Assembly (NCBI GenBank): GCA_025996865.1
Contig: BNTV01000008.1
Location: 1-64,000 of the forward strand
DNA length: 64,000 nt
Direction of reading: 5' to 3'
Source of the DNA: Bacteroidia bacterium
GTDB taxonomy: Bacteria; Bacteroidota; Bacteroidia; Bacteroidales; Azobacteroidaceae
Position numbers and translations under genes: made by a program. Below the pieces are notes generated by a model. It was given only the letters and a program-made list of their open reading frames with translations. It did not search any database and was not told the origin of the DNA. Shown here one piece after another: positions 1 to 64,000 of this stretch (within the stretch, counting starts at the first letter, position 1; each line of letters starts with the position of its first letter).

Positions 1-2
1 AG

Positions 3-320
3 ACTTTTGCCAACGAAACAGGCTTGAAAATATGCGTCAGTCATTTTCCGCCCGGAACAAGCAGGTGGAATAAAATAGAACACCGCCTATTTTATTATAT
101 ATCAATTAATTGGCGCGGAAAACCATTAGAAAGTTTGTTGGTAATTTTAGGTTTAATCGGTGCAACAACCACAGAAACAGGTTTGACTGTAAAAGCCGTT
201 CTTGATGAAAAACAATATGAAACTGGTATAAAAATTAGCGATGAGGAACTGGCAAAATGCAAGATAATAAGAAGTAGTTTTCACAGTGATTGGAACTATT
301 GTATTCAACCTAATTGTTAG
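3..320 (+). CDS. ISAzo13-family transposase, C-terminal part (cut by window edge)
   Basis: The frame is open from the first bases, so the true start lies before the window; a TTG at position 24 is only an in-frame Leu codon. The visible ~105 residues carry the C-terminal signature recalled for ISAzo13-type DDE transposases: HFPPGTSRWNKIEHR, then NWRGKPLES, an ATTTETGL segment, a GIKISDEEL segment and a FHSDWNY ending. Only this C-terminal end is visible, so it cannot be told whether the element is intact. The neighbouring 550 bp carry no gene and may contain the element's terminal end, but no inverted repeat can be paired without the left end. Confidence 0.85.
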   Translation, partial: TFANETGLKICVSHFPPGTSRWNKIEHRLFYYISINWRGKPLESLLVILGLIGATTTETGLTVKAVLDEKQYETGIKISDEELAKCKIIRSSFHSDWNYCIQPNC

Positions 321-870
321 ATTTATTTATTGACGATTCCTTAATAAGCTTGCTTTACTAAGAGTGCGGCTCTTTATTGCTCTAAATTGAAACGGGAAAT
401 TGTAGTCTTGATTTATCTTCACGGATAATCAGGCATCTACTGATAGAAGGTTGTTTAAGCATATTTATTAAAACCGGCTATAATAACCCGAATGGGCAAT
501 GGGTTTTCTTAGCCATAAAGTGTTGTCTGTAACTGATTGAAAAATCAAAGAGACAGTTTAAAAACCGCCTCTTTGAAAACGAGTTACAGCGTAACACAGG
601 GAATTTATTGCTGACAGGTTGCTCCCCAGCAGAGCCTGCTTCTTCTTCAACTCCCTGGATACAAAGGTAATATTTAAATTTAATATTAATACAAACTGTT
701 AAATAAATTTAAATAACGCTCGGAAATTTGGATTACAACATAGAAGGTTGTTTTGTTTGATTTAAGGTTTAGAATAAGGTTCTGCTTGCTACAAATTTAT
801 GTTTTTCCTAAGAAAATTGACAAATTTAAATGCGTTTGCCCTGCCTTGAAACAGCAATCGGATTTTTTTT
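321..870. other. Gene-free stretch between transposase and VWA gene
   Basis: No credible gene is seen. The open frame on the plus strand from 753 runs into the VWA gene in antisense and has no family features. A clear imperfect hairpin lies at 545-576: arms TCAAAGAG and CTCTTTGA, with an inner GTTT/AAAC pair. A weaker AAGAG/CTCTT hairpin lies near 359-373. Either could end transcription from the transposase side or mark an element end. Confidence 0.5.
545..576. terminator. Imperfect hairpin, possible terminator
   Basis: Eight-base arms TCAAAGAG (545-552) and CTCTTTGA (569-576) enclose an inner GTTT/AAAC pair, separated by single mismatches. There is no long T run after it on the plus strand, so a terminator role is only a guess. 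Confidence 0.3.
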
Positions 871-2562
871 TCATTCATGTTTCCCCATCCCTTTCACCGT
901 TTCCACCAACCGCACAAACTCCCTCCGATAACCCTGCTCATCATTATTCAAGCCGGTTTTTGCAAGCGCAATTACTTTATCATAGCCGGCATTACCTTTG
1001 TATTGCGAATCGCCTAAAAGCTGCCCGAACATCGCAACCGCTGCCGCAAAACGAAAATCGGAAGAAACATTATCCCCTTGCCGGTCAGTCACCGGCAATT
1101 CAATTTTCTTACTACTGTTTCCATCCGGTTCTTTGTAGCGAAGTTTGATAGTTAATAATTCTTCCGAACCTGTAAGCGCAACCGGTTTGGAAGTCTTGTT
1201 TTTTTGGTATTTCAAGGGATCTATACTTCCTGCGTTATTGAACTTCACGCCGATGGGAACTATTTCGTAAAATGCGGTTACATTATGTCCTGCGCCCATT
1301 TCACCGGCATCTTTGGTATCGTCGTTGAAATCTTCATCTTTCAACAAACGACTTTCATAACCAATTAAACGATAAGCCTGTACATATTTCGGATTAAATT
1401 CAATTTGCAGTTTTACATCTTTGGCTACCGTATAAATGGTTCCGCCGAATTCACCGACCAATACTTTGTTGGCTTCCTGCAAATGATCAATATAAGCGTG
1501 ATTACCGTTTCCTTTTTCGGCTAATGTCTGCATTTTATTGTCTTTGTAATTACCCATTCCATAGCCTAATACGGTGAGGAATACGCCCGATTTACGTTCT
1601 TTTTCAATCAAACTTTCCAAACCTCCGACGGAAGAAACGCCTACATTGAAATCACCGTCAGTACAAAGGATAATCCGGTTATTCCCGCCTTCGATGAAAT
1701 TCTTTTTGGCAATCTTATAAGCCAATTGAATACCCGCGCCACCTGCCGTCGAACCACCGGCACTCAGGTTATCAAGCGCTTCGCGGATTTTTTGCTTGTT
1801 ACTGCCGGAAGTGGATGGCAAAACTTCTCCGGCCGAACCGGCATAAACCACGATTGCAACCCGGTCTTTTTCCCGCAGATTATTGATCAACAGTTTCAAT
1901 GACGATTTCACCAATCCCAAGCGAGTAGGTCCTTCCATCGAACCCGACACATCAATCAAAAACACCAGATTGGACGCCGGTAACTTTTCGCTTGCTATTT
2001 CCTTGGCTTTGATTCCGATGCGAACTAAACGGTGGCTTGCATCCCAAGGACATTCACCCGCTTCCGCCGAAATTTTTACCGGGTCTTTGCCGGCAGGTTT
2101 TTCGTAACCGTATGAAAAATAATTGATTAATTCTTCCGTGCGGATAGCGTCAGCCGGAGGAAGTTGCCCTTGATTGATAAAACGGCGCATGTTGCTATAA
2201 GAAGCGACATCTACATCAATCGAAAATGTAGAAAGCGGAGCGTCTTGGGTATATTTGAAACTATTTTCCATCGTCGTATTGTATTCTTCCTCTTGAACAG
2301 CATCATAATTTATTGCCATTGAAGGGGAAGAAATTTCCTGTTCACGAACCACCACCATTTTGTGTTCCTCCAAATCCATTCTTTGAACTTCTTCGTAACG
2401 CATCGGAACAGTCTCCACTAAAGGCATTTGTTCATTCTGCACGATGATTTCACTTATTTGTTCGTCTTCTACTGCTTCTTTTTGTGTATTGGAACTAACA
2501 CACGAAAATGCCATTGCTGCTAAACCGAAAAGCACAATTGCTTCAATTCTTCTTGTTTTCAT
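871..2562 (-). CDS. VWA-domain lipoprotein, YfbK-like (DUF3520)
   Basis: 563 residues. The N-terminus has a basic start, a hydrophobic stretch and a cysteine at residue 21 (AMAFSC), which fits a Bacteroidota lipoprotein signal. The middle holds a von Willebrand A domain with an intact MIDAS motif (LIDVSGSM, then a glycine/serine-rich GGSTAGGAG segment and CTDGDFNVG). The N-terminal region before it (FKYTQDAPLSTFSIDVDVASY) and the C-terminal third match the usual YfbK layout. A role in metal-dependent protein contacts at the cell surface or periplasm is family knowledge; the ligand is unknown. It is divergent from the ECF sigma gene that starts about 100 bp away. Confidence 0.88.
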   Translation of the reverse strand: MKTRRIEAIVLFGLAAMAFSCVSSNTQKEAVEDEQISEIIVQNEQMPLVETVPMRYEEVQRMDLEEHKMVVVREQEISSPSMAINYDAVQEEEYNTTMENSFKYTQDAPLSTFSIDVDVASYSNMRRFINQGQLPPADAIRTEELINYFSYGYEKPAGKDPVKISAEAGECPWDASHRLVRIGIKAKEIASEKLPASNLVFLIDVSGSMEGPTRLGLVKSSLKLLINNLREKDRVAIVVYAGSAGEVLPSTSGSNKQKIREALDNLSAGGSTAGGAGIQLAYKIAKKNFIEGGNNRIILCTDGDFNVGVSSVGGLESLIEKERKSGVFLTVLGYGMGNYKDNKMQTLAEKGNGNHAYIDHLQEANKVLVGEFGGTIYTVAKDVKLQIEFNPKYVQAYRLIGYESRLLKDEDFNDDTKDAGEMGAGHNVTAFYEIVPIGVKFNNAGSIDPLKYQKNKTSKPVALTGSEELLTIKLRYKEPDGNSSKKIELPVTDRQGDNVSSDFRFAAAVAMFGQLLGDSQYKGNAGYDKVIALAKTGLNNDEQGYRREFVRLVETVKGMGKHE

Positions 2563-2647
2563 AACTTTAAAAATTTAATATGAATAATTCTTTTCTCAAT
2601 AGATGCAATATTTTCCCGAATTCCATAATAAGGACAATATTTTTTTA

Positions 2648-2655
2648 TACTTTTG
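2648..2655 (+). promoter_or_regulatory. Bacteroidota -7 box (TACTTTTG)
   Basis: An exact TAnnTTTG match lies 14 bp before the TTG at 2669 and inside the longest possible sigma-factor frame. It argues that the ATG at 2603 is upstream of the transcription start. No good -33 TTTG is seen at the expected spacing. Confidence 0.45.
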
Positions 2656-2668
2656 TGAAAAATCTCAT

Positions 2669-3238
2669 TTGCTTAGAAGAAAAAACATATCCGTACTGTC
2701 GGATGAAGACATCCTGAGCCGCTATAAAGATTCAGGAAATACCGAATATTTCGGGGAATTATACAACCGGTATATTCCCTTGCTCTACGGTATCGGCTTG
2801 AAATACCTGAATGATGCCGGCAATGCGGAAGATGCGGTGATGCAACTTTTTGAGCATTTGCTTCCGAAAATCACACAATATGATATTTCCGTCTTTCGCA
2901 CATGGATTTATTCGGTGATGAAAAACCATTGTTTGCAGATATTGCGGAAAGAAAATCAGGAAATAATCGTAGATTTCAATACTGAAATTATGGAATCGGA
3001 CGAAATTTTGCATCTATTTGATGAAGATAATAACGACAACACAAGAAAGGACTTGTTGAAGCGTTGTATAAAAAAACTTCCTGTTGAGCAACGCATTGCG
3101 ATTATTCGTTTTTTTATGGAAGAAATGTCATACGCGGATATTGTCGATGGTACGGAATATAATTTGAAACAAGTGAAAAGTTATATTCAAAACGGAAAAC
3201 GGAATTTGAAAATTTGTATTGAAAAAAACGGTCAATGA
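2669..3238 (+). CDS. ECF-type RNA polymerase sigma factor
   Basis: About 190 residues in sigma-70 ECF layout. Region 2 runs from ILSRYKDSGNTEYFGELYNRY through NAEDAVMQLFEHLL and TWIYSVMKNHCLQILRK. Region 4 is LPVEQRIAIIRFFMEEMSYADI followed by LKQVKSYIQNGKRNLK. The frame extends up to an ATG at 2603, but those extra 22 residues (FHNKDNIFLYF and so on) are unlike the family and overlap a -7 box, so the TTG at 2669 is preferred; 2603 remains possible. The stop overlaps the next gene's start (ATGA), which is typical of a sigma/anti-sigma pair. Confidence 0.85.
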   Translation: MLRRKNISVLSDEDILSRYKDSGNTEYFGELYNRYIPLLYGIGLKYLNDAGNAEDAVMQLFEHLLPKITQYDISVFRTWIYSVMKNHCLQILRKENQEIIVDFNTEIMESDEILHLFDEDNNDNTRKDLLKRCIKKLPVEQRIAIIRFFMEEMSYADIVDGTEYNLKQVKSYIQNGKRNLKICIEKNGQ

Positions 3239-4056
3239 ACTTAATTCGTTACATACAAGGAATCAGAAAAGGAACTGAAATCAATCGCCTCGAACGGAAA
3301 GCGATGGAAGACCCTTTTTTGGCCGAAGCAATGGAAGGTTACGATAAAATCCGCGAAGAACATGAAGTCCGGGTAAAAAGAATGCAAAACAAAGTTTCCG
3401 CCCAAACCCGCTCCTCAAATTCTGCTTTACACCATTGGAGTATCGCGGCAACTATTCTTTTAATCATCGGTATAGCCGGAGGAGGATATTTTTTATGGAA
3501 TCAATTCAGTGAACCGGAAACTTTACTTGTGGCGGAAAGTATTTCAAAACCATTGGATACAATGGCTTTGGAAAACTTGGAAGAACAGGCGACTACCGAT
3601 TCTCTTTCAGCTGAATACGAACCACAAGATTATTCCTATGCGTATGATAAGCAAATAGAAACAACAATGATTCAAGCCGAAAAACCGGCAAATGAGCAAG
3701 AAATAAAAGCACTACAGGTCTTGAATCTCAAAGAAGACTCGCCGGTTAACGTAGATTTAGCCGAAAAAAAGATCTTGATCGTCGATACCATTTCGATTCC
3801 TCAACCGGTCACCGGTTTCAAAGCCTACAACGAATATCTGAAAGCCCATCTTATCCGCCCGACAGATGAAGAATGTAAGAATGCAACCGGTGTTGTTACG
3901 CTAACGTTTTCCATTGACAAAAACGGCCGTCCGTATAACATTCATATCGCTAAATCACTGTGTCCTTTGGCCGATTGGGAAGCCATGCGTTTGGTAAAAG
4001 AAGGATCAGACTGGACTACGGGTGAATCAATTGCGACGGTGAATGTGTATTTTTAA
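3235..4056 (+). CDS. Anti-sigma-factor-like membrane protein with TonB-type C-terminal domain
   Basis: 273 residues, translationally coupled to the sigma gene by an ATGA overlap. The first ~60 residues (ERKAMEDPFLAEAMEGYDKI) are the short cytoplasmic segment seen in Bacteroidota anti-sigma proteins. One membrane segment follows at about 70-90 (IAATILLIIGIAGGGYFLW). After an acidic linker, the C-terminal ~80 residues (GVVTLTFSIDKNGRPYNIHI ... LCPLADWEAMRLV) resemble a TonB/energy-transducer C-terminal fold in the periplasm. By context it probably restrains the upstream sigma factor and senses an envelope signal; the signal is unknown. Confidence 0.75.
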   Translation: MNLIRYIQGIRKGTEINRLERKAMEDPFLAEAMEGYDKIREEHEVRVKRMQNKVSAQTRSSNSALHHWSIAATILLIIGIAGGGYFLWNQFSEPETLLVAESISKPLDTMALENLEEQATTDSLSAEYEPQDYSYAYDKQIETTMIQAEKPANEQEIKALQVLNLKEDSPVNVDLAEKKILIVDTISIPQPVTGFKAYNEYLKAHLIRPTDEECKNATGVVTLTFSIDKNGRPYNIHIAKSLCPLADWEAMRLVKEGSDWTTGESIATVNVYF

Positions 4057-4075
4057 TATTATTTGCGTATCTTTG
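4044..4075 (+). promoter_or_regulatory. Promoter for the rfb operon
   Basis: TATCTTTG at 4068-4075 is an exact -7 box. TGTG at 4044-4047 is a one-mismatch -33 box at 20 bp spacing. It lies 25 bp before the rfbC start. Confidence 0.6.
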
Positions 4076-4099
4076 CCAAATATATGCAAACAGTAATTT

Positions 4100-4636
4100 A
4101 TGGAATACATTAAAACAGAAATAGCCGGTTTGTGGGTTATAGAACCCAAAGTCTTTGCAGACTCACGGGGTTATTTCATGGAAACTTATAAAAAAGAGTC
4201 ATTCGAGCAACAAATTGCCAAAGTTGATTTTATACAGGACAACGAGTCCCAATCTTCTTACGGGGTTTTTCGCGGATTGCATTATCAGGAAGGTGATGCC
4301 GCCCAAGCGAAATTGGTGAGAGTGATTCAAGGAAAAGTATGGGATATTGCGGTAGATATTCGTAAAAATTCCCCTACTTTCGGAAAATATTATGCGGTTG
4401 AGTTATCGGATGAAAACAAAAGGCAATTCTTCATTTCCAGAGGTTTTGCACACGGCTTTCTCGTTCTGAGTGAAACCGCCGTTTTCTCTTATAAAGTGGA
4501 CAATGGCTATTCTCCTTCCTCCGAAAGAACGCTGAATTGTTTCGACCCGGACATTGCTATTCAATTTCCGATTGATCAATCGCTGTTAAAATTATCCGAA
4601 AAAGATAAAGTTGGAAAATCACTAAAAGAAATCTGA
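4100..4636 (+). CDS. rfbC: dTDP-4-dehydrorhamnose 3,5-epimerase
   Basis: 178 residues, the normal length for RmlC/RfbC. Diagnostic segments are DSRGYFMETYK, RGLHYQ with the catalytic histidine, GKVWDIAVDIRKNSPTFGKY, and FISRGFAHGFLVLSE. The enzyme epimerises dTDP-4-keto-6-deoxyglucose at C3 and C5 on the way to dTDP-rhamnose or related 6-deoxy sugars for surface glycans. It opens the operon from its own promoter. The reductase gene rfbD is not in this operon, so the final step is encoded elsewhere or another sugar is made. Confidence 0.93.
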   Translation: MEYIKTEIAGLWVIEPKVFADSRGYFMETYKKESFEQQIAKVDFIQDNESQSSYGVFRGLHYQEGDAAQAKLVRVIQGKVWDIAVDIRKNSPTFGKYYAVELSDENKRQFFISRGFAHGFLVLSETAVFSYKVDNGYSPSSERTLNCFDPDIAIQFPIDQSLLKLSEKDKVGKSLKEI

Positions 4637-4642
4637 ATATGA

Positions 4643-4700
4643 AACCGGTATGATAAATTTATGATTGCGGATAATCATATAAAATTTCATCCAACCGGTT
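4643..4700. repeat. Imperfect inverted repeat between rfbC and rfbA
   Basis: AACCGGT at 4643-4649 faces AACCGGTT at 4693-4700, with further pairing inside (ATGATAAATTTATGATT against AATCAT...AAATTTCAT). The transcript could form a ~58-nt stem-loop in the otherwise empty 98-bp gap within the operon. There is no T run directly after it, so processing or attenuation is as likely as termination. Confidence 0.55.
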
Positions 4701-4734
4701 CCATACGACCATTAAAAAAACAAATTATTTACGT

Positions 4735-5598
4735 ATGAAAGGAATTATTTTAGCCGGCGGAAGCGCCACCCGTTTATATCCCCTATCGAAAGCTATTTCC
4801 AAACAAATCATGCCGGTATATGATAAACCCATGATTTACTATCCTCTATCGTCCTTGATGTTGGCCGGAATCAGAGAAGTATTGATTATCTCTACGCCGC
4901 GTGACTTACCCATGTTCAAGGAATTACTGGGTACGGGAGAAAACTGGGGTATGCAGTTCGAATACATCATTCAAGAAAAACCCAACGGATTAGCTCAAGC
5001 TTTTGTCTTGGGTGAAAAATTTATCGGCAACCAACCGGCCTGTTTGATTCTGGGCGATAACATTTTCTACGGGCAAGGGCTTAGCGGTATTCTTGCAAGA
5101 GCCAAAGCAGTAGAAAACGGCGCTTGTATTTTCGGTTATTTAGTGAAAGATCCCAGGGCTTATGGAGTGGTTGAATTTGACGAATTGGGGAATGTCTTTT
5201 CCATCGAAGAAAAACCCGAAAAACCCAAGTCCAATTATGCGGTTCCGGGACTGTATTTTTACGATAATTCGGTAATAGAAAGAGCCAAAGCATTAAAACC
5301 TTCGGCGCGAGGAGAATACGAAATCACCGATTTGAACCGGACTTATCTGGAAGAAGGAAAATTAAAAGTAGAAATTTTCGGACGGGGTTTTGCCTGGTTG
5401 GATACCGGCAACAGCGACAGCCTGTTGGAAGCTTCCAACTTTGTGGAAACGATTCAAAAACGACAGGGTTTTTATGTTTCCTGTATCGAAGAAATCGCTT
5501 GGAGAAAAGGATGGATCGATAATACCCAATTGGAAAAATTAGGAAAAGAGTTGGATAAAACCGATTACGGAAAATATATTCTTTCTTTAATTGTTTAA
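4735..5598 (+). CDS. rfbA: Glucose-1-phosphate thymidylyltransferase
   Basis: 287 residues, full length for RmlA. The N-terminal nucleotide-binding signature is [12 protein letters not shown] (alanine where many homologues have glycine), then [20 protein letters not shown]. Further family segments are [25 protein letters not shown], and [16 protein letters not shown]. It makes dTDP-glucose from dTTP and glucose-1-phosphate, the first step of the pathway that rfbB and rfbC continue. It starts 35 bp after the inverted repeat. Confidence 0.95.
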
Positions 5599-5609
5599 AA
5601 ATCAGTTAG

Positions 5610-6395
5610 ATGTACGATTTTCACACAGACAGTGAACGGTATTTTCAGATGCAGAAAACAAACTGCAACGAATATGTAATTCCTTTCATCGAGAAAACTT
5701 ATACCCTTAAACCCAATGCCAGGGTTTTGGAAATCGGTTGCGGATCAAGCGGTGTTTTGGCTGCTTTCTTAGAACGGGGATATCAAGGTGCAGGCGTTGA
5801 TATAGATTCCAATTCTTTGAATTTTGCAAGAAAAAAATTGGCTGATTATATCCAATCAGGACGGTTGATAATCGCTCTCAAAGATATTTATCAGATAGAT
5901 CCCGAAACCGAATTGAATGGAAAGTTTGACTTAATCATCCTGAAAGATGTTATTGAGCATATTCCTCACCAGGAACGGTTGATGGAAAAAATGAAAGATT
6001 TGCTCCTTCCGGGAGGCGCTATTTATTTCGGTTTTCCGCCTTGGCAAATGCCTTTCGGAGGACATCAACAAATTTGTCGCAGTAAAATTTTGTCCCGGCT
6101 GCCTTACTTTCATTTGTTGCCGATGCCGGTGTATAAAGCGATTCTGGAAACATTCAAGGAAACACCGGACGGACTTCTTGATATAAAAAAAACCGGAATT
6201 TCTATCGAACGGTTCGAGAAAATGGCAATCAATGCAGGTTACAAAATCATTGACAAATATTATTATTTGATCAATCCGATTTACGAATACAAATTCAATA
6301 TGAAAGTGCGGAAACAATCGAAAATGATCGGTTCGATTCCGTATCTTCGCGATTTTTTTACAACAGGCGTATTTTATTTAATTCAAATTAATTGA
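5610..6395 (+). CDS. Class I SAM-dependent methyltransferase
   Basis: 261 residues. Motif I is VLEIGCGSSGVL (about residue 40), followed by an acidic GVDID, then LIILKDVIEHIPHQERLM and LLPGGAIYFGFPPWQMPFGGHQ. This is the Methyltransf_11/23 type that often methylates sugars or lipids. It lies between rfbA and rfbB with gaps of 11 and 3 bp, so it is probably part of the same glycan operon and may methylate the deoxysugar or the growing glycan. The substrate cannot be read from sequence. Confidence 0.8.
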   Translation: MYDFHTDSERYFQMQKTNCNEYVIPFIEKTYTLKPNARVLEIGCGSSGVLAAFLERGYQGAGVDIDSNSLNFARKKLADYIQSGRLIIALKDIYQIDPETELNGKFDLIILKDVIEHIPHQERLMEKMKDLLLPGGAIYFGFPPWQMPFGGHQQICRSKILSRLPYFHLLPMPVYKAILETFKETPDGLLDIKKTGISIERFEKMAINAGYKIIDKYYYLINPIYEYKFNMKVRKQSKMIGSIPYLRDFFTTGVFYLIQIN

Positions 6396-6398
6396 AAC

Positions 6399-7520
6399 AT
6401 GAAGCATTATTTAGTAACCGGAGGAGCCGGATTTATCGGAGCCAATTACGTGAAATATATCCTGAAGGAACACAGCGATATTCAATTGGTTATATTGGAC
6501 GACCTGACTTATGCAGGTAATTTGGGAACAATCAAAGACGACTTGAAAGATCCAAGAGTGGAATTTGTAAAAGGAAGTATCGTCGATCCGCAAATCGTCC
6601 AAAGTATTTTTGAAAAACATCCGATTGATTTTGTAGTCAATTTTGCCGCCGAAAGTCATGTGGATCGCAGCATCGAAAATCCGCAATTATTTCTGCAAAC
6701 CAATATTTTAGGTACGCAAAACATGCTCGATACAGCCAAAAAGTTTTGGACTGTCGGAAAAGACGAAAAAGGTTATCCCATTTACCGGGAAGGTGTGAAA
6801 TATCTGCAAGTTTCCACCGACGAAGTTTACGGCAGCTTGGGTGAAACCGGTTATTTTACCGAGAAAACGCCTTTGGATCCGCGCAGTCCGTATTCTGCTT
6901 CCAAAACAGGCGCCGATTTAATCGTTGTTGCCTATTCCGAAACGTACAAAATGCCCGTCAATATCACTCGTTGTTCAAATAATTACGGGCCGTATCATTT
7001 TCCTGAAAAACTGATTCCGTTGATTATCAAAAACATTCTGGAAGGCAAAAAACTTCCGGTTTACGGCGACGGCTCCAACGTGCGCGACTGGCTGTACGTC
7101 GAAGACCACTGTAAAGCCATTGATTCGGTATTGCTCCGGGGACGAACGGGAGAAGTCTATAACGTCGGCGGCCACAACGAGATGAAAAATATCGACATCG
7201 TAAAACTGACCATAGCGACTATTCGAAGATTATTGGAAGAAAATCCCGAATACGGCAAAGCCTTGAAATTTTCTTCCCCTGACCTCTCATGGCTTAACGA
7301 TGACCTGATCACCTTCGTCAAAGACCGTTTGGGACATGATCAACGCTACGCCATTGACCCGACAAAGATTACCACCGAACTGGGCTGGTATCCCGAAACG
7401 AAATTTGCAGACGGAATCGTCAAAACGATTCGCTGGTACCTCGAAAATCAGGACTGGGTAGAAGAAGTAACTTCCGGCGATTATCAGAAATATTACGAAC
7501 AAATGTATGGAAACAGGTAA
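6399..7520 (+). CDS. rfbB: dTDP-glucose 4,6-dehydratase
   Basis: 373 residues of the extended SDR family. The NAD-binding motif is VTGGAGFIGANYV at the N-terminus. The active-site region is VSTDEVYGSLG, and the catalytic pair is YSASK. NFAAESHVDRSIENP, NITRCSNNYGPYHFPEKLIPL and GDGSNVRDWLYVEDHCKAI are strongly diagnostic for RmlB. It converts dTDP-glucose to dTDP-4-keto-6-deoxyglucose. The last 14 bases overlap the next gene. Confidence 0.95.
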   Translation: MKHYLVTGGAGFIGANYVKYILKEHSDIQLVILDDLTYAGNLGTIKDDLKDPRVEFVKGSIVDPQIVQSIFEKHPIDFVVNFAAESHVDRSIENPQLFLQTNILGTQNMLDTAKKFWTVGKDEKGYPIYREGVKYLQVSTDEVYGSLGETGYFTEKTPLDPRSPYSASKTGADLIVVAYSETYKMPVNITRCSNNYGPYHFPEKLIPLIIKNILEGKKLPVYGDGSNVRDWLYVEDHCKAIDSVLLRGRTGEVYNVGGHNEMKNIDIVKLTIATIRRLLEENPEYGKALKFSSPDLSWLNDDLITFVKDRLGHDQRYAIDPTKITTELGWYPETKFADGIVKTIRWYLENQDWVEEVTSGDYQKYYEQMYGNR

Positions 7521-8568
7521 GGCGCCGGGTACGAGGCAAAAGGTGCAAGGCGAAAGGATACGGTTTGCTGTAATCGGTTGCGGACATATCGGCAAGCGGC
7601 ATCTTGAAATGATTGAACGGAATCCGGAAGCGGAATTGGTTGCTATATGCGACATTCTACCCGCCGAATCCCTTCACCTTTCACCTTCTACCTTTCACCC
7701 GGCACCCTGTTTCCCGTCTTTGGACAATTTATTAAAATCCGGCATTGCCTTTGATGTGTTAAACATTTGCACGCCCAACGGCTTGCATGCTCCAATGGCT
7801 GTTCAAGGCCTGCAAACCGGACATCATGTGGTTATCGAAAAACCCATGGCTTTGAACACAAAGGAAGCCGGCCTCGTTCTTTCCACCGCAGAAAAATTCG
7901 GAAAAAAAATTTTCTGTGTAATGCAAAACCGCTATTCTCCGCCTTCGGCTTGGATTAAGAATCTGGTGGATTCCGGTAAATTAGGGAAAATATTTTTAGT
8001 GCAAATCAATTGTTACTGGAACCGGGATGAACGGTATTACAACAGCAGTCCTTGGCATGGCGACAAAACTTTGGATGGCGGCACGCTTTTTACCCAATTT
8101 TCGCATTTTATCGATTTGATGTACTGGTTGTTCGGTGATATTCACAACATCCGCTCCCGCTTTGCCGACTTCAGCCATCAACATTTAACCGATTTTGAAG
8201 ACTCCGGAATCGTTACCTTTGAATTTATCAAAGGCGGAATGGGCGTTTTCAATTTTTCCACTTCCATTTATGATAAAAACTTCGAGAGTTCAGTAACGAT
8301 TATTGCCGAAAACGGGACGATTAAAATCGGTGGCCAATACATGAACGAAGTAGAATATTGCCACGTAAAAGACTACGAAATGCCGGTATTGCCGCCAACC
8401 AATCCGGGAAACGATTACGGAACTTACAAAGGTTCGGCGCAGAATCATCATTATGTGATTGAAAATGTGGTTAATGTATTGAAAAATACGGGAGCTGAAA
8501 TCGCGACCAATGCTCATGACGGATATAAAGTTGTGGACATTATCGAGCGCATGATGGAAAATTTTTGA
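7507..8568 (+). CDS. Gfo/Idh/MocA-family oxidoreductase (WlbA-like)
   Basis: 353 residues. The Rossmann motif RFAVIGCGHIGKRHLEMI begins at about residue 18; EKPMALN is the family lysine motif; CYWNRDERYYNSSPWHGDKTLDGGTL fits sugar-nucleotide dehydrogenases that oxidise UDP-GlcNAc-type sugars. The product probably belongs to the same surface-glycan pathway. Oddly, residues 3-16 and a segment after LPAES (about residues 55-70) are encoded by GGTGCAAGGCGAAAGG-like DNA and its approximate reverse complement, as if a small repeat had entered the gene twice in opposite orientation without breaking the frame. Confidence 0.85.
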   Translation: METGKAPGTRQKVQGERIRFAVIGCGHIGKRHLEMIERNPEAELVAICDILPAESLHLSPSTFHPAPCFPSLDNLLKSGIAFDVLNICTPNGLHAPMAVQGLQTGHHVVIEKPMALNTKEAGLVLSTAEKFGKKIFCVMQNRYSPPSAWIKNLVDSGKLGKIFLVQINCYWNRDERYYNSSPWHGDKTLDGGTLFTQFSHFIDLMYWLFGDIHNIRSRFADFSHQHLTDFEDSGIVTFEFIKGGMGVFNFSTSIYDKNFESSVTIIAENGTIKIGGQYMNEVEYCHVKDYEMPVLPPTNPGNDYGTYKGSAQNHHYVIENVVNVLKNTGAEIATNAHDGYKVVDIIERMMENF

Positions 8569-8576
8569 TACCTTTG
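8569..8576 (+). promoter_or_regulatory. -7 box (TACCTTTG) for the DUF3256 gene
   Basis: An exact TAnnTTTG sits directly after the oxidoreductase stop and 19 bp before the ATG at 8595. This supports 8595 rather than the in-frame ATG at 8565. No -33 match stands out. Confidence 0.5.
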
Positions 8577-8594
8577 CAGTCAATTTACTTAAAG

Positions 8595-9227
8595 ATGAAA
8601 AAGATAATTTCAACACTATTTCTGTTTGTCTGTTTACCGTTTTTCTTGCCGGCGCAAACGGCGGAAAAGCTATTTATATCCATGCCGGAATCCATGTTGC
8701 TGACATTGACGGAGATAAATCGTCTGGAATTAGTAGAGGCGTATAAAGTCGGATTGACGGCAGCCGTCGAAAATCAAATGGGCGATTCCTGTTTCCTCGT
8801 TCGCATGACTGATGATTACATGCAGATTCTGGAAGGAAAAAGTAGTTTGGAGTTAATTGCTCTTCAAATGATAAACGATTCGAAAATCATTTGTCTTATC
8901 CGCACCGTTTGTGCGCCGTTTTGCGACAGTAATGTAGCGTTTTACACCGTCAACTGGAAAAAGCTGAATAATGATGTGTTTATTACGCCGGCAGGAAAAG
9001 CGCAGTTTATCAAAAACAGCGTCAATCCCGACGAACAAAAAGTACGAAATGCACTGATTCCTTCGGATATTTTGCTGATGCAATTCCGCTACAATCCGGA
9101 CAGTCGTGAGTTATTGCAATATTACAATACGCCGCAATATTTGAATGGCGAAGACAGAGAAAAAGTCCTGCCTTATTTGAAAGATACGCCGGTTGTATTT
9201 AAGTGGAATCAGAGTCGGTTTGAGTAA
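8595..9227 (+). CDS. DUF3256 family exported protein
   Basis: 210 residues from the chosen ATG. It begins with a signal peptide (MKKIISTLFLFVCLPFFLPA, then QT). The segment LFISMPESMLLTLTEINRLELVEAY and the later DSKIICLIRTVCAPFCDSNVAFY match what is recalled of DUF3256, a Bacteroidales family of unknown function. The two cysteines in VCAPFCDS could form a disulphide. The frame can start 10 residues earlier at 8565, but that start would lie upstream of the -7 box and weaken the signal peptide. Confidence 0.75.
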   Translation: MKKIISTLFLFVCLPFFLPAQTAEKLFISMPESMLLTLTEINRLELVEAYKVGLTAAVENQMGDSCFLVRMTDDYMQILEGKSSLELIALQMINDSKIICLIRTVCAPFCDSNVAFYTVNWKKLNNDVFITPAGKAQFIKNSVNPDEQKVRNALIPSDILLMQFRYNPDSRELLQYYNTPQYLNGEDREKVLPYLKDTPVVFKWNQSRFE

Positions 9228-9243
9228 ATTAAAAACGGTCTTT

Positions 9244-9275
9244 TTTGTCGTTCTCAAAACAATATACTATTTTTG
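9244..9275 (+). promoter_or_regulatory. Consensus Bacteroidota promoter for the VapC-type pair
   Basis: TTTG at 9244-9247 and TATTTTTG at 9268-9275 are separated by exactly 20 bp: a full consensus -33/-7 promoter. The antitoxin ATG follows 25 bp later at 9300. Confidence 0.7.
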
Positions 9276-9299
9276 TAGTTGATTAAATATAAAAAAATT

Positions 9300-9554
9300 A
9301 TGTATAGACAGATATTTACTCCAACAGAGCATAACCATGTTGTTCCGGTTACCATTCCAAAAGAATGGTATGGAAGGGAGGTTGAAATTATTGTTTCTCC
9401 CATTACAATAACAGAAACAAAAAAGGAAACAAGAGAAGAAAGATTCATGAAATTATTCGGCGCTTGGGAATCCGACAAGTCGGCAGAAGAAATTATTGCT
9501 GAAATTTACAATAGTCGTACTTCAGGCAAAACCCGAATCTTGGAAGAATTATAA
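9300..9554 (+). CDS. Putative antitoxin of a VapBC-type pair
   Basis: 84 residues from ATG 9300; the frame is open from a TTG at 9279, but that lies next to the -7 box. The N-terminal half (VVPVTIPKEWYGREVEIIVSP) looks like a beta-rich DNA-binding antitoxin fold. The C-terminal half is charged (ETREERFMKLFGAWESDKSAEEI) and could bind the toxin. Assignment rests mainly on its position 3 bp before a PIN-domain toxin gene. Confidence 0.7.
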   Translation: MYRQIFTPTEHNHVVPVTIPKEWYGREVEIIVSPITITETKKETREERFMKLFGAWESDKSAEEIIAEIYNSRTSGKTRILEEL

Positions 9555-9557
9555 TTT

Positions 9558-9962
9558 ATGGCTAATTATTTGTTAGATACCAATATTTGTGTTTTTTTCT
9601 TGCGTGGCAAAAAATCGCTTGTAAAGCAAATTCTTGAAAAAGGACTTGACAATTGTTTTATTTCAGAAATAACCGTTGGCGAATTGCTGTATGGAGTTGA
9701 ATGTGACCAATATAATTCTAAGAAAAATAGAGAAAAGGTCGAAGGTCTTGTTGACCTTCTTACTGTTATTCCTATAACTAACGTGTTGCAAGAGTATGCA
9801 AGAGAAAAAGCTGTGTTGAGGAAACAAGGCAAATTAATTGACGATATAGATCTTTTAATCGGTGCTACTGCTATTGTAAACGACATGATTTTAGTTACTG
9901 ATAATGAAAAGCATCTCAATCGTTTGTCAAACATAAAAATTGAAAACTGGGTAAAACAATAA
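9558..9962 (+). CDS. PIN-domain toxin, VapC-like ribonuclease
   Basis: 134 residues, normal for VapC. The acidic active-site positions are visible: D7 in LLDTN, E42 in TVGELLYG, the DDIDLLIGA cluster near 95-98 and D115 in LVTDNEKHL. PIN toxins cut tRNA or rRNA and are held inactive by the partner antitoxin encoded just upstream; the pair shares one promoter and probably represses it. Confidence 0.88.
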   Translation: MANYLLDTNICVFFLRGKKSLVKQILEKGLDNCFISEITVGELLYGVECDQYNSKKNREKVEGLVDLLTVIPITNVLQEYAREKAVLRKQGKLIDDIDLLIGATAIVNDMILVTDNEKHLNRLSNIKIENWVKQ

Positions 9963-10039
9963 ATTAATTACTTATGGTAAAATAACTGCGTAAAAATACG
10001 TAAAAGACATATTAGAAATAGCGTTTTGCTATATTCTTG

Positions 10040-10147
10040 CTATTGAAACGTGAGAAATTTCAAAAAAGACCAGGAATAAGTTAAAACGCCCGCAGAAATG
10101 CGGGCTTACTTATTTGGTTCAAGGGTACTTTCTCACGACCTCAATAG
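10040..10147. ncRNA. Candidate structured RNA: long imperfect hairpin
   Basis: Four blocks pair in order across 108 bp. CTATTGA (10040-10046) pairs with TCAATAG (10141-10147), and CGTGAGAAA (10049-10057) with TTTCTCACG (10129-10137). An AATAAGT block pairs with ACTTATT, and GCCCGCA (10088-10094) with TGCGGGC (10099-10105) around a GAAA tetraloop. A weak CGGA/TCCG stem with seven Ts follows at 10148-10171. This suggests an independent small RNA or a leader for the HTH gene 20 bp further on. No family is recognised and no protein frame fits. Confidence 0.5.
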
Positions 10148-10191
10148 CGGATAATGTAAGTCCGTTTTTTTATTGCCTATGAGTGAAGAAA

Positions 10192-10422
10192 ATGACACTA
10201 AAGACTATGATAGAGGAAGAATTTCATATCGGAAATTTGATACGAGAAAAAATCAAAGAAAAAGAGAGAAGTATCTCTTGGCTTGCCAAAAAATTAGGTT
10301 GCGATAGCAGTAATTTGCATAAAACGCTGTCACAACAACACATTTATTCCGGCTTATTACTGAAAATATCTAAAATATTGGAACACGATTTTTTTACCTC
10401 ATATTCAGAACTTCTAAAATAA
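10192..10422 (+). CDS. Small HTH (Cro/CI-like) DNA-binding protein
   Basis: 76 residues from ATG 10192 (a GTG at 10183 would add three). The core SISWLAKKLGCDSSNLHKTLSQQHIYSGLLLKISKIL reads as a helix-turn-helix of the XRE type: one helix for placement, a turn at LGCDSSN and a recognition helix. Such single-domain proteins occur widely in Bacteroidota. It lies between the candidate RNA and a set of direct repeats that could be its operators. Confidence 0.65.
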   Translation: MTLKTMIEEEFHIGNLIREKIKEKERSISWLAKKLGCDSSNLHKTLSQQHIYSGLLLKISKILEHDFFTSYSELLK

Positions 10423-10430
10423 AAATGGCA

Positions 10431-10491
10431 AAATTTACCATATAACTTGGTGAAATCTACTGTAAAAACAGGTGAAATTTACCATATAACT
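10431..10491. repeat. Direct repeats after the HTH gene, possible operators
   Basis: AAATTTACCATATAACT occurs at 10431-10447 and again at 10475-10491. A related GTGAAATCTACTGTA lies between them. They overlap the region just before the promoter of the next gene, so they may bind a regulator such as the adjacent HTH protein. Confidence 0.5.
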
Positions 10492-10492
10492 A

Positions 10493-10524
10493 TTTGATTA
10501 ATAAAAATTTACATATTACCTTAG
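10493..10524 (+). promoter_or_regulatory. Promoter for the LPP20/CsgG-like operon
   Basis: TTTG at 10493-10496 and TACCTTAG (one mismatch to TAnnTTTG) at 10517-10524, spaced by 20 bp. The direct repeats end two bases before the -33 box. Confidence 0.5.
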
Positions 10525-10560
10525 CGGCCGATTTTAACTTATTTAACAAACAACAAACGT

Positions 10561-11121
10561 ATGCATAAATTAAATCTCTTATTTTTGGTATTCTCTTTGT
10601 TGGCCGGGATAAGCTTTACTTCTTGTGGAGGTGCAAAACCGGTTGCCAAAGTGGAACAAGAAAAGGAAGTGATCGTTCCCTGTGATGATCAGGTATCCGA
10701 CAAAAACTTTTTTCGCGGACAAGGCATCGGACAAAGCAAAGACCTGAATACCGCCCGCGAAAAAGCCCGAATGAACGCCAATCAAGCGTTGGCAACCGGA
10801 ATTTCGGTAGTTACAAAGCGTGTTTCGGAACGCTATGTAAATGATGCCGGACAGTCGCCTGCCGACTATGCCGAAACTTTTGAAACGCTCTCGCGGGAAG
10901 TGGTGCAGCAGGAGTTAAGCAATGTGCGGGTTTCGTGCAGCAAAACGATGAAAACCGCCGACGGGATGTACAAGGTTTATATGGCTGTGGAAGCCGCCAA
11001 AACCGAAGTATTTGACGCCATTGACCGAAAAGCGCAGGTAAACCGGAAAGTTGAAACGATTTATGAGCGTGAAAAATTTCGGAAGATTTTTGATAGCGAA
11101 ATGGATAAGATTTCAAAATAA
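10561..11121 (+). CDS. LPP20-like lipoprotein
   Basis: 186 residues with a lipoprotein signal (GISFTSCGG, cysteine near residue 22). The body FFRGQGIGQSKDLNTAREKA with following alanine-rich helix and a second half ending in KTADGMYKVYMAVEAAK resembles the LPP20/FlgT-type domain found in envelope lipoproteins. It leads an operon with a beta-barrel protein, a CsgG-like protein and a second LPP20-like protein, so it probably acts in the same outer-membrane assembly. Exact role unknown. Confidence 0.7.
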   Translation: MHKLNLLFLVFSLLAGISFTSCGGAKPVAKVEQEKEVIVPCDDQVSDKNFFRGQGIGQSKDLNTAREKARMNANQALATGISVVTKRVSERYVNDAGQSPADYAETFETLSREVVQQELSNVRVSCSKTMKTADGMYKVYMAVEAAKTEVFDAIDRKAQVNRKVETIYEREKFRKIFDSEMDKISK

Positions 11122-11166
11122 GAATAGAAATTCAATTTTTATTAATTTTTAAAATAATTTTAAACA

Positions 11167-11703
11167 ATGAAAAAAGTATTATTAAGTTTAGTTGCCATAC
11201 TGATAATCAGTGTGGGAAGCGCAAAGGCGCAAACAGTGTGGGGAATACGCGCGGGAATGGGTGCTCCAATAGTGACAAGTGATAGTGAAAGTCTATCTGG
11301 AAAATTCGGATTTGAGATTGGTCCAACTGCATATTTTTCACTGAATAATAAATTGTATTTGAATGCTGCTGCTTTGTTCAGTATGAAAACCTTCGAATAT
11401 ATCTCATTAAGTTATCTGGAAGTCCCTGCATATCTTGGCTATAGAGTTCCGCTGGGTAAGATAGAGACCTATTTACAGGCAGGTCCTTATGTAGGGTACA
11501 AAATTTCGGAATCCATTGATAGTAACATTGGTTACGAGGGCGGAACTGTTGCCAATGATTTTGACGCAGGTATAGCCGTGATGTACGGAGTCAACATCAA
11601 TCGCTTTAAGATCGAAATAGGTGCTAAATATGGTCTTACAGATGTTTCCGGTTACGGAGAAAAATTAATAACTCCATTCTTGGGAGTAAGTTACATTTTC
11701 TAA
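11167..11703 (+). CDS. Outer-membrane beta-barrel (porin-like) protein
   Basis: 178 residues: signal peptide ending at SVGSAKA-QT, then alternating amphipathic strands starting WGIRAGMGAPIV and ending in GVSYIF with a C-terminal phenylalanine, as in small OmpA/OmpW-type barrels (OMP_b-brl). No periplasmic peptidoglycan domain is present. It lies between the two lipoprotein-type genes and may be a partner or a structural barrel. Confidence 0.8.
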   Translation: MKKVLLSLVAILIISVGSAKAQTVWGIRAGMGAPIVTSDSESLSGKFGFEIGPTAYFSLNNKLYLNAAALFSMKTFEYISLSYLEVPAYLGYRVPLGKIETYLQAGPYVGYKISESIDSNIGYEGGTVANDFDAGIAVMYGVNINRFKIEIGAKYGLTDVSGYGEKLITPFLGVSYIF

Positions 11704-11719
11704 AAAAAACACAATCACT

Positions 11720-11747
11720 CTGTCGTTTTTTGCAATAAAAACGACAG
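11720..11747 (+). terminator. Perfect 11-bp hairpin between the barrel and CsgG-like genes
   Basis: CTGTCGTTTTT (11720-11730) and AAAAACGACAG (11737-11747) pair perfectly around TGCAAT. There is no T run directly after it, so it may reduce rather than end transcription into the following gene. Confidence 0.5.
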
Positions 11748-11764
11748 GGTCTATCTGTTTCGAT

Positions 11765-12694
11765 ATGAATAAATTTTCACTCATTATTTCTATGTGTTTG
11801 TTGCTGTTTGTGCAAATCCTTATTGCACAAGAATCCAAATTGCGCATAGCTGTATTTGATCCCACCATTTCGGGAAAATCATTCGACGAAGGCACCGGCG
11901 TAATTGTGCGCGAAATGGTCAGCACTTCCATAGTAGAAACAGGAAAATACATAATTATCGAACGTTCATTGATAGATAAAATCTTGAAAGAACAAAAATT
12001 TTCCAATTCCGGAGCCGTGAACGAAAGTCAAGTAAGTGAACTTGGGAAACTTGCAGGTGCAGACAAAGTTATATTGTGTGTCTTGTCATCATACAGCGAG
12101 AAAGGAATGCTTTCTTTAAAGATGATTGATGTGGAAAGCGCCAACATTGAAAATCAAAAATCAAAATTGGTGGGTCAAATGGATATTCTTGATATAATTA
12201 CTCCACTCACTTTCGATCTTATCGGCATAGAACAACCTAAAATTCTTTCGAAAACGACAAAAGACAAGAAAAAAGAGGACAAAGAAGATAATGTTTTTAA
12301 GGCAGGAATTAACACTGTTTTAGGTGGTTTAAAATCCCAAAAAGAAAAGTTTGCCGAAAGTATGAATAAAGAAGAAAGCACAGATTTTACAGTTTCGTCA
12401 TCAAAAAAATCACCCGAAGGAACAGAAATTTCAATAATATTTGCAGGTGTGAAAAACGGCAAAAATCCCGATGCTAAAATTTACATAGACGACAAATTTA
12501 TTGGTGGAGGAACGCTAAACGGAGGTTTTTCAATTAATTTTAACGATAATAGTCCAGGTGAACATCAAATTCGTGTCGAGTGGTCAGGCGTCGTGTCTTC
12601 CAAATCGTTCAAAGTCAATACAAGAACTAAAAACCGTGTTGTTTTTGACTACACAAAAGGCGGCTTCGGATACGAATTTAAAATATCCAACTGA
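11765..12694 (+). CDS. CsgG-like outer-membrane assembly protein
   Basis: 309 residues. After a signal peptide (LLLFVQILIAQES), residues ~25-150 match the CsgG/LpoB-type fold: RIAVFDPT, GTGVIVREMVSTSIVETGKYIIIERSLIDKIL, VSELGKLAGADKVILCVLS and LKMIDVESANI. The C-terminal part (ISIIFAGVKNGKNPDAKIYIDDKFIGGG) resembles a PEGA-like small beta domain. CsgG proteins form secretion pores and LpoB-like proteins activate penicillin-binding proteins; which applies here is not decided by sequence. It is followed 2 bp later by another envelope gene. Confidence 0.75.
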   Translation: MNKFSLIISMCLLLFVQILIAQESKLRIAVFDPTISGKSFDEGTGVIVREMVSTSIVETGKYIIIERSLIDKILKEQKFSNSGAVNESQVSELGKLAGADKVILCVLSSYSEKGMLSLKMIDVESANIENQKSKLVGQMDILDIITPLTFDLIGIEQPKILSKTTKDKKKEDKEDNVFKAGINTVLGGLKSQKEKFAESMNKEESTDFTVSSSKKSPEGTEISIIFAGVKNGKNPDAKIYIDDKFIGGGTLNGGFSINFNDNSPGEHQIRVEWSGVVSSKSFKVNTRTKNRVVFDYTKGGFGYEFKISN

Positions 12695-12696
12695 AA

Positions 12697-13710
12697 ATGA
12701 AACGAAATTTAACAACAGTATTGTTTTTATTCGTTGCCTCATTTGCTTTTGCCCAAAAACCAATGTGGATAATCAACAGCGAATATTACCCTAAAACAGA
12801 ATATCTTACCGGATTTTCCACCAACAAGGGTGTCGAAACACCAACATTTATTAAGTCATTGAAAGCAAGCGCAAAATCAGAATTAATTGAAAGTATAAAA
12901 GTACAGGTTTCAAGTATCAAAGCATTGCACAAATCCGAACAAAACGGCATTTACAGCGAAGATTACACCGCCACGACCACTTCTTTTGCCAATGCCGAAA
13001 TCAACGGCTTAAAAACAGAATACTACTACGACAAAACTTCACAAACGGGCTATGCACTGGCATACGCCGAAAAAAGTGAGGTAAAAGGCTGGTACAAAGC
13101 CAATATTTCCTTTATCCTGCAAAAAATCGAAACCGCCGTAAACAATGCAAAACAATTTGAAGCAACCGGAAATAAAGGAAAATCGAAACGAACTTTCGAA
13201 GAAATTCTTCCGTTGTTCGATGAACTCAACTTTTCGCAATCGTTACTCATTGCTATCGAAGGCAATGAGCCGGAATACGCTCAAATTCCTGAAACATTAG
13301 CATTTAAATCAACGGTTATTCAAGCGCTTTCACGTTTACAAGCAGCAATCATTGTTTTTGTTCAATCCAAAGAAACAAACTTTGGAAAACAAGTTCATAT
13401 TCTTGCCCCAAAACTCAAAGCAGAACTCTCGGAACACGGTTGCAGTTTTACCGATAACCCAAACGAAGCGGATTGGATACTGAATATTAATACCTCTACC
13501 CGAAAAGGCAGCGAAGTTGACGGTATTTATTTTTCATATTTGGATGCTGAAATTTCGCTTATAGAACTGCGTACAGGCAAAGAAATATATAACAACAACT
13601 TCACCGACCTCAAAGGCGGTGCACTCGACTATGACCGCGCAGGACGAAAGGCATACGACACAGGGCTAAAACAAATCACAGCTGAAATAGTAAAAAATTT
13701 GGAAAAGTAG
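12697..13710 (+). CDS. LPP20-domain-like exported protein
   Basis: 337 residues with a cleavable signal peptide (VASFAFAQKPMW). The N-terminal half repeats the pattern of the operon's first lipoprotein (YLTGFSTNKG ... LKASAKSELIESIKVQVSS ... TGYALAYAEKSEVKGWYKA), which fits an LPP20-like domain. The C-terminal half (ADWILNINTSTRKGSEV ... ISLIELRTGKEIYNNNFTDLKGGALDYDRAGRKAYDTG) resembles domains that follow CsgG-type proteins. The stop TAG at 13708-13710 is followed by a further 53 open codons in the same frame. Confidence 0.65.
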   Translation: MKRNLTTVLFLFVASFAFAQKPMWIINSEYYPKTEYLTGFSTNKGVETPTFIKSLKASAKSELIESIKVQVSSIKALHKSEQNGIYSEDYTATTTSFANAEINGLKTEYYYDKTSQTGYALAYAEKSEVKGWYKANISFILQKIETAVNNAKQFEATGNKGKSKRTFEEILPLFDELNFSQSLLIAIEGNEPEYAQIPETLAFKSTVIQALSRLQAAIIVFVQSKETNFGKQVHILAPKLKAELSEHGCSFTDNPNEADWILNINTSTRKGSEVDGIYFSYLDAEISLIELRTGKEIYNNNFTDLKGGALDYDRAGRKAYDTGLKQITAEIVKNLEK

Positions 13711-13872
13711 AAAGAGCAATCAAAATACATTCCTCCGCCTGCTCAACCCAATCCCGAAAATCAGCTTTCTTTTGATAACAAGGTCAATTATTCCATGCCG
13801 GAAAGAATGAGAGCAAGTTTTGAAACATTTATGCAAGATTTCTCCGGAAAACTACCTGTTCACTTTCCCTAA
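13711..13872 (+). pseudogene. In-frame open tail after the preceding stop; partly a copy of glycosyltransferase DNA
   Basis: In the frame of the preceding gene, 53 sense codons follow its TAG until TAA at 13870-13872, beginning KEQSKYIPPPAQP and ending SGKLPVHFP. The first ~60 bp (13721-13783) are a near copy, in the same DNA orientation, of 15539-15601 at the end of the glycosyltransferase gene, where the strand is antisense. The proline-rich reading is therefore probably accidental. The rest (SMPERMRASFETFMQDFSG) is of unknown origin. No start codon or ribosome site supports an independent gene. Confidence 0.4.
13721..13783. repeat. Direct repeat copy A flanking the SWIM gene
   Basis: About 60 bp nearly identical to 15539-15601 in the same orientation; the exact shared core is CCTCCGCCTGCTCAACCCAA and its flanks. 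The two copies bracket the SWIM-domain gene. Confidence 0.8.
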
Positions 13873-15486
13873 TAATTCCATCATTTTAGGTCGTCTTTTA
13901 TATTTAAGTTTATAATTATCAATCATTTGCAATACAACTTTATCTCCATTTGGAATGTCCTTTATTAGTTTTAACAGCCGACACACATATTCATAACTTC
14001 TTTCGCCGGCATTGGCGTCGGCGTACACATCAACGGCTTTTCGGAATAATTCCAATGTTTTTTCAGGATATTTTTCTAAAAAATGGCTGTGATATTTTTC
14101 TATAATCTCTGCTGAAAGGTGCGCTTCGATATAATTTAACAATCGCGCGATATGATTTTCTGCGAGTAAAAGATTCGGAATATTATATCGTTCCTGATAC
14201 CATGATTTTTCCTGTTTATCATAATGTTTGTAAAGGTTTTCAAATTCTTCTTCCCATTCTTCGCATGAAAATGCTGATTTGTAAATTTTATAGTATTTAT
14301 TATCAAAACGATTCTTGATAAATCCAAAAGCTATCGTGCGCACTTCGGGAATATCTTTTTCTTCTTGAGCAATGGTCAGCAAATATTCGTTCCAATCGCT
14401 TTCGTTATAATAACTCTCTGTTTCCTTGAATTTAGAAATCAGTTGTTTGGCTTCATGATAGCGTTTTTCGGCAATGCGTTTCTCAATCGCCAATTTACAA
14501 AAATGTTCGATTTGTAAATTTTCTTCCGTCAATTCTTCTGCTTTATCTTTTTGATTATTGGACAAATAGAAATTATACAGTCTCTTCACAATTTTTTCTG
14601 CCTCATAAGAAGATTTATTGGTGACTTTTTTCAATAATTCTTTTTGAAGCTCAATAAATTCGTCCGGATTTACAGAATTAGCCAACAATGCCATCAAGTC
14701 GTAAAATCTATTGTGTATGTTGCCGCAATATTTCTCATCTGATAATTCCTGTTTGCAGTATTCATAAAGCGAGCGTTTGTCAATTTGCTTATTTACTGTC
14801 ATTTCCGCCAAAATTTCAAAAAAACCTTCTTGATAATCGGTGTAAACATAATCACGTGCCTCGTCGTCCAGCTCTTCGTACCAATCGGCGTATGCTTCAA
14901 TAACGGCTTTGCAAACCAACAATGCGTCATCGTATTTTTGTTGCTTGACAAAATCGTTTGCCTTCCTGAGCCACTCGCCCAAAATGCTCAAATCGGGTTC
15001 CGCAGCCTCATCGCCATATTCGTAATAGTCGTCTTCATCAAACTCTACTTCATTCAAATCGCTCTCAACAAGTGATTTATAAAAATTTTCATCCGTTTTT
15101 CCGGCAGATATTTTCAATTTTTCAGCAAATTCTAAAGTAATGGCTTTGGTCAAGTCGTTGTCATATTTTGCCTTTTTGATAACAAACGTCCTCAATTCGT
15201 CAAGCGAAACATTTCGCAAAATATCTTCCACTGTCAGTTCGTTTTCCTTTTGCTTGGTTTCAAACTGTTTTATTTGCTCTTTTATAGCTGTTTGTAAAAA
15301 TCCGATATGTTTACACGGATAACCGTCACTCGGACACGAACACGAAAAATTCTTTCGCTGTCCGTTTGCGTCAAATTCGATTTTAACGATATAAGTACCG
15401 TAATTACCGTGGTATCTGGCTTGCCATTTGTTTTCGGCAGTCTGCTGAAGGTCTGAAAAGTCGCGTGTCATAATTATATCTTTCAT
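13852..15486 (-). CDS. SWIM zinc-finger domain protein
   Basis: 544 residues from the chosen ATG. Near the N-terminus the motif SCSCPSDGYPCKHIGFL gives the CxC...CxH zinc ligands of a SWIM domain. The remaining ~450 residues are helical and rich in acidic and aromatic residues with TPR-like pairs (ALLVCKAVIEAYADWYEEL, ELFRKAVDVYADANAGERSY). SWIM domains bind DNA or protein. A longer frame reaches 15513 inside the end of the glycosyltransferase gene, but the ATG at 15486 lies just after that gene's stop and begins MKDIIMTRDF, a better start. The gene is bracketed by direct repeats, so it is probably an insertion. Confidence 0.8.
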   Translation of the reverse strand: MKDIIMTRDFSDLQQTAENKWQARYHGNYGTYIVKIEFDANGQRKNFSCSCPSDGYPCKHIGFLQTAIKEQIKQFETKQKENELTVEDILRNVSLDELRTFVIKKAKYDNDLTKAITLEFAEKLKISAGKTDENFYKSLVESDLNEVEFDEDDYYEYGDEAAEPDLSILGEWLRKANDFVKQQKYDDALLVCKAVIEAYADWYEELDDEARDYVYTDYQEGFFEILAEMTVNKQIDKRSLYEYCKQELSDEKYCGNIHNRFYDLMALLANSVNPDEFIELQKELLKKVTNKSSYEAEKIVKRLYNFYLSNNQKDKAEELTEENLQIEHFCKLAIEKRIAEKRYHEAKQLISKFKETESYYNESDWNEYLLTIAQEEKDIPEVRTIAFGFIKNRFDNKYYKIYKSAFSCEEWEEEFENLYKHYDKQEKSWYQERYNIPNLLLAENHIARLLNYIEAHLSAEIIEKYHSHFLEKYPEKTLELFRKAVDVYADANAGERSYEYVCRLLKLIKDIPNGDKVVLQMIDNYKLKYKRRPKMMELLGKVNR

Positions 15487-15499
15487 TTTTATAAATAAA

Positions 15500-16588
15500 T
15501 CATTTCTTCGCAAAAATCGGATGTATGCTTAACGCTTCCAAAATATATTCCTCCGCCTGCTCAACCCAATCCCTGAAATCAGCTTTCTTATGATAAAGAG
15601 GAATATACTCCAGCAATTTCTCCAAATCAAAATCACCGGCAACAATCCCCGCCCCCAATTGTGAAGTCTCAAAAGCATTGCAAGCCTGCTCAATATGCGT
15701 AGGCACTACCAGAACGGGTTTTCCCATATACATCGCTTCACACACCGACTCAAATCCGGCGGTTGTTGCATAAGCCTTACATCCGGCCATATATTCGATA
15801 AACCGTTTATCGTTCAGACGATGGAAAGACAGGTGGTCATTGATGACCGTTTCTTCCGCTGCTCCTTTCCTGTCCCAAAAGAAATGCAGATATACATCGG
15901 GATGTTCCTGCTGAAACTGAATGATTCCATCGGCATAAGTATCGTTCAACATATATCCGTGCAGGTAATTTCCATCGCTGACTTGCGTTTCCAGAACCGC
16001 TTTCCGCAGTAAAGGAGGAACTACAAAAATCCGGCGTTCCGGAATATTTTCCATTTTTTTGGTCGATAAAGCCAGTAATTTCCGCGCCCTGACACAAGTA
16101 AGCCGCGTGAAAAACTTCAACATGCACAATTCAACTTTGTTCGTATCGGGAAAACGGTATTCGGGATGCAGGAAAATATATTGATGAGCGATGCAAACAC
16201 ATGGAATTTTAGGAGGAAAAAGCAGGTAAGTCAAACCGACCATCAAATCATAAAAATTAATGACCACATCCACTTCTTTCTTTTTTATCTGTTTGTGGAT
16301 AAAGAAAATACTTTTAACGTAAAATCCGGCTTTGAGAAAATTATAAATAATACTAATCCAAATATTGGTTTTTTTGTTTTTCGAAGCAGGAAGAAAATTC
16401 GGACTGTCAAAGCGAAGTACCTTTGTACCGAATTTTCGGGTGAAAAATTCCGGAAGTTCCCGGAAATTACTTTTCCCCACCAAAACGGCGACAACTTCAT
16501 GTCCGTTTTTCGTCAATATATCATTCAGGGTCATGGCTTGTGTGATATGTCCCCTTCCTTCTCCTTGAACTACAAACAAAAATTTCAT
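15500..16588 (-). CDS. Glycosyltransferase (MurG/UGT-like fold)
   Basis: 362 residues. The N-terminus FLFVVQGEGRGHITQAMTL has the glycine-rich donor-domain loop of GT-B enzymes in the GT1/GT28 group. The C-terminal domain has YATTAGFESVCEAMYMGKPVLVVPTHIEQACNA, the typical nucleotide-sugar binding region where a glutamate follows a glycine-rich segment. A membrane-associated role in glycolipid or surface-glycan synthesis is likely; donor and acceptor are unknown. Its 3' coding end is copied at 13721-13783. Confidence 0.82.
   Translation of the reverse strand: MKFLFVVQGEGRGHITQAMTLNDILTKNGHEVVAVLVGKSNFRELPEFFTRKFGTKVLRFDSPNFLPASKNKKTNIWISIIYNFLKAGFYVKSIFFIHKQIKKKEVDVVINFYDLMVGLTYLLFPPKIPCVCIAHQYIFLHPEYRFPDTNKVELCMLKFFTRLTCVRARKLLALSTKKMENIPERRIFVVPPLLRKAVLETQVSDGNYLHGYMLNDTYADGIIQFQQEHPDVYLHFFWDRKGAAEETVINDHLSFHRLNDKRFIEYMAGCKAYATTAGFESVCEAMYMGKPVLVVPTHIEQACNAFETSQLGAGIVAGDFDLEKLLEYIPLYHKKADFRDWVEQAEEYILEALSIHPIFAKK
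15539..15601. repeat. Direct repeat copy B (inside the glycosyltransferase gene)
   Basis: The parental copy of the repeat at 13721-13783; it encodes the glycosyltransferase residues around KADFRDWVEQAEEYIL on the minus strand. Confidence 0.8.
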
Positions 16589-16614
16589 TGTAGAATTTTT
16601 TACCGTTTTCGGAG

Positions 16615-16645
16615 CAAATATAAGGTTTTTTTATCACAGGGACAA
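16615..16645 (-). promoter_or_regulatory. Promoter of the glycosyltransferase gene
   Basis: On the minus strand, TATATTTG (16622-16615) is an exact -7 box, with TTG of the -33 element at 16645-16643, 20 bp away. The gene starts 27 bp downstream. Confidence 0.55.
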
Positions 16646-16650
16646 TAGCA

Positions 16651-16681
16651 TTAGTTTTTTTCGACTTTATCCGTACATTTG
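16651..16681 (+). promoter_or_regulatory. Promoter of the second ECF sigma operon
   Basis: TACATTTG at 16674-16681 is an exact -7 box; TTAG at 16651-16654 is a one-mismatch -33 at 19 bp. It is back-to-back with the glycosyltransferase promoter. Confidence 0.55.
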
Positions 16682-16704
16682 CGTATAATAAACAAAAAGA
16701 TTTT

Positions 16705-17250
16705 ATGGACCAATCGGAAATTCAAGAATTAATCGACCGCAGCAAACACGGAGACACAAAGGCTTTCGGGTTGCTGGTAATCGAGTATCAGCCGCTTGTT
16801 TTTCGATTGGCTTTCCGCTTGCTTGGCAATGAAAACAAGGCGGAAGATGCCACTCAAGATATTTTCATAAAAGTCTGGTTACAAATAAATAAGTATAAAC
16901 CTCAATACCAATTTTCGACATGGATTTATAAGGTTACGGCCAATTTGTGCTATGACCGGCTTCGCTCGATGGAATATACCCTGGAGACAGATGTTAATTC
17001 TTGTCCGACTTGGGTTTCATCGGAAAATATTGAGGCTGAGATTATCAATAAAGAATTGAGTGAACTGATTTTATATTTTACAAAAGCGCTTTCACCCAAA
17101 CAGAAATTGGTATTTACACTCAACGATATTGAGGGATTGGAAACAGCAGAAATAACAGCGATAACAGGCTTGCCTCCCGAAAAAATCAAAAGCAATCTTT
17201 ATTTAGCGCGAAAATCAATCAGGGAAAAATTAATTTCAATAACAGGATAA
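16705..17250 (+). CDS. ECF RNA polymerase sigma factor
   Basis: 181 residues. Region 2: AFGLLVIEYQPLVFRLAFRLLGNENKAEDATQDIFIKVW then FSTWIYKVTANLCYDRLR. Region 4: LSPKQKLVFTLNDIEGLETAEIAITG-like segment ending LYLARKSIREKL. It heads a three-gene operon with two uncharacterised membrane proteins and probably directs transcription of envelope genes. Confidence 0.92.
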   Translation: MDQSEIQELIDRSKHGDTKAFGLLVIEYQPLVFRLAFRLLGNENKAEDATQDIFIKVWLQINKYKPQYQFSTWIYKVTANLCYDRLRSMEYTLETDVNSCPTWVSSENIEAEIINKELSELILYFTKALSPKQKLVFTLNDIEGLETAEITAITGLPPEKIKSNLYLARKSIREKLISITG

Positions 17251-17254
17251 GGAT

Positions 17255-17647
17255 ATGAGAGAACAGGAAATAATATACGAAAGTCTTTTAAACCGGTTTC
17301 GGAATACTTTGCCGGCGCCGCGTGACCCGGAAATACTTACCCAATCCATCCGCTCAAAAATTGAGCGGATAACAGACGGAACTTACCGGCAAAAAAGACG
17401 GAAAATGCGCATGTTCAGCCTTGTTTCGGGCATTGCCGCAAGTTTGCTGTTGTGTTTGTTGTTGCATGACATGGGTATGTACCGGAATATTGGCGAAAAT
17501 AAACCATCCGTCAGGCGCGAAACAACCGTTTTTAAAACAAATAATTATTTAAAAAACAATACCATAGATGAAATCATCAAAGAAAAAACAGCGATACTTC
17601 ATCGAAAAGAAAGCCTGTCGCTTTTAATTCAAAAACGCCATAAATAA
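17255..17647 (+). CDS. Small membrane protein, probable anti-sigma partner
   Basis: 130 residues, starting 4 bp after the sigma gene. A ~60-residue cytoplasmic segment precedes one membrane helix (SLVSGIAASLLLCLLLHDM) and a short basic outer tail. Size, position and topology fit an anti-sigma factor, although no zinc-binding motif is seen. Inside the gene, 17348-17370 is a perfect 10-bp inverted repeat (ATCCGCTCAA, AAA, TTGAGCGGAT). Confidence 0.55.
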   Translation: MREQEIIYESLLNRFRNTLPAPRDPEILTQSIRSKIERITDGTYRQKRRKMRMFSLVSGIAASLLLCLLLHDMGMYRNIGENKPSVRRETTVFKTNNYLKNNTIDEIIKEKTAILHRKESLSLLIQKRHK

Positions 17648-17669
17648 ATTACATCAAATATTAAACGTT

Positions 17670-18812
17670 ATGAACATTCAAAAGAAAACAAAATTCGGGA
17701 TAACGCGACTCTTGGCTGTAGCGGGAGTGTTGCTTGGCAGTGTGTTTTCGTGTGTCACCAATTATAGAACAATCAGTACGATTAAACCGGACGGTTCTAT
17801 TTTCAGGGAGATATACGCCCGGGGCGATTCGGCTTTCTTGTCGGGTGACCCATCAAAAAATCCCTATCTGTTCCAATTGGATTCCGGTTGGCAGATAAGC
17901 GTTCTGAATACGGATAATTCTGTCGGGCAAGATTATAATGTAAAAATCGGTAAATTGTTTCATTCTCCGGAAGAAATCAGCCGCAATTTACAATTTGATG
18001 AAGATTACCGCCCGATTGTCGCTCCGGCAGAAACGCTTCAAAAACATTTCCGGTGGTTTTATACTTATTATTCATACAAAGCGGTTTATGCAAACATTGC
18101 AGACAAAATTCCGGTGTCGATTAACGATTATCTGAATGTACCGGAGCAAAAACTTTGGTTTCAGGGCGATTTTTCGGCCTATCCGGATATGAACGGAATG
18201 GAATTGAAAGATGAAATGGACGATATTGAGAAACGCTTTGGAAAATGGCACGCCCGAAACGTATATGAAAACAGGTTTAAGGCCATACTTGATTTTGAAA
18301 AACTGTCGGGCGGTCGCTATCTTTCACAAATGAAGGAGATGGAAGATACTTTATTTACAGTTCTTTTTAAGGATTATGATTTCATAGAAAACATCCCGGA
18401 AACAGCTACTCTTTACAACTGCTTGGACAAACAACTCAACACAAACTATTTTTACAATACATTCAAAGCCAACCGGTCTGTTATTGACAGTTTGACAATG
18501 GAAAAGGAAAAATATCTGGAAAACATGGAAAACAAACTGTTCGGCAATGAAATTGCTTATGAACTGCTTATGCCCGGAAAACTGCTCAGCGCCAATGCGC
18601 CCGTCCACTGTCAGGACACCTTGATCTGGAAAATTAACGCCTTTCGCTATCTTTCAGATGATTATGTTTTAACGGCCGAATCCCGTACCGCCAATGCCTG
18701 GGCTTTTGCAGTAACATTTGTGTTGATAGCCTTATCAATATATTATTGGATAAGAAGTAGAAACGTGAAAATTCCTGTATTTTACCCCCAACCCCCTAAA
18801 GGGGGCTTTTAG
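17670..18812 (+). CDS. Membrane-tethered lipoprotein of unknown function
   Basis: 380 residues. The N-terminus has a lipoprotein signal (VLLGSVFSCVTN). The C-terminus has one membrane helix (WAFAVTFVLIALSIYYWI) followed by a short basic tail, so both ends are membrane-bound with the body outside. No domain is recognised. The last residues (FYPQPPKGGF) are encoded by the first arm of a CCCC-rich repeat at 18783, so the original stop may have been replaced. It probably belongs to the sigma operon. Confidence 0.55.
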   Translation: MNIQKKTKFGITRLLAVAGVLLGSVFSCVTNYRTISTIKPDGSIFREIYARGDSAFLSGDPSKNPYLFQLDSGWQISVLNTDNSVGQDYNVKIGKLFHSPEEISRNLQFDEDYRPIVAPAETLQKHFRWFYTYYSYKAVYANIADKIPVSINDYLNVPEQKLWFQGDFSAYPDMNGMELKDEMDDIEKRFGKWHARNVYENRFKAILDFEKLSGGRYLSQMKEMEDTLFTVLFKDYDFIENIPETATLYNCLDKQLNTNYFYNTFKANRSVIDSLTMEKEKYLENMENKLFGNEIAYELLMPGKLLSANAPVHCQDTLIWKINAFRYLSDDYVLTAESRTANAWAFAVTFVLIALSIYYWIRSRNVKIPVFYPQPPKGGF

Positions 18813-18875
18813 AGCCTGCGAACTTACATGTTTTTGCTACGCCAAAGTTCCCTTTAGGGGATTTAGGGGTAATTT
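18783..18875. repeat. CCCCTAAA-type composite inverted repeat
   Basis: Left arm CCCCCAACCCCCTAAAGGGG with GGCTTTT, a ~35-bp spacer, and right arm CCAAAGTTCCCTTTAGGGGA followed by TTTAGGGG. The same composite occurs between the two tRNA genes. The long potential stem could end transcription from both sides. Confidence 0.75.
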
Positions 18876-18951
18876 TGCGGATAGTCAATAATATTTCCTC
18901 CTGAAAATTAAAAAAGATGGAAGAAAATTTTAATAATAGAGAGAAAAGATT

Positions 18952-18959
18952 TACTTTTG
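18952..18959 (+). promoter_or_regulatory. -7 box (TACTTTTG) before the TPR gene
   Basis: Exact TAnnTTTG match 31 bp before the ATG at 18990; supports that start over the frame's upstream TTG at 18957. No clear -33 element is seen. Confidence 0.45.
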
Positions 18960-18989
18960 CAATCCGAAATAAATAAATTAATCATACAA

Positions 18990-19682
18990 ATGGCAAAAAA
19001 AGTAAAAACTACCCCTACGCAAGCAGAAGCAAATGTAGGTGAAATCTTTTCAAAATCTGAAAGGTTCATTGAAACATACAAAAACCATATCCTGATCGGC
19101 ATTGCGGCGGTAATCGTTCTTGTCGTAGCTATTCTTGGAGTTCGCCAGTACTATTTCCTTCCCAAAGAAGCCGAAGCGCAGGAAGCTATTTTCCCGGGAG
19201 AAAATTTCCTTGCCAACCAACAATGGGATATGGCTTTGAATGGCGATAGCGCTACTTATATCGGATTTTTGGGAGTTATTGACGAATATGGTTTTACAAA
19301 AACCGGTAAATTAGCGAAGACTTATGCGGGAATTTGTTACTACCACTTGGGAAAATACGACGAAGCTTTGAATTATTTGAAAGGCTACAGTGCGGGCGAC
19401 AAGCTTATTGACCCTGTAGTTACCGGATTGATAGGTGATTGCTATGTCAACACAAACGAGGCGGAAACAGGCATCAAGTATTTTAAGGAAGCCGCTTCTA
19501 AAGCCGGAAGTGAATACATCAGCCCGATTTATCTGAAAAAAGCCGGTTTGGCTTACGAAAGCCTTTCGGATTTCAAGAATGCGATAGAAGTCTATAACAT
19601 TATCAAAAGCAAATACGCAAAGTCGTTGGAAGCCGCCGATATCGACAAATACATCGACCGCGCTTCCACTCAACTCAAATAA
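18990..19682 (+). CDS. Membrane-anchored TPR protein (YfgM-like)
   Basis: 230 residues. A cytoplasmic N-terminus (KSERFIETYKNH) precedes one membrane helix (ILIGIAAVIVLVVAILGVRQYYF). TPR-like pairs follow: LAKTYAGICYYHLGKYDEALNYL, VTGLIGDCYVNTNEAETGIKYFKEA and KKAGLAYESLSDFKNAIEVYNII. This layout is common in Bacteroidota and resembles YfgM-type chaperone partners. It ends 10 bp before ribH, an arrangement often kept in this group. Confidence 0.8.
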   Translation: MAKKVKTTPTQAEANVGEIFSKSERFIETYKNHILIGIAAVIVLVVAILGVRQYYFLPKEAEAQEAIFPGENFLANQQWDMALNGDSATYIGFLGVIDEYGFTKTGKLAKTYAGICYYHLGKYDEALNYLKGYSAGDKLIDPVVTGLIGDCYVNTNEAETGIKYFKEAASKAGSEYISPIYLKKAGLAYESLSDFKNAIEVYNIIKSKYAKSLEAADIDKYIDRASTQLK

Positions 19683-19692
19683 GTGAACGGAA

Positions 19693-20184
19693 ATGGCAAC
19701 CGAGCTGCAAAACTTATCCGTTTATAATCCTGAAACCGTTCCGGACGCAAGCGACATGCGTTTTGCCATCGTAGTCTCCGAATGGAATTCCGAAATAACC
19801 GGAAAACTCAAGGATGGCGCTTACAATACGCTATGCAAACACGGGACTAAACCCGAAAATATAACCGTCGTTTATGTTCCCGGAAGTTTTGAGTTGGTTT
19901 ACGCCGCGAAACGTGTCGTAGGAAATATCCGTCCCCACGCGGTAATTGGTTTAGGTTGCGTCATCCGTGGAGAGACGCCCCATTTCGATTATGTTTGTGC
20001 AGGCGTTACACAAGGTTTTTCCGCTTTGAACGCGGACGGAGATATTCCTTATATTTTCGGTCTTTTAACGACAAACAACCGGCAGCAAGCCATCGACCGC
20101 GCGGGCGGGAAACACGGAAATAAAGGCGATGAATGTGCCGTCACAGCCATAAAAATGGCGGCTATAGCTTGCAAATTCAAATAA
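19693..20184 (+). CDS. ribH: 6,7-dimethyl-8-ribityllumazine synthase
   Basis: 163 residues, full length. Motifs are [16 protein letters not shown] (substrate binding), [34 protein letters not shown] with the catalytic histidine, and [21 protein letters not shown]. The enzyme joins 5-amino-6-ribitylaminouracil with dihydroxybutanone phosphate in riboflavin synthesis and assembles into icosahedral or pentameric shells. No FMN riboswitch is evident upstream; it appears to be transcribed with the TPR gene. Confidence 0.96.
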
Positions 20185-20198
20185 AAGTTGTATCTTTG
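20168..20198 (+). promoter_or_regulatory. Promoter for the tRNA genes
   Basis: TATCTTTG (20191-20198) is an exact -7 box with CTTG (20168-20171) at 19 bp; it overlaps the end of ribH and lies 19 bp before the mature tRNA-Tyr. Confidence 0.55.
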
Positions 20199-20217
20199 CA
20201 CCGCTAAAAAAAATAAT

Positions 20218-20300
20218 GGGTAGTTTCCAGAGTGGCCAAATGGAACTGACTGTAACTCAGTTGACGTACGTCTTCGGTGGTTCGAATCCATCACTACCCA
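20218..20300 (+). tRNA. tRNA-Tyr (GUA)
   Basis: Acceptor arms GGGTAGT (20218-20224) and ACTACCC (20293-20299) pair, with discriminator A. The anticodon stem ACTGA/TCAGT holds loop CTGTAAC with GTA at 20252-20254. The long variable arm (TGACGTACGTC) and the GGTTCGAATCC T-arm are typical of a class II tRNA-Tyr. No CCA is encoded. Confidence 0.95.
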
Positions 20301-20302
20301 CT

Positions 20303-20393
20303 AAAAACCCCTAAATCCCCTAAAGGGGACTTTGGTACAGTACAATTTCAATTTTATTGTTCTTACTCCCCCTTTAGGGGGCAGAGGGGTGAA
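20303..20393. repeat. CCCCTAAA-type composite inverted repeat between tRNAs
   Basis: Left arm CCCCTAAATCCCCTAAAGGG and GACTTTGG, spacer, right arm CTCCCCCTTTAGGGGGCAGA and GGGG. Same family as 18783-18875. It fills most of the gap between the two tRNA genes. Confidence 0.75.
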
Positions 20394-20396
20394 TCT

Positions 20397-20469
20397 GCGG
20401 AAGTAGCTCAGTCGATAGAGCATTAGCCTTCCAAGCTGAGGGTCGCGGGTTTGAGTCCCGTCTTCCGCT
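20397..20469 (+). tRNA. tRNA-Gly (UCC)
   Basis: Acceptor arms GCGGAAG (20397-20403) and CTTCCGC (20462-20468) pair, discriminator T at 20469. Anticodon stem TTAGC/GCTGA holds loop CTTCCAA with TCC at 20430-20432. The T-arm contains GGGTTTGAGTCCC. D-loop GTAGCTCAGTCGATAGAGC is standard. Confidence 0.95.
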
Positions 20470-20552
20470 CTCCTCTACAAGACTCCTTATAATTTGATGG
20501 ATAAAATGATTATTCTCAAACGGACAAATTCCGATAATTATGAAAAAATACA

Positions 20553-20625
20553 CCTTATCACGAAAAAAAGGGTGATTATAAGGAACAATTATTGTGCAAT
20601 CTTATTTTTATTTATAATATCTTTG
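20553..20625 (+). promoter_or_regulatory. Hairpin and promoter before the LytS-type kinase
   Basis: CCTTATCAC...GTGATTATAAGG (20553-20583) forms a stem with a small bulge and could end the tRNA transcript. TATCTTTG at 20618-20625 is an exact -7 box, with ATTG at 20591-20594 as a poor -33 at 23 bp spacing. The kinase starts at 20648. Confidence 0.45.
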
Positions 20626-20647
20626 TACGATAATTGTTAAAAGTTTG

Positions 20648-21679
20648 ATGATACCTTTTTTCGATAAAAATATATCGAACAAAACATTGATAATTGCGAG
20701 TCTGATATTGAGCGCATTTATCATTTATCCCAAGATTATTGAATTACCTTGGATATTATCGCGTATTACAAACCAGAGTGAGAAAACCGAACATATACTC
20801 TTTTTTATTTACCGGTATTCCTTTTTCTGTTTGTTTACCTGGATACTTTTAACAACCAATATCCACAAACACAATACCTTGATTTTCACTAAACGATTAC
20901 TAACAACTTTTTTAATTACCCTCGTCGCCTATTTTATCTATTTGCTTATCTCTCTGGTTATCAGCAAACATGCCGATTGTTTTACCGGATTGTTGCTTTT
21001 TCAGTTTGTGGTGGCTTGTCTGCTTTGTGCGCTTACGGGACATGTTTTTGCAATGTATTTGGAACAACGAAAGCGGGAGATGGAAATCGAAAAACTAAAA
21101 ACAGAAAACCTGCAAAGCCGTTGCGAAGCGCTTGCCAATCAAATAAATCCGCATTTCTTTTTTAATTCGTTGAACGGATTGACGGCGCTTGTCCGTAGCG
21201 ACAAAAAAAGCCAGACACTGAAATACATTAATGAACTTTCCTCTGTATTCCGTTACATCCTTCAAAGTGATAAAAAAGGACTTGTACCGTTGAGTGAAGA
21301 GTTGAAATTCTTGGAATCGTTTCGTTATTTGCAGGAAATCCGTTATGCGGACAAATTCCGGTTTACCATTAACGTACCCGAAGAAAAGAAAAACAAATGG
21401 ATACCGGTGTTGTCTCTGCTTCCTCTGATTGAGAATATTGTAAAGCACAACATGATTGACAGCGAAAATCAGATGGATGTAGCGGTGTTTATGAACGAAC
21501 AGGATGAATTGGTCGTATCCAATCCCATTCATGAAAAATTAGATAAAGCCGATAAAAATGGCATTGGACTCGCCAATTTGTCGGACCGTTTCGCGTTATT
21601 GCTCAACAAAAAAATCAGGATAGAAAACAAAAACGGATTTTTTCAGGTGTATTTACCCTTAAATGATTATATCGTATGA
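20648..21679 (+). CDS. LytS/YehU-type sensor histidine kinase
   Basis: 343 residues. Four hydrophobic helices fill the N-terminal ~140 residues and no extracytoplasmic domain is evident. The His_kinase segment has the phosphoacceptor in NQINPHFFFNSLNGL. The ATP site follows, with LLPLIENIVKHN as N-box and NGIGLANLSDRF as G-box. ATG 20648 is preferred to the TTG one codon earlier. The stop overlaps the start of the response regulator gene (ATGA), so the two are made together. Confidence 0.9.
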   Translation: MIPFFDKNISNKTLIIASLILSAFIIYPKIIELPWILSRITNQSEKTEHILFFIYRYSFFCLFTWILLTTNIHKHNTLIFTKRLLTTFLITLVAYFIYLLISLVISKHADCFTGLLLFQFVVACLLCALTGHVFAMYLEQRKREMEIEKLKTENLQSRCEALANQINPHFFFNSLNGLTALVRSDKKSQTLKYINELSSVFRYILQSDKKGLVPLSEELKFLESFRYLQEIRYADKFRFTINVPEEKKNKWIPVLSLLPLIENIVKHNMIDSENQMDVAVFMNEQDELVVSNPIHEKLDKADKNGIGLANLSDRFALLLNKKIRIENKNGFFQVYLPLNDYIV

Positions 21680-22428
21680 AAGTGTTGATTGTAGAAGATG
21701 AAACGGCCGCTTACGAAAATCTGAAAAGCATTATTTCGGAGATTGATTCTTCCATTGAATGTTTGGGACATACGGAAAGTGTGGTTCAAACCGTTCGATG
21801 GCTGGGCAACCATCCGGCTCCCGATTTGATATTTATGGATATTCATCTTTCCGATGGTTCGGCATTCAATATCTTTTCGTTGGTAAATATTGAAACACCT
21901 ATTGTATTTACAACCGCTTACGATGAATATGCCATTGAGGCTTTTAAAGTCAACAGCATTGATTACCTGCTGAAACCGATAGAACCGGATGCCGTGGCCT
22001 ACGCCTTGGAAAAATTTCGCAAGTTCAGTAACCGGGATATTGTCAGCTATTTAAGCAAGTTGCCGCAATTGGCGCCTGAGGAAAAGTATCCCGAAAAAAT
22101 ACTGATTCCGGTCAATAATGAGTTGATTCCGGTGGATGTCAACCAGATATCCTATTTTTATACAACGGCTAATTGCACACGGATGGTATTGAGGGATAAC
22201 ACCAATGTCAATTATATGAGGCCCCTGGATAGTATTTACACATCGCTTGACCCTGCTCTTTTTTTTCGGGCGAATAAGCAGTTTGTCATAGCCAAGAATA
22301 GCGTTAAAAAGATAACGGTCTGGTTCGACAGCCGGTTATTGATTACAGTAGATACTAATGTACCCGAACGTATTTATATTAGCAAAAATAGAGCTGCTCA
22401 GTTTAAAAAATGGTTTACGGAAAGATAG
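21676..22428 (+). CDS. LytTR-type response regulator
   Basis: 250 residues. The receiver domain has the acidic start (VEDETAAYENL), the phosphoacceptor in DLIFMDIHLSD and the lysine in YLLKPIEPD. The C-terminal LytTR DNA-binding domain runs from about 150: ILIPVNNELIPVDVNQISYFYTT and PALFFRANKQFVIAKNSVKKI. It is the partner of the kinase just upstream. It ends 40 bp before the first propeller gene, so control of the redox cluster is possible but unproven. Confidence 0.92.
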   Translation: MKVLIVEDETAAYENLKSIISEIDSSIECLGHTESVVQTVRWLGNHPAPDLIFMDIHLSDGSAFNIFSLVNIETPIVFTTAYDEYAIEAFKVNSIDYLLKPIEPDAVAYALEKFRKFSNRDIVSYLSKLPQLAPEEKYPEKILIPVNNELIPVDVNQISYFYTTANCTRMVLRDNTNVNYMRPLDSIYTSLDPALFFRANKQFVIAKNSVKKITVWFDSRLLITVDTNVPERIYISKNRAAQFKKWFTER

Positions 22429-22468
22429 AAATGATGTGAAGATGTAACAATATAACAATTATGACAGT

Positions 22469-23671
22469 ATGAGAAAGACAATTTTTTTAGGTTTATGTGT
22501 GTTAGCCGCAATTTCATTGTCGGCACAGGAAAACATTCAGTGGAGAGGCGACCGCACCGGCGTCTATAAAGAAACCGGTTTGCAGAAATCGTGGGCGGCC
22601 GAAGGGGCTAAATTGCTTTGGAACTACGACGGCTTGGGCGAAGGTCATTCGTCGGTAGCCGTCTCTTCCGGCAAAATTTATGTAACCGGACTTACAGAAG
22701 GAAAGGGATACCTTTATGTATTCGATTTGACCGGTAAACTGCTGAATAAAAAGGAATATGGTAATGAATGGGACCAGAGTTACAACGGCACCAGAGGAAC
22801 GGTTACCATTGATGCCGGTAAAGTATATCTGATTTCGGGCGTTGGCGATGCGGTTTGTTTCAACGAAAGCAATCTGGATATTGTCTGGAAGAAGAATATC
22901 CTGGCGGATTTTAAGGCGGAAAATATAAGATGGGGCATTTGCGAATCTCCGCTGATTGTCGGCGACAAACTCATCGTATCTCCCGGCGGACAAGAACAGA
23001 ATATCGTTGCCCTGAATAAAAATACAGGGGCGATTATCTGGAGTTGTCCGGGCGACGGCGACCCTGCTGCCTACTGTTCTCCCTTGTATGTGAGTGATCA
23101 GCAAGTGCCGCAGGTTGTTACCATGATGGCAAAACATATCGTGGGAGTGGATGTTGCGACCGGTAAAAAACTGTGGTCGTATGAAAATATAAACCGTACG
23201 AATGTACATCCGAATATTCCTGTTTATCACGGCAATATGCTTTTATGTACCAGCGGATACGGTAAAGGTTCCGTCATGTTGCGGCTGATTGACGGAGGGC
23301 GCAATGTGGAAAAAGTCTGGGAATCGTCCGAACTGGATTCGCGGACAGGCGCGATGGTAAAAATCGGGGATTACGCCTACGGTTCGGGAGATGCCAACAA
23401 ATTCTGGTTTTGTGTGGACTGGAAAACCGGCGAACAAAAATACAAAGACAATCAACTCGGCATTGGCAATGTGATTGCAGATGATGGTATGCTTTACTGT
23501 TATTCCGAGAAAGGCGATTTGGCTTTGGTGAAAGCTACGCCGGTAAAATTCGATATTGTAAGTAAATTCCCGATTACGCTGGGCACCGACCAACATTGGG
23601 CGCATCCGGTTATTTACAAGGGAACGCTATATCTGAGGCATGGAAATACTTTAATGGCGTACAAAATTTAG
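22469..23671 (+). CDS. Exported PQQ-type beta-propeller protein (paralogue 1)
   Basis: 400 residues with a signal peptide (CVLAAISLSAQEN). The first propeller strand pairs a WRG motif (IQWRGDRTGVYKETGL) with LLWNYDGLGEGHSS, and repeats of the AxDxxTGKxLW type follow (VALNKNTGAIIWS, GVDVATGKKLWSYEN). The end, LGTDQHWAHPVIYKGTLYLRHGN, is shared with the next gene. True quinoprotein catalytic residues are not evident; the fold is BamB-like. Periplasmic or surface location. One of six family members in this cluster. Confidence 0.85.
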   Translation: MRKTIFLGLCVLAAISLSAQENIQWRGDRTGVYKETGLQKSWAAEGAKLLWNYDGLGEGHSSVAVSSGKIYVTGLTEGKGYLYVFDLTGKLLNKKEYGNEWDQSYNGTRGTVTIDAGKVYLISGVGDAVCFNESNLDIVWKKNILADFKAENIRWGICESPLIVGDKLIVSPGGQEQNIVALNKNTGAIIWSCPGDGDPAAYCSPLYVSDQQVPQVVTMMAKHIVGVDVATGKKLWSYENINRTNVHPNIPVYHGNMLLCTSGYGKGSVMLRLIDGGRNVEKVWESSELDSRTGAMVKIGDYAYGSGDANKFWFCVDWKTGEQKYKDNQLGIGNVIADDGMLYCYSEKGDLALVKATPVKFDIVSKFPITLGTDQHWAHPVIYKGTLYLRHGNTLMAYKI

Positions 23672-23730
23672 TTTAAGGTTTCGGGTTTCAAGTTTCGAGT
23701 TTAAGGTTTCAAGTTTCGAGTTTAAATATT
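23672..23730. repeat. Period-7 repeat, one orientation
   Basis: Seven-base units TTTAAGG, TTTCGGG, TTTCAAG, TTTCGAG fill the gap between two propeller genes; no inverted half is present here. Confidence 0.85.
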
Positions 23731-23736
23731 TAGGAA

Positions 23737-24951
23737 ATGAAAAAAGTAGTAGTTTTATTTTTATTTGCAAGTGTAACAATAGGATTGTTTGCACAGGAAA
23801 ATTCTCAATGGCGCGGAAAAAATCGCGATGGTATCTACCATGAAACCGGTTTGCTGAAACAGTGGCCGGAAGCAGGTCCTCAACTTCTTTGGAGTTTCGA
23901 TGGCTTGGGCGAAGGGCATACTTCCGTGGCTACCGCCAATGATAAAATCTATATTACGGGAATGACAGACAGTACAGGGATTCTGTATGTGTTTGACGTA
24001 CAAGGTAAATTATTGAATAAAAAGGCTTATGGCTTGGAATGGAATACGAATTGGAACGGTACGCGCTCTACCGTCAATGTGAATGACGGAAAGTTGTATA
24101 TTTTTAGCGGACGAGGCGTATTGTCGTGCCTGGACGAAAAAACATTGAATGTAGTGTGGTCGAAAGATGTATTAAACGATTTCGACGGACGCAATATTAT
24201 GTTTGGCATGACTGAATCGCCGTTGATAGTGGATGATGTCATTTATATCACGCCTGGTGGGGAAACCTATAATATGGTGGCTTTGAATAAAAACACCGGC
24301 GAACTAATCTGGTCGTCCAAAGGTATCGGCAAACCTTCTACTTATTGCTCTCCTTTGTATATCAGCGGATTAGATATTCCTGTCGTTGTCAATGCTATTG
24401 ATAGTTGTTTGGTGGCGTTCAATGCCAAAACAGGTGAAAAATTGTGGGATGTGGAACAGAAAAATCCGCATGGGCACAGTCCGAATACACCGTATTTTGA
24501 AAAAGGCTTGTTGTTCACCTCCAGTGGCGGCGGACTCGGCTCCATGCAACTTCGCTTGACTCCTTGCGGTCACAACTTTGAGAAAGTTTGGACAAATGAA
24601 TTGGACAACAAAATGGGCGGTTTTGTCAAGATTGGCGATTATGTTTACAGTTCCGGAGAAAAAAACCGCTACTGGTATTGTGTGGACTGGAAAACCGGTG
24701 AAACCAAATACAAGAACAATCAACTCGGTGTCGGCAATGTGATTGCGAATGTGATCGGTGACGATGCCATGCTTTATTGCTATTCCGACAAAGGCGATTT
24801 GGCTTTGGTGAAAGCCTCTCAGGAAAAGTTCGATATTATCAGCAAAGTCAAGATTACGCTGGGCACCGACCAACATTGGGCGCATCCGGTGATTTATAAA
24901 GGAGTACTATATGTTAGGCATGGAAATACTTTGATGGCGTACAAGATTTAG
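23737..24951 (+). CDS. Exported PQQ-type beta-propeller protein (paralogue 2)
   Basis: 404 residues, a close tandem paralogue of the preceding gene: signal peptide ending GLFAQEN, WRGKNRDGIYHETGLLKQW, LLWSFDGLGEGHTS, VALNKNTGELIWSSKG and the common ending LGTDQHWAHPVIYKG with RHGNTLMAYKI. A tandem duplication is evident. A NVIANVIGDDA stretch shows a small internal duplication relative to paralogue 1. Function unknown; probably scaffold or ligand binding in the cell envelope. Confidence 0.85.
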   Translation: MKKVVVLFLFASVTIGLFAQENSQWRGKNRDGIYHETGLLKQWPEAGPQLLWSFDGLGEGHTSVATANDKIYITGMTDSTGILYVFDVQGKLLNKKAYGLEWNTNWNGTRSTVNVNDGKLYIFSGRGVLSCLDEKTLNVVWSKDVLNDFDGRNIMFGMTESPLIVDDVIYITPGGETYNMVALNKNTGELIWSSKGIGKPSTYCSPLYISGLDIPVVVNAIDSCLVAFNAKTGEKLWDVEQKNPHGHSPNTPYFEKGLLFTSSGGGLGSMQLRLTPCGHNFEKVWTNELDNKMGGFVKIGDYVYSSGEKNRYWYCVDWKTGETKYKNNQLGVGNVIANVIGDDAMLYCYSDKGDLALVKASQEKFDIISKVKITLGTDQHWAHPVIYKGVLYVRHGNTLMAYKI

Positions 24952-24952
24952 T

Positions 24953-25056
24953 TTAAGGTTTAAGGTTTCGGGTTTAAGGTTTCAAGTTTCGGATTGCTCA
25001 ACTTTAAACTCGAAACTTAAAACTCGAAACCTTAAACTTGAAACTCGAAACATCAA
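24953..25056. repeat. Period-7 inverted repeat (hairpin)
   Basis: Forward units (TTTAAGG, TTTCGGG, TTTCAAG) up to ~24990, loop around ATTGCTCAAC, then reverse units (TTTAAAC, TCGAAAC, TTAAAAC) to ~25056. The transcript can form a long imperfect stem between genes. Confidence 0.85.
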
Positions 25057-25058
25057 AC

Positions 25059-26474
25059 ATGAAACAAAAAACAACCATAGTAACGATATTCGTAGCGCTT
25101 CTCTATCTGAGCGTTATCGTCTGGTGGCATATTTATTCGCCACGGAAAGATTTCAGCGTACAGGCGCCCGGTGCGGATAATCGCCCGGAAGGTTTGGCGC
25201 GGAAAGCCAACGAGGTGCTTATCGGTGAATATTTTATGCGATATGATGAAGTTACTTCCGCATTGACCGGAAAATGGAGTTCTTTCAGAGGTGAAGGGAG
25301 TTCCAATATCCTCAAAACATCCGACCCCATCCGGACGAGTGCGGAAGAATATCCTGTTCTTTGGAATGTAGAAACCGGTGAAGGTCATGCCGCGCCGGTC
25401 ATTTACAACGGATTGGTTTATTTTCTGGATTACGATGAAGCGCTCAGTTCGGATGCCTTGCGTTGTTTCTCGTTGGAAAGCGGAAAAGAATTGTGGCGCC
25501 GTTGGTATCGCGTACCGATGAAGCGCAATCATGGATTTTCGCGGACAGCGCCCTCTGTATCAGACGATTATGTGATTACCATTGGCCCGCAAGGTCATGT
25601 AATGTGTTGCGACCCGCTTTCGGGCAATTTGAAATGGTCGCTTGATATGCAGCAGACGTTTAAAACCGAAGTTCCGTTTTGGTATGCCGGACAATGTCCT
25701 TATGTGGACGGAAATACGTTGATTATAGCTCCCGCCGGAGAAGAAGTTTTGTTGGCGGGGATTGATTGCACGACAGGAGAAATCGCCTGGCAAACGCCCA
25801 ACACGCCCGCTTACAAAATGTCCCATTCTTCCGTCATGCAGATGACTTTGAACGGCAAAAAGACCTACGTCTATATAGGTGTCGGCGGCGTATGCGGTAT
25901 TTCTGCGGAAAAAGAAGATGCAGGAACTTTGTTGTGGGATGTTTCAAAATGGCAACCTTCCGTTATTGCGCCTTCGCCCTTGCAATTGTCGGCAAACAGT
26001 ATTTTCTTGGTGGCTGGATACGGTGCCGGCGGCGCCCTGTTGCGGGTGGACAAAGCCGGTGCAAAATGGACGGCATCTATAACCGACCAGTACAAAGCCA
26101 ACGAAGGTTTATCCAGCGAACAGCAAACGCCGATTCTTTACAACAATATGATTATTACGATCATACCCAAAGACGGCGGCAGTTTGCGCGGAAAAGTGGT
26201 TTGTTATTCGCCTTCGGATTTGCACAATCCAATTTGGTCGTCCGGTGCGGATGAGCGGTTTGGCTTGGGGCCTTACATGGTTATCAACGATTATTTGTTT
26301 GCCTTCAAGGAAGATGGCGAACTCTATGTATATGGTATCAAGGCAAAAAGCATGGATTTGCTGAAACAACAGCGTATTATGGACGGCGAGGATGCTTGGG
26401 GTCCGATGGCTTATGCCGACGGACGACTGATTGTTCGCGATGCGCATCATGTTGTTTGTTTGAAGATTGATTGA
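25059..26474 (+). CDS. Membrane-anchored PQQ-type beta-propeller protein
   Basis: 471 residues from ATG 25059; the frame opens from TTG 25038, but those seven residues are encoded by the repeat. One N-terminal membrane helix (TIVTIFVALLYLSVIVWWHIY) anchors a periplasmic propeller: SLESGKELWRRWYRV, CDPLSGNLKWSLDM, IDCTTGEIAWQTPNT, and CYSPSDLHNPIWSSG. A WSSFRGEG segment corresponds to the WRG start of the other members. Uncleaved anchoring suggests an inner-membrane partner of the redox proteins further on. Confidence 0.82.
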   Translation: MKQKTTIVTIFVALLYLSVIVWWHIYSPRKDFSVQAPGADNRPEGLARKANEVLIGEYFMRYDEVTSALTGKWSSFRGEGSSNILKTSDPIRTSAEEYPVLWNVETGEGHAAPVIYNGLVYFLDYDEALSSDALRCFSLESGKELWRRWYRVPMKRNHGFSRTAPSVSDDYVITIGPQGHVMCCDPLSGNLKWSLDMQQTFKTEVPFWYAGQCPYVDGNTLIIAPAGEEVLLAGIDCTTGEIAWQTPNTPAYKMSHSSVMQMTLNGKKTYVYIGVGGVCGISAEKEDAGTLLWDVSKWQPSVIAPSPLQLSANSIFLVAGYGAGGALLRVDKAGAKWTASITDQYKANEGLSSEQQTPILYNNMIITIIPKDGGSLRGKVVCYSPSDLHNPIWSSGADERFGLGPYMVINDYLFAFKEDGELYVYGIKAKSMDLLKQQRIMDGEDAWGPMAYADGRLIVRDAHHVVCLKID

Positions 26475-26533
26475 AGTTTCGAGTTTCGAGTTTAAGGTTT
26501 CGAGTTTAAGGTTTCGAGTTTAAGGTTTCAAGT
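26475..26533. repeat. Period-7 repeat, one orientation
   Basis: Units TTTCGAG and TTTAAGG alternate directly up to the next start codon. Confidence 0.85.
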
Positions 26534-26534
26534 T

Positions 26535-26930
26535 ATGGCAACAGTGAAAACATTACAAACAAGGCAAGATCATGAACAGCCACTGTGTATCGAAGATTGG
26601 GGATGGAAATATCATCACATGGGTATTCCAACAGATAAAGTGATACCAAATGAGAGATACTTGCCTCACCTGAAATTCTATGTTTCAGGATTTGATACAA
26701 GTCCATTCGGGATTGAGTGGATGAGGTTTGATAAAGATTGTCCAATCTCAGATATAATAAAATCAGTTCCTCATATTGCGTTTGAAGTTGATGATATTGA
26801 CAAGGAATTTGCCAAACATAATTTTGAAATTATTGCAGAACCGGGTATCCCTAGTGATGGAGTTAGGGCAGCGATGATTTTGCATAATGGAGCGCCTGTT
26901 GAGTTGATTGAATTTAGAAAGAATGAATAA
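26535..26930 (+). CDS. VOC-superfamily (glyoxalase-like) protein
   Basis: 131 residues. The segment HHMGIPTDKVIPNERYLPHLKFYV starts a glyoxalase-like beta-alpha-beta module; SVPHIAFEVDDIDKEFAKHNFEII and the end NGAPVELIEF are typical of the second. Histidine and glutamate at these places could bind a metal. The substrate is unknown. It is a soluble cytoplasmic protein placed within a cluster of exported redox proteins, set between repeat blocks, and its codon use looks more AT-rich than its neighbours. Confidence 0.75.
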   Translation: MATVKTLQTRQDHEQPLCIEDWGWKYHHMGIPTDKVIPNERYLPHLKFYVSGFDTSPFGIEWMRFDKDCPISDIIKSVPHIAFEVDDIDKEFAKHNFEIIAEPGIPSDGVRAAMILHNGAPVELIEFRKNE

Positions 26931-26969
26931 TTACCAACGACAATAAAAGGAATGAAATATAAATAAAAA

Positions 26970-27040
26970 GTTTCAGTTTTCGAGTTTAAGGTTAGCAACC
27001 CGAAACTTTAAACCTGAAACTTAAAACTTAAAACTTAAAA
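26970..27040. repeat. Period-7 inverted repeat (hairpin)
   Basis: Forward units, a loop around GGTTAGCAACCC, then reverse units CGAAACT, TTAAACC, TGAAACT, TAAAACT up to the next gene. Confidence 0.8.
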
Positions 27041-27042
27041 AA

Positions 27043-28026
27043 ATGGATATATCACGAAAAAAGTTTTTACGCACGGTTGGCTCCATTGTTGCCGGTGGTA
27101 CCGTAGTGGGCGTATCCGGTGTATTACTGAAAAAGTCACATTCGGAATCCGCAGGCGTTTCGACCGGCGACTTTCGTCCGGTAACTTCATTTACTTCCCC
27201 TTACCGGCAAATTGCTTCGTTTGCTACGCCTGGCATTGTGGAAGGTTTTGAATTGTACAACGACCAATTGTATGTCGTGGCATCGAACCTTGTTTCGGTA
27301 TTCGACCACGCCGGCAAATTGCTTCGCCGGTTTTCTTCCGGCGAAACCATCCGGGATATTGCCGTCAATGACAACGGCATTTACATCCTGTACACAACAA
27401 AAATCAAAGTGTTTTCCCACGAAGGCGAATTGCAAAAGGAATGGGAAGCATGCAGCGAACTTTCCGGCTACTGTTCCATGGTTTTAGCGGAAGATTACGT
27501 ATTTGTGACCGATGTGGTAAATAAAAATATCTGCAAATATACGAAAGACGGTGGTTTCGTTCAATTCATTAATAGTCCGAATGGATTTGTGATTCCGAGC
27601 TATACCTTTGCCATTGAGTATATTGACGGTGTGTTGTACTGTTCCAATTCGGGCAGGCATCAGGTAGAAAGTTATACGGTGGACGGTGAATATCTCGGTA
27701 CCTTCGGCAAAGCCGGAGGCGCTCCCGGCTTGTTTACCGGTTGTTGCAATCCGGTTTATCTGACTTATACGGCTAATGGTGAGATTATTACCTCCGAAAA
27801 AGGCGATCCGCGAATCAGTTGTTACGGAAGCGACGGACAATTCAGAAACATATTGCTCGACAGTAAATTGCTTGGAGGCGGAAATTCCGCGTATGATGTG
27901 AAAGTACAAAAAGACAAGATTTTCATTGCCGGAAAAAACAAAGTTTCCGTTTTCCGTTACGACGAATCGTTGGCGGCAAACGACGGTTGTCCGGGATGCG
28001 GAATTGATTGTCCATTGAAAGTTTAA
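27043..28026 (+). CDS. Tat-signal NHL/6-bladed beta-propeller protein
   Basis: 327 residues. The N-terminus SRKKFLRTVGSIVAGGTVVG is a variant twin-arginine signal (RK instead of RR) nearly identical to that of the next gene. The body has NHL-like strands: VSVFDHAGKLLRRFSSG, IKVFSHEGELQKEWEA, ICKYTKDGGFVQFI, VESYTVDGEYLGTFGKAGGAPGLF and ISCYGSDGQFRNI. The C-terminus CPGCGIDCPLKV has three cysteines that may bind metal or form a disulphide. The shared signal and proximity suggest it pairs with the ferredoxin downstream. Confidence 0.75.
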   Translation: MDISRKKFLRTVGSIVAGGTVVGVSGVLLKKSHSESAGVSTGDFRPVTSFTSPYRQIASFATPGIVEGFELYNDQLYVVASNLVSVFDHAGKLLRRFSSGETIRDIAVNDNGIYILYTTKIKVFSHEGELQKEWEACSELSGYCSMVLAEDYVFVTDVVNKNICKYTKDGGFVQFINSPNGFVIPSYTFAIEYIDGVLYCSNSGRHQVESYTVDGEYLGTFGKAGGAPGLFTGCCNPVYLTYTANGEIITSEKGDPRISCYGSDGQFRNILLDSKLLGGGNSAYDVKVQKDKIFIAGKNKVSVFRYDESLAANDGCPGCGIDCPLKV

Positions 28027-28160
28027 AGTTTCGAGTTTCGAGTTTCGAGTTTCAAGTTTCGAGTTTCAAGTTTCGAGTTTCGAGTTTAAGGTTGAGTAAC
28101 CCAAACCTGAAACTTGAAACCTGAAACATAAAACATAAAACTTGAAACCTTAAACTAAAA
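28024..28160. repeat. Period-7 inverted repeat (hairpin), long copy
   Basis: Forward units from the previous stop to ~28093, loop GGTTGAGTAACCC, reverse units to ~28160. One of the longest intergenic copies. Confidence 0.88.
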
Positions 28161-28168
28161 ATATATTT

Positions 28169-28735
28169 ATGAACGAAAATAAAAATAATCCGATTACTCG
28201 CAAGAAATTTCTGCGAATGTGCGGCTCTATAGTGGCAGGAGCGACTGTCGTATCCGTTTCGGGCGTAATGGCGAAGAAAGCGTTTTCGGGACAAGCAAGT
28301 TACTTTTGGCAGATAGACCCAAGCAAATGTACTTTTTGCGGTCGCTGTGAAACGGATTGCGTACTTCCTGTTTCGGCGGTAAAATGTATCCATGCCAACC
28401 GGGTCTGCGGCTATTGTGATTTGTGTGGCGGCTATTACCGCGCCAACGTCAAAGACCTGAATACGGCTGCCGAAAACCTGCGGTGTCCCACCGGCGCTAT
28501 CGTCCGCAAATATGTGGAAGACCCTTATTTTGAATATGCAATAGAAGAGGATTTGTGTACAGGATGCGCCAAATGCGCCAAAGGATGCAACTCGTTTGGA
28601 AACGGTTCGCTTTACATGCAAGTCAAACAGGAATTGTGCAAAGGCTGTAACGAATGTAAGATAGCGAAAGTTTGTCCTTCAGGAGCGATACAGCGCGTTC
28701 CGATGGAGAAGGCGTATATGCTGAAAGACGCATAA
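28169..28735 (+). CDS. Tat-exported 4Fe-4S ferredoxin-type protein
   Basis: 188 residues. Signal TRKKFLRMCGSIVAGATVVS is a variant Tat signal. Cysteine motifs follow in order: CTFCGRCETDC, CGYCDLC, CTGCAKCAKGC and CKGCNECKIAKVC with PSGAI, enough for several 4Fe-4S clusters. Folded cofactor proteins are the usual Tat cargo, so this is probably a periplasmic electron carrier, and the polyferredoxin encoded next but one would be its membrane partner. Confidence 0.85.
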   Translation: MNENKNNPITRKKFLRMCGSIVAGATVVSVSGVMAKKAFSGQASYFWQIDPSKCTFCGRCETDCVLPVSAVKCIHANRVCGYCDLCGGYYRANVKDLNTAAENLRCPTGAIVRKYVEDPYFEYAIEEDLCTGCAKCAKGCNSFGNGSLYMQVKQELCKGCNECKIAKVCPSGAIQRVPMEKAYMLKDA

Positions 28736-28747
28736 TAAATTAGAAAT

Positions 28748-28972
28748 ATGTTAGAAAAAGAAGAACATTTGAACGAAGTTCCGCAGGAATTGCAGGAATT
28801 GTTTGAAAAAGAAGCGGAAGCAAAAGATTTCTTCGAAACGCTATCCAAGTCATACAAACGGGGATATTGCGATTGGGTGGGTGCTGCCAAGCAAGAAGCC
28901 ACGAGGAAAACAAGAGCTGAGAAAGCCCTTTTGATGCTTAAAAATAAACAGAAAACACTTAAAACTGTATAG
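28748..28972 (+). CDS. Small YdeI/OmdA-type domain protein
   Basis: 74 residues. EVPQELQELFEKEAEAKDFFETLSKSYKRGYCDWVGAAKQEATRKTRAEKALLML matches the C-terminal domain (Bacteriocin-protection, YdeI/OmpD-associated) that usually ends longer proteins; here it stands alone. It is spaced 1 bp from the next gene. Function unknown, possibly an adaptor. Confidence 0.7.
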   Translation: MLEKEEHLNEVPQELQELFEKEAEAKDFFETLSKSYKRGYCDWVGAAKQEATRKTRAEKALLMLKNKQKTLKTV

Positions 28973-28973
28973 T

Positions 28974-30290
28974 ATGCAGAAAGTTTTTTCCATACTAAGC
29001 CTGTTACTCCTTTCGGTAACGGCTCAGGCGCAACGGTTTCCCAAACCGGATTTTGAATCGGGTTACCAGTATCCACAGTTGCATTATACCATTCCGAACG
29101 AAATGCTTTGGGTGATAGTCGATTTGATTTTGTTAGTTGTTCTAATGAGCATCGTGGCTTATGCCGTCATCCGAAAAAAGACGCGCAAACCGGTCTTTTG
29201 GGTTTCCATTATTTCGGTGGCCTATTTCGGCTTTTTCCGCAGCGGATGCGTATGCAGTATCGGCTCTATCCAGAATGTCGCTTTGGCATTAGTCGATAAT
29301 TCCTATACCATTCCTTTGGTGGTGTTGCTCTTTTTTATCCTGCCCATCATTTTTACGCTTCTTTTTGGAAGAGTGTTTTGCTCAGGCGTTTGTCCCTTGG
29401 GCGCCTTGCAGGAAATAGTCAATATCAAATCTTACCGGATATCCCGGTCGGTAGCCGCCGTTCTGGGTATGATTCCGTGGATATATTTGATTTTTGCCGT
29501 ATTATATGCTGTTACGCGAAGCAGTTTTCTTATTTGCCGTTTTGACCCGTTTGTCGGAATATTCCGTTTGGGAGGCGACATCGGACTTATTTCATTCGGC
29601 GTGTTGTTGCTTATCGCTTCGATTTTTACCGGCCGGCCGTTCTGCCGTTTCATCTGTCCTTACGGCGCTTTGCTAAGCCTTTTTTCTCGCGTATCCATTT
29701 GGAAAATAAAAATGACCCCCACTTGCATCAATTGTGAATTGTGCCACAACGCCTGTCCGGTCGATGCCATTTTGCCCGCGTATGAAAACAAAGTAAAAGA
29801 AACACGTTTGCAAGGCGTAAAAAGAATCTTACTGTATTTGATTGTGTTGCCGGTAATGTGTATCACAGGTGCATTGATATTGCGGACAATGAGCGATTCG
29901 CTCAGTACCGCCCACAGAAACGTGCGGTTATACGAACAAGTGATGCAAAACGAAAAAGACCCGCAAAACGTATTATCGCCCGATTTGGAAGCTTTTTACG
30001 GACAAGGAGGCGTTGTTGAAGAATTAAAGGAACGAGCCGGCAAGATCCAATCGGAATTTAAAATGTATTCAACTATAGCCGGCGGATTGATTGGCTTGGT
30101 TATTGGCTTTACGTTGATTGGTTTATCGGTAAAACGTTCCCGGAAAACGTATGAAATCGACGATGCCAAATGTGTGAATTGTGCGAAATGTTTTAGTTAT
30201 TGTCCACAGAATAAAAATAGTTTCGAGTTTAAGGTTTCGAGTTTAAAGGTTGAAGAACCGGAACATGAAACCTTAAACCCGAAACCTTAA
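28974..30290 (+). CDS. Membrane polyferredoxin, NapH/NosR-like
   Basis: 438 residues. A signal peptide (SLLLLSVTAQAQ) is followed by about six membrane helices. Two CxxxCP loops face the cytoplasm or interface: FCSGVCPLGALQEI and FCRFICPYGALLSL. Ferredoxin motifs are CINCELCHNACPVDAI at ~250 and CVNCAKCFSYCPQNKNSF at ~400. Such proteins pass electrons across the membrane. The last ~20 residues (FKVSSLKVEEPEHETLNPKP) are encoded by a period-7 repeat, so the natural C-terminus has been replaced. Confidence 0.85.
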   Translation: MQKVFSILSLLLLSVTAQAQRFPKPDFESGYQYPQLHYTIPNEMLWVIVDLILLVVLMSIVAYAVIRKKTRKPVFWVSIISVAYFGFFRSGCVCSIGSIQNVALALVDNSYTIPLVVLLFFILPIIFTLLFGRVFCSGVCPLGALQEIVNIKSYRISRSVAAVLGMIPWIYLIFAVLYAVTRSSFLICRFDPFVGIFRLGGDIGLISFGVLLLIASIFTGRPFCRFICPYGALLSLFSRVSIWKIKMTPTCINCELCHNACPVDAILPAYENKVKETRLQGVKRILLYLIVLPVMCITGALILRTMSDSLSTAHRNVRLYEQVMQNEKDPQNVLSPDLEAFYGQGGVVEELKERAGKIQSEFKMYSTIAGGLIGLVIGFTLIGLSVKRSRKTYEIDDAKCVNCAKCFSYCPQNKNSFEFKVSSLKVEEPEHETLNPKP

Positions 30291-30292
30291 AC
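30222..30292. repeat. Period-7 inverted repeat forming the polyferredoxin C-terminus
   Basis: Forward units TTTCGAG, TTTAAGG, loop AGGTTGAAGAACCGG, reverse units ending CGAAACC-TTAAAC. The stop codon lies inside the last unit. Confidence 0.85.
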
Positions 30293-30299
30293 TTTTTTT

Positions 30300-32087
30300 A
30301 TGAATAAAAAAATTATAAGAAACATTGCGATTGTATCGGCCATCTTCATTGTCGCTTTTTCAATCATGCTGATAACGAATTATTTTCAGGTAAAAGGCGT
30401 CAATCCGCTTCAAACAGAAGTAATTGAGACTTTGAAACAAATTAACGATGAAAATGCCAACAACACCGAATTACAGGAACAAATCCGCCAATTAGACCTG
30501 CTGGCCCGCCGGGCTTATTTTGTACGCATGGACCATTTAATGACAGGTGTTTACATCCTTGTGGCCATGTTGGCTGTGTTTTTGGTATCTTTGCATCTCT
30601 ATTATGCCGACAGTAAACAGATCCCCGATAAAAAAATCGACCCGATAGACGATTGGGTAATTAAAACAAATGCCCGCAAGTATATCGGCTGGGGGACGGG
30701 TGTGTTGGTGGTTGCAGCACTGGTTTTTGTGGGGCTTTCATCGCCTTTCTTTAAGGACATTAAGGACTTTAAAGACCTTAAGGTCCTTAAGGAGGAAACA
30801 GCGGTAGATAATGAAGCCGTTGAGCCGGAAGAACAACCAATAGAAGCGCCTATAACAGAGCCTCAAGAAGAACTTACCGCTGCAGTAGATACCATCGCCG
30901 CAGTAGATACCATCGCCGTAGAAGCCGAAGAAATTTCCAAAGTCACATCCAATGGTTTTCGCGGAAACAATTCGAATGCTCTATCTACAGCCAAAAGCGT
31001 ACCCACCAAGTGGAATTTGAGTACCGGAGAAAATATTGCTTGGAAAAGCAAAATTCCCCGGCAAGGCTTCAATTCTCCTGTAATAAACGGCAATAAAGTA
31101 TTTATCAGCGGTGCAGATAATGAAGCCCGCGAGTTGTATTGCTACCATCTGAATACCGGCGAACAACTCTGGAAATTGGCTGCCGACAATATTCCCGGTT
31201 CGCCCGCACAAATGCCGAAAACCACCAACGATACCGGTCTTGCCGCATCGACTGTTGCCACTAATGGCAAACAGGTTTGCGCCATTTTTGCCTCCGGCGA
31301 TTTGATTTGCGCCGATATGGACGGCAAACAGCTTTGGGCGAAAAACATTGGCGTACCGTCTAACCATTATGGATATGCCTCATCCTTACTGACATTCGGC
31401 AATTCGCTTATCGTACAATACGATAACAGCAACGGACCTAAAGTCGTAGCCTTGGATATGGCGACCGGCAAAGAACGCTGGAGCAAAAGCCGGACAGATA
31501 AAATCACTTGGAGTTCGCCTATCATCGCTTATGTGGACAAAAAACCGCAATTGGTGTTAATGGGAAATCCGGGCATCACGGCTTACAATCCGGGCACTGG
31601 GGAACAATATTGGCGAGTGGAAGGATTTAACGGCGAGGTCGCTTCCAGTCCGTGCAGCGCCGCCGACATCGTGTTCGGAGCCAGTGAATATGCTGCATTG
31701 ATTGCCGTGGATGCCACCACCGGCGAAAAACTGTGGGAAGCCAATGATTACCTGCCGGAAGTATCGTCACCGGTTGCTACCAAAGACAATGTTTATCTTG
31801 CCACAAGTTATGGCGTTTTGGCTTGTTACGATGCCAAAACCGGAACATTGAAACAATCCCACGAATTGAATACCGAATTTTATTCTTCGCCGGTCATTGT
31901 CGAAGGCAAATTATTCGTTTTCAGCAACGAAGGCAAAATGTTTATTTATACCGCCAACAATGATTTCAAGCAGATAACTTCGTTTGAGACCGGCGAAAAA
32001 ACATTTGCCACCCCGGCATTTACGGATGGTAAAATCGTGGTTCGCACAGAGAACACTCTCTATTGCGTAGCATCAAAAAAATCGTAA
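30300..32087 (+). CDS. Membrane-anchored PQQ-type beta-propeller protein
   Basis: 595 residues. Three membrane helices near the N-terminus (about 10-26, 80-100, 128-148) are followed by a low-complexity acidic linker with a tandem AAVDTIAAVDTIAVEAEE. A periplasmic propeller then starts GFRGNNSNALS and continues with YHLNTGEQLWKL, LDMATGKERWSKS, YNPGTGEQYWRVEG, VDATTGEKLWEAND and YDAKTGTLKQSHEL. The fold is clear; PQQ binding is not. It ends 1 bp before the HydB-like gene. Confidence 0.83.
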   Translation: MNKKIIRNIAIVSAIFIVAFSIMLITNYFQVKGVNPLQTEVIETLKQINDENANNTELQEQIRQLDLLARRAYFVRMDHLMTGVYILVAMLAVFLVSLHLYYADSKQIPDKKIDPIDDWVIKTNARKYIGWGTGVLVVAALVFVGLSSPFFKDIKDFKDLKVLKEETAVDNEAVEPEEQPIEAPITEPQEELTAAVDTIAAVDTIAVEAEEISKVTSNGFRGNNSNALSTAKSVPTKWNLSTGENIAWKSKIPRQGFNSPVINGNKVFISGADNEARELYCYHLNTGEQLWKLAADNIPGSPAQMPKTTNDTGLAASTVATNGKQVCAIFASGDLICADMDGKQLWAKNIGVPSNHYGYASSLLTFGNSLIVQYDNSNGPKVVALDMATGKERWSKSRTDKITWSSPIIAYVDKKPQLVLMGNPGITAYNPGTGEQYWRVEGFNGEVASSPCSAADIVFGASEYAALIAVDATTGEKLWEANDYLPEVSSPVATKDNVYLATSYGVLACYDAKTGTLKQSHELNTEFYSSPVIVEGKLFVFSNEGKMFIYTANNDFKQITSFETGEKTFATPAFTDGKIVVRTENTLYCVASKKS

Positions 32088-32088
32088 T

Positions 32089-34506
32089 ATGGCATGTAAT
32101 TGTGAAAATAATCCGGCAGAAACCGCTCAATTCCTGATTGAGCAAACAGATGCCATCATTGACAGGATAGGGAAGGAGCGTTCGACCATTATCCCTCTGT
32201 TGCAGGCTTTGCAGGCAGAATTCAATTATCTGCCCTACGAAGCCATCGAACGAGTGTATGAACGCACCAAAATCGACCGCGCACAATTGATTAGCGTTTC
32301 CACATTTTATTCCCAGTTCAGGCATATTCCGTTGGGAAAACACCTGATAAAAGTCTGTACCGGAACGGCTTGCCATGTGAAAGGCGCAAGCAATGTGTAT
32401 GATGCTTTTATCCGCCAATTGGAAATAGAAGAAGGCGGTACCACTACCAAAGACAAACTGTTTTCGGTGGAAAAAATCGCTTGTCTGGGCTGTTGCACCT
32501 TGGCGCCTGTGGTGCAGGTAGATGAAAAGATTTACGGTCATGTGATGCCGGGCCGAGTGAATGAAGTGATTGACGATTTTTTGGAACTGCAACAAGGCAA
32601 AGAAAAGGAAGAAACAGCCGGTGCGAAAAAACAAATTGCCGGAGAAGTCCGTCTGGGAATGGGTTCGTGTTGTATGGCAAGCGGTTCGTCGGACATCTAC
32701 CAGGAACTAAAAAATGCATCGGCGCAGTTAGGTATTGAAGTCACGATAAAATCGGTGGGCTGCGTAGGTGTTTGTAACAAGGTACCCTTGATTGATGTGA
32801 TGGGCGCTGACGGTGCAATCACTCGTTATCCCAATGTGAAAGCGATTGAGATAAAGGAAATACTTCATCACCATTTCAAACCTGCCGGTTATTTGAAACG
32901 CTTGAAAAATACCATTTTAGGGAATATCGACACGTTTCATACCGATATAACCTGGGATAATGTGGTTTGGAAATCCGAAAATGAACGTACCGGCATCATT
33001 AACAGCTTTTTATACAATCAGAAACATATATCAACCGAAGGTTGTGGAATATTAACTCCCTTAAATATAGACGAATACTGTACGCATGGCGGTTTTGATG
33101 CTTTAAAAAAATCGCTGAATACACCGCGGGAAGAAATCGTGCAAATGGTTTTGCAAAGCGGTCTGCGCGGACGGGGCGGCGGCGGATTCCTTACCGGAAA
33201 GAAATGGGAAATTGTAGCCCAAAGTATAAATAACTTGCCCGGCAAGTCCCCCTGTGAGGGATTTAGGGGGCTTGTAATTTGCAACGGAGATGAAGGCGAC
33301 CCCGGTGCGTTTATGGACCGGATGATGCTCGAATCGTATCCTTTCCGCATCATTGAAGGGATGTTGATTGCCGCGTATGCCGTAGGAGCCGATAAAGGAA
33401 TATTTTACATCCGTGCCGAATATCCTTTGGCGGTTGTACGCATCAAAAAGGCAATAGAAATATGCAAGGAACGGGGATTGATTGGTCAACGGATTGCCAA
33501 TAGTGATTTTTCGTTGGATGTTAGCGTTTTTGAGGGCGCCGGCGCATTTGTCTGCGGAGAAGAAACCGCCCTCATCGCCTCCATTGAAGGCGATCGCGGA
33601 TTTCCCAAACAACGTCCGCCTTATCCGGCCGTGCGGGGATTGAATGGTTTGCCTACCTTGGTCAATAATGTGGAAACGCTCAGCCAGGTTTCTTTCATTG
33701 TGCGTCATGGAGCGGAAAATTACAGCAGTGTAGGAACGGAAAAAAGCAAGGGAACCAAGGTTTTTGCCCTGGCCGGAAAAATTAATCACGGCGGATTGAT
33801 AGAAGTACCGATGGGCATCACGCTCAATCAGATTATCAACGACATAGGCGGCGGCGTGGAAGGCGGACAGAAACTCAAAGCCGTCCAAATCGGCGGACCT
33901 TCAGGCGGCTGTATTCCGGCGGAACTTTGCGATATGCCGGTCGATTTCGATGCGCTGAATAAAATCGGCGCCATGATGGGTTCTGGAGGATTGGTAGTGT
34001 TGAGCGAAAGTGATTGCATGGTCGATGTAGCCCGTTATTTTTTAAGTTTTACCTGCGACCAATCCTGCGGCAAATGTACGTTTTGCCGGGTAGGTACGCG
34101 GCGGATGCTCGATTTACTGAATAAAATATGCAGTGGAAAAGCCTCGATGGCAGACATTGATTTGTTGGAAGAATTAGCGTTGAACATCAAAAACTCTTCT
34201 TTGTGCGCTTTAGGAAAAACAGCGCCGAATCCGGTACTGACCACCCTGAAATATTTCCGGCACGAATACGAAGAGCACGTGAATGGTATCTGTAAAACAG
34301 GCACTTGCAAGGACATGGTAAAATATGAGATAAGCGACGACTGTATCGGTTGCACAAAATGCGCCAAAGCTTGTCCGGTGGATGCGATACCTTACACGCC
34401 GTATCAGGTGCATACGATTGATGTGGAAAAATGTGTGTTGTGCGGGCTTTGTATTGAGGAATGTAGTTATGAGGCGATAAGGAAAGTTCAGAAGTTTGGG
34501 GTTTGA
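32089..34506 (+). CDS. NuoE-NuoF fusion, HydB-like NAD(P)H-oxidising flavoprotein
   Basis: 805 residues. About 1-165 is a NuoE-type thioredoxin-fold 2Fe-2S domain (CTGTACHVKG, CLGCCTLAPVV). About 185-265 is a second 2Fe-2S thioredoxin-like domain (GSCCMASGS, GCVGVCNKVPL). NuoF follows with FMN/NAD motifs (GLRGRGGGGFLTGKKW, CNGDEGDPGAFMDRMMLE, GAGAFVCGEETALI), an SLBB region and SCGKCTFCRVGTRRML. The end adds CIGCTKCAKACPVDAI and CVLCGLCIEECSYEAI. This is the layout of HydB-type subunits of bifurcating enzymes. An insert (NNLPGKSPCEGFRGLV) before the NAD motif is encoded by a CCCC-type repeat. Its probable partner now lies 14.5 kb away at 49008. Confidence 0.92.
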   Translation: MACNCENNPAETAQFLIEQTDAIIDRIGKERSTIIPLLQALQAEFNYLPYEAIERVYERTKIDRAQLISVSTFYSQFRHIPLGKHLIKVCTGTACHVKGASNVYDAFIRQLEIEEGGTTTKDKLFSVEKIACLGCCTLAPVVQVDEKIYGHVMPGRVNEVIDDFLELQQGKEKEETAGAKKQIAGEVRLGMGSCCMASGSSDIYQELKNASAQLGIEVTIKSVGCVGVCNKVPLIDVMGADGAITRYPNVKAIEIKEILHHHFKPAGYLKRLKNTILGNIDTFHTDITWDNVVWKSENERTGIINSFLYNQKHISTEGCGILTPLNIDEYCTHGGFDALKKSLNTPREEIVQMVLQSGLRGRGGGGFLTGKKWEIVAQSINNLPGKSPCEGFRGLVICNGDEGDPGAFMDRMMLESYPFRIIEGMLIAAYAVGADKGIFYIRAEYPLAVVRIKKAIEICKERGLIGQRIANSDFSLDVSVFEGAGAFVCGEETALIASIEGDRGFPKQRPPYPAVRGLNGLPTLVNNVETLSQVSFIVRHGAENYSSVGTEKSKGTKVFALAGKINHGGLIEVPMGITLNQIINDIGGGVEGGQKLKAVQIGGPSGGCIPAELCDMPVDFDALNKIGAMMGSGGLVVLSESDCMVDVARYFLSFTCDQSCGKCTFCRVGTRRMLDLLNKICSGKASMADIDLLEELALNIKNSSLCALGKTAPNPVLTTLKYFRHEYEEHVNGICKTGTCKDMVKYEISDDCIGCTKCAKACPVDAIPYTPYQVHTIDVEKCVLCGLCIEECSYEAIRKVQKFGV
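33240..33272. repeat. CCCC-type repeat inside the HydB-like gene
   Basis: AAGTCCCCCTGTGAGGGATT followed by TAGGGGG resembles one arm of the elements at 18783 and 20303, and it is translated as KSPCEGFRGL. Confidence 0.65.
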
Positions 34507-34629
34507 GGTTTCGGGTTTTGACAGGGTGATGAAAATGATTGAAAATAATAAACGTAGAAGACGAAAATAAGATGTCGGGCAAAGCATTGAATACGGGACA
34601 AATAAAATAAGATTTTTAGAAAAACAAAT
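34494..34629. other. Left junction of the defence island
   Basis: The HydB-like gene ends within a few period-7 units (TTTGGGG, TTTGAGG, TTTCGGG), which have no inverted half. About 105 bp without a gene follow, then jetA. No attachment site, tRNA or clear promoter is recognised. Confidence 0.5.
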
Positions 34630-35829
34630 ATGAACACTTTTTTCAACATAAAAGAGTTATTTTCCGCTTTGAAAAAAGAGGAAAATTTGCTGTCGGAAAT
34701 GTTCAAAAAACGAAAATCGGTTAAAAATTTTCAATACGACTATGCCCTTGATTTAGTTGAAAACAACGACAACAGAATAAAATATCTATTAGACCGAGAA
34801 GTTGTCAGGCAAAACGGAAACAATCTCGAAATTGACGATTTGTTTCTGCAATTTTTTGAGCAGGTACTTGATGCCAACGAAGAAATCAATGTTTCATATA
34901 TCAACGAGAGCCTTGAAAAAATCACACAAAATATTCAATATTTTCTGAATGAAACGAATGAAAATCGCAAGTATGAATATCTGCGAAAAATCAAAACAAC
35001 ACTGCGAAATATCGGGAATATTACTTTGCGGAATGTGGTTGATTTGAAACGCAATGTAAATAACACATTCAAAAATGAGCCAAACTATAAAAACAAAAAG
35101 GCAAAACTCATAAACCTTGACAAAAAACGGAAAGACATTGCCAAACTGATAGAACAAACTGAAAAATTACTATCGGAACGGGAAGTTACTTTTTTTACAA
35201 CAGCAACAGATGAAGAATTGAACCGCATTATTGTTCAACTGAAAATGCAACTCGGAAAATGTTCTCACAATTTGATTGAAATCGAAAGGCAAATCATTGA
35301 TTTTCTAAATCAAATACAATATCAAAGTACTGTAATTGAAAAGTTAAGAAAAATAAAATATCTGAAAGACCAATATATTCTCGAAACTTCAACCGACATA
35401 AAAACAGTATTGTTAGATAACAATTCAGTAATTTTTGAGCCTAATCCACAATATCCGCTCAAACTTTCGCTTGAATTTTTGCAAACCAATGAAGATGCTT
35501 TTGCAAGCATTCAAAAAATTGCTAAAAGGGTAAAAGCAGGCGTGAAAATGAAACAACCGATTGCAGATAAAATTTCAAGCGAATATTTGCAAACTCAAAC
35601 AGAAGAAGAAATACAAATCAATCTCGAAGAGGTAAAAAACGGTTTTATGGCTTCGGGATACGCACTGTTTGACTTTGTTTTGAATTACAATTTTGCCAAA
35701 GAAGTATCCTTTGACGAAAAAATAACCATTTACTGTCAGTTGATTTCACAATACGAAACCATTTTTGAAATCACCGACAATTTTCAAGAAAAAGAGAATA
35801 TAGAATTTGCAGTAGTTTATCCTAAATAA
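34630..35829 (+). CDS. jetA: Wadjet-like JetA (kleisin-type subunit)
   Basis: 399 residues, helical and highly charged. FFNIKELFSALKKEENLLSEMFKKR at the start, a winged-helix-like REVVRQNGNNLEIDDLFLQFFEQVL, a long coiled-coil centre (about 80-240) and a C-terminal PNPQYPLKLSLEFLQ to YALFDFVLNYNF segment fit the DUF3375/MksF-like kleisin role. The family link rests on gene order with JetB, an SMC-type ATPase and a DUF2220 nuclease. It would close the SMC ring of the complex that detects small circular DNA. It starts 8 bp before jetB ends the spacing. Confidence 0.75.
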   Translation: MNTFFNIKELFSALKKEENLLSEMFKKRKSVKNFQYDYALDLVENNDNRIKYLLDREVVRQNGNNLEIDDLFLQFFEQVLDANEEINVSYINESLEKITQNIQYFLNETNENRKYEYLRKIKTTLRNIGNITLRNVVDLKRNVNNTFKNEPNYKNKKAKLINLDKKRKDIAKLIEQTEKLLSEREVTFFTTATDEELNRIIVQLKMQLGKCSHNLIEIERQIIDFLNQIQYQSTVIEKLRKIKYLKDQYILETSTDIKTVLLDNNSVIFEPNPQYPLKLSLEFLQTNEDAFASIQKIAKRVKAGVKMKQPIADKISSEYLQTQTEEEIQINLEEVKNGFMASGYALFDFVLNYNFAKEVSFDEKITIYCQLISQYETIFEITDNFQEKENIEFAVVYPK

Positions 35830-35837
35830 TTGAAAAA

Positions 35838-36404
35838 ATGAAAGTACCCGAACAGACAGCTGACATATTTAAGATTTTGAGCAAAGGGCAATTTATAAGT
35901 TCAAACAGTTCAAACAAAACTATCAGCGACCTGTACAATATCATTGACAGCGAAGACAATTTTGAGAATTTGCGTGAATACTTCAAGCATATTAATTTCA
36001 TTTTGGAACGAGGCGACGAATATTTTTATTTCAGTCGCAATGAAACAAAAATTGACCTCGAAAATAAAATTGAAAGGGCTTATAAATGGATTGACATGGT
36101 AGATTTTCTGAAAACTTTTGATAATTCTTTCGGTTCTGGTTATCGTTTTTCGCCGTCTGAAATTTTGGTTAAAATAAAACTTGACGCCGAACTCGAAACG
36201 AAGTTAGAAGCGTTGAACAAAAACGCTGAACCACAACAAGATATTTTAGACCGAGTTTTGAAAACCTTGACAGACGACAGTTTCATAGAACTTGAAAACG
36301 AACGAACAGGACAATACAAAGTGTTGGCGGCATTCAAATACATTGAACAACTGATATTAACCATTAACATTTCGGAGGAGGCGCAAAATGAAATACCTGA
36401 ATAA
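35838..36404 (+). CDS. jetB: Wadjet-like JetB (KITE-type subunit)
   Basis: 188 residues, the size of DUF4194/MksE-like subunits. It reads as tandem winged helices: IFKILSKGQFISSNSSNKTISDLYNII, LREYFKHINFILERGDEYFYFSR, FSPSEILVKIKLDAEL and LDRVLKTLTDDSFIELENERTGQYKVLAAFKYIEQLI. It follows jetA by 8 bp. Its last codons (NEIPE, stop) overlap an ATG that reads as the first codons of jetC, in the first of three copies of this junction. Confidence 0.75.
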   Translation: MKVPEQTADIFKILSKGQFISSNSSNKTISDLYNIIDSEDNFENLREYFKHINFILERGDEYFYFSRNETKIDLENKIERAYKWIDMVDFLKTFDNSFGSGYRFSPSEILVKIKLDAELETKLEALNKNAEPQQDILDRVLKTLTDDSFIELENERTGQYKVLAAFKYIEQLILTINISEEAQNEIPE

Positions 36405-36418
36405 AATAATCTTCATTT
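36387..36418. repeat. jetB/jetC junction repeat, copy 1
   Basis: ATGAAATACCTGAATAAAAT at 36388 plus AATCTTCATTT encodes the end of JetB in one frame and the first residues of JetC (MKYLNKIIFI) in another. It is identical over 32 bp to copy 2 and nearly so to the true jetC start. Confidence 0.95.
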
Positions 36419-36432
36419 TCCAAAAAAATTAC

Positions 36433-36440
36433 TACTTTTG
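36433..36440 (+). promoter_or_regulatory. Promoter -7 box of cassette 1
   Basis: TACTTTTG followed by CAGTGCAGAAAA. It lies 14 bp after repeat copy 1. The same arrangement is found after copy 2. Confidence 0.55.
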
Positions 36441-36505
36441 CAGTGCAGAAAAAGAATTTTTTCTACACATTCAAACTATTTATAATAAACATATTAAATA
36501 CAAAT

Positions 36506-36522
36506 TATTCCAATTTGGAATA
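36506..36522. promoter_or_regulatory. Palindrome before the cassette 1 HTH gene, possible operator
   Basis: TATTCCAA-T-TTGGAATA, a perfect 8-bp palindrome 12 bp before the start codon, suited to binding a dimeric regulator such as the HTH protein that follows. Confidence 0.45.
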
Positions 36523-36533
36523 TGGAATAAATT

Positions 36534-37070
36534 ATGATTGAAAGAGTAAAAAATAATGGTATGCGTCCGCAGGACATAGTTATTTTGTTGAAAATAATTG
36601 CTTCCGGTGGCAAAGTTCTGAGTAATCAGGAACTTGCCGAGTCGCTGTTAATCAGTGTTGGGGAGATCAGTAAAGCGTTGGAACGCAATCGTATTTCCGG
36701 TTTGATTAATCCAGAAAAAACGCAGGTCAATCGTTTGGCGTTGCGAGATTTCTTGATTTATGGCTTGAAATATGTTTTTCCGCCACAGATTGGGGCTTCC
36801 ACACGCGGCATTCCTACGGCTCATTCCGCTTCACCTGTTAAGGAAAAAATTGCCGAAAGCACAGAAAATTTTGTTTGGAAATATTACAAAGGCACACGGC
36901 GTGGCAATGCTATTCTGCCTTTGTATGCCAAAATTACACAATTTATCGAAAATGACCACGAACTCTACGAACTACTCGCCATTGTCGATACGTTGCGCAT
37001 TGGTAAGAGCCGTGAAAGAGAAATTGCAATCGAAGAATTAGATAAAAGAATAATTCACGAAATAAAATGA
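36534..37070 (+). CDS. HTH protein, possible antitoxin (cassette 1)
   Basis: 178 residues. The N-terminal ~65 residues form a winged helix (MRPQDIVILLKIIASGG, LSNQELAESLLISVGEISKALERNRISGLI). From NPEKTQVNRLAL onward it is almost identical, also in DNA, to the second cassette's homologue at 40742, while the N-terminal part has diverged. In cassette 2 this gene precedes a nucleotidyltransferase, so an antitoxin or regulator role like AbiEi is inferred. It overlaps the next gene by 4 bp. Confidence 0.6.
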   Translation: MIERVKNNGMRPQDIVILLKIIASGGKVLSNQELAESLLISVGEISKALERNRISGLINPEKTQVNRLALRDFLIYGLKYVFPPQIGASTRGIPTAHSASPVKEKIAESTENFVWKYYKGTRRGNAILPLYAKITQFIENDHELYELLAIVDTLRIGKSREREIAIEELDKRIIHEIK

Positions 37071-37648
37071 TTAGAGGAATAGAGAAATTTGGATATGTTT
37101 ATATACTGACCAACAAGAATAAAACGGTTTTATACATTGGTGTTACAAATAATTTGGTCAGACGGATATATGAACACAAAAATCATATATTCAAGAACTC
37201 GTTTACTGATAAATACAACTGCGAATACTGTATTTATTATGAGGAATTTGTTTATTTTGATTTGGCAATAGCCCGCGAAAAGGAACTTAAAAAATGGAAT
37301 AGACAGAAAAAAGAAGCATTGATAAACAAGAAAAATCCCGAATGGAAAGAGTTGGTAACAGAATGTGGCTTTGTGCGCACTGCAATTAATGATGAGATTC
37401 TTCGCTTCGCTGCTCTAAATGACAACCAGATTAATGATGAGATTCTTCGCTTCGCTGCTCTAAATGACGACCAGATTAATGATGAGATTCTTCGCTTCGC
37501 TCAGAATGACGGCGGCGTTTGTGATAATAAGGGCGAGGAAGGCGGCGGCGAAGCCGCCGCCTTCCTCGCCCCCTCCTCCATAGTGGTAAGTGTCATTCCG
37601 AATGGAGCAAAGCGGAATGAGGAATCTGATGATAAAACAATAGGTTAA
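37067..37648 (+). CDS. GIY-YIG nuclease with repeat-derived tail
   Basis: 193 residues. The first ~95 residues are a single-domain GIY-YIG nuclease of the UPF0213 type: GYVYILTNKNKTVLYIGVTNNLVRRIYEHK, then KYNCEYCIYYEEF and AIAREKELKKWNRQKKEALI. The remaining ~85 residues are translated from repeats: three 45-bp units giving NDEILRFAALND, and a perfect 19-bp hairpin giving GEEGGGEAAAFLAP. The tail is unlikely to be functional. It occupies the place that a nucleotidyltransferase holds in cassette 2. Confidence 0.85.
   Translation: MIRGIEKFGYVYILTNKNKTVLYIGVTNNLVRRIYEHKNHIFKNSFTDKYNCEYCIYYEEFVYFDLAIAREKELKKWNRQKKEALINKKNPEWKELVTECGFVRTAINDEILRFAALNDNQINDEILRFAALNDDQINDEILRFAQNDGGVCDNKGEEGGGEAAAFLAPSSIVVSVIPNGAKRNEESDDKTIG
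37385..37510. repeat. Three tandem 45-bp units inside the GIY-YIG gene
   Basis: Units start at 37385, 37430 and 37475 and share ATTAATGATGAGATTCTTCG with CTTCGCT. An inverted, diverged copy (GGAGCAAAGCGGAATGAGGA) lies at about 37602-37625. The third unit ends in CAGAATGAC. Confidence 0.9.
37531..37571. repeat. Perfect 19-bp inverted repeat, GC-rich
   Basis: GGGCGAGGAAGGCGGCGGC, loop GAA, GCCGCCGCCTTCCTCGCCC. It stands out sharply from the AT-rich island and lies inside the GIY-YIG reading frame. Confidence 0.95.
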
Positions 37649-37773
37649 TGAAAATTCAAAATGATATGACGGATTTTTGCAAAAACATTTCAGGAAGTTT
37701 GCCACAATTGGATTTGCCTGTTCCGTCTGAAATTTTTTTTGAGGTTTTGTGTAAGGCGTTTAATGTGAAATAG
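37648..37773 (+). pseudogene. Remnant of a nucleotidyltransferase 3' end
   Basis: A 41-residue frame beginning MKIQNDMTDFCKNISG, whose ATG overlaps the GIY-YIG stop (TAATG). Its end, EVLCKAFNVK, and 20 identical bases (TTTTGTGTAAGGCGTTTAAT) match the end of the nucleotidyltransferase at 41281-41991 (AILCKAFNF). This suggests that cassette 1 once carried that gene. It could still be translated as a small peptide. Confidence 0.6.
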
Positions 37774-37774
37774 A

Positions 37775-38827
37775 ATGTATTTTAATATGAGCAAATATCA
37801 AGAAAATGAAAGAAACAGAATGATTGAATTAGTAAAGTCAAATTCGATCTTCTATGGCGGTAAATACGGCATTCTTATCAAAAGAAATGGTGGAGAAAAA
37901 CTGCACAAGGAAATTCTTTTAGATGAACAAAATAATATTTACAAGCCAATTTTATCCGATGTATTGAAATATTTTAAGGATAACAAAATTTCGTGGTGGG
38001 GTGGCTATAAACCGACAGGACATACATTATCTTCGCAAATTGCCTGCTTAAATCATTTATTTTCAATAAAAAATGATAAAAATGCCGTGCTTGCGGTTGT
38101 GCAAAGCATTTGTGCAGATTTCACCGATGTTTTGGAACTTGATAATGATACGGACAGCACAAAAGCGTTTATTTCATTTGAAGTTGTGAGTAAAAACGAT
38201 TATTTGAATGAATGTAAAGACAAGCAAACGCCAACGCGAGGTGCAAACTGCACTTCAATTGACGCTTTGATTCTTGCAAAAAACAAAGACGGTAAAAAGT
38301 TTTTGCTTCCAATCGAATGGAAATATACGGAATTTTACAATAGTACCGACAAATCTACCGAAGACGGTAAAGACCACGAGAAAGGTAGTCAGGCAAGCGG
38401 AAAAGAACGTTTGCGCAGATATTCTGAATTGATTAAAAATTCCGAACAATTAAGTTTGAAACGAGAAAATTACATTAGTTCTGTATACTTTTTCGAGCCG
38501 TTTTATCAACTTATGCGCCAAACGCTTTGGACGGAACAAATGATTGCAAATCCTGTAAGCGAGAAAATTCAAGCAGACGATTTTATTCACATTCACGTTA
38601 TTCCGAAACAAAATCACGATTTATTGAAAGATGATTTGGATAAAAACAGACGGCGAAAAGGTTATACAAATGGAGCACAAATAGGATGTTTGGAAGAAAT
38701 TTGGAAATCGTGTTTGATCAATAAGAACAAATACAAAGTAATTTCGCCCGAAGAATTATTGCAAAATATTGATAAGCAAAAATATAGTGATTTATTAACT
38801 TATTTACAAACAAGATATTGGCAATGA
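37775..38827 (+). CDS. PD-(D/E)XK-like nuclease, cassette 1
   Basis: 350 residues. TSIDALILA (D163) and LPIEWKYTEF (E181, K183) give the D-x17-ExK arrangement of the PD-(D/E)XK fold. Upstream HTLSSQIACLNHLFSI parallels HLNSSQAMCINFFFPL in the cassette 2 homologue. It resembles the PGN_0703-type putative restriction endonucleases known from Bacteroidota. No methylase is nearby. The stop overlaps the phosphoesterase start as ATGA, an arrangement repeated exactly in cassette 2. Confidence 0.72.
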   Translation: MYFNMSKYQENERNRMIELVKSNSIFYGGKYGILIKRNGGEKLHKEILLDEQNNIYKPILSDVLKYFKDNKISWWGGYKPTGHTLSSQIACLNHLFSIKNDKNAVLAVVQSICADFTDVLELDNDTDSTKAFISFEVVSKNDYLNECKDKQTPTRGANCTSIDALILAKNKDGKKFLLPIEWKYTEFYNSTDKSTEDGKDHEKGSQASGKERLRRYSELIKNSEQLSLKRENYISSVYFFEPFYQLMRQTLWTEQMIANPVSEKIQADDFIHIHVIPKQNHDLLKDDLDKNRRRKGYTNGAQIGCLEEIWKSCLINKNKYKVISPEELLQNIDKQKYSDLLTYLQTRYWQ

Positions 38828-39597
38828 AAATGACAATCCAATACGCCTCCGACCTCCATTTGGAATTTCCCGAAAACAGGAAATTTCTGAAAGAAAACCC
38901 ACTGAAACCAGTGGGCGATGTGCTTGTGCTTGCAGGCGACATTGGTTATTTGGCTGAATACGCGCTGTATGCCGATTTTTGGGATTATGTGTCGGCAAAT
39001 TTCCGCGAAACAATCGTTGCAATCGGCAACCACGAACTTTATACTTATTTCGACTTGGCGGATATTTCCGATGGTTTGGTTATGACAATCCGCTCCAATG
39101 TGAAAGTGTATTATAACGCTGTTGTTCAGATAGATAATGTTGATTTTATAGTTTCAACGCTTTGGTCGAAAATTCCGATTACCGATGCCTATTTAACAGA
39201 AAAAGGTGTAAATGATTTTTACAGAATAATGTACAAAGGCAAGCGATTGAGTTACAATGTTTTCAACGAGGAACACGAGCGTTGTTTCGATTTTATCCGT
39301 AGGGGCGTTGCGTGCAACGCCCAAAAAACAGAACGAAAAACAGTTGTAGTAACACACCACGTTCCCTCGTTTGCGCTATCTTCGCCCGATTTTGCAAGCA
39401 GCAGAATTAACGGCGCATTTACCACAGAACTTGGCAATTACATTGCCGACAGCCCGATTGATATTTGGATTTATGGACATTCGCACCGGAATATTGACAA
39501 AGTGATTGGAAATACGAAATGCGTAAGTAATCAACTCGGATATGTTTCGCATAATGAGCATATTAGTTTTGATAATGAAAAAATAATTATAATTTGA
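38824..39597 (+). CDS. Calcineurin-like metallophosphoesterase, cassette 1
   Basis: 257 residues from the ATG overlapping the nuclease stop. All motifs of the fold are present: ASDLHLEF (DxH), VLAGDIGYL (GDxx), AIGNHELYTY (GNHE), VTHHVPSF and YGHSHRNID (GHxH). Substrate may be a nucleotide, nucleic acid or phosphoprotein. It is nearly identical to the gene at 43618. A GGGGCGTTGC palindrome at 39299-39322 is translated as part of RRGVACNAQ in both copies. Confidence 0.88.
   Translation: MKMTIQYASDLHLEFPENRKFLKENPLKPVGDVLVLAGDIGYLAEYALYADFWDYVSANFRETIVAIGNHELYTYFDLADISDGLVMTIRSNVKVYYNAVVQIDNVDFIVSTLWSKIPITDAYLTEKGVNDFYRIMYKGKRLSYNVFNEEHERCFDFIRRGVACNAQKTERKTVVVTHHVPSFALSSPDFASSRINGAFTTELGNYIADSPIDIWIYGHSHRNIDKVIGNTKCVSNQLGYVSHNEHISFDNEKIIII
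39299..39322. repeat. Coding palindrome GGGCGTTGC-GT-GCAACGCCC
   Basis: Nine-base perfect arms inside the phosphoesterase gene; the same element is at 44087-44110 and a variant is at 53356-53383 in the FtsX gene. Confidence 0.9.
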
Positions 39598-39612
39598 TAT
39601 AAAAAGGAAATT

Positions 39613-40629
39613 ATGCCCAAAAGAAATGAAATAAAAAGAGCAACTCCTGATTTTGTAATTTACGAAACAGACAATAACGTAGCCAAAGTGTCGGTACGTT
39701 TGGAAGAGGAGACGGTTTGGCTGACGCAAAAACAGTTGGCTGAAATTTTTGATACAACCAAACAAAATATCGGACAGCATGTTAAAAATATTTTGGAAGA
39801 AGGTGAATTGAACAGAAATTCAGTTGTAAAGTTTTTCTTTACAACTGCCACCGATGGCAAAAATTACAATACCGAGCATTACAACCTTGATATGATTATC
39901 TCGCTCGGCTATCGTATCAACTCTAAGGTTGCAACCAAATTTCGCCAGTGGGCAACGGAACGCTTGAAAGAGTACATTGTCAAGGGTTTTACACTTGATG
40001 ACGAGCGGCTGAAAAATGGCGGCGGACGTTATTTTCGTGAACTGCTGCAGCGTATTCGCGACATTCGTTCTTCGGAACGCAATCTGTGGCAACAAGTTAC
40101 GGATATTTACGCTACAAGTATTGATTACGAACCGAAAAGTCATATCACAAGCGATTTTTTTGCTACTGTACAAAACAAAATGCACTACGCCGTTCACCGT
40201 CAAACCGCTGCCGAAGTAATTTACAACCGTACCGATAACGAAAAACCGATGGTTGGAATGACCAATTTTAAAGGCAATTACATTACCAAAGAGGATGTTC
40301 GCATTGCCAAAAATTATCTTTCGGAACTCGAACTGCAAAAACTGAATTTACTTACCGAAGGTTTTCTCGGTTATGCCGAATTGCAGGCACTGGAACAAAA
40401 GCCGATGACAATGAACGATTGGAAAAAGTTTTTAGATAATCAACTGCGAATGTTGAATAAAGATATTTTGACTGATAAAGGCAAAATATCTCACCAACAA
40501 GCAGTAGATAAAGCCGAAAAAGAATTTGAAATTTACAGGCAACGCGAAATGCGACAGTTGGAAAGCGATTTCGACAAGGCTATAAAAGCATTAACAGAAA
40601 AAAAATCGAACAATGAAATACCTGAATAA
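39613..40629 (+). CDS. RhuM-family protein
   Basis: 338 residues. TPDFVIYETDNNVAKVSVRLEEETVWLTQKQLAEIFDTTKQNIGQHVKNIL is the RhuM/DinD-like N-terminal part; YNLDMIISLGYRINSKVATKFRQWATERLKEYIVKGF and the C-terminal helical half are full family matches. RhuM-type proteins occur in defence and pathogenicity islands; molecular role unknown. The last five residues (NEIPE) and the stop lie inside junction repeat copy 2, so the gene end is taken from the jetB end. No counterpart exists in cassette 2. Confidence 0.85.
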   Translation: MPKRNEIKRATPDFVIYETDNNVAKVSVRLEEETVWLTQKQLAEIFDTTKQNIGQHVKNILEEGELNRNSVVKFFFTTATDGKNYNTEHYNLDMIISLGYRINSKVATKFRQWATERLKEYIVKGFTLDDERLKNGGGRYFRELLQRIRDIRSSERNLWQQVTDIYATSIDYEPKSHITSDFFATVQNKMHYAVHRQTAAEVIYNRTDNEKPMVGMTNFKGNYITKEDVRIAKNYLSELELQKLNLLTEGFLGYAELQALEQKPMTMNDWKKFLDNQLRMLNKDILTDKGKISHQQAVDKAEKEFEIYRQREMRQLESDFDKAIKALTEKKSNNEIPE

Positions 40630-40643
40630 AATAATCTTCATTT
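40612..40643. repeat. jetB/jetC junction repeat, copy 2
   Basis: Identical to 36387-36418 over 32 bp. It forms the end of the RhuM gene and lies just before the cassette 2 promoter. Confidence 0.95.
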
Positions 40644-40657
40644 CTAAAAAAAAGTTG

Positions 40658-40665
40658 TATCTTTG
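40658..40665 (+). promoter_or_regulatory. Promoter -7 box of cassette 2
   Basis: TATCTTTG followed by CCGTGCTGAAAA, equivalent in place and flanks to the -7 box after copy 1. Confidence 0.55.
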
Positions 40666-40741
40666 CCGTGCTGAAAAGTATAATTATCTGCATAATTAAA
40701 ATGCTTTTAACAAATGAATTAAATGCAAAATATTTCAATTT

Positions 40742-41281
40742 ATGAAACGTGAAATAACAAACAGAAACAAACATAATGGAATGCGCCCGCAAGATATAGT
40801 TGTGCTACTAAAAATAGTTTGTTTTAAAGACAAACTTTGGAACTATACCGAGTTGGCAAATGCGTTGCTATTGAGTGTCGGCGAGATAAGTAATGCGTTA
40901 GAACGCAACGCTATGGCAGGCTTAGTAAATCCAGAAAAAACGCAGGTCAATCGTTTGGCGTTGCGTGAATTTCTGATTTATGGCTTGAAATATGTTTTTC
41001 CGCCACAGATTGGGGCTTCCACACGCGGCATTCCTACGGCTCATTCTGCTTCACCTGTTAAGGAAAAAATTGCCGAAAGCACAGAAAATTTTGTTTGGAA
41101 ATATTACAAAGGCACACGGCGCGGTAATGCTATCCTACCTCTATATGCCAAAATTCCGCAATTTATCGAAAATGACCGCGAACTCTACGAACTACTCGTC
41201 ATTGTTGATACGCTGCGCATTGGAAAGAGCCGTGAAAGAGAAATTGCAATCGAAGAATTAGATAAAAAATTGAACGCATAA
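40742..41281 (+). CDS. HTH protein, possible antitoxin (cassette 2)
   Basis: 179 residues, homologue of 36534-37070. The winged-helix half (MRPQDIVVLLKIVCFKDKLWNYTELANALLLSVGEISNALERNAM) differs clearly, while the last ~115 residues are nearly identical. The sharp change in similarity at NPEKTQVNRLAL points to recent gene conversion. It adjoins the nucleotidyltransferase gene with a 1-base overlap (TAATG), as in AbiEi/AbiEii-type pairs. Confidence 0.62.
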   Translation: MKREITNRNKHNGMRPQDIVVLLKIVCFKDKLWNYTELANALLLSVGEISNALERNAMAGLVNPEKTQVNRLALREFLIYGLKYVFPPQIGASTRGIPTAHSASPVKEKIAESTENFVWKYYKGTRRGNAILPLYAKIPQFIENDRELYELLVIVDTLRIGKSREREIAIEELDKKLNA

Positions 41282-41991
41282 TGGCAAGCAATATTGACAA
41301 AATAATGGTTGTAGCTGAGGCATTGGGTGATTTGCGCAGTCAAGTAGTTTTTGTTGGCGGCTCGGTGGCGGAACTCTATGCCGCACAGCCCGAACTTTCG
41401 GACATTCGCCCCACGATTGACGTGGATTGTGTTGTTGATATTCAAATTGTTACCTATTCAGATTACGCTCGTTTAGAAGAAAAGTTACGGAAATTGGGGT
41501 TTGCAAACGATACAAGCGAAAATGCACCGATTTGTCGAAAAATATACAGAGGATTTATTGTAGATTTTATGCCTGTAAATCCTGATATTCTTGGTTTTAG
41601 CAATCAATGGTATAAAGCAGGTTACGAAAACCGAATAGAAAAGCAAATGCCTGACAATACAGCGATTTACATTTTCCCTGTGGAATATTACGTTGCCACA
41701 AAATTTGAGGCATTAAACAGCAGAGGCGGCACAGATATTCGCGGTAGCCACGATTGGGAAGATATTGTGTATGTGCTTGACAACTGCGATTATTTTTTGT
41801 TGAATTTACAAAAATGCAAAAATGAGGCTTTGCTTGATTATTTTAAAAATCAATTTAATAAATTATTGAATAATAGCAATATAAGAGAAATAATTTATTC
41901 GGTTTTACCTTTTAATTCAGAAAAAGAACAGGTTGATAAGATTTTTGCAATTTTGTGTAAGGCGTTTAATTTTCAAATTTGTATTATATAG
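41281..41991 (+). CDS. Nucleotidyltransferase, possible AbiEii/MenT-like toxin
   Basis: 236 residues. The nucleotidyltransferase core is VVFVGGSVAELYA (G26, G27, S28) followed by TIDVDCVVD (D47, D49). PVEYYVATKFEALNSRGGTDIRGSHDWEDIVYVLD matches the helical region with a conserved lysine in MNT/AbiEii-like proteins. Such toxins transfer nucleotides to tRNA or proteins. The upstream HTH protein is the likely antitoxin. A copy of its 3' end survives in cassette 1. Confidence 0.72.
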   Translation: MASNIDKIMVVAEALGDLRSQVVFVGGSVAELYAAQPELSDIRPTIDVDCVVDIQIVTYSDYARLEEKLRKLGFANDTSENAPICRKIYRGFIVDFMPVNPDILGFSNQWYKAGYENRIEKQMPDNTAIYIFPVEYYVATKFEALNSRGGTDIRGSHDWEDIVYVLDNCDYFLLNLQKCKNEALLDYFKNQFNKLLNNSNIREIIYSVLPFNSEKEQVDKIFAILCKAFNFQICII

Positions 41992-42014
41992 TAACAAAAT
42001 AAGAAAATACAATT

Positions 42015-42731
42015 ATGACAAAAGATTACCTCATTGCGGCAGAGGATTTTTTCAATAAGGGAGATGCTTATTTGAAAGAAAAAGATTATGACAAAGCGAT
42101 AGAATGTCATAAGAAAGCATTAGAAATAGCCCCCGAATTGTATGGAAAAGATACAATAGAAACGGCGTATAAGCATTTGGGAAAAATTTATTTGGGAAAA
42201 GAAGAATACATTAAGGCAAAAGAATATCAAAAAAAGGCTATTGAAGTAAAACATTCTTTGACAAATGTCGCAGCAATGGCGTATAATAATCGTGGAATTG
42301 CTTTTCTTAATGATAAAAAAGATGAAAAAGCCATCACTTGTTTTAAGAAAGCACTTAAAATAAAGTCGGATTATAAAGAGGCTCAACAAAACTTGCACAA
42401 AGTATATTGCACAAAAGAGGAAATTAAGAAAGCAAAAGAAGAAAAGAAAGTCCTTGAAATAGAGAGTAAATCACAGTCTTTATACAGTACAGGAAATGAA
42501 TATTTTAAAAATAAAAAATACAAGGAGGCAATAAAATATTACCAAAAGTCTATCAAAGTAAAGCCAGATTATGCGGCGGCATACAATAATATGGGGACTG
42601 CATACAGGAATGAGGGAAAAAGCGACGAAGCATTGAAATGTTACGAAAAAGCATTGGAAATCAACCCCAATTATAAAATTGCAGCAGAGAATATTTATAT
42701 GATTAAACGATTAATAAAACAAAAAAACTAA
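42015..42731 (+). CDS. TPR protein
   Basis: 238 residues, very AT- and lysine-rich. Four to five TPR motifs: FFNKGDAYLKEKDYDKAIECHKKALEI, AYKHLGKIYLGKEEYIKAKEYQKKAI, AYNNRGIAFLNDKKDEKAITCFKKAL, GNEYFKNKKYKEAIKYYQKSIKV and AYNNMGTAYRNEGKSDEALKCYEKAL. No catalytic domain or export signal. A scaffold or sensor role in cassette 2 is a guess from context. Confidence 0.85.
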   Translation: MTKDYLIAAEDFFNKGDAYLKEKDYDKAIECHKKALEIAPELYGKDTIETAYKHLGKIYLGKEEYIKAKEYQKKAIEVKHSLTNVAAMAYNNRGIAFLNDKKDEKAITCFKKALKIKSDYKEAQQNLHKVYCTKEEIKKAKEEKKVLEIESKSQSLYSTGNEYFKNKKYKEAIKYYQKSIKVKPDYAAAYNNMGTAYRNEGKSDEALKCYEKALEINPNYKIAAENIYMIKRLIKQKN

Positions 42732-42748
42732 ACTAAACAACAAATAAG

Positions 42749-43621
42749 ATGAGTTACACAGAAAAAATAAAGACAGAATTATCAGAATACAAAGAACAAA
42801 AATATCCCCATTTGGCTAATGGCGAATATACTTACAAAGGTAAAACTGATTATTATCATCACATTTTACCAAAAATTTGTGGAGAATTGAATCTGATTGA
42901 AACATTTCGAAATGATTTTTTGGAAAGTGATTTGTCAAAAATTAAATTTCACCAATATTTTCACCATTTAAATTCTTCACAAGCAATGTGTATCAATTTC
43001 TTTTTCCCATTGTTTATAAAACAAAAACTTGATATAATATTGAAAAAATTCAAACTTGACAACGAAGTAGTGAATTATGTTTCCGTTAAATTTGAAAAAG
43101 AGTCAAATATAGATGATAAAAAACAGATTCGCGAAAAAATTCCAGAACTTAAACAAAATCAAACAATACCCACGAGTTTTGATTTTTATTTTGAAACCCA
43201 ATCTGGTATAAAGTTTTATTTTGAAATAAAATATACTGAGAATGAATTTGGTTGTGCGAAAAAAGACAAGAACTCTAAAGATTATGAAAATAAATATAAA
43301 CTTAAATACGAAAGGATATATGAAGAAGCCGCAAAAGGAAAAATCATTTCTAACGATGAAACTTCCTTTTTAAGTCAATATCAAATAATGAGAAACTTAA
43401 TTCACGTTGACGATAATTCTTATGTTGTATTTGTTATTCCCGAAAAAAACGAAAGAGTTTATTCGCAAGCAACAACAGCCAATAAATTTGTTGTAGAAGG
43501 ATATGAAAAACATGTAAAAGTATTGACTTGGGATAGTTTATATAAATTAATTGATAATCAAAACTTTGATTGTAATTTAAAAAAACATTTTGACGAGTTT
43601 AAACAAAAATACAAATTATGA
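42749..43621 (+). CDS. PD-(D/E)XK-like nuclease, cassette 2
   Basis: 290 residues. PTSFDFYFE (D145) and FYFEIKYTENEFG (E159, K161) give a D-x13-ExK core. HHLNSSQAMCINFFFPLFIKQ matches the PGN_0703-type putative endonucleases. It is a distant relative of the nuclease at 37775, sharing the SSQ and ExKYTE segments but little else, although the adjoining phosphoesterases are nearly identical. Its stop overlaps the phosphoesterase start as ATGA. Confidence 0.75.
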   Translation: MSYTEKIKTELSEYKEQKYPHLANGEYTYKGKTDYYHHILPKICGELNLIETFRNDFLESDLSKIKFHQYFHHLNSSQAMCINFFFPLFIKQKLDIILKKFKLDNEVVNYVSVKFEKESNIDDKKQIREKIPELKQNQTIPTSFDFYFETQSGIKFYFEIKYTENEFGCAKKDKNSKDYENKYKLKYERIYEEAAKGKIISNDETSFLSQYQIMRNLIHVDDNSYVVFVIPEKNERVYSQATTANKFVVEGYEKHVKVLTWDSLYKLIDNQNFDCNLKKHFDEFKQKYKL

Positions 43622-44385
43622 AAATCCAATACGCCTCCGACCTCCATTTGGAATTTCCCGAAAACAGGAAATTTCTAAAAGAAAACCCGCTCAAACCTGC
43701 GGGTGATGTGCTTGTGCTGGCGGGTGACATTGGCTATTTGACTGAATACACGCTTTATGCCGATTTTTGGGATTATGTGTCGGCAAATTTCAGGGAAACG
43801 ATTGTGGCAATCGGCAACCACGAACTTTATACTTATTTCGATTTAGCGGATATTTCCGATGGATTGGTTATGACAATCCGTCCCAATGTAAAGGTGTATT
43901 ATAATGCTGATGTTCAGATAGATAATGTTGATTTTATAGTTTCAACGCTTTGGTCAAAAATTCCGATTGTTGATGCCTATATGACTGAAAAAGGTGTAAA
44001 TGATTTTTACAGAATAATGTACAAAGGCAAACGATTGAGTTACAATGTTTTTAATGAAGAACACGAGCGTTGTTTTGATTTTATCCGTAGGGGCGTTGCG
44101 TGCAACGCCCAAAACACAGAACGAAAAACAGTTGTAGTAACACACCACGTTCCCTCGTTTGCGCTATCTTCGCCCGATTTTGCAGGCAGCCGCATTAACG
44201 GCGCATTTACCACAGAACTTGGCAATTACATTGCCGACAGCCCGATTGATATTTGGATTTACGGACATTCGCACAGAAACATTGACAAAACAATCGGAAA
44301 TACAAAATGCGTAAGTAACCAATTAGGATATGTTTCACACAATGAACATATTGATTTCAATAATGAAAAAATAATTATAATTTGA
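43618..44385 (+). CDS. Calcineurin-like metallophosphoesterase, cassette 2
   Basis: 255 residues with the complete motif set (SDLHLEF, AGDIGYL, GNHELY, THHVPSF, GHSHRN). It differs from the 38824 gene at only a few positions. The stop is followed after ~10 bp by the true jetC start, so in the present arrangement jetC is read from behind this gene. Confidence 0.88.
   Translation: MKIQYASDLHLEFPENRKFLKENPLKPAGDVLVLAGDIGYLTEYTLYADFWDYVSANFRETIVAIGNHELYTYFDLADISDGLVMTIRPNVKVYYNADVQIDNVDFIVSTLWSKIPIVDAYMTEKGVNDFYRIMYKGKRLSYNVFNEEHERCFDFIRRGVACNAQNTERKTVVVTHHVPSFALSSPDFAGSRINGAFTTELGNYIADSPIDIWIYGHSHRNIDKTIGNTKCVSNQLGYVSHNEHIDFNNEKIIII
44087..44110. repeat. Coding palindrome, second phosphoesterase copy
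   Basis: GTAGGGGCGTTGCGTGCAAC plus GCCC, same site in the gene as 39299-39322. Confidence 0.9.
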
Positions 44386-44394
44386 TATAAAAAC

Positions 44395-44422
44395 AATGAA
44401 ATACCTGAATAAAATAATTTTC
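44395..44422. repeat. jetB/jetC junction repeat, copy 3 (true jetC start)
   Basis: Same core as copies 1 and 2 with one C-to-T change (AATTTTCAT instead of AATCTTCAT). From here the reading frame continues into the full jetC. Confidence 0.93.
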
Positions 44423-47400
44423 ATAAACTCTGCCGATAAATCGTTGCCATACTCCGAAGTCAATCTTGACGGCAATGTGCATTTTATTGGAACACAAGGA
44501 GTTGGTAAAAGTACTTTGTTACGTACAATTTTGTTTTTTTACAATGCAGACAAAACAAAACTTGGAATAAAGGCGGGGCAAAAATCGTATGACGAGTATT
44601 ATTTTCCGTACCAAAACTCGTTTATTATTTACGAAGTGCAGACCGACAACAGCGCTTTTTGTGTGCTGACCTTCAAATCGCAAGGCAGAGTAGCATTTCG
44701 TTTTTTCGATTCTGCCTACAACAAAGAAAATTTTATTGACAGCGAGGGCAAAGCGTTTGAAACTTGGGACAAAATTCGCGACAGTTTTGGCAGAAATATC
44801 AGTTACACACGCATTATCAGCAGTTATGAGGAATTTCGCAACATACTTTACGGCAACAATAAAGAACTGCAAAAGGAATTTCGCAAATATGCGCTCATTG
44901 AAAGCAAACAATATCAGAACATTCCCCGCACAATCAGCAATGTTTTTCTGAATACAAAATTAGATGCGGAATTTGTTAAAGAAACCATTATCAAGTCGTT
45001 GAACGAAGACGAAATAAAGATTGATTTGACGACCTATTCTCAACATTTAAAAGACTTTGAAGTCCATTTGAACGATATAAAAAAATGGACAGACAAAAAC
45101 CGTAACGGCGAAAATTCACTTGAAAAACAGGCAGATAAAGTATCAGAACACTATTCTGCACTTAAATATTTGGAACAGGAAAAAGAAGATTTAGCAAAAA
45201 AAATCGGTTGGGCATTGAAAAATGTGAATGAGCAACAACCCAAATTTCAGGAGTTATTGCATTCCGAAACTTTGAAAAAAGGACAAAAACAGGGAAAATT
45301 AGACGAAATCGACAATGATTTTGATAAAAAGAAAGGAAATATTCAAAAAGAAATCGGCGAATTTTCGAGCAAAATAAAAGAAATTTCAACCAAAAGAAAA
45401 GAATATGATTTATTGAATATCAATCAAATAATTGAACGAGTTGCAAAGAAAAATAGTTTAGAACTTGAACAGAAAAATCTTGCAAACGAAAAGCAAATTT
45501 TGACAACCGCATTTGCCGACATTGAAAATCGTTACAATGCTTTGCTTACTCAATTGGCAAACCAATTCAAAGAATTTGAGAATAACAAACACACAGAAAA
45601 AAATACGGCTAATGCTAATTTTACAAATTTCCGAATTGAAATTACAAAACAATACGAAACAATTTTTGAAAACATAAGAACGCAAAACAAAGCGGAACTT
45701 GAGACAGCACAATCGCTTGTAAAAGAGAAAGAAAATGCCATTACAAATCAAAAAATCAAGCGAGCCGAAACCAAAAATAAACGATTTTACGAAACTGAAA
45801 TTGAAGGTTGCAATAAAGATATTTTTGAATTAAAAAGCAAAATTTCAAATGCAGAAAACACTATTGTTCAGGCGAAAAAAGAGCAAAAAAATCTTGAAAC
45901 AGCGTGGCAACTCGAAGAAAAAGGCATAAAAGCAGACAATAACCGTGAAATAGAAAAGCAAACGGAAAAACAGACAAAACTCAAATCGAAAGTCGCTGAA
46001 ATAGAGAACAAAATTGAAAATTGCAAAGATTCGCTTTATGGTTGGCTTGGGCGAGAAATACCCGATTGGCAAAACACAATCGGACAAGTAATTGATGATA
46101 ATGTATTATTTAACAAAAACTTAAATCCGCAAAAAGCTCAATCCGTCATTGCGGGCAACGACCCGCAATCTCCTCTGAATTTTTACGGAATTAATATTGA
46201 TTTACAAGAAATTGGCAAAGAGATAAAAACCATAGCCGATTACGAAAATGAAAAAGTCGAATGGCAAAATCAAATTACGGCAATCCAAAAATCAATTTCT
46301 GCTTTGAACGCTCAAATGGACAAAGATTTGGAAAATTTAAGAAGAAAATATCACACAAAAATCAAAGAGCAGAAAGACATAATTTCACACAACGAATATC
46401 AGAAAACGATAAACACTCCCAAAGTTGAGGCAAAAAAAGTGGAGTTATCAGAACTCGAAAATAAAGCAAAATCGGAAAAGCAAAAATCACTGCAAGATAT
46501 TGAAAATGAAATCAATCGTTTGTCTGAGGGAAAAATAAAAGACGAAGAAAAAGTTGAAAAAATAAAACAAATTATTGAGAAACAACTGAAAGACAAACAA
46601 AAAGAGAAAGAGGCAAAAATTAAAGCGGAACAGCAAAAATTGTTTGATGTTGAAACAGAAATAAATTCGTGCATTCGTGGCAAAAAAACAGAAATTGATA
46701 ACCAAGTAGCCCAAATTAAACAACAGAAAAATCAAGAACTTGACACAAAAGGCGCTGATACAAAACGAATTTCAGAAATTGATTTACGAATTTCGGAATT
46801 GGAAAGCGAACTTGCTTTTATCGAAACAAATCGAGATAAAGTGGCTGAATATAACAAAGATAAACGAGAACTTTTTGACCGTGAAGCAGAGTTCAAAAAC
46901 CAAAAAACAGGCTTTGAAAGCCAATTAGAAACTGAAAAACAGAAATACGAACAGCAAAAATCAAAATTGATTGCCGAACTCGGAGAAATAAAAGCAAATA
47001 TTCAATCTTTTGAGAATAAAATCAATGAGTATAACAATGATTTACAACAATTTGAGTCGTTTTCAAAAACCGAAATTTATACCTCGATAGAACAATTTGT
47101 TTCCGATTTTTCAGAAGAGAACAAAAGCGATTTTTCGTGCGTAAAACTTATTACGGAAATCAACACAAACGACAACTCCAATACAAAGCGATACAACGAT
47201 TTACAAGAAGCAATCAATAAATTTGCAGGCAATTTTTCTGAAAACAACCTTTTCAGTTTCAAAACCAAGTGCATTACACGCGAAGAATATTTTGCCTTTG
47301 CCGACAATTTGAAAGAATTTATTGACGAAAATAAAATCGGCGAATACAAACGGCGTTTTGATGAACGATTTGCTGAAATAATTAAAATAATAGGTAGAGA

Positions 47401-48088
47401 AACTCAGCAACTTATTGAAAAAGAGGGAGAAATAAGTCAAGTAATCAATGAAATAAACAACGATTTTGTTACACGAAATTTTGTCGGTGCAATCAAAAGC
47501 ATGGAACTTAAAACCAACGAAAGCGCCAATGTAATTTATCGCTTACTTGTTGATATTAAGAAATATAATGACGAAAACACACACGATTTAGGTGCGATTA
47601 ATTTGTTTTCGACAGGAAACACAGCAACTGCAAACGAAAAAGCAATTGAATTTCTGAAGCAATTAATCAAAGCCATGTCCGAGACCAAAGAACGAGAAAT
47701 TACACTTTCGGATTCTTTTGAATTACTGTTCAAAATTGTTGAAAACGACAATGATACAGGCTGGGTTGAAAAATTGTCGAATGTCGGTTCGGAAGGGACA
47801 GATACTTTGGTTAAAGCAATGATTAATATAATGTTACTCAATGTTTTCAAAGAACGTGCCGCACGCAAAAACAAAGGCGATTTCTCTTTGCATTGTATGA
47901 TGGACGAAATCGGCAAACTGCACCCCAATAATGTAAAAGGCATTCTGAAGTTTGCCAACGACCGCAATATCTTGCTAATCAACAGCTCTCCAACTTCCTA
48001 TAATGCAGCAGATTACAAATATACATACATTTTACGCAAAGATGTCAATAATAAAACAAGTATCAACAGAATAGTAACTAAAAAATGA
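44396..48088 (+). CDS. jetC: Wadjet-like JetC (SMC/MukB-type ATPase)
   Basis: 1230 residues. The Walker A motif is FIGTQGVGKSTLL at about 31-42. Very long charged coiled coils cover about 235-1000, interrupted near 520-600 by a hinge-like segment (YGWLGREIPDWQNTIGQVIDD). The C-terminal head has a signature-like SNVGSEGTDTLVKAMINIMLL and the Walker B HCMMDEIGKLHPNN. This is the motor that extrudes DNA loops in Wadjet complexes. Its start codon lies in the third copy of the junction repeat. The stop overlaps jetD as ATGA. Confidence 0.85.
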   Translation: MKYLNKIIFINSADKSLPYSEVNLDGNVHFIGTQGVGKSTLLRTILFFYNADKTKLGIKAGQKSYDEYYFPYQNSFIIYEVQTDNSAFCVLTFKSQGRVAFRFFDSAYNKENFIDSEGKAFETWDKIRDSFGRNISYTRIISSYEEFRNILYGNNKELQKEFRKYALIESKQYQNIPRTISNVFLNTKLDAEFVKETIIKSLNEDEIKIDLTTYSQHLKDFEVHLNDIKKWTDKNRNGENSLEKQADKVSEHYSALKYLEQEKEDLAKKIGWALKNVNEQQPKFQELLHSETLKKGQKQGKLDEIDNDFDKKKGNIQKEIGEFSSKIKEISTKRKEYDLLNINQIIERVAKKNSLELEQKNLANEKQILTTAFADIENRYNALLTQLANQFKEFENNKHTEKNTANANFTNFRIEITKQYETIFENIRTQNKAELETAQSLVKEKENAITNQKIKRAETKNKRFYETEIEGCNKDIFELKSKISNAENTIVQAKKEQKNLETAWQLEEKGIKADNNREIEKQTEKQTKLKSKVAEIENKIENCKDSLYGWLGREIPDWQNTIGQVIDDNVLFNKNLNPQKAQSVIAGNDPQSPLNFYGINIDLQEIGKEIKTIADYENEKVEWQNQITAIQKSISALNAQMDKDLENLRRKYHTKIKEQKDIISHNEYQKTINTPKVEAKKVELSELENKAKSEKQKSLQDIENEINRLSEGKIKDEEKVEKIKQIIEKQLKDKQKEKEAKIKAEQQKLFDVETEINSCIRGKKTEIDNQVAQIKQQKNQELDTKGADTKRISEIDLRISELESELAFIETNRDKVAEYNKDKRELFDREAEFKNQKTGFESQLETEKQKYEQQKSKLIAELGEIKANIQSFENKINEYNNDLQQFESFSKTEIYTSIEQFVSDFSEENKSDFSCVKLITEINTNDNSNTKRYNDLQEAINKFAGNFSENNLFSFKTKCITREEYFAFADNLKEFIDENKIGEYKRRFDERFAEIIKIIGRETQQLIEKEGEISQVINEINNDFVTRNFVGAIKSMELKTNESANVIYRLLVDIKKYNDENTHDLGAINLFSTGNTATANEKAIEFLKQLIKAMSETKEREITLSDSFELLFKIVENDNDTGWVEKLSNVGSEGTDTLVKAMINIMLLNVFKERAARKNKGDFSLHCMMDEIGKLHPNNVKGILKFANDRNILLINSSPTSYNAADYKYTYILRKDVNNKTSINRIVTKK

Positions 48089-48951
48089 CAAAAATTCCGT
48101 TACATATTGCAGAGAAATTATTATTGCTCCAGCAAGGTGCAACAATCGCGGCGAGTTCAGCAAAACACGTTATAATTGAAGAACTTGTTGCGGAAAACAT
48201 AGTGCAAAAAAATGGCAGAGTTCAGAAAAAATTATCGCTTGCAAATACAAATTCATTAACTACCTATTTGCAAAATAAATTCGGTATCACTGATTTACAG
48301 CACTATATTGAGATTCTAAAACAAGAAGATCTCACAAGAAGTGATTTCACAGAAGTTTCAAGCAATTCAAAACTTAAACACATTCGTACTTTTAAAGGTT
48401 TTTTGATAAATTGTTATGAACCAATTCAAGCAAAAATCAATGGAAGTGAAACAGTAATCAACCCAACAGCAGGAACTTTTCAATTTATTTACGATTTTGA
48501 GAATTTTGTTATTCCACAAAACATTACGATTGTTGGTATTGAAAATCCCGAAAATTTTCGACACATTGAAAAGCAAAAATATTTATTTGAGAATATACAA
48601 CCTTTATTTGTAAGTCGTTATCCTCAAAATCAAAGCAAAGATTTACTCAAATGGTTACAAATAATTCCTAACAAATACCTGCATTTTGGCGATTTTGATT
48701 TTGCAGGTATTGGAATTTATTTGAATGAATATAAAAAATACCTTGGCAATAAGGCAAGTTTTTTTATACCTGAAAATATTGAACAACTGATTGAAAACTA
48801 CGGAAATAAAGAATTATATGACATTCAAAAAATCAATTTTGACAAACAAACGATTATCGAAGACAATCTTTTAAAATTGATTTTGTTAATTCACAAATAC
48901 AAGAAAGGATTGGAACAGGAAATATTTATAAAACAACTAAATCATAAATAA
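48085..48951 (+). CDS. jetD: Wadjet-like JetD (DUF2220 TOPRIM-type nuclease)
   Basis: 288 residues, shorter than the usual ~350-400. An N-terminal winged-helix region is followed by a TOPRIM-like core: ITIVGIENPENFRHI (catalytic glutamate) and YLHFGDFDFAGIGIYLNEYK (GDxDxxG). JetD cuts small circular DNA once the SMC ring has extruded it. Coupled to jetC by an ATGA overlap. The reduced N-terminal arm may define a distinct Wadjet subtype. Confidence 0.8.
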   Translation: MTKIPLHIAEKLLLLQQGATIAASSAKHVIIEELVAENIVQKNGRVQKKLSLANTNSLTTYLQNKFGITDLQHYIEILKQEDLTRSDFTEVSSNSKLKHIRTFKGFLINCYEPIQAKINGSETVINPTAGTFQFIYDFENFVIPQNITIVGIENPENFRHIEKQKYLFENIQPLFVSRYPQNQSKDLLKWLQIIPNKYLHFGDFDFAGIGIYLNEYKKYLGNKASFFIPENIEQLIENYGNKELYDIQKINFDKQTIIEDNLLKLILLIHKYKKGLEQEIFIKQLNHK

Positions 48952-49007
48952 TTATGCCCACACACGCAGACACAAAGGCGAGCAGGTAACAAAAAAAGAA
49001 TATGAAT

Positions 49008-49973
49008 ATGAAAATAAAAATAAACAACAAAGAAGTAGAAACCCTCCCCGGCGAAACCCTGATTGAAGTCGCCCGACGAGAAGGATTTTCCATTCCGTCG
49101 CTGTGTTACGCCAAGGAAGCGAAGCACAAATCTTCCTGTATGGTTTGCGCCGTCAAGAATTGTGCAACCGGCCAACTCATGCCGGCCTGTTCGACCTTGC
49201 CTACGGAAGGGATGCAGATTGACAGCGAAAGTCCCGAAGTGAAACTCACTCGCACTCTCTCGCTCGAACTGCTGCTGAGCGACCACCACGCCGACTGCGA
49301 AGCGCCGTGTTCGATGGTTTGTCCGAAAGGATTGGATGTTGAGTTGATGTTAAAACAGTATGATGCAGAATGTTACAGCGAAGCAAAAGCCCTGTTGGCA
49401 AGCGTATTTGCGCTTCCCGAAACAGGCTGTGACGATTGCAAAGCGCCTTGCGAAAAAGCTTGTCGCCGGGGTACGCTCGACCAATCCGTATCCATTCGCG
49501 CCATCATAAAGGAAATCGCCACTGCGGAAACTTTAGCAAATTCGGAAAAACCCGAAACCCGAAACCCGAAACCCGAAACCCAATTCCAATCCAAACTGGG
49601 ACGTTTCACGCTCGCGGAAAAAGAGCAACTGAAAGCAACAACTGCAAGCCGTTCGCGTTGTCTGCATTGTGCCTGCTCCGGTCAGCACGATTGCAAACTG
49701 CGCCTTTATGCTTCGGAATACGGCATCAAGCGTTCGCGATATACTGCTTCGTCGAATTTACCGCTCGAAAAGATACAGATAAACGACAATCTCTACTTTG
49801 AACCCGCCAAATGTATCCGGTGCGGTTTGTGCGTGTATAACAGCGACAACGGCTTTACGTTCAAAAATCGCGGATTTGTGATGCAAGTAGTATTGCCGGA
49901 AGAAAATAAAAACAACGTAAAAGCGGAATTGGCGGAATTATGTCCGACAGGAGCAATATATCAAAAAGTTTAA
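49008..49973 (+). CDS. NuoG-like 2Fe-2S / 4Fe-4S protein
   Basis: 321 residues from ATG 49008; another ATG two codons earlier (49002) is equally possible. The N-terminal 2Fe-2S ferredoxin fold has CYAKEAKHKSSCMVCAVKNC and later PACSTLP. A NuoG-type His-Cys segment (LLSDHHADCEAPCSMVCPKGLDVE) follows, then CDDCKAPCEKACRRG, CLHCACSGQHDC and CIRCGLCVY. It lacks the large catalytic domain of NuoG. It probably partners the HydB-like subunit, from which the island separates it. A period-7 block is translated in frame as KPETRNPKPETQ. Confidence 0.85.
   Translation: MKIKINNKEVETLPGETLIEVARREGFSIPSLCYAKEAKHKSSCMVCAVKNCATGQLMPACSTLPTEGMQIDSESPEVKLTRTLSLELLLSDHHADCEAPCSMVCPKGLDVELMLKQYDAECYSEAKALLASVFALPETGCDDCKAPCEKACRRGTLDQSVSIRAIIKEIATAETLANSEKPETRNPKPETQFQSKLGRFTLAEKEQLKATTASRSRCLHCACSGQHDCKLRLYASEYGIKRSRYTASSNLPLEKIQINDNLYFEPAKCIRCGLCVYNSDNGFTFKNRGFVMQVVLPEENKNNVKAELAELCPTGAIYQKV
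49549..49585. repeat. Period-7 repeat inside the NuoG-like gene
   Basis: About five reverse-type units (CCCGAAA); only the reverse half is present. Confidence 0.85.
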
Positions 49974-50027
49974 GTTTTATGTTTCAAGTTTCAAGTTTCA
50001 GGTTTCAGGTTTTAAGTTTTAAGTTGT
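49972..50027. repeat. Period-7 repeat forming the start of the next lipoprotein
   Basis: Forward units TTTCAAG, TTTCAGG, TTTTAAG run from the previous stop into the signal-peptide codons of the propeller lipoprotein. Confidence 0.85.
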
Positions 50028-51151
50028 TATTGCTTTGCTCTTTTATCTTTGTGGGGTGTAGCAACAGTCTGCAATCTTCCAAAGAAAGCGCTGAGCAAAG
50101 TTGGCCTTTGTTTCGTGGCGATGCTCAGTTTAGCGGATACACCGACATCAAACTCAATAAAAATCCGGTTTTGTTGTGGACATATAAAACGGATGCAAGA
50201 GTGGCCGGCTCGCCGGTAGTATATAATCAAACTGCTTATTGGTGCGATAAACGCGGACAAATTTACGGCGTGGACATCAACGGCAACCGGTGTTTCAATT
50301 ACGATTTCCAGACAGCCGTGGAAGCTACGCCGATGATTGACGATTCCATCCTCTACATCGGGCGCATCGACGGATTTATGAGCGCCGTTTCCTTGGTCAG
50401 TCAGGATACCGTTTGGAATTTTGAGACTTTCGGACAAATATCCGCATCGCCCAATATCGGAACGTTCAAAGATAAACAGGCTGTAATCTTCGGAAGTTAC
50501 GACAATTACCTTTATTGCTTAGATAAAAAAACAGGCGAAGAAATCAACCGTTTTGAATCGGGATATTACATCAACGGAGCGGTGGCGCTTTGGAAAGACT
50601 GCTTTATTTCGGGCGGTTGCGATGCCTGGTTGCGAATCATCAACGGCGCCACAGGCATTTCGTCCGATTCCATGCAATTGGATACCTATATTCCGGCATC
50701 ACCCGCTATCAACGGCGATTATTGTTACATTGCCGACCATTCGGGGAACGTTTACGAACTCATCATTCAAGAAGGGAAAATCAGTCAATCGAAAAAAATC
50801 GTGGAAGCAACGGACGATAGCGGAACCTTTGTTTCGGTTCCCGCGCTATCTTCTAAAACGCTTTATATCCTTTCGGACGACCGGAATTTGTATGCTATCA
50901 ATCGCAAAGATGGTAGTGTCCGGTGGAAATATTTGCAAAAAGGCAATTCCGGCGAAAGTTCTCCGGTGGTATGTAACGACAAAGTTATTTCCTGTTCCAA
51001 AAACGGATTTGTTTCCCTGTTGGATGCGTCCAACGGCGAATTGTTGTGGGAGTATGATACCGGCGAACAAATCACGGCCAGTCCGGCAGTCATCAAAGGC
51101 TATTTTTATATATTGACGGCAAAAGGGACATTATTTTGTTTCAAAGTTTAA
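49979..51151 (+). CDS. PQQ-type beta-propeller lipoprotein
   Basis: 390 residues from ATG 49979; the open frame reaches back to 49940 inside the previous gene. The first ~15 residues (MFQVSSFRFQVLSFK) come from the period-7 repeat and are followed directly by LLLLCSFIFVGCSN, a normal lipoprotein signal. The propeller starts WPLFRGDAQFSGYTDIK and has repeats such as GVDINGNRCFNY, LDKKTGEEINRFE, INRKDGSVRWKYLQ and LDASNGELLWEYDTGE. BamB-like. Its anchoring at the outer membrane or inner leaflet is inferred. Confidence 0.83.
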   Translation: MFQVSSFRFQVLSFKLLLLCSFIFVGCSNSLQSSKESAEQSWPLFRGDAQFSGYTDIKLNKNPVLLWTYKTDARVAGSPVVYNQTAYWCDKRGQIYGVDINGNRCFNYDFQTAVEATPMIDDSILYIGRIDGFMSAVSLVSQDTVWNFETFGQISASPNIGTFKDKQAVIFGSYDNYLYCLDKKTGEEINRFESGYYINGAVALWKDCFISGGCDAWLRIINGATGISSDSMQLDTYIPASPAINGDYCYIADHSGNVYELIIQEGKISQSKKIVEATDDSGTFVSVPALSSKTLYILSDDRNLYAINRKDGSVRWKYLQKGNSGESSPVVCNDKVISCSKNGFVSLLDASNGELLWEYDTGEQITASPAVIKGYFYILTAKGTLFCFKV

Positions 51152-51169
51152 GATTTAAGATTTAAGATT

Positions 51170-51559
51170 ATGGCAACAATAAATTGTTTTGAAGATTTAG
51201 AAATCTGGAAAATGGCTCGTGAATTTTGTAACGATGTGTTTAGAATTACAAACTACGAGAATTTTTCAAGAGATTTTCGTATGAAAGATCAAATAAAAGC
51301 CTCGTCAGGTTCAATTATGGATAATATTGCGGAGGGGTTTGAACGAAATGGAAATAAGGAGTTTGTACAATTTCTTTATTTTTCAAAAGGCTCATGTGGA
51401 GAATCGAGGTCTCAATTATATCGAGCCTTAGATTTCAAATACATTACAGAAGATGAGTTTATTGTGTTGAAAAATAAAACATTACAAATATCCCAAGCAA
51501 TTGGTGGTTTTATTAAATATCTTAACAACTCAGAAATAAAAGGTACAAAATATAAATAG
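51170..51559 (+). CDS. Four-helix-bundle protein (23S rRNA IVS-type)
   Basis: 129 residues. CFEDLEIWKMAREFCNDVFRIT, FRMKDQIKASSGSIMDNIAEGFER and FVQFLYFSKGSCGESRSQLYRALD are diagnostic of the small S23/IVP four-helix family. These genes were first seen in 23S rRNA intervening sequences but are widespread alone; no rRNA is near here. Function unknown. Framed by repeat blocks, it looks like an independent insertion in the cluster. Confidence 0.88.
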   Translation: MATINCFEDLEIWKMAREFCNDVFRITNYENFSRDFRMKDQIKASSGSIMDNIAEGFERNGNKEFVQFLYFSKGSCGESRSQLYRALDFKYITEDEFIVLKNKTLQISQAIGGFIKYLNNSEIKGTKYK

Positions 51560-51632
51560 GGTTTAAGATTTAATATTTAAGATTTAATATTGGGCAACTC
51601 GAAATCTTAAATCTTAAACCCGAAATTTTCAA
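51560..51632. repeat. Period-7 inverted repeat (hairpin)
   Basis: Forward units TTTAAGA, TTTAATA, loop TTGGGCAACTC, reverse units GAAATCT, TAAATCT, TAAACCC. A TTTAAGA variant of the family. Confidence 0.8.
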
Positions 51633-51638
51633 ACTCTT

Positions 51639-52304
51639 ATGATTCGATTATCAGGTATTACGAAAACGTTTCCCGATGGGGAAAACAAGCAGAACACCGT
51701 TTTGCGTGGTGTGGAAATGGTGGTTTCCAAAGGCGATTTTGTTGCCATTGAAGGTGCTTCCGGTTCCGGAAAGACCACTTTACTTTCCATTTTGGGCACA
51801 CTTGTGCCACCCGATGCAGGGAGTTATCTGTTGGACGGAAAAGAAATGCTGATTGCCGGCGTTGACCATTCGCTTGTCCGCAACCAAAATATCGGCTTTG
51901 TGTTTCAAGACCATCGCCTGATGCCGCAACTCTGCGCGTTGGACAATATCTTGTTGCCGACTTTGGCATACAGTTCCAAAGCAAGTGTTTCGCAAACGGA
52001 ATATGCCCGTCAATTGATGGATATGACCGGAATTGCCTCGCTTGCTTACCAATATCCGGCAACACTTTCCGGTGGAGAAGCCAGCCGTACAGCCTTGTGC
52101 CGCGCGCTCATTATGAAACCTTTATTGCTTCTGGCAGACGAGCCTACCGGACAATTGGATGCGGAAAATGCCAAAAATATTGCTTCTTTATTGACAAAAA
52201 TCAATCAAGAACTCGGTACGACAATCGTTATGGTTACACATTCAAAAGAAACGGCAAGAGTTGCGAAAAGGATATTAACGTTAAAAAATGGTTTAATAGT
52301 TTAA
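51639..52304 (+). CDS. LolD/MacB-type ABC transporter ATPase
   Basis: 221 residues. Walker A IEGASGSGKTTLLS at 38-51, Q-loop FVFQDHRLMPQLCALDN, signature LSGGEASRTALCRAL (E-A in place of the usual Q-Q/R) and Walker B LLLADEPTGQLD. The H-loop is in VMVTHSKETA. It pairs with the FtsX-type permease downstream for lipoprotein release or export of a substrate from the inner membrane, possibly the propeller lipoproteins themselves. Confidence 0.9.
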   Translation: MIRLSGITKTFPDGENKQNTVLRGVEMVVSKGDFVAIEGASGSGKTTLLSILGTLVPPDAGSYLLDGKEMLIAGVDHSLVRNQNIGFVFQDHRLMPQLCALDNILLPTLAYSSKASVSQTEYARQLMDMTGIASLAYQYPATLSGGEASRTALCRALIMKPLLLLADEPTGQLDAENAKNIASLLTKINQELGTTIVMVTHSKETARVAKRILTLKNGLIV

Positions 52305-52424
52305 GGTTTCAAGTTTCAAGTTTAAGGTTTAAGGTTAGGACGAGCAAAAACCCGAAACTCGAAACCTGAAACCCGAAACGTAAAACCCGAAACATAAAAC
52401 GTAAAACGTAAAACGTAAAAAACA
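52305..52424. repeat. Period-7 inverted repeat (hairpin)
   Basis: Forward units, loop around GGTTAGGACGAGCAAAAACCC, then reverse units ending in three copies of GTAAAAC before the next start codon. Confidence 0.85.
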
Positions 52425-55400
52425 ATGAATTTAATAAAATCAAATATCACTTTTTACTTCCGCTATTATAAGCTGATAGCCCTCGCTGTCGGGATAATGG
52501 TTGCCGTTATTGTGGGAAGCCTTGTGGTAGGCGAATCCGTCCGTTCCACTTTGGTGCAGCGCGTTTACGAACGCTTGGGAAATACGGAAACCATCCTGTT
52601 TTCCAAAAATTCCTTTTTGGAAAGTTCGGTTGTCGATAATCCGTTATTTGAAGGACAAGCCCAAGGCATTTTGTTAAGCAACGGATTCATTTCCGATGCC
52701 GGTCGATTAATTCCGGTAATGGTTTGGGGTGTGGATGACAAAAATATTCCGAAAGGCGGCGCGAAAATCAATCCGGCATTGGCGGAAGAGATGAAGTTTC
52801 AAGTTTCGGGTTTCAAGTTTCAAGTTGAAGAACCCGAAACCCGAAACCCGAAACTCGAAACTCGAAACTCGAAACCCGAAACCCGAAACCCGAAACCCGA
52901 AACCCGAAACTTAGATGTCGTTTTGCGTTTACCCGCTACAGGTTTAGTGCCTTCCGGCTCGCTGTTCGTAACCGACAATTACACCACCAGCGCACGATTG
53001 ACATTGGCCGGAATCCTTGATGCTGAAAACGGTGGAAATCTGAATCTGAAAAATGAGCAAATCATCCCTTATAATATTTTCGTCAATCGGGAGGAATTGG
53101 CTTCCATATTGGATATCGAAGGAAAAATCAATTTGATTTTATGTGAGAAACCGGTTTCATACAATGATTTTTCTGCAATTTGGCAACCGTCATTGTCCGG
53201 AATTGTAGAGACGCGATTCATCGCGTCTCTACACAACGACGAATTTACCGAAATCACCTCCGACCGGGTTTTTATTCAGGGAGATGCCGTACAAACACTG
53301 TATGACAATCATCCCAATGCCAACCGCCTTTTTTCGTATTTGGTTAATTCGATTGGTAAGGGCGTTGCGCGCAACACCCCTACGCCATCCATTCCATATT
53401 CATTTGTTACCGCCGCCGACCAATACAAAGGCCGGACATTGCAGGATGATGAATTCATCCTTTCGGATTACGCCGCCAAACGCATCGGCGCAAAATTAAA
53501 CGATTCTATCCGTTTGACTTATTTTGTTTCAAAAGATTTAAAAACCTTGTCGGTAGATACGCTTTACGGTCGAGTAGGGCAAATCGTTCCCTTGAGCGAA
53601 TTATTCGCCGATAAAACCCTGAGTGCGAACTTTCCCGGACTGTCGGACGTAGAAAAATGTACCGACTGGGACAGTGATATGCCCATCGACATGAGCCTGA
53701 TTACCAAGGAAGATGAAGACTATTGGGCACAATACAGAACAACACCCAAAATCCTGATTCCGTACAGCGCCGTTTATGAAAAATGGGGAAATGCCTACGG
53801 CAATGCAACCGCCATCCGGATTAATAATGACCAACCCGAAACCCGAAACTCGAAACCCGAAACCCGAAACTTAAAACCCGCCATGTTTGGCATCCAAATT
53901 ATTCAACCCAAAGAAATGGGGTTGAAGGCAGCACGTGGTGGCGTTGATTTTTCTTCCCTTTTCCTGTCTTTGGGATTCTTTATCATACTGTCTGCCATAT
54001 TGTTAATGCTTGTTCCTCTCTCAGAAATGATTTACGTGCGGCGCAAGGAAATAGCGCTTTATTCGGCCTTAGGCTATACAAAAAAACGCATTGTCGGCAT
54101 GCTTTGGCGCGAATCGGCTCCGGTTGTACTCGTCGCATCCTTGATAGGGATTGTTGTGGGTTTGCTATATACTTGGCTGATACTGATTTTGTTGGGAAGC
54201 CTTTGGAAAGGTGCGACCCACACCGGCGGTTTTGTGCTCTTTCCCAGCGCCGGGACTGTTTTGAGTGGGTTTGTTGCGGGTGTTGCTATTGCTTTGATTT
54301 TGCTTTTTTTTAGTTTTAGGTTTCAGGTTTCAAGTTTCAAGTTTCAGGTTTCAAGTTTCAAGTTTCAAGTTGGAGCGCATCGAAACTTTAAACCTAAAAC
54401 TTTAAACTTTAAACTATTTCTTGCTCTGACTTTTACCTTAGCAACGCTGATTTTCATCTTTTGGGCTACCGCCAATGCTACCGGCCTTTTTGTTGTTGCC
54501 GGGTTTTTGTTAATCCTTACAGCTGGCTGTTGGGGCGATTACATAATTCAAGTTTCAAGTTTCAAGTTTCAAGTTTTAAGTTTCGGGTTTCAAGTTTCAA
54601 GTTTCAAGTTGGGGAACCCGAAACCCGAAACTCGAAACCCGAAACTTAAAAGCTTAAACCTTTCCTCTCTCCTTTGGGCCAATCTCTACGCCAATCGAAA
54701 ACGGACGCTTTTGTCCTTTTTTTCCCTGACGGCAGGTGTGTTTATCGTCTTTTCCGTAGGATTGAATCGCAGGGGATTTGTTGATAATGCGCAGTTGGCG
54801 AGCGGGACAGGCGGTTATTCGTTGTGGTGCGAGAGTAGCGTTCCTATTTATCACAATATGTCCACGATTGAGGGAAGAAAAAAGCTGGCTTTGAGCGATT
54901 TGCCGGAAGATGCGCACGTAATCCAGATGACTCGTTACAGTGCTGATGATGCCAGTTGCTTGAATCTGAATAAAGTATCGCAGCCTACCGTTTTGGGTGT
55001 GGATATGGATTTACTGAAAACGACTGATTTTGAGATTGAAAAACATATTTATCCCGAAGAGAAATCGATCTTTGAAATTTTGAAAAAGTTTCAAGTTTCA
55101 AGTTTCAAGTTTCAAGTGGAGGAACCCGAAACCCAAAACTCGAAACCCGAAACTCGAAACCCGAAACCCGAAACCCAAAACCCAAAAGTTTATCCGGTAC
55201 TGATTGACGAAACCGTACTGATGTGGAGTCTGATGTTGAATTTGGGCGATACCATTTCGTACGAAAGTGGGACAGGCAAACGAGTTTATCTGCAATTGGC
55301 GGGTACGTTGAAGAATTCCATTTTTCAAGGGAATGTGCTGATGGACAAGCAATTGTTTTCCGAAATATGGGGAGAAATTACCGGTAGCGAAATTGCATTA

Positions 55401-55874
55401 ATAAAAGTCAATGAGACGAAAACGGAGGAAACCCAAAAACTTTTGTCGCAGGCTTTGAACGAATACGGCGTGAGAGTGACGACCACCGCCCAACGGCTGA
55501 AAGAATTTAACAGTGTCACGGATGCCTATCTGAATATCTTCCTGACCTTGGGAGGATTAGGTTTGTTGCTGGGAATCATGAGTTTCATCATTGTCATACG
55601 GAAAGACCTTCTTTCGCGGAAAGAACAAATTTCAATCTATCGCTCTTTGGGATTTACGGATAAAAAAATAGAACAAATGCTTGTCAGAGAAAGCCGGATA
55701 GTTCCGCTATACGCCATTGCCATCGGCGTATTGGGTTCATTGACCGGAGCGGTTTCCGGCTTATCGAACATCAGCATTTGGATTTGGCTTACAACAATAG
55801 TATTAACAATTTTACTAACTTTGTCGGTAATTATTTTTATAAAGTTTCAAGTTTCGGGTTTCAAGTTGCGCTAA
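52425..55874 (+). CDS. FtsX-like ABC transporter permease, interrupted in frame by repeats
   Basis: 1149 residues. An N-terminal helix (LIALAVGIMVAVIVGSLVVGE) and large periplasmic region precede an FtsX domain (LFLSLGFFIILSAILLMLVPL, RRKEIALYSALGYTKKRIVGMLWRE). A second periplasmic region and a second FtsX domain follow (LNIFLTLGGLGLLLGIMSFIIVI, RKEQISIYRSLGFTDKKIEQML). Five period-7 blocks inside the gene (FQVSSFKFQV and KPETRNP peptides) and two other palindromes keep the frame, and a sixth block forms the C-terminus. They lie at domain borders and in loops, so the protein is probably still active with the LolD-like ATPase. Confidence 0.85.
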   Translation: MNLIKSNITFYFRYYKLIALAVGIMVAVIVGSLVVGESVRSTLVQRVYERLGNTETILFSKNSFLESSVVDNPLFEGQAQGILLSNGFISDAGRLIPVMVWGVDDKNIPKGGAKINPALAEEMKFQVSGFKFQVEEPETRNPKLETRNSKPETRNPKPETRNLDVVLRLPATGLVPSGSLFVTDNYTTSARLTLAGILDAENGGNLNLKNEQIIPYNIFVNREELASILDIEGKINLILCEKPVSYNDFSAIWQPSLSGIVETRFIASLHNDEFTEITSDRVFIQGDAVQTLYDNHPNANRLFSYLVNSIGKGVARNTPTPSIPYSFVTAADQYKGRTLQDDEFILSDYAAKRIGAKLNDSIRLTYFVSKDLKTLSVDTLYGRVGQIVPLSELFADKTLSANFPGLSDVEKCTDWDSDMPIDMSLITKEDEDYWAQYRTTPKILIPYSAVYEKWGNAYGNATAIRINNDQPETRNSKPETRNLKPAMFGIQIIQPKEMGLKAARGGVDFSSLFLSLGFFIILSAILLMLVPLSEMIYVRRKEIALYSALGYTKKRIVGMLWRESAPVVLVASLIGIVVGLLYTWLILILLGSLWKGATHTGGFVLFPSAGTVLSGFVAGVAIALILLFFSFRFQVSSFKFQVSSFKFQVGAHRNFKPKTLNFKLFLALTFTLATLIFIFWATANATGLFVVAGFLLILTAGCWGDYIIQVSSFKFQVLSFGFQVSSFKLGNPKPETRNPKLKSLNLSSLLWANLYANRKRTLLSFFSLTAGVFIVFSVGLNRRGFVDNAQLASGTGGYSLWCESSVPIYHNMSTIEGRKKLALSDLPEDAHVIQMTRYSADDASCLNLNKVSQPTVLGVDMDLLKTTDFEIEKHIYPEEKSIFEILKKFQVSSFKFQVEEPETQNSKPETRNPKPETQNPKVYPVLIDETVLMWSLMLNLGDTISYESGTGKRVYLQLAGTLKNSIFQGNVLMDKQLFSEIWGEITGSEIALIKVNETKTEETQKLLSQALNEYGVRVTTTAQRLKEFNSVTDAYLNIFLTLGGLGLLLGIMSFIIVIRKDLLSRKEQISIYRSLGFTDKKIEQMLVRESRIVPLYAIAIGVLGSLTGAVSGLSNISIWIWLTTIVLTILLTLSVIIFIKFQVSGFKLR
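52796..52912. repeat. Period-7 hairpin inside the FtsX gene, block 1
   Basis: Forward units (TTTCAAG, TTTCGGG), loop GTTGAAGAACCC, then about eleven reverse units (CGAAACC/T). Translated as FQVSGFKFQVEE and PETRNPKLETRNSKPETRN. Confidence 0.92.
53205..53232. repeat. Perfect 13-bp palindrome inside the FtsX gene
   Basis: GTAGAGACGCGAT-TC-ATCGCGTCTCTAC, translated as VETRFIASLH. A different repeat family from the period-7 units. Confidence 0.92.
53356..53383. repeat. GGGCGTTGC-type palindrome inside the FtsX gene
   Basis: GTAAGGGCGTTGC-GC-GCAACACCCCTAC (13-bp arms with two mismatches), related to the palindrome in both phosphoesterase genes. Confidence 0.85.
53834..53877. repeat. Period-7 block 2 in the FtsX gene (reverse half only)
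   Basis: Six reverse-type units, translated as PETRNSKPETRNLKP. Confidence 0.88.
54313..54419. repeat. Period-7 hairpin in the FtsX gene, block 3
   Basis: Forward units, loop TTGGAGCGCATCG, reverse units; placed in a loop directly after a membrane helix (ALILLFFS). Confidence 0.88.
54549..54655. repeat. Period-7 hairpin in the FtsX gene, block 4
   Basis: Forward units, loop GTTGGGGAACCC, reverse units; translated as FQVSSFKFQVLSFGFQ and NPKPETRNPK, between membrane segments. Confidence 0.9.
55087..55190. repeat. Period-7 hairpin in the FtsX gene, block 5
   Basis: Forward units, loop GTGGAGGAACCC, reverse units; translated as FQVSSFKFQVEE and PETQNSKPETRNPKPETQ in the second periplasmic region. 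Confidence 0.9.
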
Positions 55875-55913
55875 CCCGAAACTCGAAACTTCAAACTCGA
55901 AACATAAAACAAA
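55842..55913. repeat. Period-7 hairpin at the FtsX gene end, block 6
   Basis: Forward units encode the last residues (KFQVSGFKLR, stop), loop GTTGCGCTAACCC, then reverse units in the gap. Confidence 0.88.
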
Positions 55914-55922
55914 CAAACAAAC

Positions 55923-57188
55923 ATGAAAATATTATTTATTGTGCCCGGTTCGGGCGACCCTTTTTATTGCGGTAATTGCTTTCGCGATAACCTGCAGGCC
56001 AATGCTTTGCGCAAGGCAGGACATGATGTGGTGATCATGCCGCTCTATTTGCCGTTGAAAAACAACTCCTTTTTGGCGGATACGCCTTTGTTTTTTCCGG
56101 CTACCTCACTCTATCTGTCGCAGAAATACTTCCGCAACAAGTCCATGCCCCGTTGGATGGAGAAGATACTTAATTCGGATTTTTCGCTTAGTATGGCGGC
56201 TTCATTTTCGGGAACGACTTCGGCGGAGGGCTTGGAAGACATGACTCTCTCCATGATAAAAGGCGATGATGATGTTTTTCTCCGTCAAGTGCATACCCTT
56301 ATCCACTGGATAAAAGAACATGAGCATCCGGACATTATCCACCTTTCGAGCAATCTGCTCATTGGTATTGCCAAAGCCATCAAACAAGAAATTGATATCC
56401 CTGTCGTTTGTTCCCTTCAGGACGAAGAAATTTGGATAGATACCCTGCGAAAGGAAGATGCCGATGCTGCGTGGAAGGGAATTAGTGAAAATATTGGCTA
56501 TATCGACCATTTTGTCACGACAAGCCGGTTCTATAAACAGATTATAACGCGCAAGTTTCCGCAGATAACCCATATAGACGTCATTTATCCCGGTTTGAAA
56601 ACGGAGAAATATGCTTCTGACCAGTATCCGGCAGAACCTGTTATCGGTTTTTTTTATCGCATGAACGAAATCAACGGCTTGCACCTGTTGGTAGAAGCTT
56701 TTGTTAAACTGAAGAAAGAGAATCGAGTAAACGGTCTCAAACTGAGGATAGGCGGTGGATATACCTCGGCTGATAAAAAGTTTCTGAAGAAAATGTACCG
56801 TATGCTTGCACCTTACGGAAAGGATGTACATTGGTGCGAAACGTACAAACTGAAAGACCATGCGGCTTTTTACAAGGAAATAACCGCCATTTGTGTTCCG
56901 GTAACTTTTCCCGAAAGTGTAGGACTCTATCTTTGCGAAGCCTTCGCGGCAGGACGTCCCGCTATTGAACCGGCTACCGGTTCCTTTCCCGAAATAGTGG
57001 GTGATGCGGGAGTACTGTATTCACCCAATTCCCCGGATGCACTGGCTGATGCCATCGAAAAATTGCTGACTACCGACGGATTGTGGGAAGAATGTCGCAA
57101 GAATGCTTTGAATTTGTCGCACACTCGCTACAATGAAACCATACAAGCTTCCGAATTATACAATGTATATAAACCTCTAATAAAATAA
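55923..57188 (+). CDS. Glycosyltransferase family 4-type
   Basis: 421 residues in GT-B layout. The N-terminus ILFIVPGSGDPFYCGNCFRDNLQ is a GT4 acceptor-side loop. The C-terminal domain has VIGFFYRMNEINGLHLLVEAFVKL, then VTFPESVGLYLCEAFAAGRPAIEPATGSFPEIV with the ExFxxAxxxGxPxI-type nucleotide-sugar site. It is cytoplasmic or membrane-associated; donor and acceptor are unknown. It follows the permease gene after one repeat half and is followed 4 bp later by a propeller gene, so the modified product may be exported with that cluster. Confidence 0.85.
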   Translation: MKILFIVPGSGDPFYCGNCFRDNLQANALRKAGHDVVIMPLYLPLKNNSFLADTPLFFPATSLYLSQKYFRNKSMPRWMEKILNSDFSLSMAASFSGTTSAEGLEDMTLSMIKGDDDVFLRQVHTLIHWIKEHEHPDIIHLSSNLLIGIAKAIKQEIDIPVVCSLQDEEIWIDTLRKEDADAAWKGISENIGYIDHFVTTSRFYKQIITRKFPQITHIDVIYPGLKTEKYASDQYPAEPVIGFFYRMNEINGLHLLVEAFVKLKKENRVNGLKLRIGGGYTSADKKFLKKMYRMLAPYGKDVHWCETYKLKDHAAFYKEITAICVPVTFPESVGLYLCEAFAAGRPAIEPATGSFPEIVGDAGVLYSPNSPDALADAIEKLLTTDGLWEECRKNALNLSHTRYNETIQASELYNVYKPLIK

Positions 57189-57192
57189 TACG

Positions 57193-58476
57193 ATGAACAC
57201 AATGAAAAGACTCGGGTTGACAGGCATATATGCTATTGTTCTGTGTTTATATTCCCACTTGGCCGTGGCACAAACTCCATTCGGTTGGAGAGGCGCTGCT
57301 CGCGACGGCATTTATCATGAAACCGGATTGCTGAAATCCTGGCCCGAAGGCGGTCCTCAATTGTTATGGGAAAATACGGAGGTAGGAAAAGGCTTTTCGA
57401 GTCCCATGGCAACGAATGGAAAGGTTTACATCAACGGTTTGGATGAAGACGGTGAAAAAGAGTTCATTACCGCTTTTTCGTTGGATGGTAAAGTATTGTG
57501 GAAAACTACTTACGGCTCGGCTTGGGAGAACTCCTATCCCGATTCACGTTCCACACCGACCGTAGTAGGCAACGATTTATATGTTGAAAGCGGTAAACCC
57601 GAATTGGTTTGTTTGGATGCTACGACCGGCGCTATCCAATGGTCGGTAGATGCCGTGGAATTATATAACCGTAAACCGACGGAATTCGGACCGGTCGAAT
57701 CGCCTTTGGTTGTGGGAGATGTCGTGTATTTTACTATCATGAGTAATAAAGCTTCTTTGGTTGCCCTCAACCGTAAAAACGGCGAAGTGATTTGGGAAAC
57801 GCCTCCGTTCAAAGGCGACCTCATGTACGCTTCACCTATATTTATCGAGTATCATGGAAAAAAACAGATTGTCATCATCAATGAATTTTATGCTACCGGC
57901 ATCGACCAATCGACCGGCGCCATTGCGTGGCAGGCTAATATATTTGACTTTATGAAAGCAGGAATGCAGGATAATAACTGGAGACCGCAATTTACCAACA
58001 CACCTCTATATAAAGACGGAAAGATTTGCGTCGCTTGCGGATACGATTACGGTGCAGTGATGCTTCAACTCAACGATGATGCCACCGGCATTTCGCAGGC
58101 ATGGTTGAATCGCGACCTTGACCCTCATCATGGAGGTATGGTGCTTGTTGACGGTTATCTCTACGGTTCTACCTGGACAAACAACAATGTGGGAAATTGG
58201 GGATGCGTGGATTGGAATACCGGTAAAACCATGTATGAAAATCCTTGGACAGGAGGAAATAAAGGCACTTTAATTTATGCGGATGGCATGTTGTATTGTT
58301 ATGACGACCGGCGTGGAAATATCGGATTGGCGAAAGCTACACCTGAAAAGTTCGATTTGGTGAGTGCATTTCGCATTACCAAAGGCGAAGGGCCTAATTG
58401 GGCGCATCTTGCTATCAATAACGGCATCTTGTTTGTCCGTCACGGCAGTGCACTTATGGCCTATAAGATTAAATAA
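57193..58476 (+). CDS. Exported PQQ-type beta-propeller protein (paralogue 3)
   Basis: 427 residues. Signal peptide ends LAVAQTP. WRGAARDGIYHETGLLKSWPEGGPQLLWE is shared almost word for word with the protein at 23737, as is the end NWAHLAINNGILFVRHGSALMAYKI. Repeats include CLDATTGAIQWSVDA, ALNRKNGEVIWETPP and GIDQSTGAIAWQANI. An additional ATG at 57202 could also serve as start. It forms the right end of the redox/propeller cluster. Confidence 0.85.
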   Translation: MNTMKRLGLTGIYAIVLCLYSHLAVAQTPFGWRGAARDGIYHETGLLKSWPEGGPQLLWENTEVGKGFSSPMATNGKVYINGLDEDGEKEFITAFSLDGKVLWKTTYGSAWENSYPDSRSTPTVVGNDLYVESGKPELVCLDATTGAIQWSVDAVELYNRKPTEFGPVESPLVVGDVVYFTIMSNKASLVALNRKNGEVIWETPPFKGDLMYASPIFIEYHGKKQIVIINEFYATGIDQSTGAIAWQANIFDFMKAGMQDNNWRPQFTNTPLYKDGKICVACGYDYGAVMLQLNDDATGISQAWLNRDLDPHHGGMVLVDGYLYGSTWTNNNVGNWGCVDWNTGKTMYENPWTGGNKGTLIYADGMLYCYDDRRGNIGLAKATPEKFDLVSAFRITKGEGPNWAHLAINNGILFVRHGSALMAYKIK

Positions 58477-58528
58477 GAGCCGAAGGGAAATAATTTAACT
58501 ATTTCGTGATTAAATCCGTTTTTTTCGT

Positions 58529-58556
58529 TTTCATAAATGAAACAGGCTGTTTTTTT
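58529..58556 (+). terminator. Weak hairpin with T run after the propeller gene
   Basis: TTTCAT-AA-ATGAAA followed by CAGGCTG and seven Ts. The stem is short; it probably ends the upstream operon. Confidence 0.35.
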
Positions 58557-58607
58557 CATTTAATAATCATATTTGCACCTCAAATTAAATTGGAATAGTT
58601 ATCCCGC

Positions 58608-60971
58608 ATGAAACATATTCTTAGTATTTTACTGCTTGCCGGCGCTTGTATTGAAGTATCCGCTCAGAAAGAAGTTGACTTGGCATTCCAAGCAGACAGT
58701 GTTGTTCTGGAAGAGGTAATCGTTACCTCTCAACAGCGGGAACAACGCATACTGGATATTCCGATAACGTTATCGACCCTGAGTGCAAAAATGTTGGAAA
58801 ACACTGCTACACGCAATTTGGAACAACTTTCTGCGCTCGTACCCGGATTGAACATCCGTATTCAAACACCGCATCGTCCTACTTTCGTTATTCGTGGCGT
58901 TACGAGCGACGAGGTGAATCTTACCGACCAGCCGCGTGTTTCGGTCTATTACAACCAAGTGCCCACCAGCCGTTCGAGTATGGCTATTACGGAATTGTAT
59001 GATTTAGAGCGTGTTGAAGTCCTCAAAGGTCCGCAGGGAACGCTCTTCGGACGAGGCGCCTACCTCGGTGTACTCAACTTTATTACCCAAAAACCCAAGG
59101 CTGATTTTGGCGGCTATGTGTCTGCCGGATTGGGTAATTACAACATGCGGGAAGTGCAAGGCGCTATCAATGTTCCCATTCTGAAAAACAAATTGTTAGT
59201 TCGTGCCGCCGGTATCTACAGTTATCAGGACGGCTATGTGAAAAATCTTTCGGGTGGCGACAATCTCAACGGTAAAAATACTTTTGGCGGACGTTTTTCT
59301 GCAACGTACAGGCCCATCGAGGATTTGAAAATCGATTTGTTGGTCAATTATCAAAAAGATGATAATCCCGGAACAGCGTTTATGAGCAAACTGTATCCCA
59401 ATTCAAAGGGCGAGAAGGATATTTTTAAATACGAAGCATCGCTCGACCCCGGCCAAACATGGTTTAACAAACGCGATGTCTTGCTTTCATCGCTCAACAT
59501 AAAATACGATATTACCGAAAACAGTTACCTGACGTCTATCACTTCTCTCGTAAACAACAAAGTTGACCATCATTACGATGGCGACGGAACGGTGGCACCA
59601 GCCCTTGATATGACGGAATTTTATGATATGCAACAGTTTACGCAGGAGTTGCGCTATAATTTTTCCTTGAATGATGAACTCAGCGGACTGTTCGGAACCG
59701 GTTACTGGCGCGAGAGCGGTGATTATTCGTGGGGCTTCGACCCCAATGAAAAATATGCGGTATTCCCTGTGTGGAATATTGTGAAGGGATATTTTCCCGA
59801 CTGGACATCAAGTATATACCCTCAACTGTACGGTACACCGCTGATTGCCGCTAATGGTAAAGCCAATTATCTGGATTTTCTGCCCGGCAGCTTTTCCGGT
59901 AGCGCTACGGATGTACCTTTGCCCTCCGACCATCATGAGCAAATCAACAACGGCGCTATCTCTCAGGCGTTTGACTTTTTTGCTGATGCTACCTATCAAA
60001 TCATTGATAATCTGAGTATTACGGCTGGTTTGCGTGCCACCTACGAATCCTTTGAGGCAAAGCGAAACGTGAGCAACAATGGCATCCCTTCTGCCTTGGG
60101 CGTACTGATGCAGATGTCACCCAATCTATTCAGCGCACCTATTGACTTCCCCGACATCAGCAATGCGGCTTGGGCTGTCACCTATCGCGCAGGGCTGAAA
60201 TACGATTTTTCTCCACAAAGCAATGTCTATTTTACTTATTCCAGAGGACATCGTCCGGCAGTATTGCAATATAATAATGATGCCACTACCGCCAATCCGG
60301 CCAAAAAAGAAGTGCTCAACGCAGAAGGTGTACATAGTTTGGATGCGGGTTTCAAGTGGACTGCGCAAAATCGCTATTGGTTTGATGCGGGCGTTTTTTT
60401 TCAGAAATATAACGACTTCCAAACAGCGCGGCTGGACAATACTACCATGGGCTACGTAACCGATGATGCAGGCAAGGCCACTTCCTACGGCGCTGAAGTA
60501 ACTGCCAAAGCCGCTTTGAGTTCCTATTTGGATGTGTTTGGCAATTACGCTTACATCCACGCCCGTTTTGACGACACAGATGCTGACGGCAACCCTCAAC
60601 AGTATGCAGGAAAAACATTCCGCCTCACGCCCGAACACAGTTTTGACATTGGTTTCACCGCCAAATACAATTTCAATAGCGATGTTCAACTTTTGTTCAC
60701 ACCTGCTTACTCGTGGAAAAGCCACGTGTGGTTTGAAGACTCCAATGACAGGCAGATGCCCGGCCTCGACCAAGATGCATACGGTCTGCTCAACGCCAAC
60801 CTTGCATTGCACCTTGCTAAATACGGACTGACAATATCTGCATTTGGCAGCAACCTGACAGGCACAAAATACGTTATCGGGGCAGGAAACACCGGTTTGA
60901 TATTCGGGGTGCCTACTTTCGTGCCCGGTGCGCCGCGAATGTTTGGCGGACAAGTAAAATATAATTTTTAA
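58608..60971 (+). CDS. TonB-dependent outer-membrane receptor
   Basis: 787 residues. A signal peptide (LLAGACIEVSAQ) is followed by a TonB-box-like LEEVIVTSQQREQ, the plug domain (IPITLSTLSAKMLENTATRNLEQLSALVPGL, RVEVLKGPQGTLFGRGAYLGVLNFIT) and a 22-strand-type barrel ending in GGQVKYNF with C-terminal phenylalanine. It lacks the carboxypeptidase-like N-terminal domain and the SusD partner of polysaccharide systems and resembles siderophore or small-molecule receptors. The substrate is not evident. A CATATTTG, one mismatch from the -7 consensus, lies about 30 bp upstream. Confidence 0.92.
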   Translation: MKHILSILLLAGACIEVSAQKEVDLAFQADSVVLEEVIVTSQQREQRILDIPITLSTLSAKMLENTATRNLEQLSALVPGLNIRIQTPHRPTFVIRGVTSDEVNLTDQPRVSVYYNQVPTSRSSMAITELYDLERVEVLKGPQGTLFGRGAYLGVLNFITQKPKADFGGYVSAGLGNYNMREVQGAINVPILKNKLLVRAAGIYSYQDGYVKNLSGGDNLNGKNTFGGRFSATYRPIEDLKIDLLVNYQKDDNPGTAFMSKLYPNSKGEKDIFKYEASLDPGQTWFNKRDVLLSSLNIKYDITENSYLTSITSLVNNKVDHHYDGDGTVAPALDMTEFYDMQQFTQELRYNFSLNDELSGLFGTGYWRESGDYSWGFDPNEKYAVFPVWNIVKGYFPDWTSSIYPQLYGTPLIAANGKANYLDFLPGSFSGSATDVPLPSDHHEQINNGAISQAFDFFADATYQIIDNLSITAGLRATYESFEAKRNVSNNGIPSALGVLMQMSPNLFSAPIDFPDISNAAWAVTYRAGLKYDFSPQSNVYFTYSRGHRPAVLQYNNDATTANPAKKEVLNAEGVHSLDAGFKWTAQNRYWFDAGVFFQKYNDFQTARLDNTTMGYVTDDAGKATSYGAEVTAKAALSSYLDVFGNYAYIHARFDDTDADGNPQQYAGKTFRLTPEHSFDIGFTAKYNFNSDVQLLFTPAYSWKSHVWFEDSNDRQMPGLDQDAYGLLNANLALHLAKYGLTISAFGSNLTGTKYVIGAGNTGLIFGVPTFVPGAPRMFGGQVKYNF

Positions 60972-61013
60972 TTTCTATAATTTAATTTCTATAATTTAAT
61001 TTCTATAATTTAA
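60972..61013. repeat. Three tandem 14-bp units
   Basis: TTTCTATAATTTAA at 60972, 60986 and 61000, filling the gap between the receptor and lipoprotein genes, followed by TTTTTAAAAC. Copy number may vary by slippage. Confidence 0.9.
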
Positions 61014-61026
61014 TTTTTAAAACACA

Positions 61027-61698
61027 ATGAAGAAAACATTTTTGAGATTTGTTCTTATGAGCTTTGTGGCTGTATGCGCATTTGTTGCTTGCAGCGAGGA
61101 CACTCCGGAGCCTACGCCCACCGTTACAGATGTAACCCCCACAGAAGTTGCCGTTGGAGATGAAATCACGATTACGGGTACTGACTTGGACCGAGCGACC
61201 GCAGTAGGTTTTGGTACCAGCGAAGAAAACTTTACAGTAGTGTCAAAAGCCAATTTTGTTTCCAGCTCAAGTACTTCTATCAAAGTTATTATTCCGGCAG
61301 GTGTCACTTTCCCCTCCAGTGTTGCAGTTATAACAGCTAAAGCTTCTATTCCGTGGTTGGGTATGTTGACCTCAAAAGCATCACAGGCTCAGATAGATGC
61401 ATTGGCATTCCTGATGTGTGCCAATGGTGCGTACACGCAGTATCCGGACGAAACGAGTACGGAATACCAAGAGGCAGTAGGAGCATGTTTGTACAGCAAT
61501 TTCTTTGGAAAAGACTTGAGTTTTGATAACGAAGGCCAGCCAAACAATGACTATACTACTGAGTTGTTTGCCGCCATAGCTGAAACAGTGAATGCCATGT
61601 ACCAAGGGCAGACAGATGAAGCAAAAGCAGCAAGTATTGCAGGTATTTATTATATGATTCATTCTTTTTATTTATCTTTGCAGTTGCAGACATGGTAA
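61027..61698 (+). CDS. IPT/TIG-domain lipoprotein
   Basis: 223 residues. A lipoprotein signal (VCAFVACSED) is followed by a TIG domain (PTVTDVTPTEVAVGDEITITGTDLDRATAVGFG ... VIIPAGVTFPSSVAVITAK) of about 85 residues. The C-terminal ~100 residues are helical and unrecognised (YPDETSTEYQEAVGACLYSNFFGKDL). It follows a TonB receptor, as surface binding lipoproteins often do, and could capture the receptor's substrate. Confidence 0.8.
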   Translation: MKKTFLRFVLMSFVAVCAFVACSEDTPEPTPTVTDVTPTEVAVGDEITITGTDLDRATAVGFGTSEENFTVVSKANFVSSSSTSIKVIIPAGVTFPSSVAVITAKASIPWLGMLTSKASQAQIDALAFLMCANGAYTQYPDETSTEYQEAVGACLYSNFFGKDLSFDNEGQPNNDYTTELFAAIAETVNAMYQGQTDEAKAASIAGIYYMIHSFYLSLQLQTW

Positions 61699-61719
61699 TA
61701 CAATGTGAAGAAATAAAAT

Positions 61720-62919
61720 GTGAAGAAATACAACATCAAAAAAGAGATTGTTGATTCGGTAGAACTGAAATGCCTGCTAATCAGCAAAGGGGTGAAAGTC
61801 GATAATGCCGTTTATAAAAATTTCGGGAAAGATTATCGGCTTAACGCCAATCCTTTGACCTGTAACAGCCTGCTGCTCTCTGACGGAACCAACGTTCAAT
61901 TAACTGATGTAAGTTTTCATCTGAAACATTTGTTTCAAATACTTTCATGGAGTAATTTCAAACTCATGAAGTATGGTTCGGAACTTGCCACTCCTTTTCA
62001 TCTTCAAATTTTAGAGGATAAACCGGCGCTTTTTTTTGAGAATGATTTTGTTGATTTTGTCACGTTTCACAAAAAAACGGATTTTTACAAACAACGAACG
62101 TCGTCGGGATTGCCATATTTGGGTAATGCCGTATTGCAAGGTTGCGATTTTGTTTCTTTTCAATGCTTGTGGCCGTGCGAATATGCGGCAAATAGCAAGC
62201 CCTGTGAGTTTTGCTTTTCGGGAGCCGAATTTGAATTGCTTGCCCAAAAAGGGAAACCGCAACCGCCGGCTGTCAAAGCTTCCGACTTAGCCGAAATAGT
62301 ACAATATGCTGTGCGGAACGGCGATGCAAACAGTGTACAAATCACTGGCGGTTCCACGTTTTCCGACAAAACGGAATATAAGCACATCTCCGGTTATTTG
62401 AAAGCGATGGCGGAAAGCGATAGTCAACTGACGGGGGAAATTTTGCTTTACATTACGCCGCCGGAAGACTTGTCGTATATTGATGAATATTTTTCGTTGG
62501 GCGCTGACCGCATTGCTTGCAGTCTCGAAGTGTGGGACGAAGAACGGGCGAAAATCATCACGCCGGGCAAGATGCATTTTACCTCCCGAAAACGGCATTT
62601 GCAAGCCTTGGAATCTATTGCCGGAAAATACGGAAAGGGTAGGGCGTTCTCCAATTTCATCATCGGACTTGAAAGCATAGAAACCCTGAAAGCAGGTGCT
62701 ACATTTCTTGCCGAGCGTGGAATCATTCCTTCTGCATCGGTGTGGATGCCGTTTGGCCGTCCTGTCATGGGAAGCATGGCGGCGCCCGGTCTCGATTATT
62801 TCCGTCGCGTCAAGGAGATGCTGGCGGAACTTTACAGCAGATATGAACTGATTCCGCCCGGCGGTTGCGGTTTGAATGTTTGCATAGAAAAAGATATTTA
62901 TACCTATTCTAAACGCTAA
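61720..62919 (+). CDS. Radical SAM protein with unusual cysteine spacing
   Basis: 399 residues from GTG 61720. An N-terminal ~115-residue segment precedes a radical SAM-like core. LQGCDFVSFQCLWPCEYAANSKPCEFCFSG offers a C-x7-C-x2-C set instead of CxxxCxxC. SVQITGGSTFSD is the GGE-like SAM motif; later LSLGADRIACSLEVWDEERAKIITPGK and ASVWMPFGRPVMGS fit the barrel. The family is not identified. It lies between a TIG lipoprotein and an MBL protein. The substrate is unknown. Confidence 0.75.
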   Translation: MKKYNIKKEIVDSVELKCLLISKGVKVDNAVYKNFGKDYRLNANPLTCNSLLLSDGTNVQLTDVSFHLKHLFQILSWSNFKLMKYGSELATPFHLQILEDKPALFFENDFVDFVTFHKKTDFYKQRTSSGLPYLGNAVLQGCDFVSFQCLWPCEYAANSKPCEFCFSGAEFELLAQKGKPQPPAVKASDLAEIVQYAVRNGDANSVQITGGSTFSDKTEYKHISGYLKAMAESDSQLTGEILLYITPPEDLSYIDEYFSLGADRIACSLEVWDEERAKIITPGKMHFTSRKRHLQALESIAGKYGKGRAFSNFIIGLESIETLKAGATFLAERGIIPSASVWMPFGRPVMGSMAAPGLDYFRRVKEMLAELYSRYELIPPGGCGLNVCIEKDIYTYSKR

Positions 62920-62931
62920 AATTTGTAAGAT

Positions 62932-63798
62932 ATGAAACCGTATTTGTTATTTTTAATCGTATTGATTATGCCCATCAACAGCATAATCGCTCAAGCGGAT
63001 CAGGATGTGATTACGTTTGAATTTGGGGAATTTATGGTAAGCACCCTTTCCGAAAAAATGTCACAAGGAAATACCGGCATGTTAGTCGGCGCCAGTCAGG
63101 ATGCATTGCAAAAATATCTTCCGGATGGGACTTTCCCGATGGAAGTCAATGCGTTTTTAGTTCGCACGCCGAACAAAAATGTGTTGATAGATGCCGGATT
63201 GGGACAAAAACTGTTCGATAATCTGCAATCATTAGAAGTTACACCCGAACAGATTAATGTGATTCTGATGACACACCTGCACGGCGACCATATCGGCGGA
63301 TTGCTGCGCGACGGCAAGGTAGCGTTTCCCAACGCCGATTTGTATTTGTCGCAAGCCGAATACGACCATTGGATAAAAAGTAACAACCAACAAGCGCTCA
63401 ATATGTTAACTGCTTATAAAGACAAACTGAAATTCTTTATTCCGGAAGAATTGGGAAGCAAGAAAAACAATTTATTTCCGGGTTTTCAGGGAATTGCAGC
63501 CTACGGTCACACGCCCGGACATACGGCTTATCTGATTGAATCAGAGAAATCCAATCTGCTTATTTGGGGCGATGTCACGCATGTGATGGCTATTCAGATG
63601 GCGCTTCCGGAAGTGACATTGGCTTTTGATTCCGATACCAAACAAGCCATTGAATCCCGCAAAAAAATAGCGGACTACGCAGCAAAAAACAAAATTCCGG
63701 TAGGAGGCATGCACATCATTTTCCCGGCAATCGGCCATATAAAAGCCGCTCGGGAAGGCTATGAATTCGGACCTTTCTGCGAGTGTTCAGGGTTCTAA
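62932..63798 (+). CDS. Exported metallo-beta-lactamase-fold hydrolase
   Basis: 288 residues with a signal peptide (MPINSIIAQAD). Metal motif MTHLHGDHIGGLL (HxHxDH), then AYGHTPGHTAYLIE, LLIWGDVTH and a late histidine in GGMHIIFPAIGH. This is the periplasmic class of MBL proteins with broad possible roles (lactonase, phosphodiesterase, thioesterase). It follows the radical SAM gene by 12 bp and probably shares its transcript. Confidence 0.88.
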   Translation: MKPYLLFLIVLIMPINSIIAQADQDVITFEFGEFMVSTLSEKMSQGNTGMLVGASQDALQKYLPDGTFPMEVNAFLVRTPNKNVLIDAGLGQKLFDNLQSLEVTPEQINVILMTHLHGDHIGGLLRDGKVAFPNADLYLSQAEYDHWIKSNNQQALNMLTAYKDKLKFFIPEELGSKKNNLFPGFQGIAAYGHTPGHTAYLIESEKSNLLIWGDVTHVMAIQMALPEVTLAFDSDTKQAIESRKKIADYAAKNKIPVGGMHIIFPAIGHIKAAREGYEFGPFCECSGF

Positions 63799-63817
63799 AG
63801 GATAGGAGATTTCGTAT

Positions 63818-64000
63818 ATGAAAAAAATCAAGAATATCAAATACTTGCATGATTCAAAAATTAGTTGTAATTTTGAACCCGAAAAGTTAAGCAAAGAATG
63901 AGCAGCGGTGAATGATAAACTGATATTAATCATTACCGAACATCGCCAGTTCGGCTGGAAAATAAACCTGTACTCGGCTGTCGAACAATCCTCCGAGAGC
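63818..64000 (+). other. Partial frame at the window edge, unrecognised
   Basis: ATG 63818 opens 27 codons (MKKIKNIKYLHDSKISCNFE ...) ending at TGA 63899-63901. The same frame is then open to the window edge, with AAVNDKLILIITEHRQFGWK and INLYSAVEQSSES. A GTG at 63908 could start a new gene, or the TGA could interrupt an older one. No family is recognised with any certainty. Confidence 0.35.

Follow-up and report, generated by a model that had tools for sequence, protein, structure and literature searches.

The window, i.e. the whole stretch of 64,000 nt that was analysed, carries a Wadjet-like operon in which jetB and jetC are separated by two units of defence-type genes. The units are bordered by three copies of the sequence in which jetB ends and jetC begins, here called J1 to J3. 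The features of the locus are:

34630..35829, + strand, jetA-like gene, 399 aa, first gene of the block (by position; precedes jetB in most relatives)
35838..36404, + strand, jetB, MksE family, translation ending in NEIPE and stop within J1 (Pfam MksE 1.5e-43)
36387..36418, + strand, J1, end of jetB and opening codons of a truncated jetC frame (pattern scan, alignment)
36419..36533, + strand, unit 1 leader with TACTTTTGC at 36433-36441 (alignment, motif scan)
36534..37070, + strand, HTH1, PADLOC family PDC-M21A (4.3e-42)
37067..37648, + strand, GIY-YIG gene (Pfam 3.8e-16)
37654..37770, + strand, 3' remnant of a nucleotidyltransferase-like gene (78.6% identity with the complete gene of genome G423 across 117 nt)
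37775..38827, + strand, RE1, PD-(D/E)XK nuclease of the REase-ARP family (Pfam 2.4e-46)
38830..39597, + strand, MPE1, calcineurin-like phosphoesterase (Pfam 6.4e-12; PDC-S10 7.2e-9)
39613..40629, + strand, RhuM family gene, PDC-S05 (Pfam 3.2e-105; PADLOC 4.2e-140)
40612..40643, + strand, J2 (pattern scan, alignment)
40644..40741, + strand, unit 2 leader with TATCTTTGC at 40658-40666 (alignment, motif scan)
40742..41281, + strand, HTH2, paralogue of HTH1 (alignment)
41281..41991, + strand, PDC-M21B gene (PADLOC 9.5e-50; no Pfam match)
42015..42731, + strand, TPR protein (Pfam TPR_1 1.7e-44)
42749..43621, + strand, RE2, REase-ARP nuclease (Pfam 7.3e-39)
43618..44385, + strand, MPE2, phosphoesterase, 4-nt overlap with RE2 (Pfam 5.1e-12; 91.8% identical to MPE1 at the nucleotide level)
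44395..44424, + strand, J3, start of the functional jetC (pattern scan)
44396..48088, + strand, jetC, MukB-like DUF3584, 1230 aa (Pfam 3.3e-59; weak JetC1)
48085..48951, + strand, jetD-like gene, DUF7281 (Pfam 8.6e-10; weak JetD1)

The operon is called Wadjet-like because it has four genes with a MukB-like JetC in third place, an order that is kept in most relatives. JetB is a KITE/MksE-type subunit by its Pfam match and had no PADLOC JetB match. PADLOC JetC1 matches all jetC members weakly (6/6, best 3.6e-7), and the jetD-like members match the JetD1 model PDLC00524 weakly as well (8/8, best 8.2e-6); PDLC00533 matches 7/8 of them (best 8e-8). The jetA-like gene had no Pfam, PADLOC or NCBIfam match; none of the 11 jetA-like members matches a Jet model at E 0.1, and there was one insignificant PDB sequence match. 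For JetA, JetB, JetC and JetD, PDB sequence matches were either absent or of the coiled-coil or chance type at E 0.008 or worse. The block common to relatives ends at 48959, and the operon is a block that occurs in differing chromosomal surroundings. In other hosts the spacing between jetA and jetB was viewed at seven loci, five of which have spacers of 141-309 nt. One locus (L048) holds a small extra gene there, with a 22-nt direct repeat on either side that bears no relation to the host genes; a similar gene lies between jetA and jetB in L010, where no exact repeat over 12 nt was found.

Within the 64 kb, the pattern scan located exact matches of ATGAAATACCTGAATAAAATAATYTTCAT at 36388-36416, 40613-40641 and 44396-44424, and none elsewhere with 3 mismatches or fewer (100 shuffles gave an expectation of 0). 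J1 equals J2 over 32 nt (36387-36418 and 40612-40643), and J3 differs from J2 at one of the 33 nt from 44392 to 44424. In J1 the jetC frame opens at 36388 and the jetB stop ends at 36404, which gives a 17-nt overlap; at the loci of relatives this dual-coding overlap is in most cases 17 nt long. The initial annotation had placed the junction sequence at 36387, 40612 and 44395, with copies 1 and 2 identical over 32 nt and copy 3 one base off, and had described two units of about 4.2 and 3.8 kb; this was confirmed, the spacings being 4225 and 3783 nt. It had also considered that the repeat might be a dispersed sequence unrelated to jetBC. This possibility was rejected: in the pattern search of 45 family genomes, matches with 0-1 mismatch were confined to three filled jetBC loci (G000 three, G026 three, G426 two), so that J is derived from jetBC.

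At 0-1 mismatch the window's own draft genome contains no further copy. A 23-nt J pattern at up to 3 mismatches found just the three known copies there, and a 21-nt pattern found six extra sites, five with 3 mismatches and one with 2, the latter being a jetC relic on contig C73. Among the family genomes, matches with 2 mismatches were the jetC relics C73 and C33 and one site in G430, and those with 3 mismatches were scattered; any match at up to 3 mismatches occurred in 25/45 genomes, compared with 15/45 for the reversed control pattern.

The HTH label of HTH1 refers to two NCBIfam matches below cut-off (0.0077 and 0.0091), with no Pfam match, and HTH2 had neither a Pfam nor an NCBIfam match. 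The opening codons of the GIY-YIG gene are those of the nucleotidyltransferase-like gene (MIRGIEKF compared with MVRGIEKF in L130 and L131). The last residues of RhuM, NEIPE, are encoded by J2, and an NNEIPE tail is found in 3 among the 120 homologues listed. By its gene content, unit 1 is a mosaic of an HTH-GIY-nucleotidyltransferase remnant-nuclease-phosphoesterase segment followed by RhuM ending in the repeat. In unit 2 we take the PDC-M21B gene, from its motifs, to be nucleotidyltransferase-like.

No RNA family reached the gathering score between 34000 and 50000. On the + strand from jetB to jetC the terminator scan gave a single match, at 41411 within the M21B gene, and over the whole region it gave 12 matches where 11.1 were expected; thus, there is no evidence for a transcription stop between jetB and jetC. 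Matches to the sigma-70 consensus (68, with 53.2 expected) were not informative. TAnnTTTGC, presumably the Bacteroidetes -7 promoter motif, stands directly after J in both units (36433 and 40658); in the whole window it occurs 24 times with 18.0 expected, a count reached by 11 of 100 shuffles, so that it is not clearly enriched. We suppose that jetCD would be transcribed probably by read-through and possibly from HTH-linked promoters.

We surveyed the best 80 of 386 loci from a contig search, with the overlap counted from the jetB stop codons. In 78 of these best 80 loci jetB adjoins jetC, with an overlap of 17 nt in 66, 14 nt in 3 and 4 nt in 8 and a 7-nt gap in one; 2 carry inserts. An order-wide jetC search gave 26 match rows, of which 21 were analysed (the window and four rows without a jetC start were left out). 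It yielded 20 usable junctions, L208 lacking a start, of which 19 have no insert and one (L206) is filled. This sample overlaps the 80 loci (L190 has the junction sequence of L053), and the counts are therefore not additive. In the family, 3 of 45 genomes have a jetBC junction, all three filled and each with different content. The slot of G426 holds two ATPase genes (matches above cut-off to nSTAND6 and AAA_16) flanked by complete overlaps, and that of L062 a DUF1016_N gene between two overlaps. Where the host genes overlap and the junction is filled (G000, G026, G426 and L062), the full overlap is kept at both borders in all four cases. The one locus available as a non-overlapping control, L206 from a distant host, contains a DUF1016/YhcG gene embedded without repeats at its borders. 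The left copies in L062 and L142 agree with jetC over 17-20 nt, about the span that two intact host genes require, so that no recombination at J has to be assumed for these loci. Defence-type genes thus lie inside a host system that is uninterrupted elsewhere, and the inserts match PDC models and, in G026, Olokun; further PDC matches in relatives are S01, S02 and S22. In the window's species no empty, excised or circular allele was observed.

The closest comparison is G026, a member of the same genus (jetB 97%, jetC 95% identical) that likewise carries two inserts. The two loci share 97.7% up to 36407, within J1, where block A is replaced; 95.5% over 39607-42732, spanning J2, after which block B is replaced; and 94.2% over 43617-48959. 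Block A of G026 is Olokun (OloA 4.3e-44, OloB 4.2e-135) in place of HTH-GIY-nuclease-phosphoesterase, and in block B a different nuclease replaces RE2. The replaced blocks have four borders, three of which lie at gene ends off J (MPE1/RhuM, end of TPR, start of MPE2), and J1 of G026 has one change and matches over about 20 nt. MPE2 is 94.2% identical at the nucleotide level to G423 but 91.2% to G026, against the 94.2% to G026 for all of 43617-48959, which may be a modest sign of a separate exchange.

On these comparisons the remaining proposals of the initial annotation can be judged. Its call for a comparison of junctions has been followed, with the outcome that empty versions exist and prevail, and the case that all relatives carry the same genes with no empty junction does not apply. 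An exchange between copies 1 and 3, which it expected to recreate jetB-jetC, would rebuild both genes intact (188 and 1230 aa); the outer flanks of the window, once joined, align without gaps to the empty junction of L018 (467/600 nt) with both genes open. The suggestion of a landing site for swappable cassettes stands insofar as the slot content differs among relatives, whereas J is not the sole point of exchange.

Units running from HTH to MPE also occur outside the Wadjet-like operon. In the five units compared, HTH is 84.6-95.9% and MPE 86.8-94.2% identical (gap columns left out), and several of the middles align barely or not at all; between units 2 and 1 only 29 nt of the middle aligned. 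The stand-alone cassette of G005 has GIY at the same place in the nucleotidyltransferase-like gene as unit 1 and a similar nuclease. Its middle is shared with unit 1 over 1496 nt; therefore, not every middle has been swapped. In G423 the HTH...MPE shell surrounds Tiamat, and this genome has no jetC match. The borders of these units duplicate other sequences, namely 59 nt belonging to the end of the gene upstream in G423 and 35 nt of a nucleotidyltransferase-like start in G005, and thus J is not a fixed core.

We think it rather probable that defence genes were captured at a jetB/jetC overlap which survivors must duplicate, and that the repeats and the conserved ends of the units promoted stacking and swapping by recombination. 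Captures would be rare insertions, illegitimate or homology-assisted, and only those that duplicate the overlap would persist, since jetB would otherwise lack its stop or jetC its start. Together with the conserved HTH and MPE ends, the doubled overlap may then serve as a handle for homologous recombination, RecA-type or between short repeats. This could join cassettes of different alleles head to tail (RhuM-J2-HTH2), swap them (Olokun for HTH1...MPE1) or delete them back to an intact jetB-jetC. Identity of J1 and J2 over 32 nt beside leaders that are 71% identical (gap columns left out) would fit a recent exchange at J; alternatively, it could reflect two recent insertions into the same unchanged target. 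Data from the window's family are draft assemblies only, in which a 32-nt repeat can cause errors in short-k assembly. The adjacency of RhuM, J2 and HTH2 is found in two assemblies, which argues against misassembly at J2; the join of jetB, J1 and HTH1 is known from one.

Homology links the two units of the window at either end (81% and 92%, blastn), and MPE1 and MPE2 are followed by identical bases ahead of different genes. This would also be expected if one HTH...MPE unit had been duplicated in tandem by unequal crossing-over at J and had then diverged and gained RhuM, GIY and further genes, with no ongoing swapping. We regard such a history as unlikely because in G026 Olokun rather than unit 1 precedes RhuM-J2-unit 2, and because unit 1 is closer to the G005 cassette than to unit 2. 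Ordinary accretion of a defence island, where the repeats are the unavoidable footprint of insertion between overlapping genes and have no role in exchange, would account for the near-minimal left overlap in L062 and L142, the lack of a repeat in L206 and the position of three of four replaced-block borders off J. However, neither jetB nor jetC depends on J2, which is nevertheless 32 nt long, J1 and J2 keep 14 nt past the jetB stop while the next bases have diverged, and one window/G026 homology break falls within J1; accretion as the full explanation therefore seems improbable to us.

Least likely, with only a slight chance in our view, is a site-specific element in which J is the attachment core and the units are non-autonomous integrative cassettes mobilized by a recombinase in trans. 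Three copies of J border the units, the identity of J1 and J2 ends alike at the same base before the diverged leaders, and three different contents occupy one junction within one family, all of which such an element would explain. However, no recombinase or integrase was recognised among the scanned cassette genes, several of which have no Pfam family, the HTH...MPE unit adjoins other border duplications in G423 and G005, and the matches in L062 and L142 end near the limit of the coding overlap.

Returning to capture with duplication of the overlap, we speculate that the overlapping stop-start junction is a landing pad that copies itself and that the Wadjet operon is the chassis of an integrase-free immune cassette array, a generalization that we hold to be possible rather than probable. 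An insertion that spares both genes must duplicate the overlap, and each capture would therefore make the repeats for the next addition, swap or removal. The locus thereby offers a testable rule for how immune genes may enter immune operons unbroken, by duplication of the overlap and then recombination between the repeats; empty and differently filled loci and one non-overlapping control are already in hand. Searching for duplicated stop-start overlaps could be a way to find embedded defence genes, and the rule, if true, could extend to other overlapping pairs of defence genes. Should the arrays vary within populations, they would provide quick access to new immune repertoires without mobile-element genes.

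Integrons carry tandem gene cassettes separated by repeated sites. The locus resembles them in its tandem cassettes with repeated sites between and differs in that no integrase is recognised and the repeat is host coding sequence. For effector-immunity arrays of the Vibrio T6SS, growth by homology-facilitated illegitimate recombination has been proposed (PMC5361080). They are similar in stacking by one homologous and one illegitimate join that leaves remnants of earlier genes, whereas their modules lie in the 3' region of the cluster and not, as here, inside a pair of overlapping genes of which neither is broken. At the hsdS/hsdR junction of type I restriction operons, which its authors regard as a potential recombination hotspot, a DarTG2 island with RptR is described (PMC12255303). 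There too, one junction in a defence operon holds differing modules; RptR is the first gene of the island, whereas an HTH-like gene lies inside each cassette here, and border repeats are not mentioned in the accessible text of PMC12255303, in contrast to the overlap copies at our borders. Defence genes inside other defence operons are known as 'guilt-by-embedding' (Payne et al. 2024, 10.1101/2024.01.29.577857, as cited in excerpts of PMC12988326 and PMC12255303), and the PDC names come from the same work as quoted in PMC10855318. As in those excerpts, foreign defence genes lie within one system, and genes here match PDC M21A, M21B, S05 and S10. Unlike the cases outlined there, the host is Wadjet-like with overlapping genes, and the inserts are bordered by the overlap, stacked and swapped between close relatives. 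In conclusion, embedded defence genes were already known, and the overlap-bordered site in a Wadjet operon appears to be new.

The jetB and jetC genes of the window lie 8 kb apart, and the sequence that the initial annotation had described as holding both the end of jetB and the start of jetC was confirmed at three sites, 36387, 40612 and 44395, the last being the functional jetC start. Judged from its sequence, the operon is a Wadjet-like one of a divergent type. We name it Wadjet-like only, because the PADLOC matches of JetC and JetD are weak, yet consistent among relatives, and JetA had none in the window and the relatives searched. Its genes and the two inserted units are:

34630-35829, jetA, Wadjet-like gene
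35838-36404, jetB, matching MksE (1.5e-43)
unit 1: HTH1, GIY-YIG, nucleotidyltransferase-like remnant, REase-ARP nuclease, MPE1 phosphoesterase, RhuM
unit 2: HTH2, M21B gene, TPR, REase-ARP nuclease, MPE2
44396-48088, jetC, matching DUF3584 (3.3e-59)
48085-48951, jetD, Wadjet-like gene

The HTH label is based on NCBIfam matches below threshold, and the nucleotidyltransferase label is a tentative one taken from sequence motifs. PADLOC candidate defence families (PDC) were matched by HTH1 (PDC-M21A; the one HTH gene scanned), the gene at 41281 (PDC-M21B), RhuM (PDC-S05) and, weakly, MPE1 (PDC-S10). In the window (37067-37770) and in family genome G005 (L131, 11056-11592), the GIY-YIG gene lies inside the nucleotidyltransferase-like gene, whose first eight codons and 3' end remain. 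In its final part (window 37385-37571), the GIY-YIG frame contains tandem repeats of 45 nt and an inverted repeat of 19 nt with perfectly matching arms.

Empty junctions, which the initial annotation had proposed looking for in relatives, are the rule: jetB lies directly upstream of jetC in 78 of 80 jetC loci (best 80 of 386, from relatives' genome contigs). The two genes overlap by 17 nt in 66 of these, by 14 nt in three and by 4 nt in eight, and are separated by a 7-nt gap in one. The overlap is dual-coding (NEIPE-stop in jetB, M-R/K-YLN in jetC). When joined at the repeat, the window flanks align without gaps to the naturally empty junction of relative L018 (467/600 nt; jetA 90%, jetC 74% identical) with both frames intact, so that removal of both units would, as claimed, recreate jetB-jetC. 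Inserts occur in the remaining two loci, L004 (from the same-genus genome G026) and L062, where a DUF1016_N gene (PDC-S02) has an overlap on each side. In L206, jetB and jetC have no overlap and the DUF1016/YhcG gene inside has no border repeats; this single case fits the idea of a repeat created by the overlap.

Among 45 family genomes searched for jetC, the junction was seen in three, those of the window, G026 and G426, and all three are filled with different contents, consistent with the proposed landing site. The G426 insert comprises two ATPase genes, the second ending in a degenerate repeat copy (16/17 nt) that adjoins the real copy. Its jetC (L142 3569-3729, contig C183) is broken after about residue 158 with the contig end soon after, which reflects decay or assembly error. 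Window and G026 share sequence from 34629 to 48959, with different flanks, and are colinear at 94-98% apart from two replaced blocks. Block A, from inside the first repeat to just upstream of RhuM, is occupied in the window by HTH1-GIY-nuclease-MPE1, whereas G026 has Olokun (OloA, OloB) there; in block B, between TPR and MPE2, the REase-ARP nucleases differ. One border therefore lies in the repeat and three at gene ends. The idea of cassettes swapped at the repeat thus held for the differing contents, but for only one of the four borders. The RhuM C-terminus, NNEIPE, is the repeat read in the jetB frame. Since this end occurs in only three of the 120 best-listed RhuM homologues (of 7996 above threshold), namely in the window, G026 and one further close sequence, RhuM has been joined to the junction close to its natural end.

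Five units that begin with an HTH gene and end with a calcineurin-like phosphoesterase (MPE) gene were compared without gap columns: two in the window and one each in G026, G423 and G005. Their HTH genes are 84.6-95.9% and their MPE genes 86.8-94.2% identical. In the middles, neither unit 2 nor G026 aligns with G005, and units 1 and 2 align over 29 nt, while similarity extends over 1496 nt at 70% between unit 1 and G005, over 1197 nt at about 80% between G423 and G005, and over 1443 nt at 94% between unit 2 and G026. The G423 unit carries Tiamat (TmtA 2.6e-257), and this genome gave no jetC match in the 45-genome search. An HTH homologue in G429 (67%) has an M21B-type gene with it; no accompanying MPE match was found. 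Directly left of the HTH leader, G423 has 59 nt that copy the end of the upstream gene at 85% identity, after a PDC-S22 (KilA-N) gene, and G005 has 35 nt that copy a nucleotidyltransferase-like start at 94%. Partial gene-border copies thus accompany the cassette in three settings, with a different sequence copied each time. Such copies favour illegitimate or homology-assisted joining as the mode of capture over a putative fixed att site. No integrase was recognised among the cassette genes. In L048 (8916-9457), jetA and jetB are separated by a small additional gene with a 22-nt direct repeat on both sides, which is not part of the host genes' coding sequence.

The first two repeats are identical over 32 nt, whereas identity falls to 71% over the 97 aligned leader positions that follow. 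Had the repeat diverged like the leader, simple arithmetic puts the probability of 32/32 identity at about 2 in 100,000 and that for the 14 nt past the jetB stop at about 1 in 120; these figures would be weakened by coding constraint on part of the repeat, or by two recent insertions at a single conserved target. We propose that capture would proceed much like homology-facilitated illegitimate recombination, and that stacking and swapping would use the repeat together with the conserved HTH and MPE ends. A TAnnTTTGC box lies in the leaders of both units, so putative HTH-linked promoters might feed jetCD. One terminator-like match lies on the + strand between jetB and jetC; such matches are no commoner in the region than chance.

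The interval bounded by the NuoF-like gene (32089-34506) on the left and by the 2Fe-2S gene (49002) on the right resembles a defence hotspot (window 34507-49001; L130, L145, L147, L148). It holds the Wadjet block in the window, PDC-S22 and the Tiamat unit in G423, flanked by homologues of both genes, and nothing in G427, G006 and G431, where these homologues are adjacent. The 49002 gene has matches (E < 1e-20) in six of 45 family genomes, the window's included; its homologue is interrupted by an internal stop in G006 as well as in G012, and in G431 it is split into two pieces. In G012, no homologue of the upstream gene was found within the 1.5 kb looked at. Short repetitive stretches at about 28015-28156 and 52303-52913 match several places in G423 (L130). 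Elsewhere, the window's genome (L094, contig C73, about 9650-13060) and G026 (L095, contig C33, about 11240-13670) each have another locus where a 5' relic of jetC, of 36 and 56 codons respectively, follows GNAT and GIY genes; the upstream PDC-S01 AAA/DUF4143 ATPases and the outer neighbours differ between the two. In L097 (G017, contig C64), a jetD-like gene (65%) lies beside a mere jetC fragment (about residues 918-1033), near the contig end.

Among the titles and abstract openings listed for Wadjet with embedded or inserted genes, for embedded defence systems, and for overlap or target duplication with defence systems, in a literature set without bioRxiv and most subscription papers, none describes the present arrangement. 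Defence genes embedded in other systems are already known (Payne et al. 2024 preprint, as cited by later papers), and for the hsdS/hsdR junction a role as a potential recombination hotspot has been put forward (PMC12255303). Homology-facilitated illegitimate recombination is proposed for Vibrio immunity-gene arrays (PMC5361080), and the capture that we envisage at jetBC would resemble that mode.
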